From a virus: a DNA stretch of 64,000 nucleotides. The stretch is from positions 35,542-99,541 of IMG/VR virus record IMGVR_UViG_3300008116_000055, one strand, 5' to 3'. Below, one piece after another: positions 1 through 64,000 of the stretch. The position numbers were made by a program, and so were the translations under genes. The notes under the pieces were generated by a model, which was given only the letters and a program-made list of their open reading frames with translations, did no database searches and was not told the DNA's origin. Every line of letters starts with the position of its first letter. Within the stretch, counting starts at the first letter, position 1.

Positions 1-282
1 GAAAAAGAATTTATTTTAGAGGCACTACCTGTTAAACTAATTGGTATGAATTCAGATTTGATGTCTCAATATTTGGAATTTGTGACCGATAGACTATTAA
101 TGTCATTAAATTGTTCAAAGGTCTACAATGTTGAAAATCCATTTGATTTCATGCAAAATATTGCTCTTCAAGGTAAGACTAATTTCTTTGAAAAAAGAGT
201 TGCTGAATATCAAAAAGCTGGTGTGAATAATAACGTTTCCATTGAAGATATGGATACATCATTTGAAGATATAGATTTTTAA
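1..282 (+). CDS. nrdB: Ribonucleotide reductase class I small subunit (R2), C-terminal fragment
   Basis: The open frame enters from the left edge, so only about the last 93 residues are present and the ATG at 46 is internal. The segment [19 protein letters not shown], the following VTDRLL and the later [14 protein letters not shown] are typical of the C-terminal helices of class I R2 proteins. R2 carries the diferric-tyrosyl radical cofactor and pairs with NrdA to reduce ribonucleoside diphosphates in the cytoplasm. The acidic end FEDIDF matches the flexible R2 tail that docks on R1. The metal ligands and radical tyrosine lie upstream of the window. The stop is 7 nt before nrdA, indicating one operon. 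Family assignment is confident because sequence and neighbour agree. Confidence 0.9.
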
Positions 283-289
283 TTAGATT

Positions 290-2722
290 ATGAAAGTAAA
301 AAAGAGAGATGGCTCATTGGAAGAAATGAGATATGACAAAATCACCAGAAGAATACAATATTTCTGTGATGATTTGAATTTAGAATACATTGACCCAACA
401 TTAGTGACTCTTAAAGTTACTCAAGGGATTTACGATGGTATATCTACAACTGAGTTGGACACATTAGCAGCCGAGACGGCTGCGTCTATGGTAACAACAC
501 ATTCAGACTATGCTAAATTAGCTGGAAGATTGGCGGTGTCAAATCTACATAAAACGACACCAAAAAAGTTTTCCCAATGTATTAAAGAACTTCACTCATT
601 TATTGAACCAAGAACAGGAAAAGATTCATCTTTAATATCAGATGAGGTTTATCAATTTGTGATTCAAAACAAAGAATCTTTAGATGGTGCGATTGTTCAA
701 GAGAGAGATTTTGATTTTGATTATTTTGGATTTAAAACTCTTGAACGTTCTTACCTTTTGAAAATCGGAAGAAGAATCGTTGAAAGACCTCAATATATGT
801 ACATGAGAGTTGCTGTTGGTATTTGTAATGGTGACTTAGAAACTGCTTTGAGAATTTATGACGATTTATCACAACATTTTTACACTCACGCAACTCCAAC
901 TTTGTTTAATGCCGGTACTCGTAGACCACAAATGTCTTCTTGTTTCTTAATTGGTAATAAAGGTGATGACATTGATGGTTTGTTTGACACAATTAAAGAT
1001 GTTGCTAAAATTTCAAAATGGGCTGGTGGTATCGGACTACATGTTCATGATGTTAGAGCCAAGGGTTCATATATTAAAGGAACAGGTGGTGAATCAGACG
1101 GACTACTCCCGATGATGAAAACATACAATGAAGTCGCTCGTTGGATTAATCAGGGTGGTAAAAGAAAAGGTTCTTTCGCGATTTATCTTGAGCCATGGCA
1201 CGCAGATGTTTTTGAATTTATTGATTTGAGAAAAAATCACGGTAAAGAAGAATTAAGGGCTCGTGATTTATTCTTAGCGATGTGGACACCCAATCTTTTT
1301 ATGAAAAGAGTTGAGGAAGACGGGGAGTGGTCACTATTTTCACCTGATGAAGCTCCTGGTTTGTCAGACGCTTATGATGACCCATTTTCTTTTACTCAAG
1401 AATTCACAGAATTGTACGAAAGGTATGAGAAAGAGGGTCGAGCAAGAAAAGTTGTTAAAGCGAGAAAATTAATGGACGCAATTTTAACGGCACAAATTGA
1501 GACCGGTACCCCATACATGTTGTACAAGGATGCTGCTAATTACAAATCAAACCAAAAGAACTTAGGTACAATTAAATCATCTAATTTGTGTACCGAGATT
1601 ATTGAGTACTCAAGCCCAACAGAACAAGCGGTTTGTAATTTAGCGTCAATCGCATTACCAAAATACATCATTAATAAAGAATTTAATCATGAACTACTTT
1701 ATGATAATGTATATCAAGTTGTGAAAAACCTAAACAACGTTATTGATTTGAATTTTTACCCTACTGAGGAAACAAAACTTTCAAACATGAAACATAGACC
1801 AGTTGGTTTAGGTGTACAAGGATTGGCGGATGTGTTTTGTATGTTAAAATTACCTTTTGAAAGTGAGGATTCGGACAAATTACAAGTAGAAATATTTGAA
1901 ACAATTTATTTCGCGGCTCTCACATCGTCTAAAGACTTGGCTGTTGAAAACGGGGCGTACTCTTCATTTGAAGGTTCTCCGTTATCTAAAGGTCAATTTC
2001 AATACGAGTTATGGGGTAAAACAGACAAGGACACAAGTGGAAGATGGGATTGGAAGTCACTAAGAAAAGATGTTGTTAAACATGGTGTAAGAAACTCTCT
2101 ATTAGTTGCTCCTATGCCAACAGCATCTACCGCACAAATTCTTGGTAATAATGAAGCATTTGAACCATTTACATCTAACCTTTACTCAAGAAGAACATTA
2201 GGAGGTGAATTTATTGTAATCAATAAACATCTCGTAAATGAATTACTTGAAAGAGGATTGTGGTCTGACGAATTAAAGAAAAAACTAATCATGGAAAATG
2301 GTTCTGTTCAAAACATTCCTGAGGTACCTGTTGATGTGAAAGAAGTTTACAAAACAGTTTGGGAAATGTCTCAAAAAAGAATCTTAACCATGGCGGCAAA
2401 CAGGTCAATTTACATTGACCAATCACAGTCTTTAAATTTATTTATTGACAACGCAAACAAAACCAAAGTTTTAGCCGCACATCTTTATGGATGGAAACTT
2501 GGTTTAAAAACGGGTATGTATTATTTACGAACCAGAGCTGCTGTTGACCCATTAAAGGGTTTAGGAATCGACACCTCAACAGCAAAACCCACAGTTGAAG
2601 CTAAAGAAGTACAAAATACTTCATACAACCAAAATAATCAAAAAGAAGAAGAAGTCGTGGAGATGTCAATACCATCAAGACCAACAGATTCTCCTTTTGA
2701 ATGTGAAGGTTGTGGCTCGTAA
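290..2722 (+). CDS. nrdA: Ribonucleotide reductase class I large subunit (R1)
   Basis: This 810-aa protein catalyses reduction of ribonucleotides to deoxyribonucleotides for phage DNA synthesis. It opens with an ATP-cone (KVKKRDGSLEEMRYDKI). Catalytic landmarks are all visible: Cys218 in QMSSCFL, the NLCTE triad (Asn432, Cys434, Glu436), Cys449 in AVCNLAS, the PTASTAQILGNNEAFEP loop, and the tyrosine pair in GMYYLRTRA. The C-terminal tail ends CEGCGS, with Cys805 and Cys808 forming the redox shuttle re-reduced by thioredoxin or glutaredoxin, both encoded near 63.2-63.8 kb. Length is normal for class Ia, and no intein or intron interrupts it. It follows nrdB by 7 nt and is closed by a terminator. 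Confidence 0.97.
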   Translation: MKVKKRDGSLEEMRYDKITRRIQYFCDDLNLEYIDPTLVTLKVTQGIYDGISTTELDTLAAETAASMVTTHSDYAKLAGRLAVSNLHKTTPKKFSQCIKELHSFIEPRTGKDSSLISDEVYQFVIQNKESLDGAIVQERDFDFDYFGFKTLERSYLLKIGRRIVERPQYMYMRVAVGICNGDLETALRIYDDLSQHFYTHATPTLFNAGTRRPQMSSCFLIGNKGDDIDGLFDTIKDVAKISKWAGGIGLHVHDVRAKGSYIKGTGGESDGLLPMMKTYNEVARWINQGGKRKGSFAIYLEPWHADVFEFIDLRKNHGKEELRARDLFLAMWTPNLFMKRVEEDGEWSLFSPDEAPGLSDAYDDPFSFTQEFTELYERYEKEGRARKVVKARKLMDAILTAQIETGTPYMLYKDAANYKSNQKNLGTIKSSNLCTEIIEYSSPTEQAVCNLASIALPKYIINKEFNHELLYDNVYQVVKNLNNVIDLNFYPTEETKLSNMKHRPVGLGVQGLADVFCMLKLPFESEDSDKLQVEIFETIYFAALTSSKDLAVENGAYSSFEGSPLSKGQFQYELWGKTDKDTSGRWDWKSLRKDVVKHGVRNSLLVAPMPTASTAQILGNNEAFEPFTSNLYSRRTLGGEFIVINKHLVNELLERGLWSDELKKKLIMENGSVQNIPEVPVDVKEVYKTVWEMSQKRILTMAANRSIYIDQSQSLNLFIDNANKTKVLAAHLYGWKLGLKTGMYYLRTRAAVDPLKGLGIDTSTAKPTVEAKEVQNTSYNQNNQKEEEVVEMSIPSRPTDSPFECEGCGS

Positions 2723-2768
2723 CTGTAGGTGGCTCCATTGATATTTTATAATTAACCATACATCTACT

Positions 2769-2803
2769 TTGTTTGATTATACAGGAGCAAAAAAATCAAA
2801 CAA
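2769..2803 (+). other. Inverted repeat (10-bp stem) behind nrdA
   Basis: TTGTTTGATT (2769-2778) is the exact reverse complement of AATCAAACAA (2794-2803), with a 15-nt loop containing AGGAG. It lies between the nrdA stop and the terminator at 2809. It could protect the mRNA 3' end or act as the first of two tandem terminators, although no U-run follows it directly. No function is proven. Confidence 0.5.
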
Positions 2804-2808
2804 TATAT

Positions 2809-2835
2809 AATCCCAACTTCGGTTGGGATTTTTTT
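2809..2835 (+). terminator. Rho-independent terminator after nrdAB
   Basis: AATCCCAAC and GTTGGGATT form a perfect 9-bp stem around a TTCG tetraloop (2818-2821), followed by a T run to 2835. This is a textbook intrinsic terminator. It separates the nucleotide-metabolism operon from the baseplate genes that begin at 2873. Confidence 0.93.
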
Positions 2836-2861
2836 ATTTATTAGTATTTGTTCTTTAGTTA

Positions 2862-2868
2862 TATTTAT
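2862..2868 (+). promoter_or_regulatory. TATTTAT box before the gp25-like gene
   Basis: TATTTAT ends 4 nt before the ATG at 2873 and lies directly behind the nrdA terminator, so a new transcript must start near here. The same box precedes many other virion genes in the window. The spacing leaves no room for a Shine-Dalgarno sequence and would suit a leaderless or very short-leader transcript. Confidence 0.5.
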
Positions 2869-2872
2869 TAGT

Positions 2873-3325
2873 ATGGCGATTACATATGGTATAGATTTTC
2901 CATTCAGAATTAGTCCTAAGGGTGATTTTTTGGTTATGACCGAAACCCCTGAGAGAGAGATTCGTGCAAACTTGATTCACTTGTTATTAACAAGAAAGGG
3001 TTCAAGATATTATTTACCTGATTTTGGGACTAGATTATATGAATTTATTTTTGAACCAAATGACGCTGTAACATGGGGTCAGATAGAAGATGAAATAAGA
3101 ACTGCGGTGAAATTATACATACCTAATTTAGAAATAAAATCAATTAGAGTTACACCCGCTGACCAAGACCCTGAAGAATCTATGAGCCCACAAGAAGATG
3201 AGGACTCAAGATTGTTTAGAGTTTCTGATTATTCAACCAAACCATATACCGCAAAAGTTCGAATTGACTATGACATAAATAACGAACCTTTTGTTTCGTC
3301 CGATTTTATAATTATTAACATATAA
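2873..3325 (+). CDS. Baseplate wedge protein, gp25/GpW family
   Basis: This 150-aa protein matches the T4 gp25 family, a lysozyme-fold component of the baseplate wedge found in nearly all contractile tails. The diagnostic stretch is IRANLIHLLLTRKGSRYYLP, followed by DFGTRLYEFIFEPND (about residues 30-65) and then IEDEIRTAVKLYIPNLEIKSI. T4 gp25 is 132 aa, so the length is ordinary. It acts structurally with gp6 and sheath proteins rather than as an enzyme. It is 1 nt upstream of the gp6-like gene, the same order seen in many contractile systems. The start is fixed by the ATG right after the TATTTAT box. Confidence 0.9.
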   Translation: MAITYGIDFPFRISPKGDFLVMTETPEREIRANLIHLLLTRKGSRYYLPDFGTRLYEFIFEPNDAVTWGQIEDEIRTAVKLYIPNLEIKSIRVTPADQDPEESMSPQEDEDSRLFRVSDYSTKPYTAKVRIDYDINNEPFVSSDFIIINI

Positions 3326-3326
3326 T

Positions 3327-5159
3327 ATGGCTAAAAAAATATCATACGCCGTCAGAGACTTTGCGAGTTTAAGACAGGAACTAGTTAATCTCACAAGGGA
3401 ATATTATCCCGATTTGATTAAGAATACAAATGACGCATCAATTTATTCTGTTTTATTGGATTTAAATGCCGCTGTGACAGACAATTTACATTTTCACATT
3501 GATAGGGTTTGGCAAGAGACAATGCTAGATTTTGCACAACAAAGACAATCATTGTATCATATTGCCAAAACATATGGTATGAGAATACCAGGTAATAGAC
3601 CATCGGTTTCTTTGTGTGATTTTACAATACAAGTACCTGTTAGAGGAGATAAAGAAGATGAGCGTTATTTGGGGACTATAAAATCAGGTGCACAAGTATC
3701 GGGTGGGGGACAAGTTTTTGAAACCATCGACGATATTGATTTCTCAAATCCCTTCAATAAAAGAGGTGAACCAAACAGATTAAAAATCCCAAATTTTGAT
3801 GGTAATAATAGACTCATATCATACTCAATTGTAAAAAGAGAAGCTGTTGTAAATGGTGTAACAAGAATATATAGAAAAGTTATAACAGAAGTTGACCAAA
3901 AACCTTTCTTAAAAATATTCTTACCTGAACAAAACATATTAGGGGTGAGTGGAGTAATTCATAAAGAGGGAACAAACTTTGTAAATAATCCAACTAACTC
4001 TGAATTTTTAAGTTCTGAAAATAAATGGTACGAAGTAAAATCATTAATACAAGATAAAGTATTTGTGCCCGACCCAACATCGGCATCTGATAGTGATAAT
4101 TTCATATCGGGAACATACGTTCCAGTTACAAATAAATTTATTACAGAATATACTCCCGAAAATTATTTTTCGGTAACATTTGGTTCTGGTAATGTTAATC
4201 CATTGGATAATTTGGACAACTATAACCAAGGTACTTTAAGAGTAAGTCTTGGAACGTATTTGAATAACCTATCATTAGGTGCTTTACCGAAATCAAATAC
4301 AACGTTATTCATAAAATATAGAATTGGAGGAGGTAAGGATAGTAATCTCGGTATTGATATTATTACAAGTGTAGATAATGTTGAATTTTCTATTAATGGA
4401 CCTAACTCATCAACGAACACTCAAGTACAAAATTCTTTAACCGTAACCAACGTAACACCAGCTGTTGGAGGTGCGGACCAACCCACAATTGAAGAAGTTA
4501 GAAACATGATAGCATATAACTTCTCTGCACAAAATAGGGCGGTAACTCTTAATGATTATAAATCTTTAATTGAGACAATGCCATCAACATATGGGGCTCC
4601 CGCTAAGGTAAACGTGATGGAAGAAGACAATAAAATAAAAATTAAATTATTGTCATATGATGAGAATGGTAATCTTATTGATACTGTTTCAAACACATTA
4701 AAAAACAACATTTTATCTTACTTAGCCGAGTACCGAATGGTTAATGACTTTTTAGAAGTTCAAAGCGGTGAAGTGGTTGATTTCACACTAGAGATTGACG
4801 TTGTTATTGATAAAAATGGTAACCAAACAGAGATTGTTAAAACTATTATCGAGGATACTGTTAGTTATTTTTCAATTGAAAAAAGAAAAATGGGTGACCC
4901 ATTATTTGTTGGTGATTTATATAAAACAATAGGTGAAGTAAATGGAGTGGTAAACGCTGTCGATATAAGAGTTTTCAATAACGTAGGTGGAGAATATTCA
5001 TCTTCTGAAGTGTTACAATCATATATTGACCCAACCACAAAAGAAATTGCTCAATCCGATATGACTATCTATATGAAATCTAACCAAATATATCAAATAA
5101 GATTTCCTCAGAAAGATATAAAAGTTAGAGTAAAAACATTAGGAACGACTACATTCTAA
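3327..5159 (+). CDS. Baseplate wedge protein, gp6/baseplate J-like
   Basis: The 610-aa product resembles T4 gp6 (660 aa), whose dimers form the ring that holds the baseplate wedges together. The N-terminal segment around LVNLTREYYPDLIKNTNDAS and DNLHFHIDRVWQETMLDFAQ (about residues 17-75) is typical of the gp6 N-terminal domain. The stretch AQNRAVTLNDYKSLIETMPS (near residue 400) is the conserved baseplate-J core. A beta-rich middle domain separates them. It follows the gp25-like gene by 1 nt and is probably co-translated with it. A structural virion role is well supported by family and neighbour, but exact copy number and contacts are not. Confidence 0.85.
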   Translation: MAKKISYAVRDFASLRQELVNLTREYYPDLIKNTNDASIYSVLLDLNAAVTDNLHFHIDRVWQETMLDFAQQRQSLYHIAKTYGMRIPGNRPSVSLCDFTIQVPVRGDKEDERYLGTIKSGAQVSGGGQVFETIDDIDFSNPFNKRGEPNRLKIPNFDGNNRLISYSIVKREAVVNGVTRIYRKVITEVDQKPFLKIFLPEQNILGVSGVIHKEGTNFVNNPTNSEFLSSENKWYEVKSLIQDKVFVPDPTSASDSDNFISGTYVPVTNKFITEYTPENYFSVTFGSGNVNPLDNLDNYNQGTLRVSLGTYLNNLSLGALPKSNTTLFIKYRIGGGKDSNLGIDIITSVDNVEFSINGPNSSTNTQVQNSLTVTNVTPAVGGADQPTIEEVRNMIAYNFSAQNRAVTLNDYKSLIETMPSTYGAPAKVNVMEEDNKIKIKLLSYDENGNLIDTVSNTLKNNILSYLAEYRMVNDFLEVQSGEVVDFTLEIDVVIDKNGNQTEIVKTIIEDTVSYFSIEKRKMGDPLFVGDLYKTIGEVNGVVNAVDIRVFNNVGGEYSSSEVLQSYIDPTTKEIAQSDMTIYMKSNQIYQIRFPQKDIKVRVKTLGTTTF

Positions 5160-5198
5160 TTTAATTTTTATTTATTTTTCTGGAAATCCATAATTTTC

Positions 5199-5206
5199 TA
5201 TTTATA
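5199..5206 (+). promoter_or_regulatory. TATTTATA box before the 1374-aa tail gene
   Basis: A full 8-nt TATTTATA ends 5 nt before the ATG at 5212, inside the 52-nt gap after the gp6-like gene. It belongs to the recurring box set described for 2862-2868. Confidence 0.5.
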
Positions 5207-5211
5207 GAATA

Positions 5212-8200
5212 ATGCAGAAACACAGAATTTCCACAAATATAGGTAAAGACCAAAAAGTTGTTGTCGAATTAAAAAACGACTTTGACTTATTGGAAATATT
5301 ATCCCTTAAATTCACACAGACGGAGGTATACTCCTCAATGTGTGCGGACTATGGTGTTGTTTGTGGAAGAATCTTTGTAAACAATGGATTCGGTGTTCCA
5401 AATGCTAGAGTTTCTATTTTCATTCCAATATCCGAAGAAGATTCAAACGACCCCGTAATTTCTGAGTTATATCCATTTACCACGGTAGATAGTAAAAATG
5501 ATGAAGGATATAGATATAATCTTTTACCAAGTCGAAAACAACACGGTGGACACGAACCAACCGGTACATTCCCTGACCAAAAAGATATTTTAACGAGAGA
5601 AGAGGTTCTTGAGGTTTATGAAAAATATTACAAATACACTGTAAAAACAAACGATGCTGGTGACTTCATGATTTGGGGTGTTCCTGTAGGGACACAAACA
5701 ATTCATGTTGATGTAGATTTATCTGATATTGGGTGTTTTTCACTTAGACCTGACGATTTTATTAGACAAGGTTTAGGTGTTGACAAATTCAAAAATACAT
5801 ATTCGTACAAAGCGTCAAATGATTTAGACACTTTACCTCAAATAGTTTCTTTTAATCAAACTATAGAAGTTTATCCTTTTTGGGGTAACGAAGATTTATG
5901 TGAAATTGGATTAACCAGAACTGATTTTGATTTATCAAGTAAAGGGGTTAAAGTAGAGCCAAAAGCGTATCTATTAGGTTCAATATATTCGGATAAAGGT
6001 AAAAATACAATAAATAAAAATTGTAGACCAAGAGGTGAGATGGGTCGAAAATGTGATTTAACCACATTTGATGCTGTTATTGAAATAATAAGGTTTACAC
6101 CAAATAAAGACAGTAGTGGTCGACCAATACTTGAGAGATACGAAATACAAGAAGATATCGAGGACGATGGTTCATTTGTGGTCCCATTACCCATGAACAT
6201 GGATTTTGTGTACACAAATGAATTTGGTGAAAATGAAACAACAAATGACCCTAACAAAGGAATACCAACATCGGCTTGTTATAGATTCAGAATATCAGGT
6301 AAAAATGAAACTTTAGGTAGGGTTAGATATGTTGCTAGTTATTTGATACCAAACATTAGGGAGTACAATTCCGACGTTGATGGTTCATATGCGTTTTCAT
6401 TAAATTGGGACGACTACCCAACTTCAGCCACAAGTTCATCAGTAATATTCAATCAGACTTATGGAAGTTATTATCCTGAGGATTATTTCTATAGATTTAC
6501 ATATAACAAAGTCTACACTGTAACATCTTACATGGGTGGGCATTTTAAAGGTGGTAAAGACAACTTTTTAGGTATAAAAGATATTGCACCAAAAGCGGAA
6601 GAAGATTGCGAATCAAGTGTTGTCACCCCACCAATAAATTATGCGTGGAGAAAGTTTAGTTTTGCAATTCTTTTGGCGATTATTATTAATGCGTTCGAAA
6701 GAGTCATATATACCGCCTTTGTTGGTGCTGTTCAAATTATCATTGCTCCATTTCAATTAATTTATGAAAAAGTTAGAATTGGTCCTTGGAATATTTTAGG
6801 ATGGACTTTTTATTGGGCACCTTTTGACGGGTGGGATGAATCAATTATTGAACCATTACAAGCATTGGGAACAGTAAGATTAAGTTTAACAATATATCCC
6901 GAATGTGAATCTTGTGATGAAATTCAAGTTTTTACGGAAGATTCGTCGACTGACACCGACCCTTCTAACATATATCAAAAAGTCGCTAGTGGTACCGCGG
7001 TTCGAGACAAACTTACTTTTTTGGTTAATTGTACAACATACACTTTACCACCACCAACTACTGGCACAACCACCTATACTTGGAGAGATTGTACTAATAA
7101 CTCAATTCAATCCCAATCAATACCATTTAGTGGGTCATCAGTTACAGGTGTTTGCGCTAGAGATGGTTCTATGTCCTACGCTGGTGGAGATGGTGTACCC
7201 GTGGTAACAGGAACCTGTGATTCCACGGTGACAGATATTTTTATATGTGACTATGACCCAACTGAAAGAGAATATTTTTTAAGTGAATCACCCTCAAGTG
7301 GTTTAACATCTTATTATTATACGGGTTACACGTATGGACAATCATTATCAACAATTATAAACAATATAATAGTAAATCCTAATAGAAATTATTACATAAG
7401 GGTTACTTCTTATCTAGCTCATTCAGGTGCACAAACGGCCGATATTACAGCATTAAGTGGATTAACAACAGGAAATAGTTATACTTTTCTTTACAGAAAC
7501 TATACTTGTGGTTCAACAACAGGTGTTTTAGGTAGAGATTTAGCGTCCGCAAATTCGTGGTTACAATGGAACGACCCAACAATCCCAAAAGATTATGTTT
7601 GGTCGGGATTCACTTACGAAATATACGATTCAAATTACCCGATAACCGGTTCAACAACAAGCTCGTTTGATTCCACATCTTTACCCGAAGGGTGTTTATC
7701 TCAAAATACAATATATGACGATAGTGGTATTGTAAAAATAAGTTACTGTGCAAGCGGTACTACTGCCGATTATAGTGGAACAACGGCAAACCCTGGTACA
7801 AATTGTAATAATTTAAACTTAATGGTAGTTGGACAAGCAGCAGCTAATGACTTGTCCAAAAACCCTTGTTCGATAAAATGTGACACGAGAAGTGGTTTTT
7901 CTGAATTTAGATTTGGTGTTTACACAGTAATTCCCGCGGCTCATACAGACAATAGAGATGTACAATTTAAATTAATCAGAGAATATGCAAGAAGAAAATT
8001 GGTAAATAAAGTTTTCTGCGAAGGTATTGCTAATTATTCCTTTTTTGACAACTGGTTAGCGGGTTCTCTTTATATGTTCCCTTTCAAAGCTAGAGTGAGA
8101 TGGGACAATGAAGAAACTTTAGATTTGAACGTCAGAGGGACCAATTACTGTCAAAATTTACTATATTATAAAGTTTCAGAAAAAACATCAAATGACGCAG

Positions 8201-9336
8201 TAAAAAAATTTTATTACAGGTCCACAAAATGGAACGGCTCGATTTTCCAAAAAACGGCATCAGGTTCTGAATTCAGTACCCTAAGACACCCAACAACAAT
8301 AATGGATTTAGGTCCAAGAGATGAATTTATTAAAGAAATTTGTGTAGACCCAACATTAGACCCAAATTGCTCTATTGTTAGAAGTATAGGTTCAACATCG
8401 TATCAAAATTTTAAAGAAATGTTGGGTCTTTACATTAATTACAGACTTGACACAAACGCCAATTATAATTATAAAGATTTTTTCTCTAATAATGGATACA
8501 CTTCATACTACCCGTTTAACACTAATAAAGAAATATTAAATGGTGACGTTTTACAATTAATATCAATTAACAATGAAGCCGGTATTGAGGAATTTGATTT
8601 ACAAAATAGATATTATGGTCAATACAGTCCTGTAATTCTTGACCCTGATGATTATGTTCAATTATTTAAATCACAATCCGGAACAACGAATGGACCAATG
8701 CCGATAAATTTTGTTTTAGACGATGACGGTTATAGGGTTAGAGTTTGTCTAAATGAACCAGGTAGGTTAACAGAATCGTCACAAATTGTTCCATTTTTTT
8801 ATTGGGATAAGGACGGACAAGGTTTTGGTGAAGGATATGGACAATCTTGGGATTATGCCACTGTTGTTTCTCAGAGATTACAAGGAATGACGTATAATTA
8901 TGCGTTTACGGGTGATTCAACATATAATTATGTTTTATTTCCGATGACAAAAACATATTCGGGAGATACATTCACAATCGCAGGTGCTGATGTTAACGAT
9001 GGTTCGTTTGATGTTGAAGATACAAACGACGTGCATCTAAACTACAACAATCAAGAGGAAGGGTTTACTGTTTTACATATAACATCAGGAACCACTTTAT
9101 CACCGGATGCAGGTACTTTGTGGATTAGAGTTGGAGAGGTGGGGGGATGGGCTTCAAAACCGTGGAATAATGATGTTGATTTTATATTAAAACCAACACA
9201 AGTAAATTATACTGGTAATAAACAAATATTATCAACACCATTCTTATTTTATTTTGGATTAAGACCAGGCGCAACTGCGGTTGATAAATTTATAAAATTA
9301 TTTGGACCAAAAGGTGCGTTCCCATCTCAAGAATAA
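5212..9336 (+). CDS. Very large baseplate/tail structural protein with N-terminal Ig-like domain and a hydrophobic segment
   Basis: This 1374-aa protein has no family I can name with certainty. Around residues 44-175 it looks like a carboxypeptidase-regulatory/transthyretin-like beta-sandwich (CGRIFVNNGFGVPNARVSIF, then NDAGDFMIWGVPVGTQTIHV), a fold common in extracellular Bacteroidota proteins. Residues about 480-525 are strongly hydrophobic (FAILLAIIINAF, FVGAVQIIIAPFQLIYEKV), unusual for a virion protein. The middle is Thr/Ser/Gly/Tyr-rich with several cysteines, and the C-terminal half is beta-rich. Position after gp25/gp6 and before further tail genes argues for a baseplate or tail-tip component, perhaps an arm or spike. 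Its stop overlaps the next start in TAATG, suggesting coupled translation. Confidence 0.6.
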   Translation: MQKHRISTNIGKDQKVVVELKNDFDLLEILSLKFTQTEVYSSMCADYGVVCGRIFVNNGFGVPNARVSIFIPISEEDSNDPVISELYPFTTVDSKNDEGYRYNLLPSRKQHGGHEPTGTFPDQKDILTREEVLEVYEKYYKYTVKTNDAGDFMIWGVPVGTQTIHVDVDLSDIGCFSLRPDDFIRQGLGVDKFKNTYSYKASNDLDTLPQIVSFNQTIEVYPFWGNEDLCEIGLTRTDFDLSSKGVKVEPKAYLLGSIYSDKGKNTINKNCRPRGEMGRKCDLTTFDAVIEIIRFTPNKDSSGRPILERYEIQEDIEDDGSFVVPLPMNMDFVYTNEFGENETTNDPNKGIPTSACYRFRISGKNETLGRVRYVASYLIPNIREYNSDVDGSYAFSLNWDDYPTSATSSSVIFNQTYGSYYPEDYFYRFTYNKVYTVTSYMGGHFKGGKDNFLGIKDIAPKAEEDCESSVVTPPINYAWRKFSFAILLAIIINAFERVIYTAFVGAVQIIIAPFQLIYEKVRIGPWNILGWTFYWAPFDGWDESIIEPLQALGTVRLSLTIYPECESCDEIQVFTEDSSTDTDPSNIYQKVASGTAVRDKLTFLVNCTTYTLPPPTTGTTTYTWRDCTNNSIQSQSIPFSGSSVTGVCARDGSMSYAGGDGVPVVTGTCDSTVTDIFICDYDPTEREYFLSESPSSGLTSYYYTGYTYGQSLSTIINNIIVNPNRNYYIRVTSYLAHSGAQTADITALSGLTTGNSYTFLYRNYTCGSTTGVLGRDLASANSWLQWNDPTIPKDYVWSGFTYEIYDSNYPITGSTTSSFDSTSLPEGCLSQNTIYDDSGIVKISYCASGTTADYSGTTANPGTNCNNLNLMVVGQAAANDLSKNPCSIKCDTRSGFSEFRFGVYTVIPAAHTDNRDVQFKLIREYARRKLVNKVFCEGIANYSFFDNWLAGSLYMFPFKARVRWDNEETLDLNVRGTNYCQNLLYYKVSEKTSNDAVKKFYYRSTKWNGSIFQKTASGSEFSTLRHPTTIMDLGPRDEFIKEICVDPTLDPNCSIVRSIGSTSYQNFKEMLGLYINYRLDTNANYNYKDFFSNNGYTSYYPFNTNKEILNGDVLQLISINNEAGIEEFDLQNRYYGQYSPVILDPDDYVQLFKSQSGTTNGPMPINFVLDDDGYRVRVCLNEPGRLTESSQIVPFFYWDKDGQGFGEGYGQSWDYATVVSQRLQGMTYNYAFTGDSTYNYVLFPMTKTYSGDTFTIAGADVNDGSFDVEDTNDVHLNYNNQEEGFTVLHITSGTTLSPDAGTLWIRVGEVGGWASKPWNNDVDFILKPTQVNYTGNKQILSTPFLFYFGLRPGATAVDKFIKLFGPKGAFPSQE

Positions 9337-11096
9337 TGGATAAAAAAAGGATTATATTACCATCTAAAAAATTTTTTGGTTCAATCAATGAAGACCAAAC
9401 AATTCGTGTTGGGTTAGAGGAAACTGAGAATCTTTTAAGAGAAGGTGACAGAACAATTATTCTAAGTAACGCGGAGCTCTTTAATAAAGAAAGGAACGAA
9501 AGTAATAGCTATAAAATTCATGGTAAACTAAAAATGGTTTTTAGAAATCTTTATAGTGGTTCATCTGAATATAATCCATTATTAAAAAGACTGTATTTGG
9601 TTGGTGACGGTGGTAATAATGATTTTACAGGTTTCATACCCTACCAAGAATTTGCTTTTTTAAGAAAAGATGTGGTAAGACAAATAAACACTATACAAAC
9701 TATTTCATCATTAACAACGTACAGTCCCATTTTTGCTTATTCAGGAGAAACTGAACACACCTCAATATCGTCCATACAAGCACCATATCACAATTGGAAC
9801 ATATACCTTTCATATGTTTATGGTCAAGACAGTGCTTATCCGATGAAATATTCATTAAGTGGTGGAACTTATTTTAGTTTTACATCAGGCGATGGAATAC
9901 CTTTTAGGGTTGAAAGCAATGGTAACACATACAAGTTAACAAGTCCTGTAGAACACGGAATGTTATCGGGTGAATTTATTACACTAAGCGGAGGTAGTTT
10001 TAATAACGCGGTAAATGTCACGGGTAAAACATTCACAATTATAAGTGTTGGTGACTCAATATATAATTCTGAAAAATATGTTTTAGAAATATCTAAATCC
10101 GAATTACCCTCTGGTTCAACACTTTCAACAGTTGTTTTTGGTAAACGATGTCTTGACAGAAATGACATAACAGGTTCCACATCTAATTATTACGTTCACA
10201 AACACAAAACACTAACAGAAAGGGAAGATTATATATTAGACAAAATTGGATTTGAGTCATCTATTTGGGAAAACGAAAGAAAATTACTTTTAGAAAATAG
10301 TGCTGGTGTTTCTGATGTTTTGGTTGAAAGGAATATGATGGAATCATTAATTTATGATTTCAAAGAACCATTTGTTCTTACGGGATTAACTAATAATTTA
10401 GGTTATTTACCAACTGAAGTTTATGTAAGTACCATTTTGGCCAATAGAAACGGTTATTTTGAATACCCACCTAAAGTTGGTTGGAAATTCAATTTTCATG
10501 ATACATGGGTTGACGAACATTTTAATGGTACAGGAACTACTGAAACGTCCATATTAACAAGTGGTTTCTCGAGAACGATTAGTGCAACAACCTATAATTT
10601 TACAACAGGTGTAGATTTACCTGTTGGTACAGTTTTACATGGTGCCTTTGTTGAATACAATCGTTCAGAATTAAAAGAAAGAATTATAAGTGAATCATAT
10701 CACAGATTCTCTAATCCTTTATTTGTTTTTGATTATGGACAAACGGGTACAACTGTAACCTTTTCAGGTGGTTCAATGACAAACATGTATGGTCTTTATT
10801 ATCAACCACACCATAGAGTAAAACTAAGACAATTGTCACCATATATTGAAACTTCAACAACAAATCAAGTATACGGATTACCACAGAATTCAAAATATTT
10901 TGAAGACGAGGCGTTATGGAAATGGAGAGATTTATACGACCATGGATTTATTGACCCTGATGGTTTCGGTACCAACTTTCCTTTTATTAATAATATACAT
11001 TATGTAAAAAGTGATATTGATTTTTATTTACGAAACGAAAATATCTACAGGAATAAACAAGATAAAGTTAAGAACGTAAACAAGTTTAAATGTTAA
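9336..11096 (+). CDS. Tail/baseplate structural protein, unknown family (586 aa)
   Basis: I do not recognise the family. The protein starts MDKKRIILPSKKFFG, followed by NEDQTIRVGLEE, and is rich in Tyr, Thr, Ser, Gly and Asn with little predicted helix, as expected for a beta-rich virion protein. It contains no signal peptide, membrane segment or catalytic signature. The start overlaps the previous stop by 1 nt (TAATG) and the next gene begins 1 nt after its stop, so it belongs to a translationally coupled virion cluster. Its opening (DQTI, IILPS) is reminiscent of the next gene product (DQTIIIPS), suggesting a shared attachment motif at the N-terminus. Baseplate-associated function is inferred from position only. 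Confidence 0.55.
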   Translation: MDKKRIILPSKKFFGSINEDQTIRVGLEETENLLREGDRTIILSNAELFNKERNESNSYKIHGKLKMVFRNLYSGSSEYNPLLKRLYLVGDGGNNDFTGFIPYQEFAFLRKDVVRQINTIQTISSLTTYSPIFAYSGETEHTSISSIQAPYHNWNIYLSYVYGQDSAYPMKYSLSGGTYFSFTSGDGIPFRVESNGNTYKLTSPVEHGMLSGEFITLSGGSFNNAVNVTGKTFTIISVGDSIYNSEKYVLEISKSELPSGSTLSTVVFGKRCLDRNDITGSTSNYYVHKHKTLTEREDYILDKIGFESSIWENERKLLLENSAGVSDVLVERNMMESLIYDFKEPFVLTGLTNNLGYLPTEVYVSTILANRNGYFEYPPKVGWKFNFHDTWVDEHFNGTGTTETSILTSGFSRTISATTYNFTTGVDLPVGTVLHGAFVEYNRSELKERIISESYHRFSNPLFVFDYGQTGTTVTFSGGSMTNMYGLYYQPHHRVKLRQLSPYIETSTTNQVYGLPQNSKYFEDEALWKWRDLYDHGFIDPDGFGTNFPFINNIHYVKSDIDFYLRNENIYRNKQDKVKNVNKFKC

Positions 11097-11097
11097 T

Positions 11098-11931
11098 ATG
11101 AAAATTCTTGCTAAAAATAATGACCAAACAATTATAATTCCATCAAACCAAATGTTTAAAACAGATTTGGGTTGGACTGATAATGCTGAGCAGATGGAGC
11201 AAGAGATTTTATATGAAATCATCAACCCAACTGAAAATTATGAAACTGTAAGATACATACATACCGCATATGACCAAGTTTCACCGGTAACTGATAATAC
11301 TTTTAACCAAACGGACATATGGTATAATTTTTATTTTTTGAATAGTTTTGGTAATTACTCACAAAATTATGAAGACGTTGGAATAACAATGGAAGAAAAT
11401 TCTAAAATGTTAAAACAGTCAACAGAAAGTTTTTTCAGATTAGAGTTTTACAAAACTAATAATGACGCATCACCAAATCAAACGAATAGAAGATTGGTTT
11501 TTGCAAAGAATTTATCACTCCCTCTTGGTGAAAGAATATATTATACAGGCACACCGTCGGGAGCTACGTTACCTCTAAACGATTTTGTTTATGTCCCTGT
11601 TTTCACTGGTTCAAACTACAGAAATACGGAAAATATGTACTTTTTTTGGTTTGCGGATGATTCACCATTTGATGAAACAAATATTACGGGAAATACATTT
11701 TATATGACCGCCAAGTACTATAATGCAAAAGACGGAAGTGTTATTGATTTTGTAAATAAATCAAAAAATGTAAATGCAACAACACCGTATGCTGAAGAAG
11801 AAGATGTCTACTATAAAGTAATTATAGATAGAACAAATTATTCATACATAGTTTATGCGTATAATGGTTCATTAGGTACAAGAAAAGGAATAGTAACCGC
11901 ACCAATAAATTTTTATGAAAGAAAACAATAA
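11098..11931 (+). CDS. Tail/baseplate structural protein, unknown family (277 aa)
   Basis: The 277-aa product begins MKILAKNNDQTIIIPSNQMF and has mixed beta-rich composition with many Tyr, Asn and Thr residues. No enzyme motif, signal sequence or membrane helix is visible. The N-terminal DQTI...IPS resembles the preceding protein, so the two may share an anchoring element. It sits between two structural genes, 1 nt after one stop and overlapping the next start by 1 nt (AATAATGG). Its role in the baseplate or tail is inference from context. Confidence 0.5.
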   Translation: MKILAKNNDQTIIIPSNQMFKTDLGWTDNAEQMEQEILYEIINPTENYETVRYIHTAYDQVSPVTDNTFNQTDIWYNFYFLNSFGNYSQNYEDVGITMEENSKMLKQSTESFFRLEFYKTNNDASPNQTNRRLVFAKNLSLPLGERIYYTGTPSGATLPLNDFVYVPVFTGSNYRNTENMYFFWFADDSPFDETNITGNTFYMTAKYYNAKDGSVIDFVNKSKNVNATTPYAEEEDVYYKVIIDRTNYSYIVYAYNGSLGTRKGIVTAPINFYERKQ

Positions 11932-13097
11932 TGGATATTAAATCACCAACAAAATACGAAATACTTAGGAAAAATATTCCTAATGTTAAATTGTATTCAA
12001 ACGATGGTCCATATTGGTACAATAGTTTGGGTAGTTTAATATCGTGGTCGGAGTCTCAATATCTTGACCCTTTAGATGGTTTTATAGTGTATAACGTCAC
12101 TGGTGGTACTGTTAGTAATGGATACTACATGTGGACGGGAACCACCATACCAACCAACTCTTACGGAGACGCTGGTTGTGATTTAACTTTAGAACTATAT
12201 GGTTGGAACAATATTACAAAAGGGGAGGCGTATGGTGAACACATGTTACCGATATTTTTAGAAACACACGTTGACGAAATGGGTGTAATGGTTGGTTTTG
12301 ATGGGGAACTTGAACAAGTTGAACAAATTTGTAACTTTTCTTATACTCAGACCGGTAACACAGTTCAGGTTTACAATACGGTGGACACGAGTAAAGTTTC
12401 TGAAATACATTTTATCGATTTTACTGTCAGTTGGGGAGACGGGACTACAAGTATTCTATCAACAACTGGAATTACCGCAACAAAAACATATTCATCCACC
12501 GGCGAAACAACCATATCAATTTCAATCAACACACCATGGAGTCAGTTTGAAACTAAAAAGAAAGTACAAGTACCTTCAAATACCACTGTCTCTAACCCAT
12601 TAGGGACATTCTCCGGGTTCACAATACCATACACCAACATATCGGGTCAAAGTCAAAATTATCTAAACGATTTAGACTATAATGGAACCAACACAGGTTA
12701 TACCACATTTACATATGCTGCAATTGGTAAAAGTAAAATTAGCGAATTAAAATTATACGGTTCAAATACATACTCAGGTGTAACTACAGGAGTAACAAAT
12801 GGTGTGGCTTACAGTGCATACACAATTGATAATTTGTATTATCAAGATTTTGAGGATGGAATCACTACAATTACTGGTACAACATCAGGATTTACAAAAG
12901 AAGAAGTCATCAATAAGGTTATTACAAGAAATGAACATTTCTTAGGATTTATTGATGAACCAGTAATCTATTCTGACATTTTTGTTGAAAGAGGAAAACA
13001 AGGTGTAATGGAAAAAACATTACGATTATCTGAAATTGACAACACAGGTGAATTATCAATTTATGGAAACGGATATTTTAATATTAGAAAACAATAA
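11931..13097 (+). CDS. Virion protein with a PKD-like domain (388 aa)
   Basis: Residues about 160-200 read FTVSWGDGTTS...TKTYSSTGETTISISI, the pattern of a PKD/Ig-like domain (the WGDG motif followed by a Tyr-containing strand). PKD domains are usually extracellular binding or spacer modules, so this protein may be exposed on the tail. The rest is beta-rich and unassigned, with a C-terminal segment containing EPVIYSDIFVERGKQGVMEK that looks like a conserved anchoring region. The start overlaps the previous stop (TAATG). The PKD call is moderately confident and the tail location is inferred from neighbours. Confidence 0.5.
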   Translation: MDIKSPTKYEILRKNIPNVKLYSNDGPYWYNSLGSLISWSESQYLDPLDGFIVYNVTGGTVSNGYYMWTGTTIPTNSYGDAGCDLTLELYGWNNITKGEAYGEHMLPIFLETHVDEMGVMVGFDGELEQVEQICNFSYTQTGNTVQVYNTVDTSKVSEIHFIDFTVSWGDGTTSILSTTGITATKTYSSTGETTISISINTPWSQFETKKKVQVPSNTTVSNPLGTFSGFTIPYTNISGQSQNYLNDLDYNGTNTGYTTFTYAAIGKSKISELKLYGSNTYSGVTTGVTNGVAYSAYTIDNLYYQDFEDGITTITGTTSGFTKEEVINKVITRNEHFLGFIDEPVIYSDIFVERGKQGVMEKTLRLSEIDNTGELSIYGNGYFNIRKQ

Positions 13098-13103
13098 TTT
13101 TCA

Positions 13104-13110
13104 TATTTAT
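13104..13110 (+). promoter_or_regulatory. TATTTAT box before the 305-aa virion gene
   Basis: TATTTAT lies in the 24-nt gap between two virion genes and ends 11 nt before the ATG at 13122, followed by an A-rich tract. It is a member of the recurring late-gene box set. Confidence 0.45.
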
Positions 13111-13121
13111 TATAAAAAAAC

Positions 13122-14039
13122 ATGGCAGTAGGTAGTTACGGTATAATTAGACCATCAGATGTGTCACCCGAAGACGTTGAAATTTATTTTCATTACGTTG
13201 CGGATAGAAATAGCACTTCGACTGTTACTCTTAAGAAATTAAGTTCAGCTGAAGTATTAACCCCTGTTTATCATAATTCGAACACCACGGATGATACTTC
13301 AGCACCTAATGTTGAAATCTTAGGTGGATTGTACAACTTAAAATTAACCGCATCCGATTTTGCGGATTTAGGTGTATACACACTCCATATAAGACCAAAA
13401 CAAATAAGAACTTCAATTACTGATTGTGGAATTTTAGCGTCTCTACCTTCAGTTAGAGGATTGGTCATTGACTTATCCAATGTTCCTGCTGATGATAGAA
13501 ATAAATTTACACCACAAGGACTTGTTGGATATAGAATTGAGTACATTAATTCATCTGACAATAAAAAAATTCCAAATTTTTATAGAATCGTAACATCTTC
13601 GTTCTACTGTACACCAATTGTTTCAAATTTAACAAGTACATCACAAAAAGCTATCAGATATCAGTATAGTGAACAGGCAACCAATTTGATGTTTTTAACA
13701 GTAACACCATCTTCAGCACCAACAAATAAACCAAATACGGTTCCATTTATTGGTGTACCATCACAAAAAATCATATTAACAAACACATATTTAAATCCCA
13801 CCACAATTGAGGTAGAAATGGTTGAACATGATGCTTCAACATTGGCACATGCTCTTTATGGTAATCAAAGTAAAGCGGTTTCACAAGGTATCTATACCAT
13901 CTATGACAATAATAATAACATCTATAGACAATACAATCTTTACGAAGTTAAAGACGAATTTAATGAAACATTATATGAGATTCGTGAAGAAAGAAATGAC
14001 GTAGACGAAACCTTAAACTTTGATACTATAACAGAATAA
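13122..14039 (+). CDS. Virion structural protein, unknown family (305 aa)
   Basis: This 305-aa protein begins MAVGSYGIIRPSDVSPEDVE and contains SVRGLVIDLSNVPADDRNKF. It has no catalytic motif, signal peptide or membrane helix. Beta-strand-like alternation dominates, and the last 50 residues turn acidic and Asn-rich. It has its own TATTTAT box, unlike the coupled genes before it, and its stop overlaps the start of the 1414-aa gene (TAATG). I do not recognise the family. A baseplate or tail-fibre adaptor role is a guess from its place between large tail proteins. Confidence 0.5.
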   Translation: MAVGSYGIIRPSDVSPEDVEIYFHYVADRNSTSTVTLKKLSSAEVLTPVYHNSNTTDDTSAPNVEILGGLYNLKLTASDFADLGVYTLHIRPKQIRTSITDCGILASLPSVRGLVIDLSNVPADDRNKFTPQGLVGYRIEYINSSDNKKIPNFYRIVTSSFYCTPIVSNLTSTSQKAIRYQYSEQATNLMFLTVTPSSAPTNKPNTVPFIGVPSQKIILTNTYLNPTTIEVEMVEHDASTLAHALYGNQSKAVSQGIYTIYDNNNNIYRQYNLYEVKDEFNETLYEIREERNDVDETLNFDTITE

Positions 14040-17000
14040 TGGCAAGGAGAAAAGTACCGAGTCAAGCGTCAAGCGGAGCGGAAACATTTAATGATTTCTT
14101 AGTTGGTAGACAGATAACTGATGGTTCATCTGCACTAACCAACACCGTATTTGCGCTTGATAAGTCTATCCCTGACAAAGATTCTAAAAATTTTACGAGT
14201 AACCCATTCTCTCAATTTTTAACATTAGATACGTTAAAAGAGGTTGAGGGTATTCAAACAACATCAGCAACACCAAGAAAAAAGAGAACTGACGAAGTAA
14301 GGTTTAAGGGCAACAAAAAATATGCCGATAAATCTTTATTTGGTTCGTTAACAAGTAGAATTTTAGTTTCATTAACTAGAATTATAAACAAGTTTCCGGG
14401 TGGAATTTCAATCTTATCGGACAGTCCTATAGGTGTTTCTAATTACAGTGCTAGTGGAATAACATATAACGATAGCACCAATACCACAACTTTTTACATC
14501 GAAAGAAGTAAAATATTCAATCCTTTTGATTTAGTTTTTGTTGAGCCTAATTCAGTAGTTAAACCAGAAACTGAAAACGAATTAAGAAATTTTTATTCGT
14601 CTTATACAAAATATGTTGTTGTTACAAATAACACACCATATCCAATTTTAGAATACAGCGAACCGAATACAAACAATAGAATTTACTTAAAGGTATATGG
14701 ACAACCATTTACTGGTTCAACATATTCAGAAAATTTATTGATAAGACCAAACGATGGTTTAGTTGAAGAATTTTTCGAAGGGTTAGACGATTTAGAGGAA
14801 TCACTTTTAAATAGAGAAACAAATCCAATTTATACTTCATCATTTAAAGTACCGAGAGATGTTCAAGACAATTCAAAAACATCTTTGGTTGATGTTGTAA
14901 TAACTTGGCCAATATCTAATGATGGTTATAACATACAAATAACCGGTTTTGATTACGATTTATATGTTGGTAAATTAAAAGATATTGCTGATGAGATAGA
15001 TGTGTATAAATCTAATCTAATGGTTAGATTTTTAGCCGCACCACAGTTATTTGAATTTGACACCGAAGATAAAAGAGCTGAAAGTGTATTTCAATTATAT
15101 GGTCAAAGCTTTGATAGTGTAAAGAAATACATAGACAACATAGCTTATATGAGAAACGTAAGTTATGATGGAATTAATAATTTACCTGATGTACTTTTAA
15201 AAAACTTAGCAGAAAATTTAGGTTTATCAACATTAAATTTATTCGATGAAAATAGTCTAAATGATGTTTTATATTCAAGATTACAATCAAATTATGACGG
15301 AGTATCAACCGGTACGAATTTAATTGAAGCTGAGTATGAGTTTTATCGAAGATTACTTATAAATCTTGCTCACATTTATAAATCAAAAGGAACAAAATCC
15401 TCTATTGATTTCTTTTTAAAATTTTTGGGGGCACCCGAGCCTTTGATTAGGATTGATGAATACATTTATAAAGTAACGTCAATTCCATCTAGTTTTAATT
15501 TACAACAAGACATATACGATGCGATTCAAGGTAACAAAAGATATTCTTACGCCACCTTTGATAGTACAGGTTTCACATATTCTAAAGTTTACTACTCAGC
15601 GTCAACAACATTTGACAGAGAGGGTTACCCTGTAGACGAAAAAACTGGACTACCAAGAAGAGCATATAACGAAACTGAAAACATATTCTTTGGTAAAGGT
15701 TCAGGATGGTACGATATTACATTATCACACCGTACTCCACTCGTTTTAGACAGTAGTAACTCAATACTAACGGGTAACACCAAAACAATTAAAACAAAGA
15801 ATAAAAACTACACATACGGAGAAGAATACTTTGATTTATATAGAACATTACCAGGTTTAGATACCGGTTATGAATTGGTTTCCGCGGTCGATAATAAAGA
15901 CGGAAAACCAATTGAGGATGATTATTTATTAATTTTAAATAGAAAAAACATTGGAATTTATATCTCACCATCACGAGGTATAGATTATGATATCTTTAGA
16001 CAAAGTAGAGAATTATTAATAAGTTTTGGTACAAATACTTTATTACCCCAAACAGGTAAAACTTTTGCTGAATTTTTAGACACCTTTATTCATGGACTTG
16101 TAACAAATTCTAACAAAATTCGTTACAAAAAAAATTATATTCAATTAGAAGATGTCTATAGAGATTATATATCACAAACAACAGGTTTTACACCATATAA
16201 TCAAATAAATGTTATTGAATTTGTTAATAAATTATCACCTTATTGGCCACAATTAGTTGAACAATTAGTACCATCAACCACTCAATGGACCGGCGGTAAT
16301 TTAATAGAAAATAACGTGTTTGGTAGACCAAAATATCAATATAGATATGATTGTCAACCATTAGAATTTATTGAGGAACTATACCCTGATTTTGAAAATG
16401 TAATTGAGGAAGATTTAGAAAATATTTTAGGTGAAGAAAATAATTTTAGAGGTTTAATAAACCTTACAGGTGTTACTTACTATCCTGTAATTGAAATTGA
16501 TGGAACAGTTTATGGTGGGGCCGACTACACGGGTCTAACATCCTCTATGTATGTGATTGTTAGTGGAACAAGTAACACTTCAAACAGTGCAAAATTATTT
16601 GATGCACAACCATTTACAGGATGTACAAGTGGGGTCACCAGTGGTGATACGGTAAATCTTTCCTTAATATGTGATTATAAAGATTATCTTGAACCTGATG
16701 TTACTAAAATTAAAGAACTATGGTTATCGGCGTTATCTGTATTGATTGATGACGTAACTATTACAAGAAATAGTGCAGGGTATGAACCCTATTCTGCTTT
16801 CACGGGAACCACAGGCCAAACATATTTTTCAGAAACAATACCATTAATAAAATACACAACATACACTGATGAAAATGGTGTTGAAAAAGTTAAGTTTTCA
16901 TCCGTAAAATTAGGTCCAAACGAATGTTCAGTGGTCGACTATTTTGATTATCGATTTGATGCCGATTACAAAATCACAAAAAATACAAATGGAATCAGTG

Positions 17001-18283
17001 TTAAAGTTTATACTGATAATACCGTTTATTGCGACTCAAACAGTGGATGTACATTAGTGAGTGATGTGTTTTTTGAAGTAATTGGATACAAAACAGGTAT
17101 CCAACAAGGTTCAACATGGCCATTTAACATTTATGCTAATTGTGTAAGTGGAACAAATGAAAATGCGGATGTTTACATTCAAAAAGTTAGTGATTGTGTA
17201 TATAAATTAACTGGTTTTTCAGAAAATGATGTAATAGATTTTAATATTGTAGATGCAGCAAATAAAGAAGTAAAATTCAAAATTGAAGGTCTACAACCCA
17301 AAATTGAACATGACCCATGTCCAACACCATCAGGAAAAAGTCACGTAGAATTATTTAGTATTGTTGGTTACCAAGGAACAATATCATCCCCAATTTCAGT
17401 TGTTTCAGGTGCAACATATTGTGACAATTACACAGGTTACACAATACAACCAAAAGTTGAATACAAATCAAACTTTAACTATGGTTTAAAATGTGACTCT
17501 ATAGTTTTAGTAGTTGATAGCGGATTAACCATTGACAACCAAACTACAGATGACAATATTGAAAGTTATATTAGTGGTGGTACGATAAGTGGTAAAAGTG
17601 TTTGTGATTTAAATGTTGGGGAATATGTTTTATCTGCATCTTACAAACAATGTACAGAATATAGTCACCAACAAATTGTGAATGGACCTGTATCAGGGTA
17701 TTCATTTACGTACAACTATCAAAAACTTGAAATTACAGACATTGAATGTTTAGCATCAATCAAGAAAAGTATCATTACAGGATTAACCCAAAATAATACT
17801 TATGAAGTTTTTGAAGTTTTACCAACAACACAACTAAGAGTTTATACAAATAGAATCATTGAAAATTTTGGAACACCTACAAATAGTGTTTACTTTTTTG
17901 ACGATAGGTTCCCAGAGGAATTACAAAAAAAACCAACAGATTTTATTGAACCTTGTTGTGACCATCCGAAAGAATTATATAACCATGGGGATTATTTAAT
18001 AAACAAATATGGTAAAACCATAGAAGTAATTGATGTCGACTTAAATTATTGCGATACAGGATTATACTTCAATCTAAATTTTGAATTAGACAATACACCA
18101 CTAACTGATGAATTTGTTGTTGTTTTCAATGGAAATAACAGCGACCAAATTCTGATGAAACACAAATACGATAAACATCCAAATATTGGATTCAACCTCG
18201 GTCAATATTATATCGATGCCAACCATTGTCCTACAGAACCAACTAATGAGGAATTAAGTAGTTCCATTTTTGATTGTCCATGA
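14039..18283 (+). CDS. Very large tail/baseplate protein with a tail protein I-like segment (1414 aa)
   Basis: The best landmark is LAHIYKSKGTKSSIDFFLKF followed by LGAPEPLIRIDEY near residues 437-470. This resembles the helical element of phage tail protein I and related wedge-linking proteins that connect baseplate and fibres. The N-terminal 300 residues contain a helical part, and residues above 800 are beta-rich with scattered cysteines and many Gly, Thr and Asn. No enzyme signature was seen. The start overlaps the preceding stop. Immediately downstream is the giant PT-repeat gene, so this protein is a reasonable candidate for the component to which the fibres attach. That link is inference. 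Confidence 0.6.
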   Translation: MARRKVPSQASSGAETFNDFLVGRQITDGSSALTNTVFALDKSIPDKDSKNFTSNPFSQFLTLDTLKEVEGIQTTSATPRKKRTDEVRFKGNKKYADKSLFGSLTSRILVSLTRIINKFPGGISILSDSPIGVSNYSASGITYNDSTNTTTFYIERSKIFNPFDLVFVEPNSVVKPETENELRNFYSSYTKYVVVTNNTPYPILEYSEPNTNNRIYLKVYGQPFTGSTYSENLLIRPNDGLVEEFFEGLDDLEESLLNRETNPIYTSSFKVPRDVQDNSKTSLVDVVITWPISNDGYNIQITGFDYDLYVGKLKDIADEIDVYKSNLMVRFLAAPQLFEFDTEDKRAESVFQLYGQSFDSVKKYIDNIAYMRNVSYDGINNLPDVLLKNLAENLGLSTLNLFDENSLNDVLYSRLQSNYDGVSTGTNLIEAEYEFYRRLLINLAHIYKSKGTKSSIDFFLKFLGAPEPLIRIDEYIYKVTSIPSSFNLQQDIYDAIQGNKRYSYATFDSTGFTYSKVYYSASTTFDREGYPVDEKTGLPRRAYNETENIFFGKGSGWYDITLSHRTPLVLDSSNSILTGNTKTIKTKNKNYTYGEEYFDLYRTLPGLDTGYELVSAVDNKDGKPIEDDYLLILNRKNIGIYISPSRGIDYDIFRQSRELLISFGTNTLLPQTGKTFAEFLDTFIHGLVTNSNKIRYKKNYIQLEDVYRDYISQTTGFTPYNQINVIEFVNKLSPYWPQLVEQLVPSTTQWTGGNLIENNVFGRPKYQYRYDCQPLEFIEELYPDFENVIEEDLENILGEENNFRGLINLTGVTYYPVIEIDGTVYGGADYTGLTSSMYVIVSGTSNTSNSAKLFDAQPFTGCTSGVTSGDTVNLSLICDYKDYLEPDVTKIKELWLSALSVLIDDVTITRNSAGYEPYSAFTGTTGQTYFSETIPLIKYTTYTDENGVEKVKFSSVKLGPNECSVVDYFDYRFDADYKITKNTNGISVKVYTDNTVYCDSNSGCTLVSDVFFEVIGYKTGIQQGSTWPFNIYANCVSGTNENADVYIQKVSDCVYKLTGFSENDVIDFNIVDAANKEVKFKIEGLQPKIEHDPCPTPSGKSHVELFSIVGYQGTISSPISVVSGATYCDNYTGYTIQPKVEYKSNFNYGLKCDSIVLVVDSGLTIDNQTTDDNIESYISGGTISGKSVCDLNVGEYVLSASYKQCTEYSHQQIVNGPVSGYSFTYNYQKLEITDIECLASIKKSIITGLTQNNTYEVFEVLPTTQLRVYTNRIIENFGTPTNSVYFFDDRFPEELQKKPTDFIEPCCDHPKELYNHGDYLINKYGKTIEVIDVDLNYCDTGLYFNLNFELDNTPLTDEFVVVFNGNNSDQILMKHKYDKHPNIGFNLGQYYIDANHCPTEPTNEELSSSIFDCP

Positions 18284-18304
18284 TAAAAACTGTAAAAATA
18301 GACG

Positions 18305-18333
18305 TTGACAATACCCGAATAAATGAGTATATT
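18305..18333 (+). promoter_or_regulatory. Sigma70-like promoter TTGACA-N17-TATATT
   Basis: TTGACA at 18305-18310 is followed after exactly 17 nt by TATATT at 18328-18333, 40 nt before the ATG of the giant PT-repeat gene. This matches the general bacterial -35/-10 layout and lies in the only 90-nt gap in this part of the cluster. AT-rich DNA yields such matches by chance, and Bacteroidota housekeeping promoters differ, so it is a candidate only. Confidence 0.4.
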
Positions 18334-18373
18334 TTTATAATAAAAATAGATATAGATAAGACTGTAGATTTAA

Positions 18374-21300
18374 ATGGCATTAATAAAAATAAACACAGGT
18401 AATTTTGATGGTGAAATTGGTGTTATCACATTTTATCCTTGTACTGGCGGTACCTTGAATTTAGGTACTGTCGTGATGCCATATTATTACGACACAAACT
18501 ACTACTTAGGTACTTACTCAGTTTATTTTCCGTCACTTGATAAAACTTGTGTGGCTGAGATTCCTTGCCCTACACCTTCACCTACACCTTCACCAACACT
18601 TACACCATCATTAACACCAACACCAACAACCTTTACTTCAAATACCCCAACCCCAACAGTTACCAAAACCCCTACTGTTACACCTACGGTTACAAAAACA
18701 CCTACTGTTACCCCAACCAATACTATCACTCCAACAAATACTCCTACGAATACCGTAACTCCGACTAATACTCCAACAAACGAGCCTACAGTTACCCCAA
18801 CTGAAACTCCTACAGTTACTCCAACTAACACAGTAACTCCAACCAATACCCCAACAAATACCCCAACGGTTACCCCAACTGAAACTCCTACAGTTACCCC
18901 AACTAACACAGTAACTCCAACCGAATCACCAGCCAACACACCTACTGTAACTCCTACGAATACAGTTACACCAACCGAGACACCAACTGTTACTCCGACC
19001 GAAACTCCAACTGTAACCCCAACAAATACGGTAACCCCAACCAATACACCAACTGAAACACCTACCAACACCCCAACAAATACAGTTACCCCTACCGAAA
19101 CTCCAACTGTAACTCCAACAAATACGGTAACCCCTACCGAAACACCTACCAATACACCAACTCATACAGTAACCCCTACCGAAACACCAACCAATACCCC
19201 AACTAATACACCGACTGAAACACCCACTAACACCCCAACAAATACTGTTACCCCAACTAATACACCAACCGAAACACCAACCGAAACACCAACCAATACC
19301 CCAACCAACACCGTAACTCCAACTGTTACCCCAACTGTTACCCCAACTGTAACTCCAACCAATACTGTTACCCCAACTAATACACCAACCGAAACACCAA
19401 CCGAAACACCAACCAATACTCCAACCAACACCGTAACCCTAACCGTTACCCCTACCGAAACACCAACCAACACCCCAACTAATACTCCGACTAACACAGT
19501 AACACCAACACTGAGTCCAACCGTTACCCCTACCGAAACACCTACCAATACCCCAACCAACACCATAACACCAACTAACACTCCGACTAATACCTCAACT
19601 GTAACTCCAACCAATACTGTAACTCCAACCAATACACCCACTGTAACACAAACTGAAACACCTACCCTAACACCAACAAATACTGCAACCGTTACACCAA
19701 CTCAAACCCCAACCAATACTCCTACCAATACTGTTACACCAACGGTTACCCCAACTAACACTCCAACTGTAACTCCAACAAATACGGTAGCTCCAACTAA
19801 TACACCTACAAATACACCAACCGAAACACCAACAAATACCCCCACCAACACACCAACAAATACTCCCACAGAAACACCAACACTTACACCAACCAACACC
19901 GTAACCCCTACCAATACAGTCACACCAACCAATACTGTTACAGTGACTCCAACAGAAACTGTGACACCAACTAATACACCTACAAACACCCCAACTAATA
20001 CACCAACAAATACGGTTACACCTACGAATACTCCAACCAACACAGTAACTCCAACAAATACTCCAACTAACACTCCAACATTAAGTCCTACCAATACCGT
20101 AACTCCTACCAACACCCCAACAAACACACCGACGAATACAGTAACTCCAACTCAGACACCTACAAATACTCCTACAAATACCGTTACACCAACCAATACC
20201 CCAACCAATACCCCAACCAACACCGTAACTCCAACAAACACTCCTACCAACACTCCTACAAACACTCCCACAAATACCGTAACTCCAACCAACACCGTAA
20301 CTCCGACTAATACACCTACAAACACACCAACGAATACTGTGACTCCTACATTGAGTCCTACGGTAACACCAACTAACACCGTAACACCAACCAATACTCC
20401 AACCAATACACCTACCAATACTGTGACTCCTACATTGAGTCCTACGGTAACACCAACTAACACCGTAACACCAACCAATACTCCAACTAACACGCCGACC
20501 AACACTCCTACTAACACTGTAACACCAACATTGAGTCCAACAGTGACTCCAACCAATACAGTTACCCCCACAAACACCCCGACAAATACTGTAACTCCAA
20601 CCAATACTGTAACTCCAACAAATACACCAAGTGTAACTGTGACGGTTTCACCAACACCAGCACCTTCTTGTGACATTGATTATACAATGTTACCCTCACC
20701 AACTCCAACGAGCACCCCAACACCCACCAATACTCCAACGGTAACACCAACCAACACTGTAACACCATCCGTTACATTAACCAATACTCCCACAAACACA
20801 CCAACCAATACAGTAACTCCTACTAACACCCCAACTAATACACCAACAAAAACTGTTACACCAACTTTAACTCCAACAAATACTCCAACTAATACTGTAA
20901 CACCAACCAATACACCAACAAACACTCCTACCAATACAGTTACTCCTACATTGAGTCCAACAGTTACTCCTACCAATACTGTTACCCCAACCAATACTCC
21001 TACCAATACCCCAACCAATACAGTTACACCTACATTGACTCCAACAGCGACCCCAACCAACACCGTAACCCCTACAAATACCCCAACATTAAGCCCCACC
21101 AATACTCCAACCAACACCGTAACCCCTACAAATACTGTAACACCAACGAATACCCCAACCAACACTCCGACAAACACCCCAACAAACACTGTAACACCAA
21201 CCAACACTCCAACAAACACTGTAACACCGACCAATACTCCAACAAATACCCCTACTAATACTGCTACTCCTACAAATACACCAACTAATACTCCTACCAA

Positions 21301-24300
21301 TACGGTAACCCCTACAAATACACCAACTAACACTCCTACCAATACGGTATCCCCAACACTGACACCTACTAACACCCCTACGAACACCGTAACACCAACA
21401 AACACACCAACTAACACACCAACTAATACTGTAACACCAACTAACACTCCTACCAACACCCCAACCAACACAGTTACTCCTACCAATACGCCAACTAATA
21501 CTCCTACCAATACGGTAACGCCAACATTGAGTCCAACAGTGACTCCAACCAATACCGTTACACCAACTCAAACCCCTACAAATACCCCAACTAACACCGT
21601 AACACCAACCAATACACCTACGAATACCCCCACTAATACTCCAACAAATACCGTAACCCCAACAAACACGCCTACGAATACACCAACAGTAACCCCTACC
21701 AATACCGTAACCCCAACAAATACACCGACGGTAACTCCGACCAATACAGTCACACCAACTAATACACCAACCAACACTCCTACCAATACGGCTACCAATA
21801 CAGTTACTCCTACCAATACACCCACAAATACACCAACAAATACGGTTACACCAACTAACACTCCTACTAATACTCCAACAAATACCGTAACACCGACACT
21901 GACACCTACAAATACCCCGACAAACACTCCAACCAATACAGTTACTCCAACCAATACTGTAACTCCTACCAACACCCCTACCAACACCCCAACAAATACT
22001 CCAACAAATACAGTCACCCCAACTAATACTCCAACCAATACTGTCACCCCTACCAATACTCCTACAAACACCCCCACCAATACTGTCACCCCTACCAATA
22101 CTCCTACCAATACTCCTACAAATACAGTAACTCCAACTAACACCCCAACAAATACTCCAACAAATACAGTCACCCCAACCAATACTCCTACCAATACGCC
22201 CACCAATACTGTCACCCCTACCAATACTCCTACCAATACTTCTACAAATACAGTAACTCCAACTAATACTCCTACCAATACGCCTACTAATACTGTAACT
22301 CCAACCAACACCCCAACTGTAACTCCTACCAATACTGTTACACCAACAAACACTCCTACTAACACACCAACCAATACTGTTACACCAACAAACACTCCTA
22401 CTAACACACCAACCAATACGGTAACTCCTACCAACACCCCAACTAACACACCAACCAATACGGTAACTCCTACCAACACCCCAACTAACACCCCAACAAA
22501 TACTGTTACACCAACAAATACTCCCACCAATACCCCAACAAACACGGTGACTCCAACAAACACTCCTACTAACACCCCAACAAATACAGTAACACCAACA
22601 TTGAGTCCTACAGTAACTCCTACGAACACAGTAACTCCTACAAATACTCCCACAAACACTCCGACCAACACCGTTACACCAACAAATACCCCAACCAATA
22701 CCCCGACAAATACAGTAACCCCAACTAACACACCTACCAACACTCCAACTAATACAGTAACTCCCACATTAAGTCCAACTGTGACTCCTACTAATACTGT
22801 GACTCCTACAAACACTCCTACCAACACACCAACAAATACAGTTACACCTACATTGAGTCCAACAGTGACTCCAACCAGCACCGTAACCCCAACTAATACG
22901 CCAACATTAAGTCCTACCAATACTCCAACCAACACTGTTACTCCTACAAATACCGTTACACCAACCAATACACCTACCAATACCCCAACAAACACCGTAA
23001 CCCCAACACTAACCCCAACTAACACTCCAACCAATACTCCTACAAATACGGTATCTCCAACCAACACCGTAACCCCAACAAATACACCAACTAACACTCC
23101 AACCAATACTCCCACCAACACTGTTACTCCAACCAACACCCCGACCAACACTCCGACTAATACAGTAACTCCTACCAATACCCCAACAAATACCCCAACA
23201 AATACAGTTACACCTACATTGAGTCCAACGGTGACTCCTACTAATACTGTAACTCCTACCAACACTCCGACCAACACACCAACCAATACTGTTACACCTA
23301 CATTGAGTCCAACGGTGACTCCTACTAATACTGTTACACCCACTAACACGCCAACTAACACTCCTACTAACACTGTAACACCAACTCAGACTCCCACGAA
23401 CACGCCTACAAATACAGTAACACCTACTAACACACCTACTAATACACCAACAAATACGGTAACACCAACCAACACCCCTACGAACACGCCGACTAACACC
23501 CCAACCAATACAGTCACACCAACTAATACCGTAACTCCAACAAATACGCCAACCAATACTCCTACCAATACGCCAACCAATACCGTAACACCAACTCAGA
23601 CACCGACAAATACCCCAACAAAAACTGTTACACCAACATTGAGTCCGACTGTGACACCAACAAATACTGTTACTCCAACCAATACCCCCACCAATACTCC
23701 AACTAACACAGTAACCCCAACCAATACTCCAACTGTAACACCTACGAATACTGTTACACCTACAAATACACCGACGAATACACCAACCAATACGGTAACT
23801 CCAACCAACACCCCAACCAATACCCCAACTAGTACTGTTACACCAACATTAAGCCCGACACTAACACCAACCAATACAGTAACTCCAACATTGAGTCCGA
23901 CTGTAACTCCAACAAGAACGGTTACACCTACTTTAACACCAACCAATACACCGACAAATACGGTAACCCCTACAAATACTCCCACCAACACCCCAACAAA
24001 CACTCCAACCAATACAGTCACCCCAACAAACACCGTAACACCAACCAACACCCCCACAAACACTCCAACCAATACTCCAACAAACACCGTAACACCAACC
24101 AACACACCAACCAAGACTGTAACTCCAACCAATACCCCAACCAATACTCCAACTAATACAGTAACCCCAACTAATACACCAACCAATACTCCAACGAACA
24201 CCGTAACTCCAACCAACACCCCAACCAACACTGTAACTCCAACAAATACACCTACAGTTACCCCGACTAACACAGTAACACCTACACTGAGTCCGACTGT

Positions 24301-27300
24301 AACCCCTACGAATACAGTTACACCAACTCAGACACCTACAAATACTCCAACTAACACCGTAACTCCTACCAACACACCAACTAACACACCAACTAACACT
24401 GTTACACCCACAAATACACCAACCAATACAGTTACTCCTACCAATACACCTACTAACACTCCAACTAACACAGTAACCCCTACCAATACCCCTACGAACA
24501 CTCCTACTAATACAGTAACTCCTACAAACACCGTAACACCAACCAACACACCAACCAATACTCCAACCAACACTGTCACCCCTACATTGAGTCCTACGGT
24601 AACTCCTACGAACACAGTTACCCCTACTAACACACCGACTAAGACCGTGACTCCCACATTGAGTCCGACTGTGACTCCTACAAATACTGTTACACCAACT
24701 CAAACCCCTACGAATACACCAACTAATACAGTTACACCAACTAATACACCTACAAACACCCCAACAAATACAGTTACACCTACAAATACCCCAACTAACA
24801 CTCCAACCAATACAGTAACCCCTACACTGAGTCCAACCGTAACACCAACTAATACTGTCACACCCACGAATACACCAACCAATACCCCTACGAATACTGT
24901 AACCCCTACCAACACCCCTACTAATACTCCTACAAATACGGTTACACCAACTAACACTCCAACAAGAACGGTTACACCTACTTTAACACCAACCAATACA
25001 CCGACAAATACGGTAACCCCTACAAATACTCCCACCAATACCCCAACAAACACGGTGACTCCTACATTAACACCAACTGTAACTCCTACAAATACCGTAA
25101 CACCAACCAATACTCCTACAAATACTCCTACTAACACAGTAACACCTACCAATACCCCTACAAACACACCAACAAACACTGTAACTCCAACTAACACCCC
25201 TACTAATACTCCGACGAATACGGTAACTCCAACCAATACCCCAACAAACACACCTACCAACACCGTAACACCTACAAATACTCCTACTAAAACTGTGACT
25301 CCCACATTGAGTCCAACAGTTACACCTACCAACACCGTAACACCTACAAATACTCCCACAAATACCCCTACTAACACAGTAACACCAACAAATACACCAA
25401 CCAACACTCCAACTAATACCGTTACCCCAACTAACACACCTACAAATACACCAACAAATACTGTGACTCCTACATTGAGTCCAACAGTTACACCTACCAA
25501 CACCGTAACACCTACAAATACCCCTACCAACACCCCAACAAATACAGTAACACCTACATTGAGTCCGACTGTGACTCCAACTAACACCGTTACGCCAACT
25601 AACACACCTACCAACACTCCAACTAACACCGTAACCCCTACCAGCACCCCCACAAGAACCGTTACACCTACATTAACTCCAACCAATACCCCTACTAATA
25701 CCGTAACCCCAACAAATACCCCAACCAATACCCCTACTAATACCGTAACCCCAACAAATACCCCAACAAACACTCCAACTAATACCGTAACCCCAACAAA
25801 TACCCCAACAAACACTCCAACTAATACCGTAACCCCTACCAACACCCCCACAAGAACCGTTACACCTACATTAACTCCAACCAACACACCAACTAATACT
25901 GTAACCCCAACCAACACTCCTACAAACACTCCAACGAATACAGTTACACCAACCAATACACCAACTAACACCCCAACCAACACTGTAACTCCAACATTGA
26001 GCCCTACAGTGACTCCCACTAATACAGTTACACCAACTAACACACCAACCAATACCCCAACCAACACCGTAACTCCAACAAACACCCCTACTAAAACTGT
26101 AACTCCCACATTGAGCCCTACGGTAACCCCAACAAACACTGTTACTCCAACCAACACCCCAACTAATACTCCAACTAATACTGTTACTCCAACCAACACC
26201 CCAACCAACACCCCAACTAATACTGTTACACCGACCAACACACCAACGAATACTATAACTCCTACTAATACTCCTACCAAAACTGTTACACCAACTCTAA
26301 CCCCAACGAATACACCGACCAATACTCCTACAAACACAGTAACCCCAACCAATACCGTAACACCAACTAACACTCCAACCAACACTGTAACTCCAACTAA
26401 TACACCAACCAACACCCCAACTAATACTCCGACAAACACTGTTACGCCAACCAATACACCAACAAAAACTGTCACACCAACTTTAACCCCAACCAACACC
26501 GTAACACCAACCAATACCCCGACTAATACACCTACAAATACTGTTACTCCAACTAATACACCTACAAACACTCCAACCAACACCGTAACCCCAACCAATA
26601 CACCAACTAATACGGTGACTCCCACATTGAGTCCTACGGTAACTCCTACAAATACTGTAACCCCTACTAATACTCCTACCAAAACTGTTACACCAACTCT
26701 AACCCCAACGAATACTCCTACCAATACTGTAACCCCTACCAATACTCCTACCAATACTGTAACCCCTACCAATACTCCTACCAATACTCCAACAAATACT
26801 GTTACCCCAACTCAGACACCTACTAACACTCCAACGAATACAGTCACACCAACCAACACACCAACTAATACTGTAACTCCTACATTGAGTCCTACGGTAA
26901 CTCCGACCAATACGGTAACCCCAACAAACACACCAACTAACACACCAACTAATACTGTAACGCCAACTAATACACCAACAAAAACTGTTACACCAACTTT
27001 AACTCCAACCAATACCCCAACTAATACTGTAACACCTACCAATACACCAACAAACACTGTTACGCCAACTTTAACTCCAACCAATACCCCGACCAATACC
27101 CCAACAAATACCGTTACTCCAACCAACACAGTTACCCCGACCAATACCCCAACTAAGACAGTCACCCCAACTCAGACTCCCACCAATACTCCAACCAATA
27201 CCCCCACAAACACTGTAACTCCAACAAACACTGTTACGCCAACAAATACTCCAACTAATACGGTAACACCGACTAACACTGTAACGCCGACCAATACCGT

Positions 27301-30300
27301 AACCCCCACTAACACTGTAACTCCAACGAATACAGTTACACCGACCAATACTCCAACAAGAACTGTTACGCCTACCTTAACCCCTACAAATACTCCAACA
27401 AATACGGTAACTCCGACCAACACACCAACTAACACACCAACTAACACAGTTACCCCGACTAACACCCCAACCAATACGGTAACCCCTACTAACACACCTA
27501 CTAATACACCAACCAAGACTGTTACTCCTACATTAACTCCTACCGTTACTCCAACGAATACAGTTACACCGACCAATACCCCGACTAATACTAATACCCC
27601 TACTAATACACCTACAAACACTCCTACTAACACAGTAACCCCAACCAATACACCAACAAAAACTGTCACACCAACTTTAACCCCAACAAATACACCGACC
27701 AACACACCAACTAATACAGTGACTCCAACCAATACTGTTACCCCAACAAACACTCCAACCAAGACTGTTACTCCTACATTAACACCAACCAACACTCCGA
27801 CCAATACGGTAACCCCTACAAATACCCCAACTAACACCCCAACAAACACTGTTACGCCAACTAATACACCAACCAAGACTGTTACTCCTACATTAACTCC
27901 AACCAATACCCCTACTAATACCGTAACCCCAACAAATACCCCAACAAACACTCCAACCAATACTGTAACACCAACGAATACTGTTACCCCAACATTGAGT
28001 CCTACTAATACCCCAACTAATACTGTAACACCCACCAACACACCCACCAACACACCAACAAATACTGTTACACCAACCAATACACCAACAAAAACCGTAA
28101 CACCTACATTAACACCAACAAACACTCCTACAAACACCCCAACAAATACCGTTACTCCAACCAACACCGTAACCCCAACTAACACACCAACTAATACGGT
28201 GACTCCCACCAATACCGTTACACCTACAAACACTGTTACACCTACTAATACTGTTACACCTACTAATACTGTAACACCAACTAATACACCAACCAAGACT
28301 GTAACACCTACATTAACTCCAACCAATACTCCAACAAACACCGTAACACCAACTCAGACACCGACTAATACTCCTACAAATACCGTAACTCCTACCAATA
28401 CACCAACAAAAACTGTCACACCAACTTTAACTCCAACAAATACCCCAACCAATACTGTTACACCAACTCAAACCCCTACGAATACACCAACTAATACAGT
28501 TACACCAACTAACACAGTCACCCCGACCAACACACCTACCAATACCCCAACCAATACTGTTACACCTACCTTAACTCCTACAAATACTCCTACAAATACA
28601 GTAACCCCAACCAATACACCAACAAAAACCGTAACACCTACATTAACACCAACAAACACTCCTACAAACACTCCCACGAATTCCGTTACTCCTACTAATA
28701 CTGTTACCCCCACTAACACCCCAACTAACACAGTAACGCCGACTAATACTGTTACTCCAACCAATACCGTAACTCCTACAAATACGGTAACCCCAACCAA
28801 TACTGTAACGCCAACTAATACCCCAACCAAGACAGTTACACCAACTCAGACACCTACTAATACACCAACCAACACTGTAACACCAACTAACACACCTACC
28901 AACACTCCAACTAACACCGTAACTCCTACTAATACACCAACAAAAACTGTTACACCAACTCTAACACCAACAAATACCCCTACGAACACTGTAACTCCAA
29001 CCAATACACCAACAAAAACTGTTACACCAACTTTAACTCCGACCAACACGGTAACCCCAACCAATACTCCTACTAATACTCCTACTAATACAGTAACCCC
29101 CACCAATACTCCGACCAATACGGTGACTCCCACATTGAGTCCTACAGTTACCCCTACGAACACCGTTACACCAACAAATACCCCAACCAAGACTGTAACT
29201 CCTACATTAACTCCTACAAATACCCCTACTAATACTGTAACCCCTACCAATACTCCAACTAATACACCTACTAAAACTGTCACCCCTACAGTTACTCCTA
29301 CTAATACAGTTACCCCAACCAACACTCCCACAAACACTCCTACAAACACTGTAACCCCTACATTGAGTCCTACAGTTACCCCTACGAACACCGTTACACC
29401 AACAAATACCCCAACCAATACTCCGACAAATACAGTTACACCGACCAATACGCCCACAAATACTCCTACTAATACTGTTACACCCACTAACACCCCAACA
29501 AATACTCCAACAAATACAGTTACACCGACCAATACACCCACAAATACACCAACAAATACAGTTACACCGACCAACACACCAACAAAAACTGTAACACCAA
29601 CTTTAACTCCAACCAATACACCCACAAATACACCAACAAATACGGTTACACCAACAAATACAGTAACCCCAACTAATACACCGACTAAGACAGTCACCCC
29701 AACCAATACCCCAACAAATACTCCAACCAACACACCAACTAACACGGTTACCCCAACCAATACTGTTACACCAACAAACACACCCACTAATACACCAACC
29801 AAGACTGTAACTCCTACATTGAGTCCTACAGTTACTCCTACTAATACAGTAACACCCACCAACACACCAACTAACACGGTTACCCCAACCAATACACCAA
29901 CCAAGACTGTTACACCTACATTAACACCTACTAATACTCCGACCAATACTGTAACCCCTACATTGAGTCCTACAGTTACCCCTACGAACACCGTTACACC
30001 AACAAATACTCCTACAAACACCCCAACCAAGACTGTTACACCTACATTAACACCTACTAATACTGTTACACCTACATTAACACCAACCAATACTCCAACG
30101 AACACTCCTACCAATACTCCTACAAACACGGTAACACCAACAAACACTGTTACACCAACAAATACTCCTACAAACACTCCGACCAAGACTGTTACACCTA
30201 CATTAACACCTACTAATACTCCTACGAATACTGTTACCCCAACAAATACTCCAACAAGAACTGTTACTCCTACATTAACACCGACCAATACTCCTACGAA

Positions 30301-31177
30301 TACTGTTACCCCAACAAATACTCCAACAAATACACCTACTAATACAGTTACACCAACTAACACACCTACTAATACAGTTACACCAACCAACACCCCAACC
30401 AAGACTGTTACACCTACCTTAACTCCTACAAACACCCCAACCAATACTCCAACAAACACTGTTACGCCTACTAATACCCCGACTAATACGGTAACTCCTA
30501 CAAATACCCCAACCAATACCCCAACAAATACCGTTACTCCAACTAATACACCAACAAAAACTGTTACACCAACTCTAACCCCAACAAATACTCCAACCAA
30601 CACACCAACTAATACGGTTACCCCAACAAATACTGTTACCCCCACAAATACTCCAACCAAGACTGTCACCCCTACCAATACTCCTACAAACACCCCAACC
30701 AATACGGTAACTCCTACAAATACCCCAACCAATACTCCAACAAACACTGTTACGCCTACTAATACTCCGACTAATACAGTTACACCAACTCAGACACCTA
30801 CTAATACACCAACAAAGACAGTTACACCAACTTTAACACCGACCAATACAGTTACACCTACATTGAGTCCTACAAATACTCCTACCAATACAGTAACACC
30901 AACAAATACACCAACTAACACCCCAACAAATACCGTTACACCAACGAATACACCAACTAACACTCCGACTAACACTGTAACCCCAACTAATACCGTAACC
31001 CCAACAAGAACACCAGCAGCTACTGTTAGTCCAACAAATACTCCAACAAATACTCCTACGAATACTGTTACACCAACCAATACACCTACCAATACACCTA
31101 CTAATACTGTTACAATACACCTACCAATACACCTACTAATACTGTTACACCTACTAACACTCCAACCAAAACTGTAA
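18374..31177 (+). CDS. Giant Thr/Pro/Asn-repeat fibre or stalk protein, 5' part (frame broken near 31115)
   Basis: This is the first part of a gene that originally or alternatively runs to 34539. Residues 1-65 form a small domain with Cys pairs ([19 protein letters not shown]) like the modules in neighbouring genes. From about residue 66 onward the protein is a nearly uninterrupted run of NTPT and NTVTPT units, often organised as a 14-residue period, with variants [16 protein letters not shown] and RTVTPTLT. There are no aromatic or hydrophobic-core residues, so an extended, disordered or polyproline-like stalk is expected, possibly O-glycosylated. The unit contains no N-X-S/T sequon. Near 31115 an exact 35-bp duplication shifts the frame, and the last 25 codons, ending in QPKL, are out-of-frame readthrough. 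Structural virion role is inferred from location. Confidence 0.8.
20655..20697 (+). other. Non-repeat island (CDIDYTMLP) inside the PT array
   Basis: Within the giant frame, around residue 760-775, the repeat is interrupted by [15 protein letters not shown], the only Cys, Asp, Ile, Tyr and Met cluster in more than 12 kb. It sits where the other proteins of the locus place a cysteine-rich module between two PT linkers, so it may be the remnant of a lost module. Confidence 0.55.
31080..31149 (+). repeat. Exact 35-bp tandem duplication that breaks the giant reading frame
   Basis: Positions 31080-31114 and 31115-31149 are identical. Because 35 is not a multiple of 3, the upstream frame runs out of phase and stops at 31177, while the repeat-coding frame continues in another phase from 31105. 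Deleting one copy gives 16131 nt from 18374 to 34539, exactly 5377 codons including the stop. It may be a real slippage event, a reversible switch or an assembly error. Confidence 0.9.
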
Positions 31178-34100
31178 CACCAACCAATACTCCTACTAAT
31201 ACTGTTACACCCACAAACACCCCAACAAACACTCCAACAAATACAGTCACACCAACTAATACACCTACAAATACACCTACTAACACAGTCACACCCACCA
31301 ACACACCGACCAATACAGTGACTCCAACAAGAACTCCGGCCGCCACTGTTAGTCCTACCCTTACACCCACAAACACCCCAACCAATACCGTTACACCAAC
31401 CAATACACCAACAAGAACCGTCACACCAACTTTTACACCTACTAACACTCCAACGAATACAGTCACACCAACAAATACTCCAACCAATACGCCGACTAAT
31501 ACTGTTACACCAACCAATACCCCAACCAATACTGTTACTCCAACAAGAACTCCGGCAGCCACTGTTAGTCCTACCCTTACACCAACCAATACCCCAACCA
31601 ATACTCCAACAAATACAGTAACACCAACCAACACTGTCACACCGACCAATACTCCTACTAATACACCAACAAAAACTGTTACACCAACTTTTACACCAAC
31701 CAATACTCCAACCAATACTGTAACACCAACCAATACTCCTACAAACACCCCAACAAACACCGTTACTCCTACCAATACTCCTACCAATACTGTAACTCCT
31801 ACGAGAACACCAGCGGCTACTGTTAGTCCAACATTAACACCGACTAACACACCAACAAACACACCTACTAATACTGTTACTCCAACAAATACAGTTACAC
31901 CGACCAACACCCCTACTAACACCCCAACCAACACTGTTACTCCAACCAACACCCCAACTAATACTCCAACAAATACGGTAACTCCAACCAATACCCCTAC
32001 TAATACCGTAACCCCGACAAGAACACCAGCTGCCACTGTTAGTCCAACCTTAACTCCAACTAATACTCCAACCAACACTCCAACTAATACAGTCACCCCT
32101 ACGAATACAGTTACACCTACCAATACACCAACAAGAACAGTTACACCAACTTTAACTCCAACTAATACACCAACCAACACTGTAACACCAACTAACACCC
32201 CAACTAATACTCCAACAAATACGGTAACTCCAACAAATACCCCAACAAATACTGTTACACCAACAAGAACACCAGCGGCTACTGTTAGTCCAACATTAAC
32301 ACCAACAAATACACCTACCAATACCCCAACGAACACAGTAACCCCCACAAATACTGTTACCCCAACCAATACCCCAACAAGAACTCCAGCAGCCACTGTT
32401 AGTCCTACGGTAACTCCAACAAATACCCCAACAAATACTGTTACACCAACAAGAACACCGGCTGCCACAGTTAGTCCAACCGTAACACCAACTAACACTC
32501 CAACAAATACTGTTACACCAACATTGACACCAACCAAAACAGTAACCCCAACGGCTAGTCCTCAGTATGTTGCTGCTAGATTTGAATCATGTTGTCCTGG
32601 TGACACCAATGTTTATTATGGTCAAGTACCATTAGGTACATTGTTAGGTACGGTATTTTATTTACAAGACATTCAGTTATGTGCAACGTATGTGCAACAG
32701 GTAGGACCTGGAGGTACGATTTACACTACTGTTCAGACAAGTTGTGCACAATGTTTAGGAGAAACTCTAAATTTTTGTCCATCACCAACCCCGACACCAA
32801 CACCAACCAGAACTGTTACACCTACGAATACGGTAACCCCTACCAATACACCAACAAGAACAGTTACACCAACTCTCACACCAACCAATACCCCAACAAA
32901 TACTGTTACTCCAACAAGAACTCCAGCCGCCACTGTTAGCCCTACGGTAACCCCTACCAATACACCAACAAGAACAGTTACACCAACTTTAACCCCGACT
33001 AACACCCCAACCAATAGTGTTACTCCTACGAGAACACCATCCGTAACCCCTACCAATACACCAACAAAAACAGTTACACCAACTTTAACTCCTACATTAA
33101 CACCAACAAGCACAGTAACACCATCACCATCCTTACAGGTTGGTTATGTTTATTTATTACCATGTTGTGATGGTGGTATTTTAGGTAATACTATTTCTTA
33201 TTTAAGTATAACAACTAATTTGACCTATGTTCAAAGCGGTATTTCACAAGGTCAAACTATTGTTATAAATGGATGTTGTTATTTTGTTGAAGGTTATAGT
33301 CAAACCTACTCACCACCAAACTTTAGTGGGGTTGACGGGTATTATCCACCATCATCATTTAGTGTTGATACATGTGAAACATGTATTGGAGCTAACCCAT
33401 GCGCCACTTGGATTTTCGATTTACAAAGATGTGGATGTTGTGGTACAACAGGACAATATACAATTCAATTTGGTTGTCAAAATGGATTTAACCCAAATCT
33501 TTTAGTAAACCGTTATATATCAATTAATGGTTGTTGTTATTTTGTTACAAACTCAGTCGGACCAGGAGTACCTGGTTCCGCAATCACTGCGTATGGTACA
33601 TACAATACATGTACTGAATGTGAAACTTATCACCCTTGTCCTTCACCAACCCCAACAGTTACACCAACAGTTACACCAACTTTAACCCCAACAAAAACAC
33701 CGACAAATACACCAACAAGGACAGTTACTCCAACTTTAACACCAACCAATACTCCTACAAATACACCAACCAAGACTGTAACTCCAACCTTTACCCCTAC
33801 AAATACACCAACCAAGACTGTAACTCCAACCTTTACCCCTACAAATACTCCAACCAAGACTGTAACTCCAACCTTTACCCCTACAAATACTCCAACAAGG
33901 ACAGTTACTCCAACTTTAACACCAACCAATACTCCTACAAATACACCAACCAAGACTGTAACTCCAACAAACACTCCAACAAACACTCCAACACCATCTC
34001 CGGTTTCAAATCCGTCATCAACCCCAACCCCAACTCCAACTCCGACCCCAACCCCAACTCCACCATGTGTTTGTGAGTCATATATTATTACAGGATTAGG

Positions 34101-34539
34101 ACCTGGTAATATAGTTAACTATACCACTTGTTGCGGTGGAGGAACACCCACAGAAATACTTGACCCAAATGTGTACCCAGCAAGTGGTACAATTGAGATA
34201 TGTTCATGTAGTATTCCAAGTGTATTAGGTCCTTATGGTGGGGAGATAACGTATGATGGTGCTTGTGGTGATTGTTTGTGTACAGACTTTTTTGTTGATA
34301 TTAATGATTTAACAGCCTCAGATGATAATCAAGTATACTTTGCATACCAATGTTGTGATGGTACATTCACAACACAAGGTTATAACGCCCCTGGTAATTA
34401 TAGCGTTTGTCTTATGAGAGTGACAAATGTGTTTATATTGTTTAGAGGAAACTTCGTACCACCAATATATACTTCGCAATATACATACGGTACTGGTTGT
34501 GGTGATTATTGTAACACATTTTGTGGAGAAGCATGTTAA
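31105..34539 (+). CDS. Giant PT-repeat fibre protein, 3' part with cysteine-rich C-terminal modules
   Basis: This frame is open from 31105, just after a TAA at 31102, and has no credible start of its own. The first start-like codon is a GTG at 31318 that is simply a repeat valine, so it is the continuation of the frame that began at 18374. PT repeats run to about 32565, including many [10 protein letters not shown] variants. Then come cysteine-rich modules at about 32565-32780 ([17 protein letters not shown]), 33136-33645 ([30 protein letters not shown]) and 34063-34539 ([24 protein letters not shown], ending CGEAC), separated by further PT linkers. The modules presumably form disulfide-stabilised or metal-binding tips exposed at the end of the stalk. 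Expression depends on how the 35-bp break is bridged. Confidence 0.75.
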
Positions 34540-34559
34540 TGATAAAATAATGATTTAAG

Positions 34560-34567
34560 TATTTATA
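34560..34567 (+). promoter_or_regulatory. TATTTATA box before the propeller fibre gene
   Basis: TATTTATA ends 16 nt before the ATG at 34584, in the 44-nt gap after the giant gene. It has the same sequence as the boxes at 5199, 41383 and 51444. Confidence 0.5.
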
Positions 34568-34583
34568 GAAAGAATAGTAATAA

Positions 34584-37148
34584 ATGCCAGCACAAATAAT
34601 AACATTTCAAAATTGTTTAGACCCAGCGTCATACTATGATTTTGTCGTCGATGACAGTTTAGTATTATCGGGTGACACGATTTTTGCTGATTACCAATGT
34701 TGGTCTTCAACAGGAAATGTCGGAGGTGGACCGTCAGGTACGGTTATTTTTAGTGGTTATACAACCTGTGAACAATGTAACGACGATTTTAATGGGTGGC
34801 AATTTGAACATTGCCAAATACCAGGGGCATTTGTTTACTTTGGTTTAAAAAATTCAGAAGTTAATCAGTATTTCCAAAGTACAGGTGCAACAATTTCTTA
34901 TGATGGTACATGTTACAACTATACAGGAGTTTATGAACAAGGCACTGGTAGCACCACTTACAATTATACTGTTGCACAATTAATTTCTGAAAATGCTCTT
35001 TTTACAAATTGTATTGACTGTTTAACACCACCAAGTCCAACTCCTACCCCTACTCCAACACCCACACCAACTTTATGTTACTCAGGTATAACCGATTCAC
35101 CAAATTGGTATTATACGGACTGTTGTGGTGTATATCATAGTGGTTCATTTTCACCAACATATGTTTGTTACGACCCGAGTTACCCATATGCAGGGATATC
35201 TTTCAATGGTTTCTGTACTGTAGTTTGTCCGAGTGTGACCCCAACTCCAACACCCACATTAACACAAACTCCTTCCGAAACTCCTTCCGAAACCCCAACC
35301 CCAACAAATACTGTAACTCCAACAAAAACTCCAAGTCTAACTCCGACACCTTCGGTTACACCAACAAATACACCCACAAATACACCGTCAAGTACGTTAG
35401 GTTCGACACCTTCGGTTACACCAACAAATACACCCACAAATACCCCTTCATTAACACCTTCGGTAACTGTTAGTGTAACACCCACAGTAACCCCATCACC
35501 TTCACTAGTACCTACAGGATGTACTCAATATACATTCTCATTACACCCAATTTATTTTTTAACGCAAGCCGGACCTTATAATATTTCGGGAACAACAACA
35601 GGAGGAACTATAGTATTAATTGCAACTGGTGTGACAACATCTCAATTATTATCTGGGTATACCGCACTTGTGTGTTATTCAATAACAACATTTACAGTTC
35701 AAAGTACTGGTACGTGTACTAATTCTGTGAATTTTACATTACCTGTACCTATTGTATCTCCAACCCCGACCCCAACAAAAACCCCAACACCAAGTCCATC
35801 CGGTAATCCAGTTGCGACCCCAAGTGTAACACCTACTAATACCGTAACCCCGACCCTGACCCCAACACCATCAGGTGGTTGTAGTGATTCAGTTAGAAAT
35901 ACTCTTGCCGCAACGAATTCATATTCTGCCGTTGGTAGACAAGGTATGGTTTATTCATCATCAAATAACAAAGCATACGTTCTAAACGCATCAAGTGTTG
36001 TACAATCTTTTGTCCCAAATTCAACAAGTTTAACAAATGAATTTACATGGTCAGGAAGTAGTTTATTATTAGGATATAACTCAACTAACAACAAATTATA
36101 CAGTTGGGAATCATCATTTCCTGTTAAAATGTTAATAAGAAATTTAAACACAAACACAACATCGTCAATATCAATTTCGGGAATAACATCAGGTTTAGGA
36201 AAAATTGAATATAATTCTGTTTTAAATAAAATTTATGCATTTAGTCAAACAGGTGGAAATTTTTCAGTTTCACAAATTAGTGTCATAGATGGTTCAACAG
36301 ATACTTTTACAAACCAAATTACAGGTATAACTTTATCAAACCCTGAAGCGACTGTTTACAATCCTAATAATAATAAATTATATTTCGCTCAGAGTGGTAG
36401 AATATATTCTTGTTCTGGTAATACTATTTCGTTAGATGGTACATCACTACCAATCACCTCAGCAAGTTTAATTGCTTTGGATGTGACGAACAATATTATT
36501 TATTTAGTTAGTGCGTCTACGGTATACAAAATAGATGTTGCAACAAACACCACACTTACTTTAAATTCAATATCGGGAGCAACTTGGATTTTTGGCTCAA
36601 CAAGGTCTATGATATATAATCCTGATAACGGTAAATTATATATTAGCAGATATTCAACATTGTCAGATGGATTCTTAGGTGTTCTAGACCCGACAACAGG
36701 TATATTTAGTGAAATTATTGGTGACGGTATTTCTAAACCTTTGTATGTACCGACAAATACAATATATGGTATAAATGATAATGCTCTATACGAAATTTGT
36801 GGTTCATCCTTGGTAGCGGTTTCCCCAACCCCAACCCCTACTTTAACTAAAACCCCAACCCCAACTAAAACTCCATCAGTTACACCAACACCTAGTCCGA
36901 CATATCAAGAATGGAATATGGTTGGATGTACAAATTACTGTAGTGGGGTTGTGTTGTGTTCAGGTTCGTATAGTGTAACATTATACACATTACCAAATGT
37001 GGTCAATATTTATGATTCAGGTGTTACCATCTACACGAATAATAACTTAACAACAACATTTGATGGGTTTTTTCAAATTGGAAGTGTAATTTATGAAGTA
37101 GTTTCTGGTTCGGTAACTACTCAGTATACAATTGGTGATGGATGTTAA
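34584..37148 (+). CDS. Modular fibre/adhesin protein with PT linkers and a beta-propeller (854 aa)
   Basis: The protein is a string of beta-rich, cysteine-containing modules joined by PT linkers. Modules lie at residues about 1-150, 160-215 (CYSGITDSPNWYYTDCCGVY), 312-390 (GCTQYTFSL...) and 775-854. Between residues about 430 and 745 lies a repeated pattern NNKLY/NKIY/NGKLYI (for example YNPNNNKLYFAQSG, YNPDNGKLYISRYS) typical of NHL/YVTN-type beta-propeller blades. Propellers in tail tips commonly bind host surface glycans or proteins, so this is the best receptor-binding candidate in the window. No signal peptide is present, consistent with a virion protein. Two direct repeats with a 60-bp offset (35344 and 35404) show recent linker duplication. 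Confidence 0.65.
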   Translation: MPAQIITFQNCLDPASYYDFVVDDSLVLSGDTIFADYQCWSSTGNVGGGPSGTVIFSGYTTCEQCNDDFNGWQFEHCQIPGAFVYFGLKNSEVNQYFQSTGATISYDGTCYNYTGVYEQGTGSTTYNYTVAQLISENALFTNCIDCLTPPSPTPTPTPTPTPTLCYSGITDSPNWYYTDCCGVYHSGSFSPTYVCYDPSYPYAGISFNGFCTVVCPSVTPTPTPTLTQTPSETPSETPTPTNTVTPTKTPSLTPTPSVTPTNTPTNTPSSTLGSTPSVTPTNTPTNTPSLTPSVTVSVTPTVTPSPSLVPTGCTQYTFSLHPIYFLTQAGPYNISGTTTGGTIVLIATGVTTSQLLSGYTALVCYSITTFTVQSTGTCTNSVNFTLPVPIVSPTPTPTKTPTPSPSGNPVATPSVTPTNTVTPTLTPTPSGGCSDSVRNTLAATNSYSAVGRQGMVYSSSNNKAYVLNASSVVQSFVPNSTSLTNEFTWSGSSLLLGYNSTNNKLYSWESSFPVKMLIRNLNTNTTSSISISGITSGLGKIEYNSVLNKIYAFSQTGGNFSVSQISVIDGSTDTFTNQITGITLSNPEATVYNPNNNKLYFAQSGRIYSCSGNTISLDGTSLPITSASLIALDVTNNIIYLVSASTVYKIDVATNTTLTLNSISGATWIFGSTRSMIYNPDNGKLYISRYSTLSDGFLGVLDPTTGIFSEIIGDGISKPLYVPTNTIYGINDNALYEICGSSLVAVSPTPTPTLTKTPTPTKTPSVTPTPSPTYQEWNMVGCTNYCSGVVLCSGSYSVTLYTLPNVVNIYDSGVTIYTNNNLTTTFDGFFQIGSVIYEVVSGSVTTQYTIGDGC

Positions 37149-37178
37149 AATAACTTTACTATAAAATAGGATTTTTTA

Positions 37179-37185
37179 TATTTAT
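37179..37185 (+). promoter_or_regulatory. TATTTAT box before the 282-aa fibre gene
   Basis: TATTTAT ends 26 nt before the ATG at 37212, inside a 63-nt AT-rich gap. This is the longest box-to-start spacing seen in the window. Confidence 0.45.
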
Positions 37186-37211
37186 CAAATATAGAAATCA
37201 ATAATTAAAAA

Positions 37212-38060
37212 ATGGGATTAAATGTTCGTTTATACAATATAATCAATGATGGTACGTACTCAATTAGATACAAGTCCGGTGATAGCCCGTATCCTGAAAC
37301 GAACAATTCAACATTTACACTTTACGCAACAGGTTTAACTCTTACAGCTGTTACAATTACAAACTTAAGTTTTAATACTCAATATTGGGTTAAAATGACA
37401 GACGACACTACAGGTCGTTATATAATTAAAAATATTTACACTCACGATAGTAAAGCGTTTCCTTGTTATGATACACTATGTTTTAGTGTTGAGGTACAGT
37501 GTGACCCACCAATAAGTCCAACTCCAACACCTACAGTTACAAGAACCCCAACCCCAACACCTACAGTTACAAAAACACCAACAGTTACCGCTACACCATC
37601 TAAGACACCGAACGCTTCAATTACACCAACCCCTACTCCAACAAAAACTCCTGGTTTATCACCAACCCCAACAGTTACCAAGACTCCAACTCCTACTCCA
37701 ACACAAAACACCCCTTCATCATATTGTTTATGGTACAGTATTGAAACGATAGATGAAAATATACAATATGAAGTTACTTGGACACTAAAAGATAATTTAG
37801 GTAGTGTAACAACCGCCACTTCAAATATCCCAATTACTTTTTATAAGGTTAATAGTTCAGGGGTGGTAATTGCGGTATACACATCACCACAATGGCAAAT
37901 ATTCATTGGTTCATCACAGGATAGTGGAAATATTACACTCAATCCAAGTGCTGGTGAATACTTAGTTGCACAAACCGGTTTAAGTGGAACCATAACAGAC
38001 CCTAACTATTGTGGTATTGCATTTATAGATTGTGATTTAAATCCCGATTATTGTAATTAA
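37212..38060 (+). CDS. Two-module fibre protein with PT linker (282 aa)
   Basis: Residues 1-97 form a beta-rich domain resembling fibronectin type III ([38 protein letters not shown]) that ends in a Cys-containing strand ([13 protein letters not shown]). A PT linker (about 98-172) with Lys and Arg follows. A second beta domain (about 173-282) carries Cys residues near both ends. The build mirrors its neighbours: small sandwich domains spaced by PT segments. It is likely a minor tail-fibre or decoration component. No enzyme motif is present. Family not recognised, and the fibronectin-like assignment is tentative. Confidence 0.55.
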
Positions 38061-38072
38061 ACATTGAATTTA

Positions 38073-38079
38073 TATTTAT
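38073..38079 (+). promoter_or_regulatory. TATTTAT box before the 116-aa gene
   Basis: TATTTAT ends 6 nt before the ATG at 38086, within the 25-nt gap. It is a member of the recurring box set. Confidence 0.45.
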
Positions 38080-38085
38080 GAAATA

Positions 38086-38436
38086 ATGCCGTCATTAGTA
38101 ACATACTCAGTAACAATATCAAATTTTTCAGGACAAACACCTTGTAACGGGTACTATATCTACACAGGGTTAACACATAATATTGATGATGCAAATTATA
38201 TCAATGGGGTTGAAGTTTTAATTCCAATATCAACGGGATATACGTTTAATATAAGTTTATTGGATAACATACCACAAATTTTTGTATTTGTGGAACACTG
38301 TGACGGACACATAAACCCTGTACCATCATCGGTACCAAAATTGCAAGGTGGTTATCAATTAGCATTAGTTGATTTAAGATGTAGTGATTGTTACTACCCA
38401 TGTGCATTTAATGTTAATGTTGTTCAAATAACGTAA
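38086..38436 (+). CDS. Single-module fibre-locus protein without PT linker (116 aa)
   Basis: The 116-aa product (MPSLVTYSVTISNFSGQTPC...) looks like one isolated beta-rich module with cysteines in QTPCNGYYIY, VEHCDG, LRCSDCYYPCAF. The final CSDCYYPC resembles the CxxC endings of the modules in the PT-linked proteins. It may cap or decorate the fibre, or be a module that has not been joined to a linker. It lies 3 nt before the 973-aa modular gene, so the two are probably co-translated. Function unknown. Confidence 0.5.
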   Translation: MPSLVTYSVTISNFSGQTPCNGYYIYTGLTHNIDDANYINGVEVLIPISTGYTFNISLLDNIPQIFVFVEHCDGHINPVPSSVPKLQGGYQLALVDLRCSDCYYPCAFNVNVVQIT

Positions 38437-38439
38437 TAA

Positions 38440-41361
38440 ATGGCTTGTCAATTATATAACGTCACAATAAGTTCATTGGATACCGGTAATGCCACCGGTA
38501 ACACTAACCCTGTTAATAATGGTAAGGTGTATGTTGCTTATTACAACTGTAATGGTGTACTTACAACAACAAGTTTTTCAAATGGTAGTTATACTATTTG
38601 TACCGACATACAAAATGGATTACCTAGTTTATATTATTTTAAAAACGATTCTCCATTAACCGCATCGAATAGTACTGCAAATGATAGTGGTTCACAATGT
38701 CAAGAAACCACTTTTTTTGAAAAATGTTGTGAACAAGGAGGCACTATTTATGAAGTACAAAGTGGATTAAATTATATAGTAGGTAGTGTATACACTGACA
38801 ATACGGATTGTTATATTGCGGTTGCGTCGGGCCCTTCAACCGCAACAGTTGACGACACTGGGACGTGGGTTTCACAACCAAGTTGTACAGCTGGTGAGTG
38901 TCCATCATGTCCTTCACCAACCCCGACACCAACTCCAACAGAAACACCCACAGAAACCCCAACTCCAACAGAAACACCCACAGAAACCCCAACCCCAACA
39001 CCTTCAGAAACACCCACAGAAACCCCAACCCCAACTCCAACACTTACTAAAACAGTTACACCCACACCAACTAACACTGTAACACCAACACTATCCCCCA
39101 CCCCAACACCAACACCATCAATATGTACGGATTGTGTGTGTAAACAAATCATAAGTGAAGATGGAAATACAATTACATATTCATATACTGATTGTTATGG
39201 TTTGCTTCAAACTTCCGGAACCATCGCACCTTTTGCTACGGTTTATCAATGTGTATGTTTTGACAATCAAACAATTACATTCAGTGACCCAACTAATATA
39301 GTTGTGAATCCTAATGGTGGTTGTGAGGACTACCAAAATTGTGACTCACTACCGGTCCCAACACCTACATTAACTAGTACTCCGACAGTCACACCTACAG
39401 TCACTCCTGAACCAACAAGTTCACCAGCTTCAACTGTATCTGTCACACCAACAGTAACACCAACAGTAACACCAACAAGTTCGCCGGTTTCAACTGTATC
39501 TGTCACACCAACAGTAACTCCTACAAATACAGTTACACCTACAGTCACAACTTCACCTGGCGGTTCACCTACACCAACCAATACATCAACTCCCACAAAT
39601 ACAGTTACACCTACAGTTACTTCATCACCAGGCGATTCACCTACACCCACACCAACTACCTCACCATCAGTAACTCCAACCAATACATCAACCCCTACAA
39701 ATACAGTTACACCTACAGTTACTTCATCACCAGGAGGTTCGCCCACACCAACTACTTCACCATCGGCAACACCCTCTAATACACCAAGTGAAACACCTTC
39801 AACAACTCCGTCTTTAACACCGACAGTTACACTTACAGTAACATCAACACCGACTCTAACACCTAGCGTTACACCATCAGTTACATCAACACCTGGTGGT
39901 TCGCCAACCCCAACACCCACCAACACCCCAACAAAAACCCCTACACCTACTGTTACACCTTCAGGTTGTGTAAACGATTTGGTCACCCCAAAAGGCGTTA
40001 AGATTTCATTTAATTCCGGTTCTAATTATACAAATTGTACGGTCTATACCGGATTAACTTCAACTAACATAACAGGTATAACTTCATGTACAAGTATGTC
40101 CACAGGAGATATTTGTGATATTACAGGTATAGACCCAACATTAATGGAGATATATGTTAGAATTGATTGTGAAGGTTGTTGTGAACAAGTTTTTAGAGTT
40201 AATTTGGATGATTGTTGTGATAGTTCGTCGACACCGATATCATCACCCACCCCAACAGTAACACCGACTCAGAGTGCGACTCCTACGAATACACCAACAC
40301 TTACCCCAACACCAACTGTTAGTAGTACACCATCAACAGGGTATACTTGTAACGATAGCGTTTATGTCCCCTCGACAGTGAACGGTGTTTCTATAACATC
40401 AACATATAGTGGTAGTGTTACCGAAAATACATCTGGATACACGTCATCCTGTGTTGGTGACACTATTGTAATGACCGACTATCATAACTTTTTAGGAAAT
40501 TCAGGACCTTTCTCATATAGATACAATTTTAGTTCACCAGTAAATGATTTAGTTGTTTTTATAACCGGTATGGGTGGTACTAGTGATGAAGATTTCACAT
40601 TTACAACAAATACAGGTACCCCCACAATATCTTCACCGTTAAGTTGTTATGTAACAATAACAGGTAACACAATTATTGGTGGCTCAACCGCACCACTTTT
40701 TGTCAATGGTGGTGGAAAATTCATAATAACAAATTCAACACCATTTATCTCGATGACCATATCAGGTAATGGTGGTGCCTCAGGTTCTAGGGTGGGTATT
40801 TGCTCCGATTCAATCATACCACTTGTAACACCCACACCCACCAATACTTTAACACCAACACCGACCGTAACCCCAACGAATACTGTAACACCTACTAATA
40901 CAGTAACTCCAACAATTACAACATCACCCGGTGGTTCGCCCACATCAACACCAACAATAACACCTACTAATACAGTTACACCAACTGAAACTGTAACACC
41001 AACACCGACCGTAACCCCAACGAATACTGTAACACCTACTAATACAGTTACACCAACTGAAACTGTAACACCAACACCGACCGTGACTTCTACCAATACA
41101 GTAACACCAACAAATACCCCAACACCAACACTCACCCCAACCAGTTCGGCTACTCCATGTGACATACTATGGGAATTCGATGGAGGAACGACAGGAACAG
41201 GAGGTCATACCACATTTAGTTATACTGACTGTACCGGTACCCTTCAATTTATTACTGTTGGGAATGGTACAACTGAGACATACTGTGGTTATTTAACACC
41301 AACACCTCAAGTTACGAATGATGGTGACGGTACTTTTACAAGCACTGGAACATGTAATTAA
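38440..41361 (+). CDS. Large modular fibre protein: cysteine-rich domains and PT linkers (973 aa)
   Basis: At least five beta-rich modules are separated by PT linkers. Residues 1-165 contain two Cys-rich units (YYNCNGVLTTTSFSNGSYT, FFEKCCEQGGTIYEVQSGL). Residues about 228-305 hold CTDCVCKQIISEDGNTITYS, closely similar to CVCESYII in the giant protein. A module with LDDCCDSS lies at about 507-595, a larger one at about 625-790, and the last 67 residues (CDILWEFDGG... FSYTDCTGTLQF) repeat the first type. Linkers include Glu-rich [10 protein letters not shown] and SSPGGSPTPT variants. It is presumably part of the same fibre or adhesin system as the giant gene, with no enzyme motif or signal peptide. 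Confidence 0.6.
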   Translation: MACQLYNVTISSLDTGNATGNTNPVNNGKVYVAYYNCNGVLTTTSFSNGSYTICTDIQNGLPSLYYFKNDSPLTASNSTANDSGSQCQETTFFEKCCEQGGTIYEVQSGLNYIVGSVYTDNTDCYIAVASGPSTATVDDTGTWVSQPSCTAGECPSCPSPTPTPTPTETPTETPTPTETPTETPTPTPSETPTETPTPTPTLTKTVTPTPTNTVTPTLSPTPTPTPSICTDCVCKQIISEDGNTITYSYTDCYGLLQTSGTIAPFATVYQCVCFDNQTITFSDPTNIVVNPNGGCEDYQNCDSLPVPTPTLTSTPTVTPTVTPEPTSSPASTVSVTPTVTPTVTPTSSPVSTVSVTPTVTPTNTVTPTVTTSPGGSPTPTNTSTPTNTVTPTVTSSPGDSPTPTPTTSPSVTPTNTSTPTNTVTPTVTSSPGGSPTPTTSPSATPSNTPSETPSTTPSLTPTVTLTVTSTPTLTPSVTPSVTSTPGGSPTPTPTNTPTKTPTPTVTPSGCVNDLVTPKGVKISFNSGSNYTNCTVYTGLTSTNITGITSCTSMSTGDICDITGIDPTLMEIYVRIDCEGCCEQVFRVNLDDCCDSSSTPISSPTPTVTPTQSATPTNTPTLTPTPTVSSTPSTGYTCNDSVYVPSTVNGVSITSTYSGSVTENTSGYTSSCVGDTIVMTDYHNFLGNSGPFSYRYNFSSPVNDLVVFITGMGGTSDEDFTFTTNTGTPTISSPLSCYVTITGNTIIGGSTAPLFVNGGGKFIITNSTPFISMTISGNGGASGSRVGICSDSIIPLVTPTPTNTLTPTPTVTPTNTVTPTNTVTPTITTSPGGSPTSTPTITPTNTVTPTETVTPTPTVTPTNTVTPTNTVTPTETVTPTPTVTSTNTVTPTNTPTPTLTPTSSATPCDILWEFDGGTTGTGGHTTFSYTDCTGTLQFITVGNGTTETYCGYLTPTPQVTNDGDGTFTSTGTCN

Positions 41362-41382
41362 AATTGATTATCTCAACTAAAG

Positions 41383-41390
41383 TATTTATA
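41383..41390 (+). promoter_or_regulatory. TATTTATA box before the 716-aa virion gene
   Basis: TATTTATA ends 8 nt before the ATG at 41399, in the 37-nt gap after the fibre locus. Confidence 0.5.
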
Positions 41391-41398
41391 TTATAACC

Positions 41399-43549
41399 AT
41401 GAGTTTTTTAAGTAATAATAATTCAGAATTTTTATCAGTTAGAATCACCCAAAAGGGTAGAAATTCTATTGCAAAAGGTAGTTTTAACATCGCATATTTT
41501 CAAATTGGGGATTCTGAATTTGATTACACATCACCGTTTGATAATTTTACAGGATTAAACTCACAACCATTTCAAATGGTCTTTGCACCCTTTGATAAAG
41601 AAGGGGGTGTAAAATATCCCTATAAATTAGATAGTAGTAACACGGGTTCTACGGTTTATGGTATTCCCGTACAATCTTCAACCACCGATACTTTAAGAAA
41701 CGTTATGGGTCCTGCCGGTTTTGTAACCGAGTATATTGATTATGATAGTAGTAATTGTACAGGAACGAGTGTTGAGTGTGAAACTCAACAAATATCATTA
41801 TCCGCGATGACAGGTGATAATAGTGTGACCGTATTAACAGGTGCTAGTTTTAATGACTGTGAGTATATTACAATAGTTTATGGTGGATTTTGTGGTAATG
41901 ACCCAAATCATCCTGTAATCACTGGTGAAACAAACAGTTTAACATATAAAATTACAGGTGTAACAGGAAATACACTTTATCTTGATAGAGCGACACCTAA
42001 TTTTTCAGGATGTACAGGTCCCGCTCAAGTGGTATGTAATTCTTGTGAAAATGAATATCCTGTAAGTGTAACATATAATCCAAACTGTAAACCCGCGGAA
42101 ATTGACCCAACACAACAATTAAATTCATGGACCATGAATGTCGTTTGGGGTATGAAACCAATCGGTTTTGACGTTAATGGTGTGGACGAAAACATAACAG
42201 GTTTTACATCAAACAAACACGTATCAACTAAACAATTTTTAGGTTATACAACATCAAGTGGTCAAACATTTACAACAAGTTCAGGTACCACGGTAACTAA
42301 CCCCACTTCTTATAAAAATTCATATAATGAAGTGATTGAAGTTACTCCTGAGGAACAAAGATGTATTGCTGTAATCCATTATTCAGAACTCGGAGATTTA
42401 AAAAATGACCCTGAAAGATTCTATAAGTACGACGATTATATAAGCACAAATAATACGGAATCTCAAGCATTGTTAGAAGACTCAATTGGTAACACGATAA
42501 CAGATTTAGAATATTTTGAAGTATATATCCCATTTATTCAATACCATAGAAATACTGGTACAACAATAGGTGCTTTACTTACTATGGACACAACAGATTA
42601 CTTTGTTAGTTCGAAGAAAAACGCATACCAAAAAATCAAGTACAGATATCTATTAGATGAGATTGGAAATAGAGTTGGTAAAATTTTCGTAAACAATAAA
42701 GTAGTTGTCATTGACGACCAAGAGTTGGTTGCTGTTATGGATTATAAATCTAACAGAAAGTACACACTACCTTCACCAAAAATAAACTTATTACCAAGTG
42801 ATTTACCAGCCGCACAATCTTTTTATTCTGGTTCAACTGAACAGACTATATGGTTAACATACATGTTAAACTACACGGGTGATACCCAAATGAATGGATT
42901 ACCTTGTAACTACTATACTAAATTCGAAACAACAACAGGTAGTACCTATTATACAACTCCCTGTCAGTTATATGTCAAGTTCGCAAATGGTTATTTCACA
43001 GATATGGTAACAGGTAGTACTTGTAATTTTAAAAATGGGTTTATAGCTAATCAGTTCCAATTATTAATTCAAGTTACCAATTATGGTGATTTACCTGAAC
43101 CAAATCTTTGGAAATTATTGGATATGACTCAATATATACCAAATCATACTGTTGGTAACACAATTAACCCTGCGAACTTAGTTGATTATTCATTTCAAGT
43201 TACTTTTGACATGTACGATAATGATACTACAATATTTGATTTAGAATCTTATATTGGTGAGATACCAAATCAACCATCAACAGCACCACAGTTTGGTGAT
43301 GAACAACCTTTTCCTGGTAGTATTAAATTGGTAAGAGCAACGGATATTGAGAAAATGAATTTCTTGGTGAACTTACCGGCTAGTCAATTTAATGTTACAC
43401 AAAATCCAACGTATACTACAGGTCAAGATAAGAGAATTACAGAAGTTGCTTTATTGAACGAAAATAAAGAAGTGTTGGCAATAGGTAAGACCGCCAATCC
43501 TGTAAAAAGAAGCGGAACACAAGTATTCGCAATAAAAATAGATTTCTAA
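41399..43549 (+). CDS. Virion structural protein, tail-associated (716 aa)
   Basis: The protein opens MSFLSNNNSEFLSVRITQKG, followed by RNSIAKGSFNIAYFQIGDSE. This N-terminus is reminiscent of large phage structural proteins that attach to the baseplate, but I cannot name the family. The body is beta-rich (many Thr, Tyr, Asn, Gly), with two Cys-containing loops around residues 118-225, and the C-terminus (KRITEVALLNENKEVLAIGK) looks compact. It lacks PT linkers, unlike the five genes before it, and marks the end of the virion block. The next gene begins the replication block after a hairpin. A tail role is inferred from context. Confidence 0.55.
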   Translation: MSFLSNNNSEFLSVRITQKGRNSIAKGSFNIAYFQIGDSEFDYTSPFDNFTGLNSQPFQMVFAPFDKEGGVKYPYKLDSSNTGSTVYGIPVQSSTTDTLRNVMGPAGFVTEYIDYDSSNCTGTSVECETQQISLSAMTGDNSVTVLTGASFNDCEYITIVYGGFCGNDPNHPVITGETNSLTYKITGVTGNTLYLDRATPNFSGCTGPAQVVCNSCENEYPVSVTYNPNCKPAEIDPTQQLNSWTMNVVWGMKPIGFDVNGVDENITGFTSNKHVSTKQFLGYTTSSGQTFTTSSGTTVTNPTSYKNSYNEVIEVTPEEQRCIAVIHYSELGDLKNDPERFYKYDDYISTNNTESQALLEDSIGNTITDLEYFEVYIPFIQYHRNTGTTIGALLTMDTTDYFVSSKKNAYQKIKYRYLLDEIGNRVGKIFVNNKVVVIDDQELVAVMDYKSNRKYTLPSPKINLLPSDLPAAQSFYSGSTEQTIWLTYMLNYTGDTQMNGLPCNYYTKFETTTGSTYYTTPCQLYVKFANGYFTDMVTGSTCNFKNGFIANQFQLLIQVTNYGDLPEPNLWKLLDMTQYIPNHTVGNTINPANLVDYSFQVTFDMYDNDTTIFDLESYIGEIPNQPSTAPQFGDEQPFPGSIKLVRATDIEKMNFLVNLPASQFNVTQNPTYTTGQDKRITEVALLNENKEVLAIGKTANPVKRSGTQVFAIKIDF

Positions 43550-43571
43550 CTCTTTACAATTTAAATGATAT

Positions 43572-43592
43572 CTCATATAATTTTTATATGAG
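43572..43592 (+). promoter_or_regulatory. Perfect hairpin covering the resolvase start codon
   Basis: CTCATATAA (43572-43580) and TTATATGAG (43584-43592) form a 9-bp perfect inverted repeat with a TTT loop. The ATG at 43588 is inside the 3' arm. In RNA it could mask the start codon, and in DNA it could be an operator for a dimeric regulator. Confidence 0.5.
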
Positions 43593-44196
43593 TATAAAAT
43601 TTAAGAATGCACCCAAAATTTTGGGATTAGACATTTCAACCAAGACCATCGGATGGGCGCTATTTGATGTTAATTCTTCGCGACTTTTAGAATTGACACA
43701 CTTTTCTCCTAAAATAAAACCTCAACCTGAAGATAAGATTGAGGAACTTCTAAAGAAGGCACAGGCGTTTAAAAAACATTTAGAAGATTATAAAGATGTG
43801 GGGATAACACGAGTTGTTATTGAGGAACCACTATTAAATTCAAATAACATTTACACTGTTGGAACATTATTGAGATACAACACAATGATTCTCAAATCGT
43901 GTTATGAGATTTTAGGTATTGTACCTACTTTCATTACCACCTACAATGCAAGAAAATATGCATTTCCAAGCTTAGTTGGTAAAAACGATAAGGGTAAGAA
44001 TGTTTTATTTGGTGGTTTACCTAAAGATATAGACAAGAAACACATTATATGGGAAAACGTAAATACCGTTTGTCCTGAGGTAGAGTGGTTGTATGGTAAA
44101 AACGGTCAATTGAAAAAAGAAAACTACGATATGAGTGATGCGGCAACAGCGGTGATTGGATTTGTGAACATGCAAAAATTAGGTATTTCCAATTAA
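43588..44196 (+). CDS. RuvC-like Holliday junction resolvase (RNase H fold)
   Basis: The 202-aa protein fits the RuvC/poxvirus-A22-like resolvase superfamily. The first strand GLDISTKTIGWALFD carries Asp15, VVIEEPLLNS carries Glu79/Glu80, and the C-terminal helix YDMSDAATAVIGF carries Asp181 and Asp184. Together these are the acidic residues that hold two metal ions. Such enzymes cut four-way or branched DNA during recombination and before packaging. T4 uses the unrelated endonuclease VII (gp49), so this would be a functional substitute. It opens the nucleic-acid block and is followed by an intrinsic terminator. Exact substrate is inferred from the family. Confidence 0.8.
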   Translation: MSIKFKNAPKILGLDISTKTIGWALFDVNSSRLLELTHFSPKIKPQPEDKIEELLKKAQAFKKHLEDYKDVGITRVVIEEPLLNSNNIYTVGTLLRYNTMILKSCYEILGIVPTFITTYNARKYAFPSLVGKNDKGKNVLFGGLPKDIDKKHIIWENVNTVCPEVEWLYGKNGQLKKENYDMSDAATAVIGFVNMQKLGISN

Positions 44197-44286
44197 AATT
44201 TGTTTTTATGAAAATGATTGTGTATACTTTGAAAAGAATTTGATTCAATAACTAATAATGTCAAGATAGCATTAGTATTTTGACAT

Positions 44287-44326
44287 AAGGTGGGAGGTTT
44301 TGGTGTATAACCCCCACCTTTTTTTA
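44287..44326 (+). terminator. Intrinsic terminator after the resolvase gene
   Basis: AAGGTGGG (44287-44294) pairs with CCCACCTT (44313-44320) and is followed directly by a T run. The loop is 18 nt. It lies 90 nt after the resolvase stop and 40 nt before the primase start, so the primase needs its own promoter. Confidence 0.85.
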
Positions 44327-44355
44327 TGCGGTTTGGTTTTACAATTTTTATTTTG

Positions 44356-44364
44356 TATATTTTA
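44356..44364 (+). promoter_or_regulatory. TATATTTTA box before the primase gene
   Basis: TATATTTTA sits just behind a terminator and ends 3 nt before the ATG at 44368. The same box occurs before the DUF1360-like gene and the 118-aa gene, with close variants before the sigma factor and the methylase gene, and is distinct from the TATTTATA box of virion genes. Confidence 0.45.
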
Positions 44365-44367
44365 TCT

Positions 44368-45306
44368 ATGCCATCAGTTGCCATTGAATACAAACCTGTT
44401 ATTGACATCCTTGAAGATATTCTTGGTGACTGTAGAATGCACAACGAATACAAAGGACAGTTGGCGTTTGATTGTCCAGTATGTTCCCACGAAATCAAAG
44501 GATTAGACCACGGTGATGGTAAAGGTAACTTGGAAATCAATTACAAAATGTTGGTTTATAAGTGTTGGTCATGTTCTGAATTATACAATACCCATGGCTC
44601 GGTTTACAAACTCATAAAAAAATATGGAAACGAAAAACATCTAAAAAGATATGAGTTATTAAAACCTGATGAGGTAGAACTTGTGGTAAAACAATTCAAA
44701 CAAGTTGAATTACCCAAAGAATTTATTGCACTTAACAATCCAAGTGACGGTGTTAAATTGACTCACCACTATAGACAAGCCATGGCGTATCTAAAAAAGA
44801 GAAACGTTACTGACAAAATAATAAGAAAACACAATATAGGGTTTGCATTCTCAGGACCATATGAGAATAGAATAATAATTCCATCTTATAATGAATGGAG
44901 ACAAATCAATTACTTTGTTGCACGTTCATTTTTGTCAAAAACTAAATTAAAATATAAAAATCCTGACGTACAAAAAGAGACAATTATTTTTAATGAAAGT
45001 TTGATAGATTGGTCAAAAAAAATTTATTTAGTCGAGGGTGCGTTTGACTCTATTTTTTTAGATAATGCCGTCCCAATGTTAGGTAAGTACATAAGTGATT
45101 TACTCTTTAATAAAATATATGACCTTAGATGTGAAGTGACAATATTGTTAGATGGTGATGCGTGGGACGACGCAGAAAAATTATATCACAAATTAAATTG
45201 TGGTAAACTATTGGGTAAGATAAACATCGTGAAACTACCTAAAGACAAAGACATTGCAGATTTACAAGGAAACTTAACCGAATACAAAGAATTTAAATTA
45301 GATTAA
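44368..45306 (+). CDS. DNA primase, DnaG/gp61-like
   Basis: The chosen ATG at 44368 gives 312 aa and places the start right after the promoter-like box and terminator. An in-frame ATG at 44326 would lie inside the terminator T-tract region and adds a hydrophobic leader without family match. A zinc-binding domain is formed by Cys36-Cys39 (CPVC) and Cys66-Cys69 (CWSC). A TOPRIM domain follows, with VEGAFDSIF (Glu223) and LLDGDAWDDA (Asp262, Asp264) as the metal-binding motifs. Such primases lay RNA primers for lagging-strand synthesis and normally pair with a replicative helicase, not seen in this window. It is 1 nt upstream of the PD-(D/E)XK nuclease. Confidence 0.85.
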   Translation: MPSVAIEYKPVIDILEDILGDCRMHNEYKGQLAFDCPVCSHEIKGLDHGDGKGNLEINYKMLVYKCWSCSELYNTHGSVYKLIKKYGNEKHLKRYELLKPDEVELVVKQFKQVELPKEFIALNNPSDGVKLTHHYRQAMAYLKKRNVTDKIIRKHNIGFAFSGPYENRIIIPSYNEWRQINYFVARSFLSKTKLKYKNPDVQKETIIFNESLIDWSKKIYLVEGAFDSIFLDNAVPMLGKYISDLLFNKIYDLRCEVTILLDGDAWDDAEKLYHKLNCGKLLGKINIVKLPKDKDIADLQGNLTEYKEFKLD

Positions 45307-45307
45307 A

Positions 45308-46162
45308 ATGAATTTAACAGAAATAGCACAGGAAATCAGAGAGTGTGTTGAAATTAGAAAAAAGGAGTTAGAACTTACTTTTTATGAAGATGAACACATT
45401 TATTTTATGAGAGATTTAGATGGAAAACATAGAAATAATTTTCCATCCGTATCAAAAGTCATTAAAAAATTTTACATCCCATTTGATGCAGAATCTAAAG
45501 CTTACCAAATGACAGATGGTGACGAGGAAGAAACTCGTTTATTGTTAGAAAAATGGAAGAAAGCGGGTGATTACTCTACAAATTTAGGTAGTAGGGTTCA
45601 TTACATGTTAGAAACTGATTTAGTTGGTAGATATGGTAATTATAAAGATGTGAGACAACCAATTTTTGAATGTGACAATCAACAAATCATGAAGAGTGAC
45701 AGTATGATATCAGCGGGTAAAGATTTTTTAACCTTGATGGAAGAAAGAGGTGCGGTACTCTTAGATACTGAAATGGTGTTGGGTGACCCTGAACTAGGAT
45801 ATGTTGGTCAACCTGATAAATGCTGGCTGATGATGAACAAACAAAAAGACGGATTTGGAATTGTTGTTACGGATTGGAAAACAAACCAAGAAAAGAATTT
45901 TCAAATACAACCCTATACTTCAAAAATGTTACACCCTTTTGAAAACTATTATGATACCGCTCTAAGTCACTATTATGTTCAACTACCATTGTATGGTAAA
46001 CTATTATTAAAAATGTTGGAAGGTAGTAAGTTTTCAGATATCAAATTATTAGGTTGTGTCATTACACATCTTAAAGATAATGGGACGTTTACGGAATACA
46101 AAGTCCCATCGGACATGACCAATTCGATTTTACAAATGGATATAAAAAAATACTTAAAATGA
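45308..46162 (+). CDS. PD-(D/E)XK nuclease, RecB/Cas4-like
   Basis: The 284-aa protein shows the motif order of RecB-family nucleases: GSRVHYMLE (about residue 98, the GxxxH motif), YVGQPDKCWL (the catalytic Asp), VVTDWKTNQ (the D-x-K motif) and HYYVQLPLYGKLLLK (the QxxxY motif). There is no cluster of cysteines for an iron-sulfur centre, which separates it from Cas4. It would act as a DNA exonuclease or endonuclease in recombination, repair or host DNA degradation. It overlaps the SbcD-like gene by 4 nt (ATGA), placing it in the recombination operon. Confidence 0.78.
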   Translation: MNLTEIAQEIRECVEIRKKELELTFYEDEHIYFMRDLDGKHRNNFPSVSKVIKKFYIPFDAESKAYQMTDGDEEETRLLLEKWKKAGDYSTNLGSRVHYMLETDLVGRYGNYKDVRQPIFECDNQQIMKSDSMISAGKDFLTLMEERGAVLLDTEMVLGDPELGYVGQPDKCWLMMNKQKDGFGIVVTDWKTNQEKNFQIQPYTSKMLHPFENYYDTALSHYYVQLPLYGKLLLKMLEGSKFSDIKLLGCVITHLKDNGTFTEYKVPSDMTNSILQMDIKKYLK

Positions 46163-46965
46163 TAAGAAAAATTATACACATATCTGATTTACACATCAGG
46201 ACCTTTCAATTACATGACATGTATAAGAAACAATTCAAGATGGTAATTGACGATGCGATGAGAAGAGTGGAAGATTGTAATTACGATGAGATAAGAGTGG
46301 TCATTACTGGTGACATTGCTCATCAAAAAATTAATATCTCAAACGAACAAATGATGCTCACATCTTGGTTCCTAACACAGTTACACGAAAACATCGGACC
46401 TGTTATAATAATACCAGGAAACCATGATTTTTTAGAAAATAATGTGAGTAGATTGGATAGTATTACCCCAATTGTTGAAATGTTGAATAATGAAAATGTC
46501 AAATATTTCAAAAACAGTGGGGTATATGAGGATGAGAACATTAATTGGGTGGTTTACTCTTTATATCAACACAATCAAAAACCCGATTTTGAAAAAGAGG
46601 ATAATAAATTTTATGTTGGTTTATTTCATGGACCAATACAAGGTTTGTCCACTGATTTAGGGTTCGAGTTTGAAAATGCCTACTCACCATTAAACTTTGT
46701 TGGTTTGGATTTATTACTTTGTGGTGATATCCATAAAAGACAAATGTTTGACTTACCCAACGGAGGTAAAGCTATCATGATTGGTTCTCTGATTCAACAA
46801 AATTTTGGTGAGACAGTTAATTATCACGGATACGGTGTTTATGACGTGGTAAACGATGAATACCATACTTATGATATAGAGAATGAACAACCTTTTCTAC
46901 ATTTCTCCATATCTGACATATTAGATATTGACAATGAATCAGAAAAACTACTTAATATTAGATAA
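46159..46965 (+). CDS. SbcD/Mre11-like recombination nuclease subunit (T4 gp47-like)
   Basis: Calcineurin-like phosphoesterase motifs are in order: HISDLHIR, VVITGDIAH, IIIPGNHDF, GLFHGPIQG and LLLCGDIHKR, with metal-binding Asp, His and Asn residues in each. With its ATPase partner at 48353-50719 it should process double-strand DNA ends for recombination-dependent replication, as gp47/gp46 do in T4. Length (268 aa) is somewhat short compared with T4 gp47, mainly at the C-terminal capping region. It overlaps the nuclease upstream by 4 nt and the coiled-coil gene downstream by about 32 nt. Confidence 0.88.
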   Translation: MIRKIIHISDLHIRTFQLHDMYKKQFKMVIDDAMRRVEDCNYDEIRVVITGDIAHQKINISNEQMMLTSWFLTQLHENIGPVIIIPGNHDFLENNVSRLDSITPIVEMLNNENVKYFKNSGVYEDENINWVVYSLYQHNQKPDFEKEDNKFYVGLFHGPIQGLSTDLGFEFENAYSPLNFVGLDLLLCGDIHKRQMFDLPNGGKAIMIGSLIQQNFGETVNYHGYGVYDVVNDEYHTYDIENEQPFLHFSISDILDIDNESEKLLNIR

Positions 46966-47449
46966 TGAATTCATAAAGTATTGTGAATTAAACAAAATTG
47001 AGAATCCTCAAGAATTTGCGGAACAAGTTTTTAAAAAAGGTTTCAATATTGTAAAGTACGGTGAAGTACCATTTGGATTTTCATCTGGTGAAAAGATAGT
47101 AGAGAAGGAAGTAATCAAAGAAATTATTAAAGAGATTCCCGTAGATAGGATAATTGAAAAACCAATTGAAATTATTCGAGAAGTTATTAAAGAGGTACCT
47201 GTTGAAGTTATTAAAGAGGTACCGGTGGAGATAAAAGGGGATACTCAGATTGTAGTAAGAGAGGTTATAAAAGAAGTCCCAATTGAAAAGATTATTGAGG
47301 TAAAAAATGACGAAGAATTAAACACTTTAAAAGTTGAAAATGAGAAATTAAAGTCTGAATTGGAAAGTCTAACAAAATCATTAGAGGGTCTCGGCAGAAA
47401 GGGTAAATTTATGAAGGACAGTAACCTCTCATCTTTATATGGTGAATAA
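46934..47449 (+). CDS. Coiled-coil protein with KEVPVE repeats, unknown function
   Basis: The ATG at 46934 gives 171 aa; an upstream TTG at 46928 is less likely. A short N-terminal domain (LILDNEFIKYCELNKI, then PQEFAEQVFKKGFNIV) is followed by charged repeats built from VIKEIPVE, EVIKEVPVE and EVPIEKIIEV (about residues 50-110). A Glu/Lys-rich coiled coil follows, and the end is SNLSSLYGE. It overlaps the SbcD-like gene and so is likely translated with the recombination genes. It may be a scaffold or bridging protein. I do not recognise the family. Confidence 0.6.
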   Translation: MNQKNYLILDNEFIKYCELNKIENPQEFAEQVFKKGFNIVKYGEVPFGFSSGEKIVEKEVIKEIIKEIPVDRIIEKPIEIIREVIKEVPVEVIKEVPVEIKGDTQIVVREVIKEVPIEKIIEVKNDEELNTLKVENEKLKSELESLTKSLEGLGRKGKFMKDSNLSSLYGE

Positions 47450-47472
47450 TTTTTTTATTGATTTTTTTTTCA

Positions 47473-47481
47473 TATATTTTA
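47473..47481 (+). promoter_or_regulatory. TATATTTTA box with upstream TTG, before the DUF1360-like gene
   Basis: TTG at 47458-47460 is followed by 12 nt and then TATATTTTA, ending 16 nt before the ATG at 47498. The same TTG-N12 layout appears at 52671 and 60839. Confidence 0.45.
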
Positions 47482-47497
47482 TAAAATACATTCAAAC

Positions 47498-47842
47498 ATG
47501 ACAAACATTTTTATTTGGATTATGGCAGCATATGGAATGAGCACTATAATCGTTTACGGTTCTATTTTTGACTCTGTAAGAGATTCCATACATAATTGGG
47601 CCAAAAATGAATACGCTCCTTTACAAGGAGTTGGAAATTTTATTTCAGGATTGATTAGTTGTATGTTATGTACATCAACATGGGTTGGATTCTTCTTTTC
47701 AATCTGTCTCGGGGGAATGACAACTCATTTTGGTATTCATTGGTTACCATCTATTTTCTTTGACGGTATGTTTACCGCGGGAAGTGTATGGGCTATAAAT
47801 GGAATAGTTGAATTCTTTGAAGAAAGTAGATTCAATAAATAA
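47498..47842 (+). CDS. Small membrane protein, DUF1360-like
   Basis: This 114-aa protein has an N-terminal hydrophobic segment (IFIWIMAAYGMSTIIVYG), a central LISCMLCTSTWVGFFFSICL segment with the Cys-x-x-Cys and Trp characteristic of DUF1360 proteins, and a third hydrophobic stretch (FDGMFTAGSVWAING). DUF1360 proteins are widespread in phages and their function is unknown. It probably sits in the host inner membrane. It has its own promoter-like box and lies between recombination genes, which may be accidental. Confidence 0.65.
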   Translation: MTNIFIWIMAAYGMSTIIVYGSIFDSVRDSIHNWAKNEYAPLQGVGNFISGLISCMLCTSTWVGFFFSICLGGMTTHFGIHWLPSIFFDGMFTAGSVWAINGIVEFFEESRFNK

Positions 47843-47870
47843 ACCCTGACGGGATGTTCAAAAATTTTAA

Positions 47871-48377
47871 ATGGGTTACATAAAAAGAAGTTTTGATGAC
47901 ACTGAAGTAAGAAATTTTGCTAAAATTTTCATTAAAGAAGTTTTTAACATTTTGTTCGAGTCACATCCTAATTCAAAAGCAATTGATTTAATTTGTGTTG
48001 ACGATAATTCATTTGGTGTGGAGTTGGAAAGAGGGGGTTGGATTGGTGATTTTTGGGAGAATGAATATTCCTTGATTAGTGGTTATGATTTTAGGACTGT
48101 TAATATTCCAATACGGAAGGTAAAGTATTGGTACGATAAAGTAGGTGATACTATAACCCCAAACAAAAATAAGCATTGGTTTATTAGAACAAACAGAGAT
48201 TTTACTCAAGTTATATTAATAAAACCAACCACAATTAAGAATAAAGACAAAATACTTTTCACAGAATTCAAACCAAACAATAGTGAAGAGATAGAAAAAT
48301 GGATGTCATTTAAAAAAGAACACGTTCAAACCTATAACTTAAAGAAGAACAAATGGACACTACAAAGAAAGAAGTAA
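47871..48377 (+). CDS. Hypothetical protein (168 aa), possibly nuclease-like
   Basis: I cannot assign the family. The middle carries VELERGGWIGDFWENEYSL, then FRTVNIPIRKVKYW, a pattern of acidic residues followed by a lysine-aromatic pair that vaguely recalls restriction-endonuclease-like folds. That reading is weak. The C-terminus is basic (LKKNKWTLQRKK). It overlaps the SbcC-like gene by 25 nt, suggesting coupled expression with recombination genes. No membrane or signal segment. Confidence 0.5.
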   Translation: MGYIKRSFDDTEVRNFAKIFIKEVFNILFESHPNSKAIDLICVDDNSFGVELERGGWIGDFWENEYSLISGYDFRTVNIPIRKVKYWYDKVGDTITPNKNKHWFIRTNRDFTQVILIKPTTIKNKDKILFTEFKPNNSEEIEKWMSFKKEHVQTYNLKKNKWTLQRKK

Positions 48378-50719
48378 CCAATCTTAAAAATCCCTACATT
48401 AAAGTTACATGGCAGGATACACATGAGAACTTCACCTCTGAAAAACTCAATAGAGTTAAATCATATTTTCAAAAGAAATACAACACAAAGTACGTTCAAA
48501 TTATAACTAAAGTTATATCCAATGATGACCAAACAAAATTAGCGTCATTAGACATAACAGAAAATATTTCTGATTTTCAGTACCAAAAAACTTTGATGAA
48601 AGATTTCGTTGAGGAGAATGAAATCAATATATCATTAGAAAGACTTAATAATCTTGACAATAAAGTAAATGAAGAATTCATCCGTAAAAACGGTGATAGA
48701 ATCAAATACACTAAATGGTATATCAAAAAGGTTGAATTTTCAAATTTCCTGTCCTATGGGGGAAACAATGAGATTGATTTTACCATATTACCCGGCATCA
48801 CAGTTGTAGAATCTACACCCAAAAATTTTGGTGGTAAGTCAACTGCAACAGTTGATTTAATGATGTTTTTATTTTTTAATAAAACCACAAAAACTAAAAC
48901 CAATTCAGAAATTTTCAATAGGTTCAGTAACAATGACGAAGTAAAAGTTAAGGGATACATAACCATAGACAATGAGGACTACATTATTGAGAGAATAAGC
49001 TCACGTAAGAAAACAAAAAGTGGTGATTATACCGTCACAAATAAATTGGATTTTTATAAAAAAAATCAAGATGGTACGATTGAAAATTTAACAGGTGAAC
49101 AACGTAGAGAAACTGAAGATTTTATAACAAAGGCAATCGGCACAGAGGAAGATTTTCTATCAACAATATTAACAACTGGAAATAATTTAGAAGAACTCAT
49201 TGAATCAAAACCTACTGCAAGAGGTTTAATACTTACAAAGTTTTTAGGTTTAGAAATTCTTAAAGAAAAAGAAGAAATCTGTAAAACAATTCAAAGTGAA
49301 TGGAGTAAAAAATTGATTTCCAATAATCATAATATGAATGATTTGGAAACAGAGATTACTTCTTTTCAAGAAGGTATCGATGAAAACAAATCAGAAATAT
49401 CTAGATTAGAAATTGAAACAACAAAAACTCAGTCAACCTTAAAAAATGCGGAAAATAAAAGAGATGATTTGTTGTCAAAAAGAAACACAGATATTGACCA
49501 AGATTTAATTCGTACCAATACAAGTCAAATAAAGGTTGATATTAGTAATTTGGAAAAACAAAAACAAGTTTCAATTACTAACGCCGATTCTGTTAATGTA
49601 AAAGAACCTTCACAGTTTTATCTTGAGGAAAATCATTTGTTACTAAAAGATGAAATGAATGGAATAGTTGTGGAAGGTAGAGTAAATGCTGACTCCATTA
49701 AACGAAACGAAGAACTAATAAAACAATTAGAGGAAGGACAAATATGTCCGACCTGTAAAAGAGCATTAGCTGAGGTTGACCACACTGATGAAATAAATAA
49801 ATTAAAAGAATTGGTCGAATCAATTAGGAAAATTCAAACAGATAATCGTAAGAAGTATGATGAATTAACTGAAAAGGAAAAGGTCTTTATTGATTTGAAA
49901 AAAGAGTACGATGGGTACGAAAAAAACAAAATTAAAAAGACAAGGTATGAGTTGGAGGTCGAGCAGAAAAAAATAGAAATTGAAAAGTTACAAACAAAAC
50001 TTGATAACTATGACCGCAACAAACAAAAGTTAGAAGAGAATCAAAGAATAGATGCTGAAATTGTGGGTTTAAAGTCTCAAATTGAAACCCTCAATGCAAA
50101 TCTAAGAAGTTATGGCACTACTATTGAAAGATTAAAAAATCAGAATCAAACTTTAACTGAAAAAATTGAAACTAATAAGGATTTAATTAGAAAGATAAAA
50201 GTTGAAAATGAAACTCAATCTATCTTCAAGGTTTACCTAACCGTTTTCGGTAAGAATGGAATCTCAAAGGTTATTTTAAAAAATATGGTCCCACTAATTA
50301 ACCAAGAGTTGTACAGACTTTTAGTTGATAGTTGTCACTTTATTTTAGAATTGAACATCAACGAGAGAAACGAGGTTGAATTTATAATGATTGATACTGA
50401 AACTAGAGTAGTAAAACCACTCGTTAGTGGTTCGGGTTATGAAAGAACTATTTCATCACTTGCCCTTCGAAGCGTATTAACCAAGATATCGTCATTACCC
50501 AAACCAAATATTGTTGTAATGGATGAAGTATTTGGTAAAATTGCGGATGAGAATTTGGAAATGGTGGGAGAGTTCTTCAAAAAAATTAAAGATTATTTTG
50601 AACACATATTTGTTATTTCCCATAACCCATTAATTAGAAACTGGTCGGACAATTTGGTTATGGTCAAAAAAGATAACAACATTAGTTCAATTGATTTTAT
50701 CACACCAAAAATTTCTTAA
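48353..50719 (+). CDS. SbcC/Rad50-like recombination ATPase (T4 gp46-like)
   Basis: The 788-aa protein has the split ATPase layout of SMC-like proteins. The N-terminal half holds YGGNNEIDF and a P-loop written as KNFGGKST (Lys162), lacking the first Gly of the usual GxxGxGKS. A long coiled coil contains a zinc-hook CPTC (Cys465, Cys468). The C-terminal half has a degenerate signature (SGSGYERTISSLALR, near residue 692) and Walker B VVMDEVFGKI (Asp724, Glu725). With the SbcD-like nuclease it should resect DNA ends. It has an extra N-terminal segment of about 110 residues before the ATPase begins. Well supported by motif order and partner. Confidence 0.88.
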   Translation: MDTTKKEVTNLKNPYIKVTWQDTHENFTSEKLNRVKSYFQKKYNTKYVQIITKVISNDDQTKLASLDITENISDFQYQKTLMKDFVEENEINISLERLNNLDNKVNEEFIRKNGDRIKYTKWYIKKVEFSNFLSYGGNNEIDFTILPGITVVESTPKNFGGKSTATVDLMMFLFFNKTTKTKTNSEIFNRFSNNDEVKVKGYITIDNEDYIIERISSRKKTKSGDYTVTNKLDFYKKNQDGTIENLTGEQRRETEDFITKAIGTEEDFLSTILTTGNNLEELIESKPTARGLILTKFLGLEILKEKEEICKTIQSEWSKKLISNNHNMNDLETEITSFQEGIDENKSEISRLEIETTKTQSTLKNAENKRDDLLSKRNTDIDQDLIRTNTSQIKVDISNLEKQKQVSITNADSVNVKEPSQFYLEENHLLLKDEMNGIVVEGRVNADSIKRNEELIKQLEEGQICPTCKRALAEVDHTDEINKLKELVESIRKIQTDNRKKYDELTEKEKVFIDLKKEYDGYEKNKIKKTRYELEVEQKKIEIEKLQTKLDNYDRNKQKLEENQRIDAEIVGLKSQIETLNANLRSYGTTIERLKNQNQTLTEKIETNKDLIRKIKVENETQSIFKVYLTVFGKNGISKVILKNMVPLINQELYRLLVDSCHFILELNINERNEVEFIMIDTETRVVKPLVSGSGYERTISSLALRSVLTKISSLPKPNIVVMDEVFGKIADENLEMVGEFFKKIKDYFEHIFVISHNPLIRNWSDNLVMVKKDNNISSIDFITPKIS

Positions 50720-50758
50720 TATCACTTTTTTTTCTTAGATTTAAAAAAAATAATTCAC

Positions 50759-51433
50759 ATGAACAGTAAACTATATAAAGACTTCGGACTATTCGCTAAG
50801 GACAAAGGGATTAGCGGTTTAAATTTACATCACTACAACAAACAAGTTGAAGACAGTTTAACTCCATACATATTGGAAGAGAGACAAATGAACGTAACCG
50901 TGATGGATGTATTCTCACGATTGATGATGGAAAGAATCATATGGGTTGCGGGTGTTGTAAACGATAACATGTCGACAGTGGTTCAAGCTCAACTTATGTT
51001 TTTAGACAGTATCGATAATACTGATATCACAATGCACATTGATAGTCCTGGTGGTTCTGTAAAAAGTGGATTATCAATGGTGGATGTAATGGATTATATC
51101 AACTCGGATATTCGTACAATCAACACTGGAATGGCAGCATCTATGGGTTCGGTTTTACTTGGTGCGGGTACAAAAGGTAAGAGATGTTCACTAAGATTCA
51201 GTAGAACAATGTTACATCAGTCTTCAGGAGGTTTTGAAGGTAATATTCAGGATGCTAAGATTAATATGAAAGAATGGGAAAAATTAAATAAAATTCTATT
51301 TGACCTATTGGGTGAATATTGTAACAAACCATCCGAAGTTGTCATGGAGGATGCGTCGAGAGATTTGTGGTTATCATCAGAAGATGCGTTGAGTTATGGC
51401 ATTATCGATGAGATAATTAGAAAGAAAAAATAA
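50759..51433 (+). CDS. ClpP-like serine protease
   Basis: The 224-aa protein keeps the ClpP catalytic triad: Ser128 in GMAASMGS, His153 in TMLHQSSGG, and Asp202 in SRDLWLSSEDA. The oxyanion-loop HIDSPGGSVKSG is also present. Length is close to bacterial ClpP plus about 30 N-terminal residues. Phage ClpP-like enzymes may process capsid or prohead proteins, or join with host Clp ATPases. No prohead or capsid gene lies nearby, so the role cannot be decided. No signal peptide. It stands alone, with 39 nt upstream. Confidence 0.85.
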   Translation: MNSKLYKDFGLFAKDKGISGLNLHHYNKQVEDSLTPYILEERQMNVTVMDVFSRLMMERIIWVAGVVNDNMSTVVQAQLMFLDSIDNTDITMHIDSPGGSVKSGLSMVDVMDYINSDIRTINTGMAASMGSVLLGAGTKGKRCSLRFSRTMLHQSSGGFEGNIQDAKINMKEWEKLNKILFDLLGEYCNKPSEVVMEDASRDLWLSSEDALSYGIIDEIIRKKK

Positions 51434-51443
51434 TTATTATTAA

Positions 51444-51451
51444 TATTTATA
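51444..51451 (+). promoter_or_regulatory. TATTTATA box before the candidate spanin pair
   Basis: TATTTATA ends 4 nt before the ATG at 51456, in the 22-nt gap after clpP. Sharing this box with virion genes fits late expression of lysis genes. Confidence 0.5.
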
Positions 51452-51455
51452 TCAT

Positions 51456-51848
51456 ATGGACGAAAGACTTTTAAACGCAAAAGAAAATACAAATAAAATT
51501 GCAGGTTTTCTTGCAAAGAACTATAAAACCGTTTTAATGGTTGTGTTCGGGTTGTTCGTTCTGTATTGGATGATTTTCATTTTAACACCTCGAGTGGGTA
51601 TGTCACCTGAAGATAAGGCGAAGATTGATTCTTTGAATGTTGTAATTAATAACATGTATAAAGAACAAGAAATGTTAGACGATAAAATCGACAACATCAA
51701 TAAAGAAATTGGAGAAGTTGATAATAGTATCGATAAAATTAAAAATCAAAAAACAATAGTAAAGGAAGTATATCATGAAAAAATTAATCGTGTTTCTAAT
51801 TTTACTGAGCCAGAGCTTGATAGCTTTTTCTCAGACAGATACAAATAA
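51456..51848 (+). CDS. Candidate inner-membrane spanin-like protein (130 aa)
   Basis: A short cytoplasmic N-terminus (about 22 residues) is followed by one membrane helix (TVLMVVFGLFVLYWMIFIL). A periplasmic coiled coil (KIDNINKEIGEVDNSIDKIK) and an end ELDSFFSDRYK complete it. This is the topology of an Rz-type inner-membrane spanin, which fuses inner and outer membranes at lysis. The next gene starts inside its 3' end in another frame, as in many spanin pairs. The call is based on topology and gene arrangement, not on homology. A generic membrane coiled-coil protein remains possible. Confidence 0.55.
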   Translation: MDERLLNAKENTNKIAGFLAKNYKTVLMVVFGLFVLYWMIFILTPRVGMSPEDKAKIDSLNVVINNMYKEQEMLDDKIDNINKEIGEVDNSIDKIKNQKTIVKEVYHEKINRVSNFTEPELDSFFSDRYK

Positions 51849-52203
51849 TAAAAATCGAACCCCCGAACCAGTAAAATGTTTACCGGTTTCTACATTTAAG
51901 TCAATTGCTAAAGACTTATTAAGAGGTGATTCTGCGATTGCTGAATTGAAATTATCAAATGAACAAATCACAAAATTAGAGGAAAAGGTTTCACTGAAAG
52001 ATAGTGTAATTGTTACCATGCAGAAGAAAGAGGAAAATTATTTAACAATAATTAAATCTCAAGACGAAAAATATCAAATTTTAGAAAATCACACAAAAAA
52101 TTTAGAATTACAGTTGAAGAAAGAAAAGGTGAAAAATAAGTTCAAAACCATCGTTGGGGGTGGACTTATTGCAATTTTATCCGTATTTTTAATCGTACAG
52201 TAA
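51775..52203 (+). CDS. Secreted coiled-coil protein with C-terminal anchor, candidate spanin partner (142 aa)
   Basis: The N-terminus MKKLIVFLILLSQSLIAFSQ is a clear signal peptide with the Ser-Gln end common in Bacteroidota. It lacks a lipobox Cys, so it is not a classical outer-membrane lipoprotein spanin. A coiled coil spans about residues 55-120, and the C-terminus (IVGGGLIAILSVFLIVQ) is a membrane anchor. The gene overlaps the previous one by 74 nt, with an AAGGAAG Shine-Dalgarno-like sequence 7 nt before the ATG, one of the few in the window. Together they may form a spanin-like pair. The C-terminal anchor rather than a lipid anchor would be unusual. Confidence 0.5.
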   Translation: MKKLIVFLILLSQSLIAFSQTDTNNKNRTPEPVKCLPVSTFKSIAKDLLRGDSAIAELKLSNEQITKLEEKVSLKDSVIVTMQKKEENYLTIIKSQDEKYQILENHTKNLELQLKKEKVKNKFKTIVGGGLIAILSVFLIVQ

Positions 52204-52212
52204 TTTATTTGA

Positions 52213-52674
52213 ATGAAGACATATCTTTTATTTTTATTCGCGAATTTCGAAGACCACGAAGACATTGAATTTTTTTGTTTGGAAGTTCTTGGAGTTAGTC
52301 CAAAAATTGCCAAGGTTAGGTTTGTTATTGAAGATACGTCTAAAAGTATAATAGTTATATTTGAATCCGAATCAAATAGAAAAGAGCTCTCTGAAGAACT
52401 TCACAATATTATTTCTATGGAGGATGTGAAATTTTACTTCCTCTTCGAAAGAGAAAGTATATATAGTGCCAATTTACCTATACAGATGAAGGACTTTATG
52501 TTTAAGCCAAGTGAAGAATATAGTTCATTAAGGTTAGAATATAATAAAAAAGAAAACACCGAGAACCCTAACGAAACAATGGACCTTGATAATATTTTAG
52601 AGAAAATTGAACAGGAGGGGATAGACAGTTTGACTCCTGACGAAAAAAAATTCTTGGATGGCTTCCAAAATTGA
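52213..52674 (+). CDS. Hypothetical protein with DUF6576-like C-terminal motif (153 aa)
   Basis: The N-terminal 100 residues look like a small alpha/beta domain (KTYLLFLFANFEDHEDIEFF) of unknown family. The C-terminal LDNILEKIEQEGIDSLTPDE, followed by KKFLD, closely resembles the short helical motif found at the C-terminus of Bacteroidota rhomboid and related proteins (DUF6576). That supports a Bacteroidota host. It lies between the lysis candidates and the sigma factor. Function unknown. Confidence 0.5.
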   Translation: MKTYLLFLFANFEDHEDIEFFCLEVLGVSPKIAKVRFVIEDTSKSIIVIFESESNRKELSEELHNIISMEDVKFYFLFERESIYSANLPIQMKDFMFKPSEEYSSLRLEYNKKENTENPNETMDLDNILEKIEQEGIDSLTPDEKKFLDGFQN

Positions 52675-52693
52675 TTTTTTTTACATATTTTTA
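52671..52693 (+). promoter_or_regulatory. TTG-N12-TATTTTTA promoter-like element before the sigma factor
   Basis: TTG at 52671-52673 (spanning the end of the upstream gene) is followed by 12 nt and TATTTTTA (52686-52693), 25 nt before the ATG at 52719. The layout matches those at 47458 and 60839. Confidence 0.4.
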
Positions 52694-52718
52694 CCCATGA
52701 ACCACAAACCGAACATTC

Positions 52719-53531
52719 ATGGCCAAAACATTACTAATCAACACTGAAGAAATTCAGAACTACATCAAAGACATCCGAAAGATTAAGGTAATTACTCACC
52801 AAAGACAGGATGAAGTCTTCGAACTCTTAAAAAATAAAGACCTACCTAAGAAGGAAAGAGTCGATTTGTTAAACGAACTCGTAGTGGGTAATCTACGTTT
52901 TGTAATCACCGTCGCTAAATCATATCAAAACAATGGTATGGATTTAATTGATTTAATATCCGAAGGTAATATCGGTCTCATACGAGCCGCCGAAAGATTT
53001 GACCCTAACAGTGGTTACAAATTTATTTCATATGCTGTTTGGTGGATTAAACAATCTATTATGGCTTCTCTAAACGAGAATTCAAGGATGATAAGACTGC
53101 CGTCAAACATTATTCAGGAAAATCAAAAAAGAAAGAAAAATGAACAGTTAAATGTTGATGACCCTTTCTTTATCAATTATGAAGATAATGGGGCAGAAAT
53201 AGTACTACCTCATTGTGTAAACTTGAATGATGAAATAAATGAAGAGGGAGACCAATTAATCGATACCATCATTAATGTCAACGCTGATAACCCTGAAGAC
53301 ATTTTAAATACGTCTGAAGAAATTAAAAAAAGAGTTTCTCAAATGCTTTCAATCCTTGACGATAGAGAAAAGGTCATTATTGAAAAGTCTTATGGGTTGA
53401 ACGGTATTGAAATGAATTTAGAAGACTTGGGTGATGAATTCGGATGCACTAAAGAACGTATTAGACAACTACGTGATAAAGCACTAAAGAAACTTCGTAA
53501 CGACAGTTATGGATTATTAAACTATTTATAA
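52719..53531 (+). CDS. RNA polymerase sigma-70 family factor
   Basis: The 270-aa protein has sigma region 2 at about residues 45-120 (LRFVITVAKSYQNNGMDLID, EGNIGLIRAAERFDPNSGYK, FISYAVWWIKQSIMASLNE), a short region 3, and region 4 with the helix-turn-helix CTKERIRQLRDKALKKLRND. It lacks region 1.1 and resembles primary sigma factors of Bacteroidota rather than the reduced gp55 of T4. It should direct host RNA polymerase to phage promoters, most simply the TATTTAT(A) boxes before virion genes. That pairing is inference. The insertion between regions 2 and 3 (about residues 130-180) is acidic. Confidence 0.9.
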   Translation: MAKTLLINTEEIQNYIKDIRKIKVITHQRQDEVFELLKNKDLPKKERVDLLNELVVGNLRFVITVAKSYQNNGMDLIDLISEGNIGLIRAAERFDPNSGYKFISYAVWWIKQSIMASLNENSRMIRLPSNIIQENQKRKKNEQLNVDDPFFINYEDNGAEIVLPHCVNLNDEINEEGDQLIDTIINVNADNPEDILNTSEEIKKRVSQMLSILDDREKVIIEKSYGLNGIEMNLEDLGDEFGCTKERIRQLRDKALKKLRNDSYGLLNYL

Positions 53532-53540
53532 ATAAAAAAC

Positions 53541-53828
53541 ATGAAAAATTTTATTCAAAAAAATTTCACAATAATCGTTTTGGTTGTTGCACTTTTAGGA
53601 TTTTTTAAAAGTTGTGGCGACGGAAGAGAACTCTCTAAAATGAGAAAGGAAATTGAGTCAATTAAAGATTCTACCTACACCAAAGAAGAATTGGATGTTA
53701 GGTTAAGAATTGAAGGATTGAAATCAGAAAAAAGAATGATTCAAGCAACTGATAGAAAAATTTTAGATGTAAACCGTCAAACTGAAATTGATAATGAAAT
53801 AAGCAAGTTGGAAAATAGTGTTAAATGA
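53541..53828 (+). CDS. Small membrane-anchored coiled-coil protein (95 aa)
   Basis: The N-terminus MKNFIQKNFTIIVLVVALLG is a membrane helix followed by FFKSCGDG, which weakly resembles a lipobox. The rest is a charged helix. It overlaps the next gene by 4 nt (ATGA), and the two proteins share the opening pattern MKNxIxKN. Probable inner-membrane or lipid-anchored protein of unknown function. Confidence 0.55.
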   Translation: MKNFIQKNFTIIVLVVALLGFFKSCGDGRELSKMRKEIESIKDSTYTKEELDVRLRIEGLKSEKRMIQATDRKILDVNRQTEIDNEISKLENSVK

Positions 53829-54934
53829 AAAATTGGATTAATAAAAATTATAAAACATTAATAGTATCTGCGTTTTTAATACCAATTATAACTGTTGCGT
53901 TGGTTTCAATATCACACGTAACTAAATGGTACGGAATTTCAAACCCAATTAGTTGGGCTATCTATTTATCAATAGGTATCGAAATTGCCGCATTATCTGC
54001 GTTGGCTGCAATATCAGCTGATATGGGTAGAAAAGTATATTTCCCATTTGGTATTGTAACCCTCATTCAATTTATTGGTAATATTTATTTCGCCTATTCA
54101 TATATTGATATTACGAGTCAAGCATTTATTTCTTGGGTTGAGTTAGTTTCACCACTTTTAGAATATATTGGTGTTGACCCTACAGACATGATTGGTCACA
54201 AAAGATTTTTAGCGTTTTTCGCTGGAGGTATGTTACCAATCATTTCACTTTCTTTTCTACATATGTTAGTTAAGTTTACTCAGAGTGAGAAAAATACTGT
54301 AGAGGTTGAACAACCAGTGGTAAAAGACGCTCCTGAACCCGTTGGTGAAGAAACACCGGTGGTAGATGCTAAAGACATTGTTGGTGAAGTCTCTCGAGTT
54401 AGAATCTCTCAAGAAGATTTAGATATTTTAGAAAAATTACTTAACAAAACCCCCCAACCAAAAGATGTTGAAACTCCTGAGGAAGAAGAGGATAATGACT
54501 CATCAGATGTTTTTTTAATTGAGGACCATTTAATTAAAGAAGAACCGGTGGTTGTTAAAGAAACAACTATTACTCCTGAACCAATTGTTGAAGAACAACC
54601 TGTAATAGTTGAAGAACCAATTGTCACACCTGAACCAACTATTGCACCTGAACCAATTGTTGAAGAACAACCGATAGTAATTGAAGAAACAACTATTACT
54701 CCTGAACCAATTGTTGAAGAACAACCTGTAATAGTTGAAGAACAACCGATAGTAATTGAAGAACCAATTGTTGAAGAACAACCTGTAATAGTTGAAGAAC
54801 AACCGATAGTAATTGAAGAACCAATTGTTACACCTGAACCGATTGTTGAGGAAATAATTGAAACACCTGAACCGATTGTTGAGGAACCAATACAAGATGA
54901 ACAACTTCCCATTGAGGAAGAAAAAAAAAATTAG
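53825..54934 (+). CDS. Multi-pass membrane protein with long acidic VEEQP-repeat tail (369 aa)
   Basis: Residues 1-155 contain about four membrane helices (TLIVSAFLIPIITVALVSI, AIYLSIGIEIAALSALAAIS, FGIVTLIQFIGNIYFAYSYI, FFAGGMLPIISLSFLHMLV). From about residue 225 onward is a cytoplasmic tail of repeated EPIVEEQPVIVEE and TPEPIVEE units, strongly acidic. The frame stops right after a run of ten A at 54921-54930, yet the -1 frame continues for 50 more plausible codons to 55083. Function unknown; it could organise complexes at the membrane. Confidence 0.6.
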   Translation: MKNWINKNYKTLIVSAFLIPIITVALVSISHVTKWYGISNPISWAIYLSIGIEIAALSALAAISADMGRKVYFPFGIVTLIQFIGNIYFAYSYIDITSQAFISWVELVSPLLEYIGVDPTDMIGHKRFLAFFAGGMLPIISLSFLHMLVKFTQSEKNTVEVEQPVVKDAPEPVGEETPVVDAKDIVGEVSRVRISQEDLDILEKLLNKTPQPKDVETPEEEEDNDSSDVFLIEDHLIKEEPVVVKETTITPEPIVEEQPVIVEEPIVTPEPTIAPEPIVEEQPIVIEETTITPEPIVEEQPVIVEEQPIVIEEPIVEEQPVIVEEQPIVIEEPIVTPEPIVEEIIETPEPIVEEPIQDEQLPIEEEKKN

Positions 54935-55083
54935 AAGAGTCCCCACAACAGGAGGAATCGTTGGAAAACTTTGGTTTGGACAATGGGGAAATAAATAATA
55001 CAGAAGACAACGACATTTCTTCTGTTATCAGTAAAAGGTTAACTAGAAATGTTGGAAATACACAACGTAGAAGGTTTAGATGA
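54931..55083 (+). other. Possible -1 frame extension of the acidic-tail membrane protein
   Basis: Reading in the -1 frame after the A10 run gives LEESPQQEESLENFGLDNGE and 30 more residues, ending GNTQRRRFR and a TGA at 55081-55083. The composition continues the acidic tail, then becomes basic. Poly-A slippage or a one-base error would join it to the 369-aa protein, giving about 419 aa. It overlaps the next gene by 35 nt. Confidence 0.5.
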
Positions 55084-55654
55084 TAAAACTTTAAATGTTG
55101 TTCGTCGCAGAACGAAAAAAACCCAAATATTACTGTACGACACTAATAGACGTGCGGACGATTTCATTAATAAATTAAAGTACAGGAAGTGTGGTAAATA
55201 CGACGAAATACCACACTTTATTGTCACTAAATTAGGTACAATCTACCAACTTTTCGATACCAACTATTATTCAAATACATTTGACGAACCTTATATTGAC
55301 AAACAATTTATTAAAATTGCGGTTGAAAATTTAGGATGGTTAAGTAAAAATACCGTAACAGGTTTCATGCATAATTGGATTGGAGACCCTTACAGATGTG
55401 AACCTTTCGTTAGAAATTGGAGAAACCATTATTTTTGGGATAGGTATAATGATGACCAAGTATTATCAATTTCATCATTGTGTGAACATATATGTGAATC
55501 CCACGGTATACCAAAAAATATAGTACCTTCTCAGGGATATCTTGAAAGCGCTATTAAATTTAATGGTGTAGTGTGTAAATCTAATTTCTCAAATATTTAT
55601 ACAGATATAAACCCATCATTTAATTTTAGACTAATTTTTAAAAATGAACAATAG
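55049..55654 (+). CDS. Amidase_2-like (N-acetylmuramoyl-alanine amidase fold) protein, zinc ligands apparently missing
   Basis: The 201-aa protein follows the order of T7-lysozyme-type amidases: a strand QILLYDTNRR where HHT is usual, IPHFIVTKLGTIYQLFD (the core strand pair), IKIAVENLGWL (the next strand), VLSISSLCEHICESHGIP (the helix) and the end NIYTDINPSFNF. The usual first zinc His is replaced in YDTNR, and the later His and Cys/Asp ligands are not evident in VVCKSNFSNIYTD. It may therefore bind rather than cut peptidoglycan. No signal peptide. Position near the spanin candidates suggests a lysis or cell-wall role, but the activity is doubtful. Confidence 0.6.
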   Translation: MLEIHNVEGLDDKTLNVVRRRTKKTQILLYDTNRRADDFINKLKYRKCGKYDEIPHFIVTKLGTIYQLFDTNYYSNTFDEPYIDKQFIKIAVENLGWLSKNTVTGFMHNWIGDPYRCEPFVRNWRNHYFWDRYNDDQVLSISSLCEHICESHGIPKNIVPSQGYLESAIKFNGVVCKSNFSNIYTDINPSFNFRLIFKNEQ

Positions 55655-56189
55655 AAAAACATCGGGGTACGACGAGATAAAAGGTATGTTAAAGACGTTA
55701 AGGTCTCTTAATGAAACCGTGTACACCAACAAGAATTTGATTAAGGAAGAGGATGAAACTCAACAACCTAATACCAATACACAAAATACCGATAACGAGT
55801 TAAACAAAAAACAGTACGATAACGTGGAGGTTGTTAATGATGTGGATGTTAAATTATTGTCTTCTGACCAAGAGGATATAAAACTTAAACCTGAAGAAAA
55901 AACCGCCTTATCACAAATAATTGATTCATTTAGACAACAAGTTTCACAAATTGCAAGTTTAGAACCTGGAATTACCATAACCGAGACTGAAATCAGACTT
56001 GATGGTGAAATTACAGACTTAGAAATTAATTTTGTTATGATTTCGGGTGAAGGTAGTGGGTTATACATAAATGGCGACATGTTATTATTAGACGACGAAA
56101 CAATGGACATGTTAGAAAAATTGAGAAAATTTGAACCAACTTTCACATCGGCTATGGAGCCATTAATTAGAGATAGAATGAACGCATAA
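55644..56189 (+). CDS. Hypothetical acidic protein (181 aa)
   Basis: The gene overlaps the amidase-like gene by 11 nt. The N-terminal 80 residues are polar and low complexity (NTNTQNTDNELNKKQYD). The C-terminal half alternates like a small beta-rich domain (ITITETEIRLDGEITDLEIN), followed by an acidic helix. No known motif. It begins a run of four tightly linked small genes ending at 58257 that may be internal virion or head-associated proteins. Confidence 0.5.
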   Translation: MNNRKTSGYDEIKGMLKTLRSLNETVYTNKNLIKEEDETQQPNTNTQNTDNELNKKQYDNVEVVNDVDVKLLSSDQEDIKLKPEEKTALSQIIDSFRQQVSQIASLEPGITITETEIRLDGEITDLEINFVMISGEGSGLYINGDMLLLDDETMDMLEKLRKFEPTFTSAMEPLIRDRMNA

Positions 56190-56428
56190 TGGCACTTACA
56201 AACACCGATGTTAAAGAAATTGAAAAGATTGCAAGAAAAGAAATGAAAGATTTTCTTGAGACCACTCAAGCACATACCATTGTAATGAAAATAATACAAA
56301 AAGAGATAGGTGCTAGGTCAGTTGATGAAAGAATCGTTGACCTATCATCTAAAGTTGTTGTGGAACTTTTCAAAACACTATGGCAACGTAAGTCTTTTTG
56401 GGAACAACCCTTAAAAAGTGTTAGATAA
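56189..56428 (+). CDS. Hypothetical helical protein (79 aa)
   Basis: The product is mostly alpha-helical (DVKEIEKIARKEMKDFLETT) with a C-terminal Trp-rich segment (LWQRKSFWEQPLKSVR). Start and stop both overlap neighbours by 1 nt (TAATG), so it is translated within the same cluster. No family recognised. The size and context fit a small virion or assembly protein, but nothing proves it. Confidence 0.5.
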   Translation: MALTNTDVKEIEKIARKEMKDFLETTQAHTIVMKIIQKEIGARSVDERIVDLSSKVVVELFKTLWQRKSFWEQPLKSVR

Positions 56429-56931
56429 TGTCATATAATTTCGAGAAAATATTGAGAGGGAAAAAATCTTCCCCAAAAGATACAAATGAAACTTCTGCAG
56501 ATTCCTCAGGTTCATTTGAGGGAGCTCTGAGCGGTCCATTAGTTAAAAGGAAAATAAAAAAGATTCATAATTTTGAAGAAGAATTAAGTGAAGTTACAGA
56601 CTCTTCTTCTTCAGGACAATATGACACTTCTTATAGTGCTGGTAGGTCGAACCCATTAAAAATCAATGGTCCCAATAGTATCATGAACAGTCGAGCGGTA
56701 AAAGATAAAAATTTCCCAAAATGGGGAGGTCCTGGTGGTGTTTATGTAAAGGTAAAAGAAAGATGTAAAAAATATCCTTACTGTAATCAGGGTGATATCA
56801 AAAGTTTAGATTTTTTTGAAGACCAAGAATTGAAAGAATCCGTTTATAATGTATCAAAAAAATTAGGATTACCGTATTCTCAGGTCGAGAAAATTGTAAT
56901 AAATGAAATAAATAAGATATTTATTAAGTAA
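56428..56931 (+). CDS. Hypothetical protein with conserved-looking C-terminal domain (167 aa)
   Basis: The first half is polar and Ser-rich (DTSYSAGRSNPLKINGPN). The second half contains FPKWGGPGGVYVKVKERCKK and a YPYC motif, followed by a helix (VSKKLGLPYSQVEKIVINEI). The C-terminal codons include the TATTTAT box of the next gene. No family recognised; probably a virion or assembly protein because of its neighbours. Confidence 0.5.
   Translation: MSYNFEKILRGKKSSPKDTNETSADSSGSFEGALSGPLVKRKIKKIHNFEEELSEVTDSSSSGQYDTSYSAGRSNPLKINGPNSIMNSRAVKDKNFPKWGGPGGVYVKVKERCKKYPYCNQGDIKSLDFFEDQELKESVYNVSKKLGLPYSQVEKIVINEINKIFIK
56918..56924 (+). promoter_or_regulatory. TATTTAT box inside the end of the 167-aa gene
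   Basis: TATTTAT overlaps the last codons of the upstream gene and ends 7 nt before the ATG at 56932. Its placement inside coding sequence could be a chance match, but the distance fits the other boxes. Confidence 0.4.
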
Positions 56932-58257
56932 ATGAAAAAGAATATATCAAATATCATTTCGGAGTCATTATTTGACGAAGTAAAAAGAACCATATTAAAA
57001 GAAAATAAAAAATCTCAAGATATGTTTCAAATTACTTGCGAGGGAGAACCCGTTGAAACATTTGAATCCGAAGAAATTGCAATGCAACATTTGGATATTT
57101 ATAAAAAGAAACATCCTAAAAAGGAGTTCATAATCGAAAAAGTAAAATATAATTCACCAACTGAAATGATTGATAAATTAGACCAGATGGGAGAAGAATT
57201 AGAAGAAAATAAAGAAACCACAAAAATGAAAAAAATTAAAGTATCGAGCATGGCAGAAGCCATTTTATCCGCTAAAGAAAAAGGTCTAAAAGAAATTAAA
57301 TTTAACGGAAAAGTACATAATGTTGAAGAATCATGGAAACAACTTGAAGAAGAGGAAGGTGTTTGTGATGAGTGTGGACAAGGTTATATGGAAGAAGAAA
57401 CAAATGTGGAGGAATCAAGCGCGTTTGTTTTGGCTGCTGATAAAGCGAGAGATGCTGGTAAAAAAGAATTCGAATTCCCTAAAGGAAGTGGTAAAATGCA
57501 TAAAGTAACAATCACTAAAGATATTGATACAAATGAAGGTGAAATGGGTACGTGTAGTGAGTGTGGTTCACCCATGAATGAGGAAGGAATGTGTTCAGAG
57601 TGTGGTACTGGTATGTATGAATCTAAGAAATCGGTTCTTAGACTTACTGAAAGTGAAATGGTTTCTTTGATTAAAAAAATGGTAATTGATTCAAAAAAAA
57701 ATCTAAGTGAGGCGGTACCCGGTATTGCGGTAACTAAGAAAGCTCAGAGTGGTTCTAAAAAAGAAAATGACGACGCAATTAAAGATGTTCAGAAAAAACT
57801 GAAAAAAGCATCAACATTTGATGGTAATGATAATCCTGAGTTTCCAAAACAAGTTGGTAAAGGTGAAAAAATGGCGGTAAACCCAACTGAGAAACAAGAA
57901 GAGTATATTGATGATAATATGAAGGGTGGTACCCTTTTAGATTTAAATTATGATTTTGAACCATCAGAATCATTCAAAAAAAGATTAAAAATGGCATTAG
58001 AAGGTGACTCAAAAATGGGTAACTCACAAAATGCTGCTAACGTTATAAAAACAAAAACAGGAGAGAGATTAAGTAAATCGGCTGAAAGAAAAAAAGAAAA
58101 AGAGAAAGACGCACCTGAAGCATTCCATGGAGCAAGAGGAGTTCAACCTTTAAAAGTAAAGAGTGTGAATGAATCTAAAACTACAATGACTTCAATTGTG
58201 AATGAGGAAATCTCGAGAATGAAAAAAATCATCGGATACAACGAAAGTACTCAGTAA
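56932..58257 (+). CDS. Acidic virion-like protein with zinc-ribbon Cys pairs (441 aa)
   Basis: The protein is rich in Lys and Glu and contains three CxxC pairs: CDECGQGYM near residue 145, then CSECGSPMNEEGMCSECGTG at about residues 205-224, which together resemble short zinc ribbons. A helix LRLTESEMVSLIKKMVI follows. The C-terminus NEEISRMKKIIGYN resembles ends of large-phage virion proteins. It may be an internal, core or scaffolding protein, possibly cleaved during assembly. That is inference. The TATTTAT box before it fits late expression. Confidence 0.5.
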   Translation: MKKNISNIISESLFDEVKRTILKENKKSQDMFQITCEGEPVETFESEEIAMQHLDIYKKKHPKKEFIIEKVKYNSPTEMIDKLDQMGEELEENKETTKMKKIKVSSMAEAILSAKEKGLKEIKFNGKVHNVEESWKQLEEEEGVCDECGQGYMEEETNVEESSAFVLAADKARDAGKKEFEFPKGSGKMHKVTITKDIDTNEGEMGTCSECGSPMNEEGMCSECGTGMYESKKSVLRLTESEMVSLIKKMVIDSKKNLSEAVPGIAVTKKAQSGSKKENDDAIKDVQKKLKKASTFDGNDNPEFPKQVGKGEKMAVNPTEKQEEYIDDNMKGGTLLDLNYDFEPSESFKKRLKMALEGDSKMGNSQNAANVIKTKTGERLSKSAERKKEKEKDAPEAFHGARGVQPLKVKSVNESKTTMTSIVNEEISRMKKIIGYNESTQ

Positions 58258-58268
58258 TCTTCTTTTTT

Positions 58269-58294
58269 TTGTTTTCTTTTATCCTTATATTTTA
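58269..58294 (+). promoter_or_regulatory. TTG-N14-TATATTTTA promoter-like element
   Basis: TTG (58269-58271) and TATATTTTA (58286-58294) lie 4 nt before the ATG at 58299. Spacing is 14 nt instead of the 12 nt seen at three other sites. It starts a group of small accessory genes. Confidence 0.35.
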
Positions 58295-58298
58295 ACAG

Positions 58299-58655
58299 AT
58301 GAGGATTATGGAAAATAGAGAAGAGTATATTGAGTCAGATATTTCTGAAAAATACAAACATCAAATAGACATTTGGTATAGAACCTACAACATTAATAGG
58401 GATAAAATAATATTATTTTATGATTTCCTATCTTCTTTATATGATTTAGTAGACGAAACCTTTTTAGGTTCTGATGTACTTTATATGTGGAATTTTTTCT
58501 ATGAGGCGTACTATTTTGTTAAATTGGAAGAAAAAGAAAATAGAATATCTGAATACTTTTACAAGTTATTTGATTTTAGATATCAAAAGTCAAGGTCCGA
58601 GTTGGACATTCTCACAGAAATTTATAAATTATTCGAACAAAACTTGAAAAAGTAG
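58299..58655 (+). CDS. Hypothetical helical protein rich in aromatic residues (118 aa)
   Basis: The product is helical and unusually rich in Tyr and Phe (ILFYDFLSSLYDLVDETFLG, YMWNFFYEAYYFVKLEEKEN). A second in-frame ATG at 58308 is an equally possible start. It has no known motif or signal peptide. Small accessory genes of this type in phages often affect host processes, but nothing here shows it. Confidence 0.5.
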   Translation: MRIMENREEYIESDISEKYKHQIDIWYRTYNINRDKIILFYDFLSSLYDLVDETFLGSDVLYMWNFFYEAYYFVKLEEKENRISEYFYKLFDFRYQKSRSELDILTEIYKLFEQNLKK

Positions 58656-58659
58656 TTTA

Positions 58660-58690
58660 TTTTCCGTATACTATATATAAAAACGGAAAA
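58660..58690 (+). promoter_or_regulatory. Inverted repeat directly before the histone-like gene
   Basis: TTTTCCGT (58660-58667) pairs with ACGGAAAA (58683-58690), and the ATG follows at 58691. The 15-nt centre holds TATATATAA, which could serve as a promoter -10 element. The arrangement suits an operator or a hairpin that controls translation. Confidence 0.45.
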
Positions 58691-58873
58691 ATGGACACAC
58701 TTAAACAAATCAAAGACTTGGTGGAAAAAATGTCTGTTGATACCACCAAGGTATTCGAAAAGGGTAATAGAAGTGCATCTATTCGAGCTAGAAAATATGC
58801 TCAAGAAATAAAAGAGTTAATTCCTCTTTATAGAAAAGAACTATTACAAGAAATAAAAAAACATGATGATTAA
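58691..58873 (+). CDS. Histone H1/Hc1-like small DNA-binding protein
   Basis: This 60-aa protein (MDTLKQIKDLVEKMSVDTTK, then EKGNRSASIRARKYAQEIKE) closely follows the pattern of Bacteroidota histone H1-like Hc1 proteins, small helical chromatin proteins in which VFEKGNRSASIRARK matches the usual YNKGNKAAGTRLRK. It lacks the long Lys/Ala-rich tail of chlamydial Hc1. It may bind phage or host DNA, or mimic the host protein. This is one of the better hints for a Bacteroidota host. It overlaps the next gene by 11 nt. Confidence 0.65.
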   Translation: MDTLKQIKDLVEKMSVDTTKVFEKGNRSASIRARKYAQEIKELIPLYRKELLQEIKKHDD

Positions 58874-59045
58874 TTATATCTTTATTTTTTTGATGGTATT
58901 GAGTACCATTTACGTACTAAGGTTCTGTGTTGAATTTTTGATAAAATTCTTCTCAGAACAACCCTCAATATTAAAGTTGACCAAAATAGAATCTGTTTTG
59001 TTTTATCTTGCGGTTTCTTACATAATAACATTTTTAATAATATAA
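58863..59045 (+). CDS. Small two-helix membrane protein (60 aa)
   Basis: Two hydrophobic segments (YIFIFLMVLSTIYVLRFCV and SVLFYLAVSYIITFLII) with a short polar loop indicate an inner-membrane protein. It overlaps the histone-like gene by 11 nt and precedes a GTG-start gene by 4 nt. Holin-like in size, but no other evidence supports a holin. Confidence 0.5.
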   Translation: MMINYIFIFLMVLSTIYVLRFCVEFLIKFFSEQPSILKLTKIESVLFYLAVSYIITFLII

Positions 59046-59049
59046 TTTA

Positions 59050-59505
59050 GTGTTTGACAATATAAGACATTTAAGACCATATTTTTTCTCTTTGAGAGAA
59101 ATAGACAATAACGTAAGTTTAGACATTAAACTTCCTGTTACTTGGAAAATCGAATCAATAATTTCTCAATACAAATCTATCAAATATAAGATACAAGATA
59201 AAAATGAGAAATTTACTTTGGTTTCATTAATCAGTAATGCAACCGCTGATGGTTATGATGTTGTTTTTTCTTGTGCAAAAGAAATAATAACCATGAATAA
59301 AGAAATGGAAGAGAAACAAAGACTCTTACAACAAAAGATTAAAGAGTTAGAAGTTTTGTTTCAACACCAGACACTTGATAAGTTAAAAGAAATATCATTT
59401 ATTGAGGATGCAAGACAAGAGAATACAACAGGGATTAAATTGGTTGAATCGGGAAGTGGAGAGGGACTCCAAGGAGATACAATCCCACAAGAATCAAATG
59501 ATTGA
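59050..59505 (+). CDS. Hypothetical coiled-coil protein with GTG start (151 aa)
   Basis: The start is GTG at 59050, four nt after the previous stop, because no ATG precedes the conserved-looking N-terminal domain (LRPYFFSLREIDNNVSLDIK). A small alpha/beta region is followed by a coiled coil (MNKEMEEKQRLLQQKIKELE) and a polar tail. No known family. The gene overlaps the next start in ATGATTGA. Confidence 0.5.
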   Translation: MFDNIRHLRPYFFSLREIDNNVSLDIKLPVTWKIESIISQYKSIKYKIQDKNEKFTLVSLISNATADGYDVVFSCAKEIITMNKEMEEKQRLLQQKIKELEVLFQHQTLDKLKEISFIEDARQENTTGIKLVESGSGEGLQGDTIPQESND

Positions 59506-59614
59506 GGAAATCAAAAAATTGGATAAAACCAAAATGTTTGAGACCCCTAAAAAAGAAAAACTTTCTTTTTTTAAAAGACTTTCTATAATTTTTGGATATG
59601 GAAAAAAAAGGTGA
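59498..59614 (+). CDS. Small basic protein (38 aa)
   Basis: The ATG at 59498 overlaps the previous stop by 8 nt and gives a 38-residue basic peptide ending FFKRLSIIFGYGKKR. A longer frame from 59402 would overlap the neighbour by about 100 nt and starts in its coding region, so it was not used. AAGGAGAT lies 19 nt upstream, too far for normal use. Low certainty that it is a gene. Confidence 0.35.
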   Translation: MIEEIKKLDKTKMFETPKKEKLSFFKRLSIIFGYGKKR

Positions 59615-59831
59615 CTTGATAAATCAATTGGCAATAATATCAGATTTAATTGAAAAAATTAATTTGGATACTAAATCGTGCACATTGGTTATTGAGTTAG
59701 AAAACGAAAAGTTTCTACAAACTTTTGATTATATCTCAAAAAAACAAAATAGTCGAATGGTTAAACCCGACAAAACTTTTACAATTAAAATTGGTCAGGT
59801 GGATATCATCTTTAATAAGAGTAGTGTCTAA
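59598..59831 (+). CDS. Hypothetical small protein (77 aa)
   Basis: ATG at 59598 is preferred over a TTG at 59592. The product has a helix (INQLAIISDLIEKINLDTK) and three beta strands (CTLVIELENEKFLQTFDY, FTIKIGQVDIIFN). It overlaps the 3' end of the minus-strand gene by 20 nt, so transcription converges here. No family recognised. Confidence 0.45.
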   Translation: MEKKGDLINQLAIISDLIEKINLDTKSCTLVIELENEKFLQTFDYISKKQNSRMVKPDKTFTIKIGQVDIIFNKSSV

Positions 59832-60450
59832 ATAATTCTGATTTTTTAAATCCTTTGGATTCAAGTAGTTGATATAACAATTTTCTTTGTGCGGTTGACA
59901 CGTCTTTTATGAATATGAAATTACCTTTCTTCTTTTTTAGAACGTCCTCTCTTATCAATTCAAACAACCTTTTAGCGTCACGGATGTTCTTATTTCCAAA
60001 CAACAGTATATTATCATCGTTTTGAACAAATAGTTTATTATTCAATGTGAATATTTGACCTATTTCATTTATAGATGTTATTTGTTCTAACAATTCATGA
60101 TATCTAATTCTTTCCTTCTTTTGAAAATCGTATATTAGTTCTTCTTTCCAATAAGGAATTATCTCTTTGATTCTGAATTTATCATCTTCGTACTTAGCCT
60201 CAATCAATCTCCCCAAACTATCCTTGACAAATGTTTTAGTCGCCCACCTATTGTTAGGAAAAATTAACGCAAGTTCATAAACTACTTCGTTGTTTCTTTT
60301 TCTGTTTTGTGTTTTTACAAATCTTGGTTTTTTCTCTGTCTTATATTCATGCCAATACTCGTACACAGTTGTCCTTTTTTGACACCTGTATAGAATTTTA
60401 ACTCTTTTCTTGTTACAAAAGAGAACTACAAAGTATTTTCCATTTTTCAT
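59812..60450 (-). CDS. Hypothetical protein (212 aa), minus strand
   Basis: The basic alpha/beta protein begins MKNGKYFVVLFCNKKRVKIL and has no motif I recognise. It lies on the opposite strand to nearly everything else, together with a small membrane-protein gene 4 nt overlapping upstream. The two form a leftward unit with a TATTTAT match on the minus strand at 60629-60635. The convergent end overlaps a rightward gene by 20 nt. Confidence 0.5.
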   Translation of the reverse strand: MKNGKYFVVLFCNKKRVKILYRCQKRTTVYEYWHEYKTEKKPRFVKTQNRKRNNEVVYELALIFPNNRWATKTFVKDSLGRLIEAKYEDDKFRIKEIIPYWKEELIYDFQKKERIRYHELLEQITSINEIGQIFTLNNKLFVQNDDNILLFGNKNIRDAKRLFELIREDVLKKKKGNFIFIKDVSTAQRKLLYQLLESKGFKKSELFRHYSY

Positions 60451-60611
60451 AGAAAGTTTTTAACAAAGGAGTAGATTCCGTAAACCGCGAAAACACTCCA
60501 AATAATAAAAGCACCATACATCACCTTTTCTGTCTTTTGTGCTAATCTTTCCAATGACTCCTTTGTTGGAGGAGCCATTTCTTTCTTCTGTTTACAATTA
60601 GAACATCCCAT
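60447..60611 (-). CDS. Small membrane protein with CxxC (54 aa), minus strand
   Basis: The start at 60611 gives MGCSNCKQKKEMAPPTKESL and one C-terminal membrane helix (YGAFIIWSVFAVYGIYSFV). An upstream in-frame start would add a hydrophobic stretch that overlaps the divergent gene and is not favoured. The N-terminal CSNC could bind metal or be acylated. It overlaps the next leftward gene by 4 nt. Function unknown. Confidence 0.5.
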   Translation of the reverse strand: MGCSNCKQKKEMAPPTKESLERLAQKTEKVMYGAFIIWSVFAVYGIYSFVKNFL

Positions 60612-60628
60612 AATACAAAAAATAAGTA

Positions 60629-60635
60629 ATAAATA
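60629..60635 (-). promoter_or_regulatory. TATTTAT box on the minus strand
   Basis: ATAAATA on the plus strand reads TATTTAT on the minus strand, 17 nt before the start at 60611. It faces away from the plus-strand box at 60638-60644, making a compact divergent pair in a 37-nt gap. Confidence 0.4.
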
Positions 60636-60637
60636 AG

Positions 60638-60644
60638 TATTTAT
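60638..60644 (+). promoter_or_regulatory. TATTTAT box before the 55-aa basic protein
   Basis: TATTTAT ends 4 nt before the ATG at 60649, the same spacing as at 2862 and 51444. Confidence 0.45.
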
Positions 60645-60648
60645 CAAT

Positions 60649-60816
60649 ATGAAATTGATTGAATTGTTGGAAGACATGGTGGTTGAAAAATGGTCAATGA
60701 AATATAAAAAGACCATAGATTGTAGCAATCCAAAAGGTTTTTCTCAAAAAGCCCACTGCGCCGCGAGAAGAAAAAGACAGAAAGGTGGAAAGACCAAATC
60801 TCAGCCGGTAAAATAA
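60649..60816 (+). CDS. Small basic protein (55 aa), possible virion DNA-associated peptide
   Basis: This short frame (MKLIELLEDMVVEKWSMKYK, then KTIDCSNPKGFSQKAHCAAR) ends in a run of Arg, Lys and Gly (RKRQKGGKTKSQPVK). The segment CSNPKGFSQKAHC with a basic tail is reminiscent of short conserved ends seen in large-phage proteins, though I cannot name it. It has a TATTTAT box at the standard distance and codon use like its neighbours. It could bind DNA or coat RNA in the virion. It is the only gene in the 290-nt space before the methylase. Confidence 0.55.
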   Translation: MKLIELLEDMVVEKWSMKYKKTIDCSNPKGFSQKAHCAARRKRQKGGKTKSQPVK

Positions 60817-60838
60817 AAGTGCGCACTGATTTCCATTT

Positions 60839-60863
60839 TTGAAAAAAGTTTCTTATATTTTTA
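60839..60863 (+). promoter_or_regulatory. TTG-N12-TATATTTTTA promoter-like element before dam
   Basis: TTG (60839-60841), 12 nt, then TATATTTTTA (60854-60863), 38 nt before the ATG at 60902. The leader contains AGAGGA, a weak Shine-Dalgarno candidate but far from the start. Confidence 0.4.
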
Positions 60864-60901
60864 TAGTTAGAGGACTAATAACGCAAAATATAAAATTATA
60901 A

Positions 60902-61792
60902 ATGATATCTTACATTGGAGGAAAAGCTAGAATAGGTAAGTGGATTGTTCCGTTCATACCTAATGATATTGAAACCTACGTGGAGGGGTTTTCGGGTATG
61001 TTTTGGGTCTTTTTTAATATGGACCTAAAGAAATACCCCAATCTCAAAACAGTCGTTTACAATGACTTTAATCGATTGAACGCAAACCTTTTTAAATGTG
61101 CTAAACATTACGATAGGTTATGGGATGAACTCGCGAAATACCCATGTCAACAATTAGGTGTGGAAAACACCCCACCTGAATATGAACAAATGTTCCGTAC
61201 ATACCAAAAAGAAGTATTCAACGAAGAATTAGTCATTGGGGATGAGCCCAATTTTGATGTTGCCGCAAAATACGTTTACGTATTAACTCAAGTTTTCTCA
61301 GGTTCCAAACCCGAAACTTCTAGTTATACTGATTACAAGGGTAAGTACAGATGTAAGGTGTTAATCTTTATGGACAAACTCAAACATCCTGAATATAGAG
61401 CACATTTAGATAGAATCACGTTTGTCGAAAACATGGATTTCCAAAAAGTTGTTGAAAAGTATGATTCGCCAAAAACATATTTTTACATGGACCCCCCTTA
61501 TTGGAAAACAGAAAATTATTATTCAAATCATGATTTTGATAGTAATGACCATGAAAGGTTGGCAAACACATTAAAGGGTATACAAGGTAAATTTAGTTTA
61601 TCTTATTATGAGTTTAAACAACTTCATGATTGGTTCCCCGAAAATGGTGTTGGTATTGGTAAAAATGGACAACTTTTGATGTTTCAACCAACTGGTTACA
61701 AATGGGCTAAAGAAACTTTCAAAAAGGCGGCTGCCGCTAAAAAAGACGGAACACAAAACGAAGGTATTGAATTACTGATTATGAATTATTAA
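60902..61792 (+). CDS. DNA adenine methylase, D12 class (Dam-like)
   Basis: The N-terminus MISYIGGKARIGKWIVPFIP and VEGFSGMFWVFFNM form the SAM-binding motif of D12-class N6-adenine methyltransferases, and YMDPPYWKTENYY (Asp197-Tyr200) is the catalytic DPPY. Length (296 aa) is normal. Phage Dam enzymes protect DNA from restriction or mark it for packaging or repair. No cognate nuclease is adjacent, so it is an orphan. Recognition sequence cannot be read from the protein. Confidence 0.9.
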   Translation: MISYIGGKARIGKWIVPFIPNDIETYVEGFSGMFWVFFNMDLKKYPNLKTVVYNDFNRLNANLFKCAKHYDRLWDELAKYPCQQLGVENTPPEYEQMFRTYQKEVFNEELVIGDEPNFDVAAKYVYVLTQVFSGSKPETSSYTDYKGKYRCKVLIFMDKLKHPEYRAHLDRITFVENMDFQKVVEKYDSPKTYFYMDPPYWKTENYYSNHDFDSNDHERLANTLKGIQGKFSLSYYEFKQLHDWFPENGVGIGKNGQLLMFQPTGYKWAKETFKKAAAAKKDGTQNEGIELLIMNY

Positions 61793-61794
61793 AA

Positions 61795-62085
61795 ATGGAT
61801 TTTTCTCCTGAAAGTTTGATATATTTGCAAACAATTAAAAATTACTTTGAAAGTAATGAGGAAGCGAGAAAATATTTTTTATCAAACTTGAACGAAGATG
61901 AGTTTTATAATAGTATTTTAAAAGTCGCTGAAAATAATTTTAGAAAAACAGGTGAACCTCAATTAACACAGGAACAACTTGAATTTCTAAGAGTATCTTT
62001 GATGATTTTTAAAAAAGTAGAAGATAGTGAATTTAATGGAATTTACTTTTATGAATCAACGGATTTAAAATTTTATTACAAATAG
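61795..62085 (+). CDS. Hypothetical small protein (96 aa)
   Basis: The product is helical and acidic (LIYLQTIKNYFESNEEARKY) with a helical middle and a short strand at the end. It lies 2 nt after dam and 1 nt before the AAA ATPase gene, so it is likely co-translated with both. No family recognised. Confidence 0.45.
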   Translation: MDFSPESLIYLQTIKNYFESNEEARKYFLSNLNEDEFYNSILKVAENNFRKTGEPQLTQEQLEFLRVSLMIFKKVEDSEFNGIYFYESTDLKFYYK

Positions 62086-62086
62086 A

Positions 62087-63154
62087 ATGAGAAAAACACC
62101 AGACCAATATTTTATTTATGAAACATCGTATGGTACCGACGTACCAACGAATCAATTGTATCTTCACACCTTTGATGAAATACCATCTGTTTATAAGACG
62201 GAGAAGGTGTATACATCAGATGTAATGGATTATTTCATATCAGATGGATATAGACCTATATGTGAATTAAATTCAACCTCTAAAAGAAGAGTACATAAAC
62301 CAAATACAGAAATTTTTCTTCTTAATGATAATAATAAAACTGCAATATTATTAAAATCAAAATATGAAAAAGAAGAATTATTATTTGAGTTAGAATTTTA
62401 TTACACATTATCTCATGGTATATTTGATACAAATTTTGATTTGAAAAAAATATCAGGATTTGAGTTTGAATTAAAAAAGAGTGGTATTAGTTTAGTAAAA
62501 TCTGAACATGGTCATATGGACACCGAGGAATATGAATTAAATGTACCTGATGTTGACATAAAATTAAATTACGGTGATAAGTTTGTAAAACTACACGATA
62601 CTATTGTCACTCGACTGAACAAGAAAAATGATAAAGGTATTGTGTTATTTCATGGAGACCCCGGCACGGGCAAAACTTCGTATATAAAGTACCTTACAAG
62701 ATTGATTGTCGATAAAGAGATACTATTTATTCCACCATCTATGGCCGAATCTCTTTCAGAACCCTCAATTATTCCATTCTTGATGGAACATAAAAACTCT
62801 ATTCTGATTATTGAAGATGCCGAGAAAGTAATTTCAGATAGAGAATTAAACGGTTCTTCTGTTGGTGTTTCTAATATATTAAACATAACAGATGGTATTC
62901 TTGGGGATTGTTTGAATATTCAAATCGTTGCTACCTTCAATATGAAAAAAGAAAAAATTGACCAAGCCCTACTGAGAAAGGGTAGATTAATTTGTGAACA
63001 TAAATTTGAACCTCTAAGTGTTGAAGAATCTAACAAATTATTAAAACACTTAGGTAAGAAAAAAACAGTTGATAAACCAACTACACTTGCGGATATTTAT
63101 AATATCGATGAAGACGTGGTTCGAGTTGAAAATAAAAAACAAATAGGATTTTAA
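62087..63154 (+). CDS. AAA ATPase (BCS1-like core)
   Basis: The 355-aa protein has a unique N-terminal domain of about 150 residues and then an AAA core: Walker A GDPGTGKTS (about residues 190-198), Walker B ILIIEDAEKV (near 240), sensor 1 IVATFNM and an arginine-finger region ALLRKGRLICEHKFEP. AAA proteins of this type remodel proteins or complexes with ATP. In phages they are found near replication and head genes, and the target is unknown here. It is followed by thioredoxin 12 nt later. Confidence 0.82.
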   Translation: MRKTPDQYFIYETSYGTDVPTNQLYLHTFDEIPSVYKTEKVYTSDVMDYFISDGYRPICELNSTSKRRVHKPNTEIFLLNDNNKTAILLKSKYEKEELLFELEFYYTLSHGIFDTNFDLKKISGFEFELKKSGISLVKSEHGHMDTEEYELNVPDVDIKLNYGDKFVKLHDTIVTRLNKKNDKGIVLFHGDPGTGKTSYIKYLTRLIVDKEILFIPPSMAESLSEPSIIPFLMEHKNSILIIEDAEKVISDRELNGSSVGVSNILNITDGILGDCLNIQIVATFNMKKEKIDQALLRKGRLICEHKFEPLSVEESNKLLKHLGKKKTVDKPTTLADIYNIDEDVVRVENKKQIGF

Positions 63155-63166
63155 AATTAAAGAAAA

Positions 63167-63472
63167 ATGGAATTAGTAACAGTTGAAAAACTAAATGAAA
63201 TGAAACAAAACGGTGAGAAAGTTCTTGCCGACTTTTACGCTGAATGGTGTGGACCATGTAAAATGTTATTACCAAAATTAGATTTACTACAACACGAATA
63301 CCCTGATGTTAAATTCGTCAAGGTTAATGTTGATTCTGAAATGTCAGGTTCTCAAGAATATGGGGTACGTTCAGTACCAACGGTAATGATATTTAATGGT
63401 AATAACGAAGTATCAAGAACATCAGGTGTTAGACCCGATTCTTTTTACAAAGAAATATTAAACACTTTATAA
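63167..63472 (+). CDS. Thioredoxin
   Basis: The 101-aa protein has the active site WCGPCK (Cys28, Cys31) in FYAEWCGPCKM and the cis-proline loop SVPTVMIF. Length and fold are those of a normal thioredoxin. It could recycle the CxxC tail of NrdA, or act as a processivity factor as in T7, though no phage polymerase is visible in this window. It is 1 nt upstream of the glutaredoxin-like gene. Confidence 0.93.
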   Translation: MELVTVEKLNEMKQNGEKVLADFYAEWCGPCKMLLPKLDLLQHEYPDVKFVKVNVDSEMSGSQEYGVRSVPTVMIFNGNNEVSRTSGVRPDSFYKEILNTL

Positions 63473-63473
63473 T

Positions 63474-63767
63474 ATGGCGAATGAATTACTTCTATTTACA
63501 CTTGAGGGTTGTGGAGGTTGTAAAAGATTAAAAGAGAGACTCCAAAAAGAATCATTACCTTACCGAGAAGTTGAAGTTGGTAAGAATAAAGAGATTTGGA
63601 ATAAAGTAATTGAACAAACGGGTAATGAATATTTACCCGCCTTTTACATTAAAAAAGACGACACTGGTAAAGGACCCTTTTTTTGTCCCGAAAAAGATTT
63701 TAATGGGGACGACGAGGCGTTAGCAATTATATTAAAATACATTGAAAAAAAAGAAGGGGGTCAATAA
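63474..63767 (+). CDS. Glutaredoxin-like protein
   Basis: The 97-aa protein has CGGC (Cys13, Cys16) in LEGCGGCKRLKERLQ and the cis-proline region NEYLPAFYIKK. The active site differs from the standard CPYC/CPFC and may be adapted to a particular partner such as the phage RNR. It follows thioredoxin by 1 nt. Its stop codon lies in the loop of the terminator. Confidence 0.8.
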   Translation: MANELLLFTLEGCGGCKRLKERLQKESLPYREVEVGKNKEIWNKVIEQTGNEYLPAFYIKKDDTGKGPFFCPEKDFNGDDEALAIILKYIEKKEGGQ

Positions 63768-63778
63768 CCCCCTTTTTT
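63754..63778 (+). terminator. Terminator between convergent genes
   Basis: AAGGGGG (63754-63760) and CCCCCTT (63768-63774) form the stem, with a 7-nt loop that contains the glutaredoxin stop, and a T run follows on the plus strand. On the minus strand the flanking A-run on the other side gives a U-run as well, so it may serve both directions. Confidence 0.88.
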
Positions 63779-64000
63779 ATTTAACTAAACTATTAATCCA
63801 TTTATAGGTTTTTTCCATTCCATAGAACAGAGGTTCACTAACAACCCAACCTATTTTTTCGTGGTATAATTTATTGTCTGAATTTCTTCCCCTCACACCA
63901 ACAGGACATTTATATCCATACTTCTGTTTAAATTCTTCCCCACCAATATTTCTGATATAAATTTCTTTACCTGAAATATCTATAGCCATTTGAGCCAAAT
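63777..64000 (-). CDS. NAD-dependent epimerase/dehydratase (GDP-mannose 3,5-epimerase-like), C-terminal fragment
   Basis: The frame enters from the right edge, so only about the last 74 residues are seen. They include AIDISGKEIYIRNIGGEEFK, then GVRGRNSDN, HEKIGW and the end GMEKTYKWI. GVRGRNSDN followed by EKIGW and the ending KTYKWI is typical of the C-terminus of extended short-chain dehydrogenases acting on nucleotide sugars, especially GDP-mannose 3,5-epimerases. The enzyme would supply unusual sugars for glycans. Which sugar cannot be judged from this part. Transcribed leftward, towards the terminator at 63754. Confidence 0.7.
   Translation of the reverse strand, partial: LAQMAIDISGKEIYIRNIGGEEFKQKYGYKCPVGVRGRNSDNKLYHEKIGWVVSEPLFYGMEKTYKWINSLVK

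Follow-up and report, generated by a model that had tools for sequence, protein, structure and literature searches.

What kind of protein is made from a phage gene of more than 16 kb that consists mostly of Thr/Pro/Asn repeats, and does the same phage encode enzymes that could act on it? The gene lies in a window of 64,000 nucleotides, the whole stretch of DNA analysed here, which itself comes from a virus record of 232,626 bases. Judged by its genes, the source is a so far uncultured jumbo phage with a contractile tail; matches to tail sheath (1e-59) and tail tube (1e-24) proteins lie elsewhere in the record, and baseplate genes lie in the window. A host search in bacterial genomes via RNR gave one 45% match, to a Mycoplasmatales MAG, which is uninformative. 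The features of the window to which we refer are the following.

2873-5159, + strand: baseplate wedge genes, gp25-like (2873-3325) and gp6-like (3327-5159); PHROG matches at 4e-19 and 2e-22
14039-18283, + strand: 1414-aa gene directly upstream of the giant gene, used as a marker of the module; 74 loci in viral contigs, no family match
18374-18571, + strand: N-terminal 66 aa of the giant protein, a conserved domain and probably the end attached to the virion; 79-98% identity at nine or more other loci
18572-31112, + strand: leading and larger section of the Thr/Pro/Asn/Val stalk, read in the frame of ORF 18374-31177; from translation, composition and tandem arrays
31113-31115, + strand: junction at which 253 nt are missing, giving an apparent frame break; six intact records, gap bracketed by a 116-nt repeat
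31116-32565, + strand: end part of the stalk (frame of ORF 31318-34539), from translation
32566-32790, + strand: Cys-rich globular domain 1; similar sequence in relatives G008 and G012
33136-33654, + strand: Cys-rich globular domain 2, with CCYFV twice and Thr-Pro (TP) linkers on its flanks; present in G012 and G011, not in G008
34066-34539, + strand: C-terminal Cys-rich all-beta tip (157 aa) and stop codon, the probable receptor-binding end, from identity among relatives and AlphaFold
34584-37148, + strand: protein of 854 aa whose Cys-containing domains are joined by TP linkers; matches phrog_15511 mainly on the linker
37212-38060, + strand: 282-aa protein with a TP linker, from sequence
38440-41361, + strand: 973-aa protein with TP linkers between Cys-rich domains, from sequence

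In the window the giant gene, whose GC skew and composition contrast sharply with those of the rest, is split into an ORF at 18374-31177 (4267 aa) and an overlapping frame that ends at 34539. This break, at about 31113, is an assembly collapse of this record and no feature of the gene, because an identical, uninterrupted gene of 16,419 nt, or 5472 codons, is found in six IMG/VR records besides this one, all from its population (L095, L096, L097, L099, L100 and L101), and because the gap falls at the only long exact repeat in the gene. The 253 nt absent from the window copy (positions 12740-12992 of the intact gene) sit exactly between the copies of that 116-nt repeat (gene positions 12628 and 12916). 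In three further records (G005, G016 and G017) the gene is also interrupted in or close to this stretch, but in another way. The intact records and the position of the collapse thus rule out a real frameshift, phase variation or a split gene. The initial annotation had taken the giant repeat gene to be real, as its stop-free copies now confirm, and its restored frame of 5376 residues was right in substance but about 96 residues short of the true 5472 aa.

The protein consists of an N-terminal domain, a stalk of 4758 residues (58-4815) and three globular regions, rich in Cys, with TP linkers between them; the earlier estimate of some 4600 tandem-repeat residues is thereby corrected to this main block plus the linkers between the C-terminal domains. 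The N-terminal domain proper spans residues 1-57, or 66 residues counting the Cys-containing tail that follows, and its structure model is not confident (pLDDT 61). The C-terminal tip is modelled confidently by AlphaFold (pLDDT 86.5, pTM 0.80) as all-beta except for one short helix; neither PDB nor BFVD holds a match to this fold, and a sequence profile of it run against the PDB gave nothing significant. Scanned alone against Pfam, the piece at 31318-34539 matched no family. For the neighbouring 854-aa protein, phrog_15511 was rejected as a domain family, its match falling largely on the TP linker.

The stalk is 48% Thr, 21% Pro, 16% Asn, 8.8% Val and 1.8% Leu. For 97% of its threonines the residue at i+2 is again Thr, whereas the residue at i+1 essentially never is; prolines are nearly always spaced by 4 or 6. 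With these proportions of Thr and Pro the stalk answers to the usual description of a mucin-like domain, that is, long tandem repeats rich in Thr, Ser and Pro. The repeat had been described as lacking aromatic and hydrophobic residues, which is close to true of the aromatics (only 5 in the stalk) but not of the hydrophobic residues, given its Val and Leu. The statement that the unit carries no N-X-S/T sequon stands: there are only 2 in all 4758 residues, a count that rules out N-glycosylation of the repeat. Such a chain may adopt a regular non-globular fold. If extended, at 0.25-0.31 nm per residue, it would have a contour of about 1.2-1.5 micrometres, and as a bare coil it would be far more compact.

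Could an array of this kind be a chimera, or a recent expansion of DNA that has no protein product? The record does hold an assembly collapse at 31113, and for the array as a whole this reading is already refuted and keeps only a negligible probability. The same 16.4-kb gene occurs in six records, its longest exact repeat is 116 nt, and the same architecture is found in diverged relatives. Moreover, a 14-aa unit present in 128 copies is spelled by 126 distinct DNA sequences, and among identical units the identity at third codon positions is 0.389, against 0.394 expected at random; in three relatives the observed and random values are 0.428 and 0.426, 0.418 and 0.396, and 0.455 and 0.447. Third positions are therefore as varied as random choice would make them, and it is the peptide that is maintained. 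Adjacent units show a pN/pS of 0.27, which together with the saturated third positions rules out both a recent expansion and an artefact as the origin of the array. The stalk is coding sequence selected at the peptide level.

Relatives of the giant protein were collected through the 1414-aa upstream gene and its 74 loci in viral contigs. At no fewer than nine of the other loci the N-terminal domain follows that gene immediately or shortly downstream, and the stalks differ: they run to 2,000-4,600 residues and are built of SVTP, TITPTVTP and similar units. One relative (G008) has an SVTP stalk in a protein of 2940 aa, a second (G012) a TITPTVTPSTSVTP stalk in one of 2737 aa, and a third (G011) a SVTPSITPTSSVTP stalk that stays open for 4688 aa before a break. 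Across four stalks of different sequence a hydroxyl residue nonetheless occupies every second position with a frequency of 0.90-0.99; P is followed by T or S in 98.7-99.6% of cases and preceded by T or S in 99.0-99.6%. At the C-terminal tip, identity among relatives is only 33-43%, with invariant cysteines. A conserved base, a fast-evolving tip and an exchangeable stalk would fit an adhesin anchored by its N-terminus. Stalk units are saturated at synonymous sites, yet G008, with an upstream protein 97% identical to that of the window, has a wholly different stalk; this suggests that stalks may be swapped as modules via recombination in the conserved ends. Among annotated phages there were no homologues of the N-terminal domain, the C-terminal domain, the upstream gene or the downstream TP gene.

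Two adjacent genes outside the window (record 210764-213296), about 141 kb from the stalk gene, are predicted to encode GT60-like polypeptide glycosyltransferases with a putative acceptor, which we call GT60a and GT60b. They match PF11397, which we take to be the Pfam model of GT60, at 3e-72 and 7e-48 (244 and 164 bits, the curated cut-off being 21), and both carry a DxH motif, as DSH at residue 96 of GT60a and residue 94 of GT60b; DSH is conserved in 97-99% of 75 viral sequences. DxH, not DxD, is typical of GT27 and GT60, families that share polypeptide Ser/Thr O-glycosylation (PMC7185993). In Trypanosoma cruzi, pp-alpha-GlcNAcT starts mucin O-glycosylation and acts on the Thr-rich, Pro-flanked peptide KPPTTTTTTTTKPP (PMC3769586); another GT60 member, Gnt1, is hydroxyproline-specific (PMC6939170). 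Comparison of GT60a with solved structures returned no match. The record also has two clusters of sugar and glycosyltransferase genes outside the window, at 99.3-111.4 kb and 210.8-227 kb, which include a UDP-GlcNAc 2-epimerase, several GT2 enzymes, methyltransferases and nucleotidyltransferases. We found no phage tRNAs in the record that might serve so Thr-heavy a gene.

The presence in one virus of a Thr-Pro stalk and two enzymes of a mucin-initiating family suggests that the phage probably makes its own giant mucin-like appendage. We favour, with a probability of roughly 0.6, the reading that the protein is a giant adhesin attached to the virion and that the phage's own GT60 system O-glycosylates its stalk. 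The N-terminal domain, to judge by its conservation and by gene order, would fix the protein to the tail or baseplate; the stalk is a non-globular, hydroxyl-dense spacer; and the Cys-rich beta domains at the C-terminus would be a rapidly evolving tip, probably for binding to the host surface. The GT60-like enzymes, presumably supported by the two sugar clusters, would place an O-linked sugar on stalk threonines in the cytoplasm of the infected cell, and these sugars would make the chain stiff and hydrated, like a mucin. The suggestion in the initial annotation of an extended or mucin-like stalk, perhaps O-glycosylated, thus becomes the best-supported reading, in view of the two GT60-like enzymes and the association with TP repeats, although its glycosylation, extension and location in the virion are what we infer. 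The case for O-glycosylation draws on the family of the enzymes and their DxH motif, on co-occurrence, on genes that are now and then adjacent, and on virion glycoproteins in a cultured phage.

A host system seems an unlikely source of such sugars, at least one of the Bacteroidota type. General O-glycosylation in Bacteroidota uses a D-[ST]-[AILVMT] motif and acts on non-cytoplasmic proteins (PMC12871550), and this motif is absent from the 4758-residue stalk, with one D-T-C in a C-terminal domain; the host may, moreover, not be a member of the Bacteroidota.

The co-occurrence was examined in viral contigs that carry TP repeats and measure 50 kb or more, with one record of the same population removed. 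PF11397 was present in 16 of 31 such contigs and in 0 of 17 random viral contigs (Fisher p ~2e-4), and, conversely, TP coding sites were present in 16 of 20 contigs with PF11397 and in 3 of 17 random ones (Fisher p ~2e-4); both p-values are optimistic because the contigs are not independent lineages. A TP-repeat gene directly precedes the GT60 gene in L318 and L328/L329, and one gene lies between the two in L338 and L340. Such adjacency, at 5 of 80 loci against 1 genuine case in 120 random ones, is suggestive and weak by itself. The association is also not absolute, since among relatives of the phage selected through RNR none of 9 records had PF11397 and 6 of 7 had TP sites.

It is conceivable, though on balance unlikely, that the stalk is instead a bare entropic tether, an unglycosylated spacer, disordered or polyproline-II-like, between the virion anchor and a receptor-binding tip, with the GT60 enzymes at work elsewhere. 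TP repeats do occur in large contigs that lack PF11397 (G036, 261 kb; G037, 212 kb; and RNR relatives such as G092, 245 kb), which means either that the enzyme is not needed for every TP protein or that these records are incomplete, and domains are often joined by TP linkers of 30-110 residues, both in the neighbouring genes and in the cultured phage XacN1. A bare tether, however, leaves unexplained why PF11397 and TP-repeat genes are associated in both directions and sometimes adjacent, and why a hydroxyl is kept at about every second position in four different stalks.

We consider it less probable still that phage glycosyltransferases, GT60 included, act on phage DNA or on host surface polysaccharide and that their co-occurrence with TP repeats only reflects large, related genomes. 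DNA glucosylation is named as a reported role where the moraphage paper discusses the four core glycosyltransferases of those jumbo phages (PMC12619734), the clusters of our phage contain many non-GT60 enzymes, and the lack of independence among the contigs tested applies here as well. Nevertheless, the DxH motif and family group the two enzymes with polypeptide Ser/Thr transferases, and in some contigs the GT60 gene comes straight after a TP-repeat gene. Furthermore, four cultured jumbo phages of 346-498 kb, RaK2, CBB, Atu_ph07 and G, have neither TP sites nor PF11397, so genome size alone is no explanation.

Among annotated phages the enzyme is found in only three records, the Xanthomonas and Stenotrophomonas jumbo phages XacN1 and RAS14/CM1, whose GT60-like enzymes are 45-48% identical to GT60a. 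TP coding sites are numerous in both XacN1 and RAS14, and XacN1 has many TP-linker proteins. Their TP regions, in the XacN1 proteins examined, span about 30-110 residues, against 4,758 in the giant stalk. At least two virion glycoproteins of XacN1 were detected by proteomics; the sections of that publication drawn on here do not give their identities and draw no connection among linkers, enzyme and glycoproteins (PMC5852040). With slightly less than even confidence, we propose that several large-phage lineages carry a mucin system of their own, in which swappable Thr/Ser-Pro stalks and dedicated GT60 enzymes would yield, by cytoplasmic glycosylation, glycosylated appendages of about a micrometre in contour. 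If the reading of a self-glycosylated stalk is true, mucin-type O-glycosylation of Thr-Pro repeats, familiar in protists and animals, would also be phage-encoded in bacteria, many uncharacterised glycosyltransferases and TP-linker proteins of jumbo phages would gain a joint function, and it would be explained how a very long, hydrated stalk could be displayed by such a phage. Cultured phages, XacN1 and RAS14 among them, would allow a direct test.

Our literature search found no described giant Thr-Pro protein of a phage. We know of no GT60 partner for TPX of TTV1 or for ORF567 and ORF1940 of ATV. These TPTP-type proline-rich viral proteins (PMC4456609) are likened here by description, the archaeal viruses that encode them being unrelated. 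The mucins of T. cruzi and their GT60 transferase likewise pair a Thr-rich, non-globular chain with a DxH enzyme of the GT60 family that starts Thr O-glycosylation (PMC3769586, PMC7185993), a likeness of composition and enzyme family; those mucins, however, are eukaryotic, made in the Golgi and GPI-anchored, whereas here the genes are those of a phage, the reaction is presumed to be cytoplasmic, and acceptor and linkage are putative. Glycans on virion proteins, as we propose, have been described in mycobacteriophages (Freeman et al. 2023, as cited in PMC12619734), although there they are reported to sit at the C-terminal ends of the subunits of capsid and tail tube and not on a mucin-like stalk. 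A search of that moraphage paper by term returned no mention of threonine repeats or of a largest protein. The moraphages share with the phage studied here a jumbo genome, an origin in aquatic metagenomes, a contractile tail, gp25 and gp6 baseplate genes and core glycosyltransferases (PMC12619734).

The third codon positions are randomised among the repeat units of the stalk, both in the giant gene (window 18374-34539, + strand) and in the stalk loci of its close relatives (L104, L105 and L106), and the repeat chemistry of the giant gene is wholly different from that of these relatives. Together, these two features suggest that stalk modules may have been swapped wholesale between relatives. 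Several genes adjoining the giant gene (window 34584-41361) also combine Thr/Pro-rich linkers with small Cys-rich domains and so make up a cluster encoding similar multi-domain proteins.

Mucin-like Thr/Pro linkers are present in the 10 annotated proteins we examined from the cultured jumbo phage XacN1 of Xanthomonas (ORF174, 180, 190, 232-236, 325 and 384; L560, L562 and L563); we found no mention of them in the portion of the XacN1 genome paper that we consulted.

Over ~24 kb, most of the compared records (L009-L013, L027, L045, L048, L053 and L055), each group drawn from more than one metagenome, match the window exactly or with a single-base difference; the phage population is strikingly clonal.

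We also note that the glycan cluster of this phage, which lies outside the window, contains a gene for a RuBisCO-large-chain-like protein:

L115 5357-6586 (record 218356-219585), RuBisCO-large-chain-like protein, 409 aa (Pfam, 1e-31; PDB 2cwx, 2e-33)

In alignment, the protein retains the region of the carbamylated-Lys motif (KEDE) but apparently lacks the loop-6 Lys, so it probably belongs with the RuBisCO-like proteins and is not a carboxylase.
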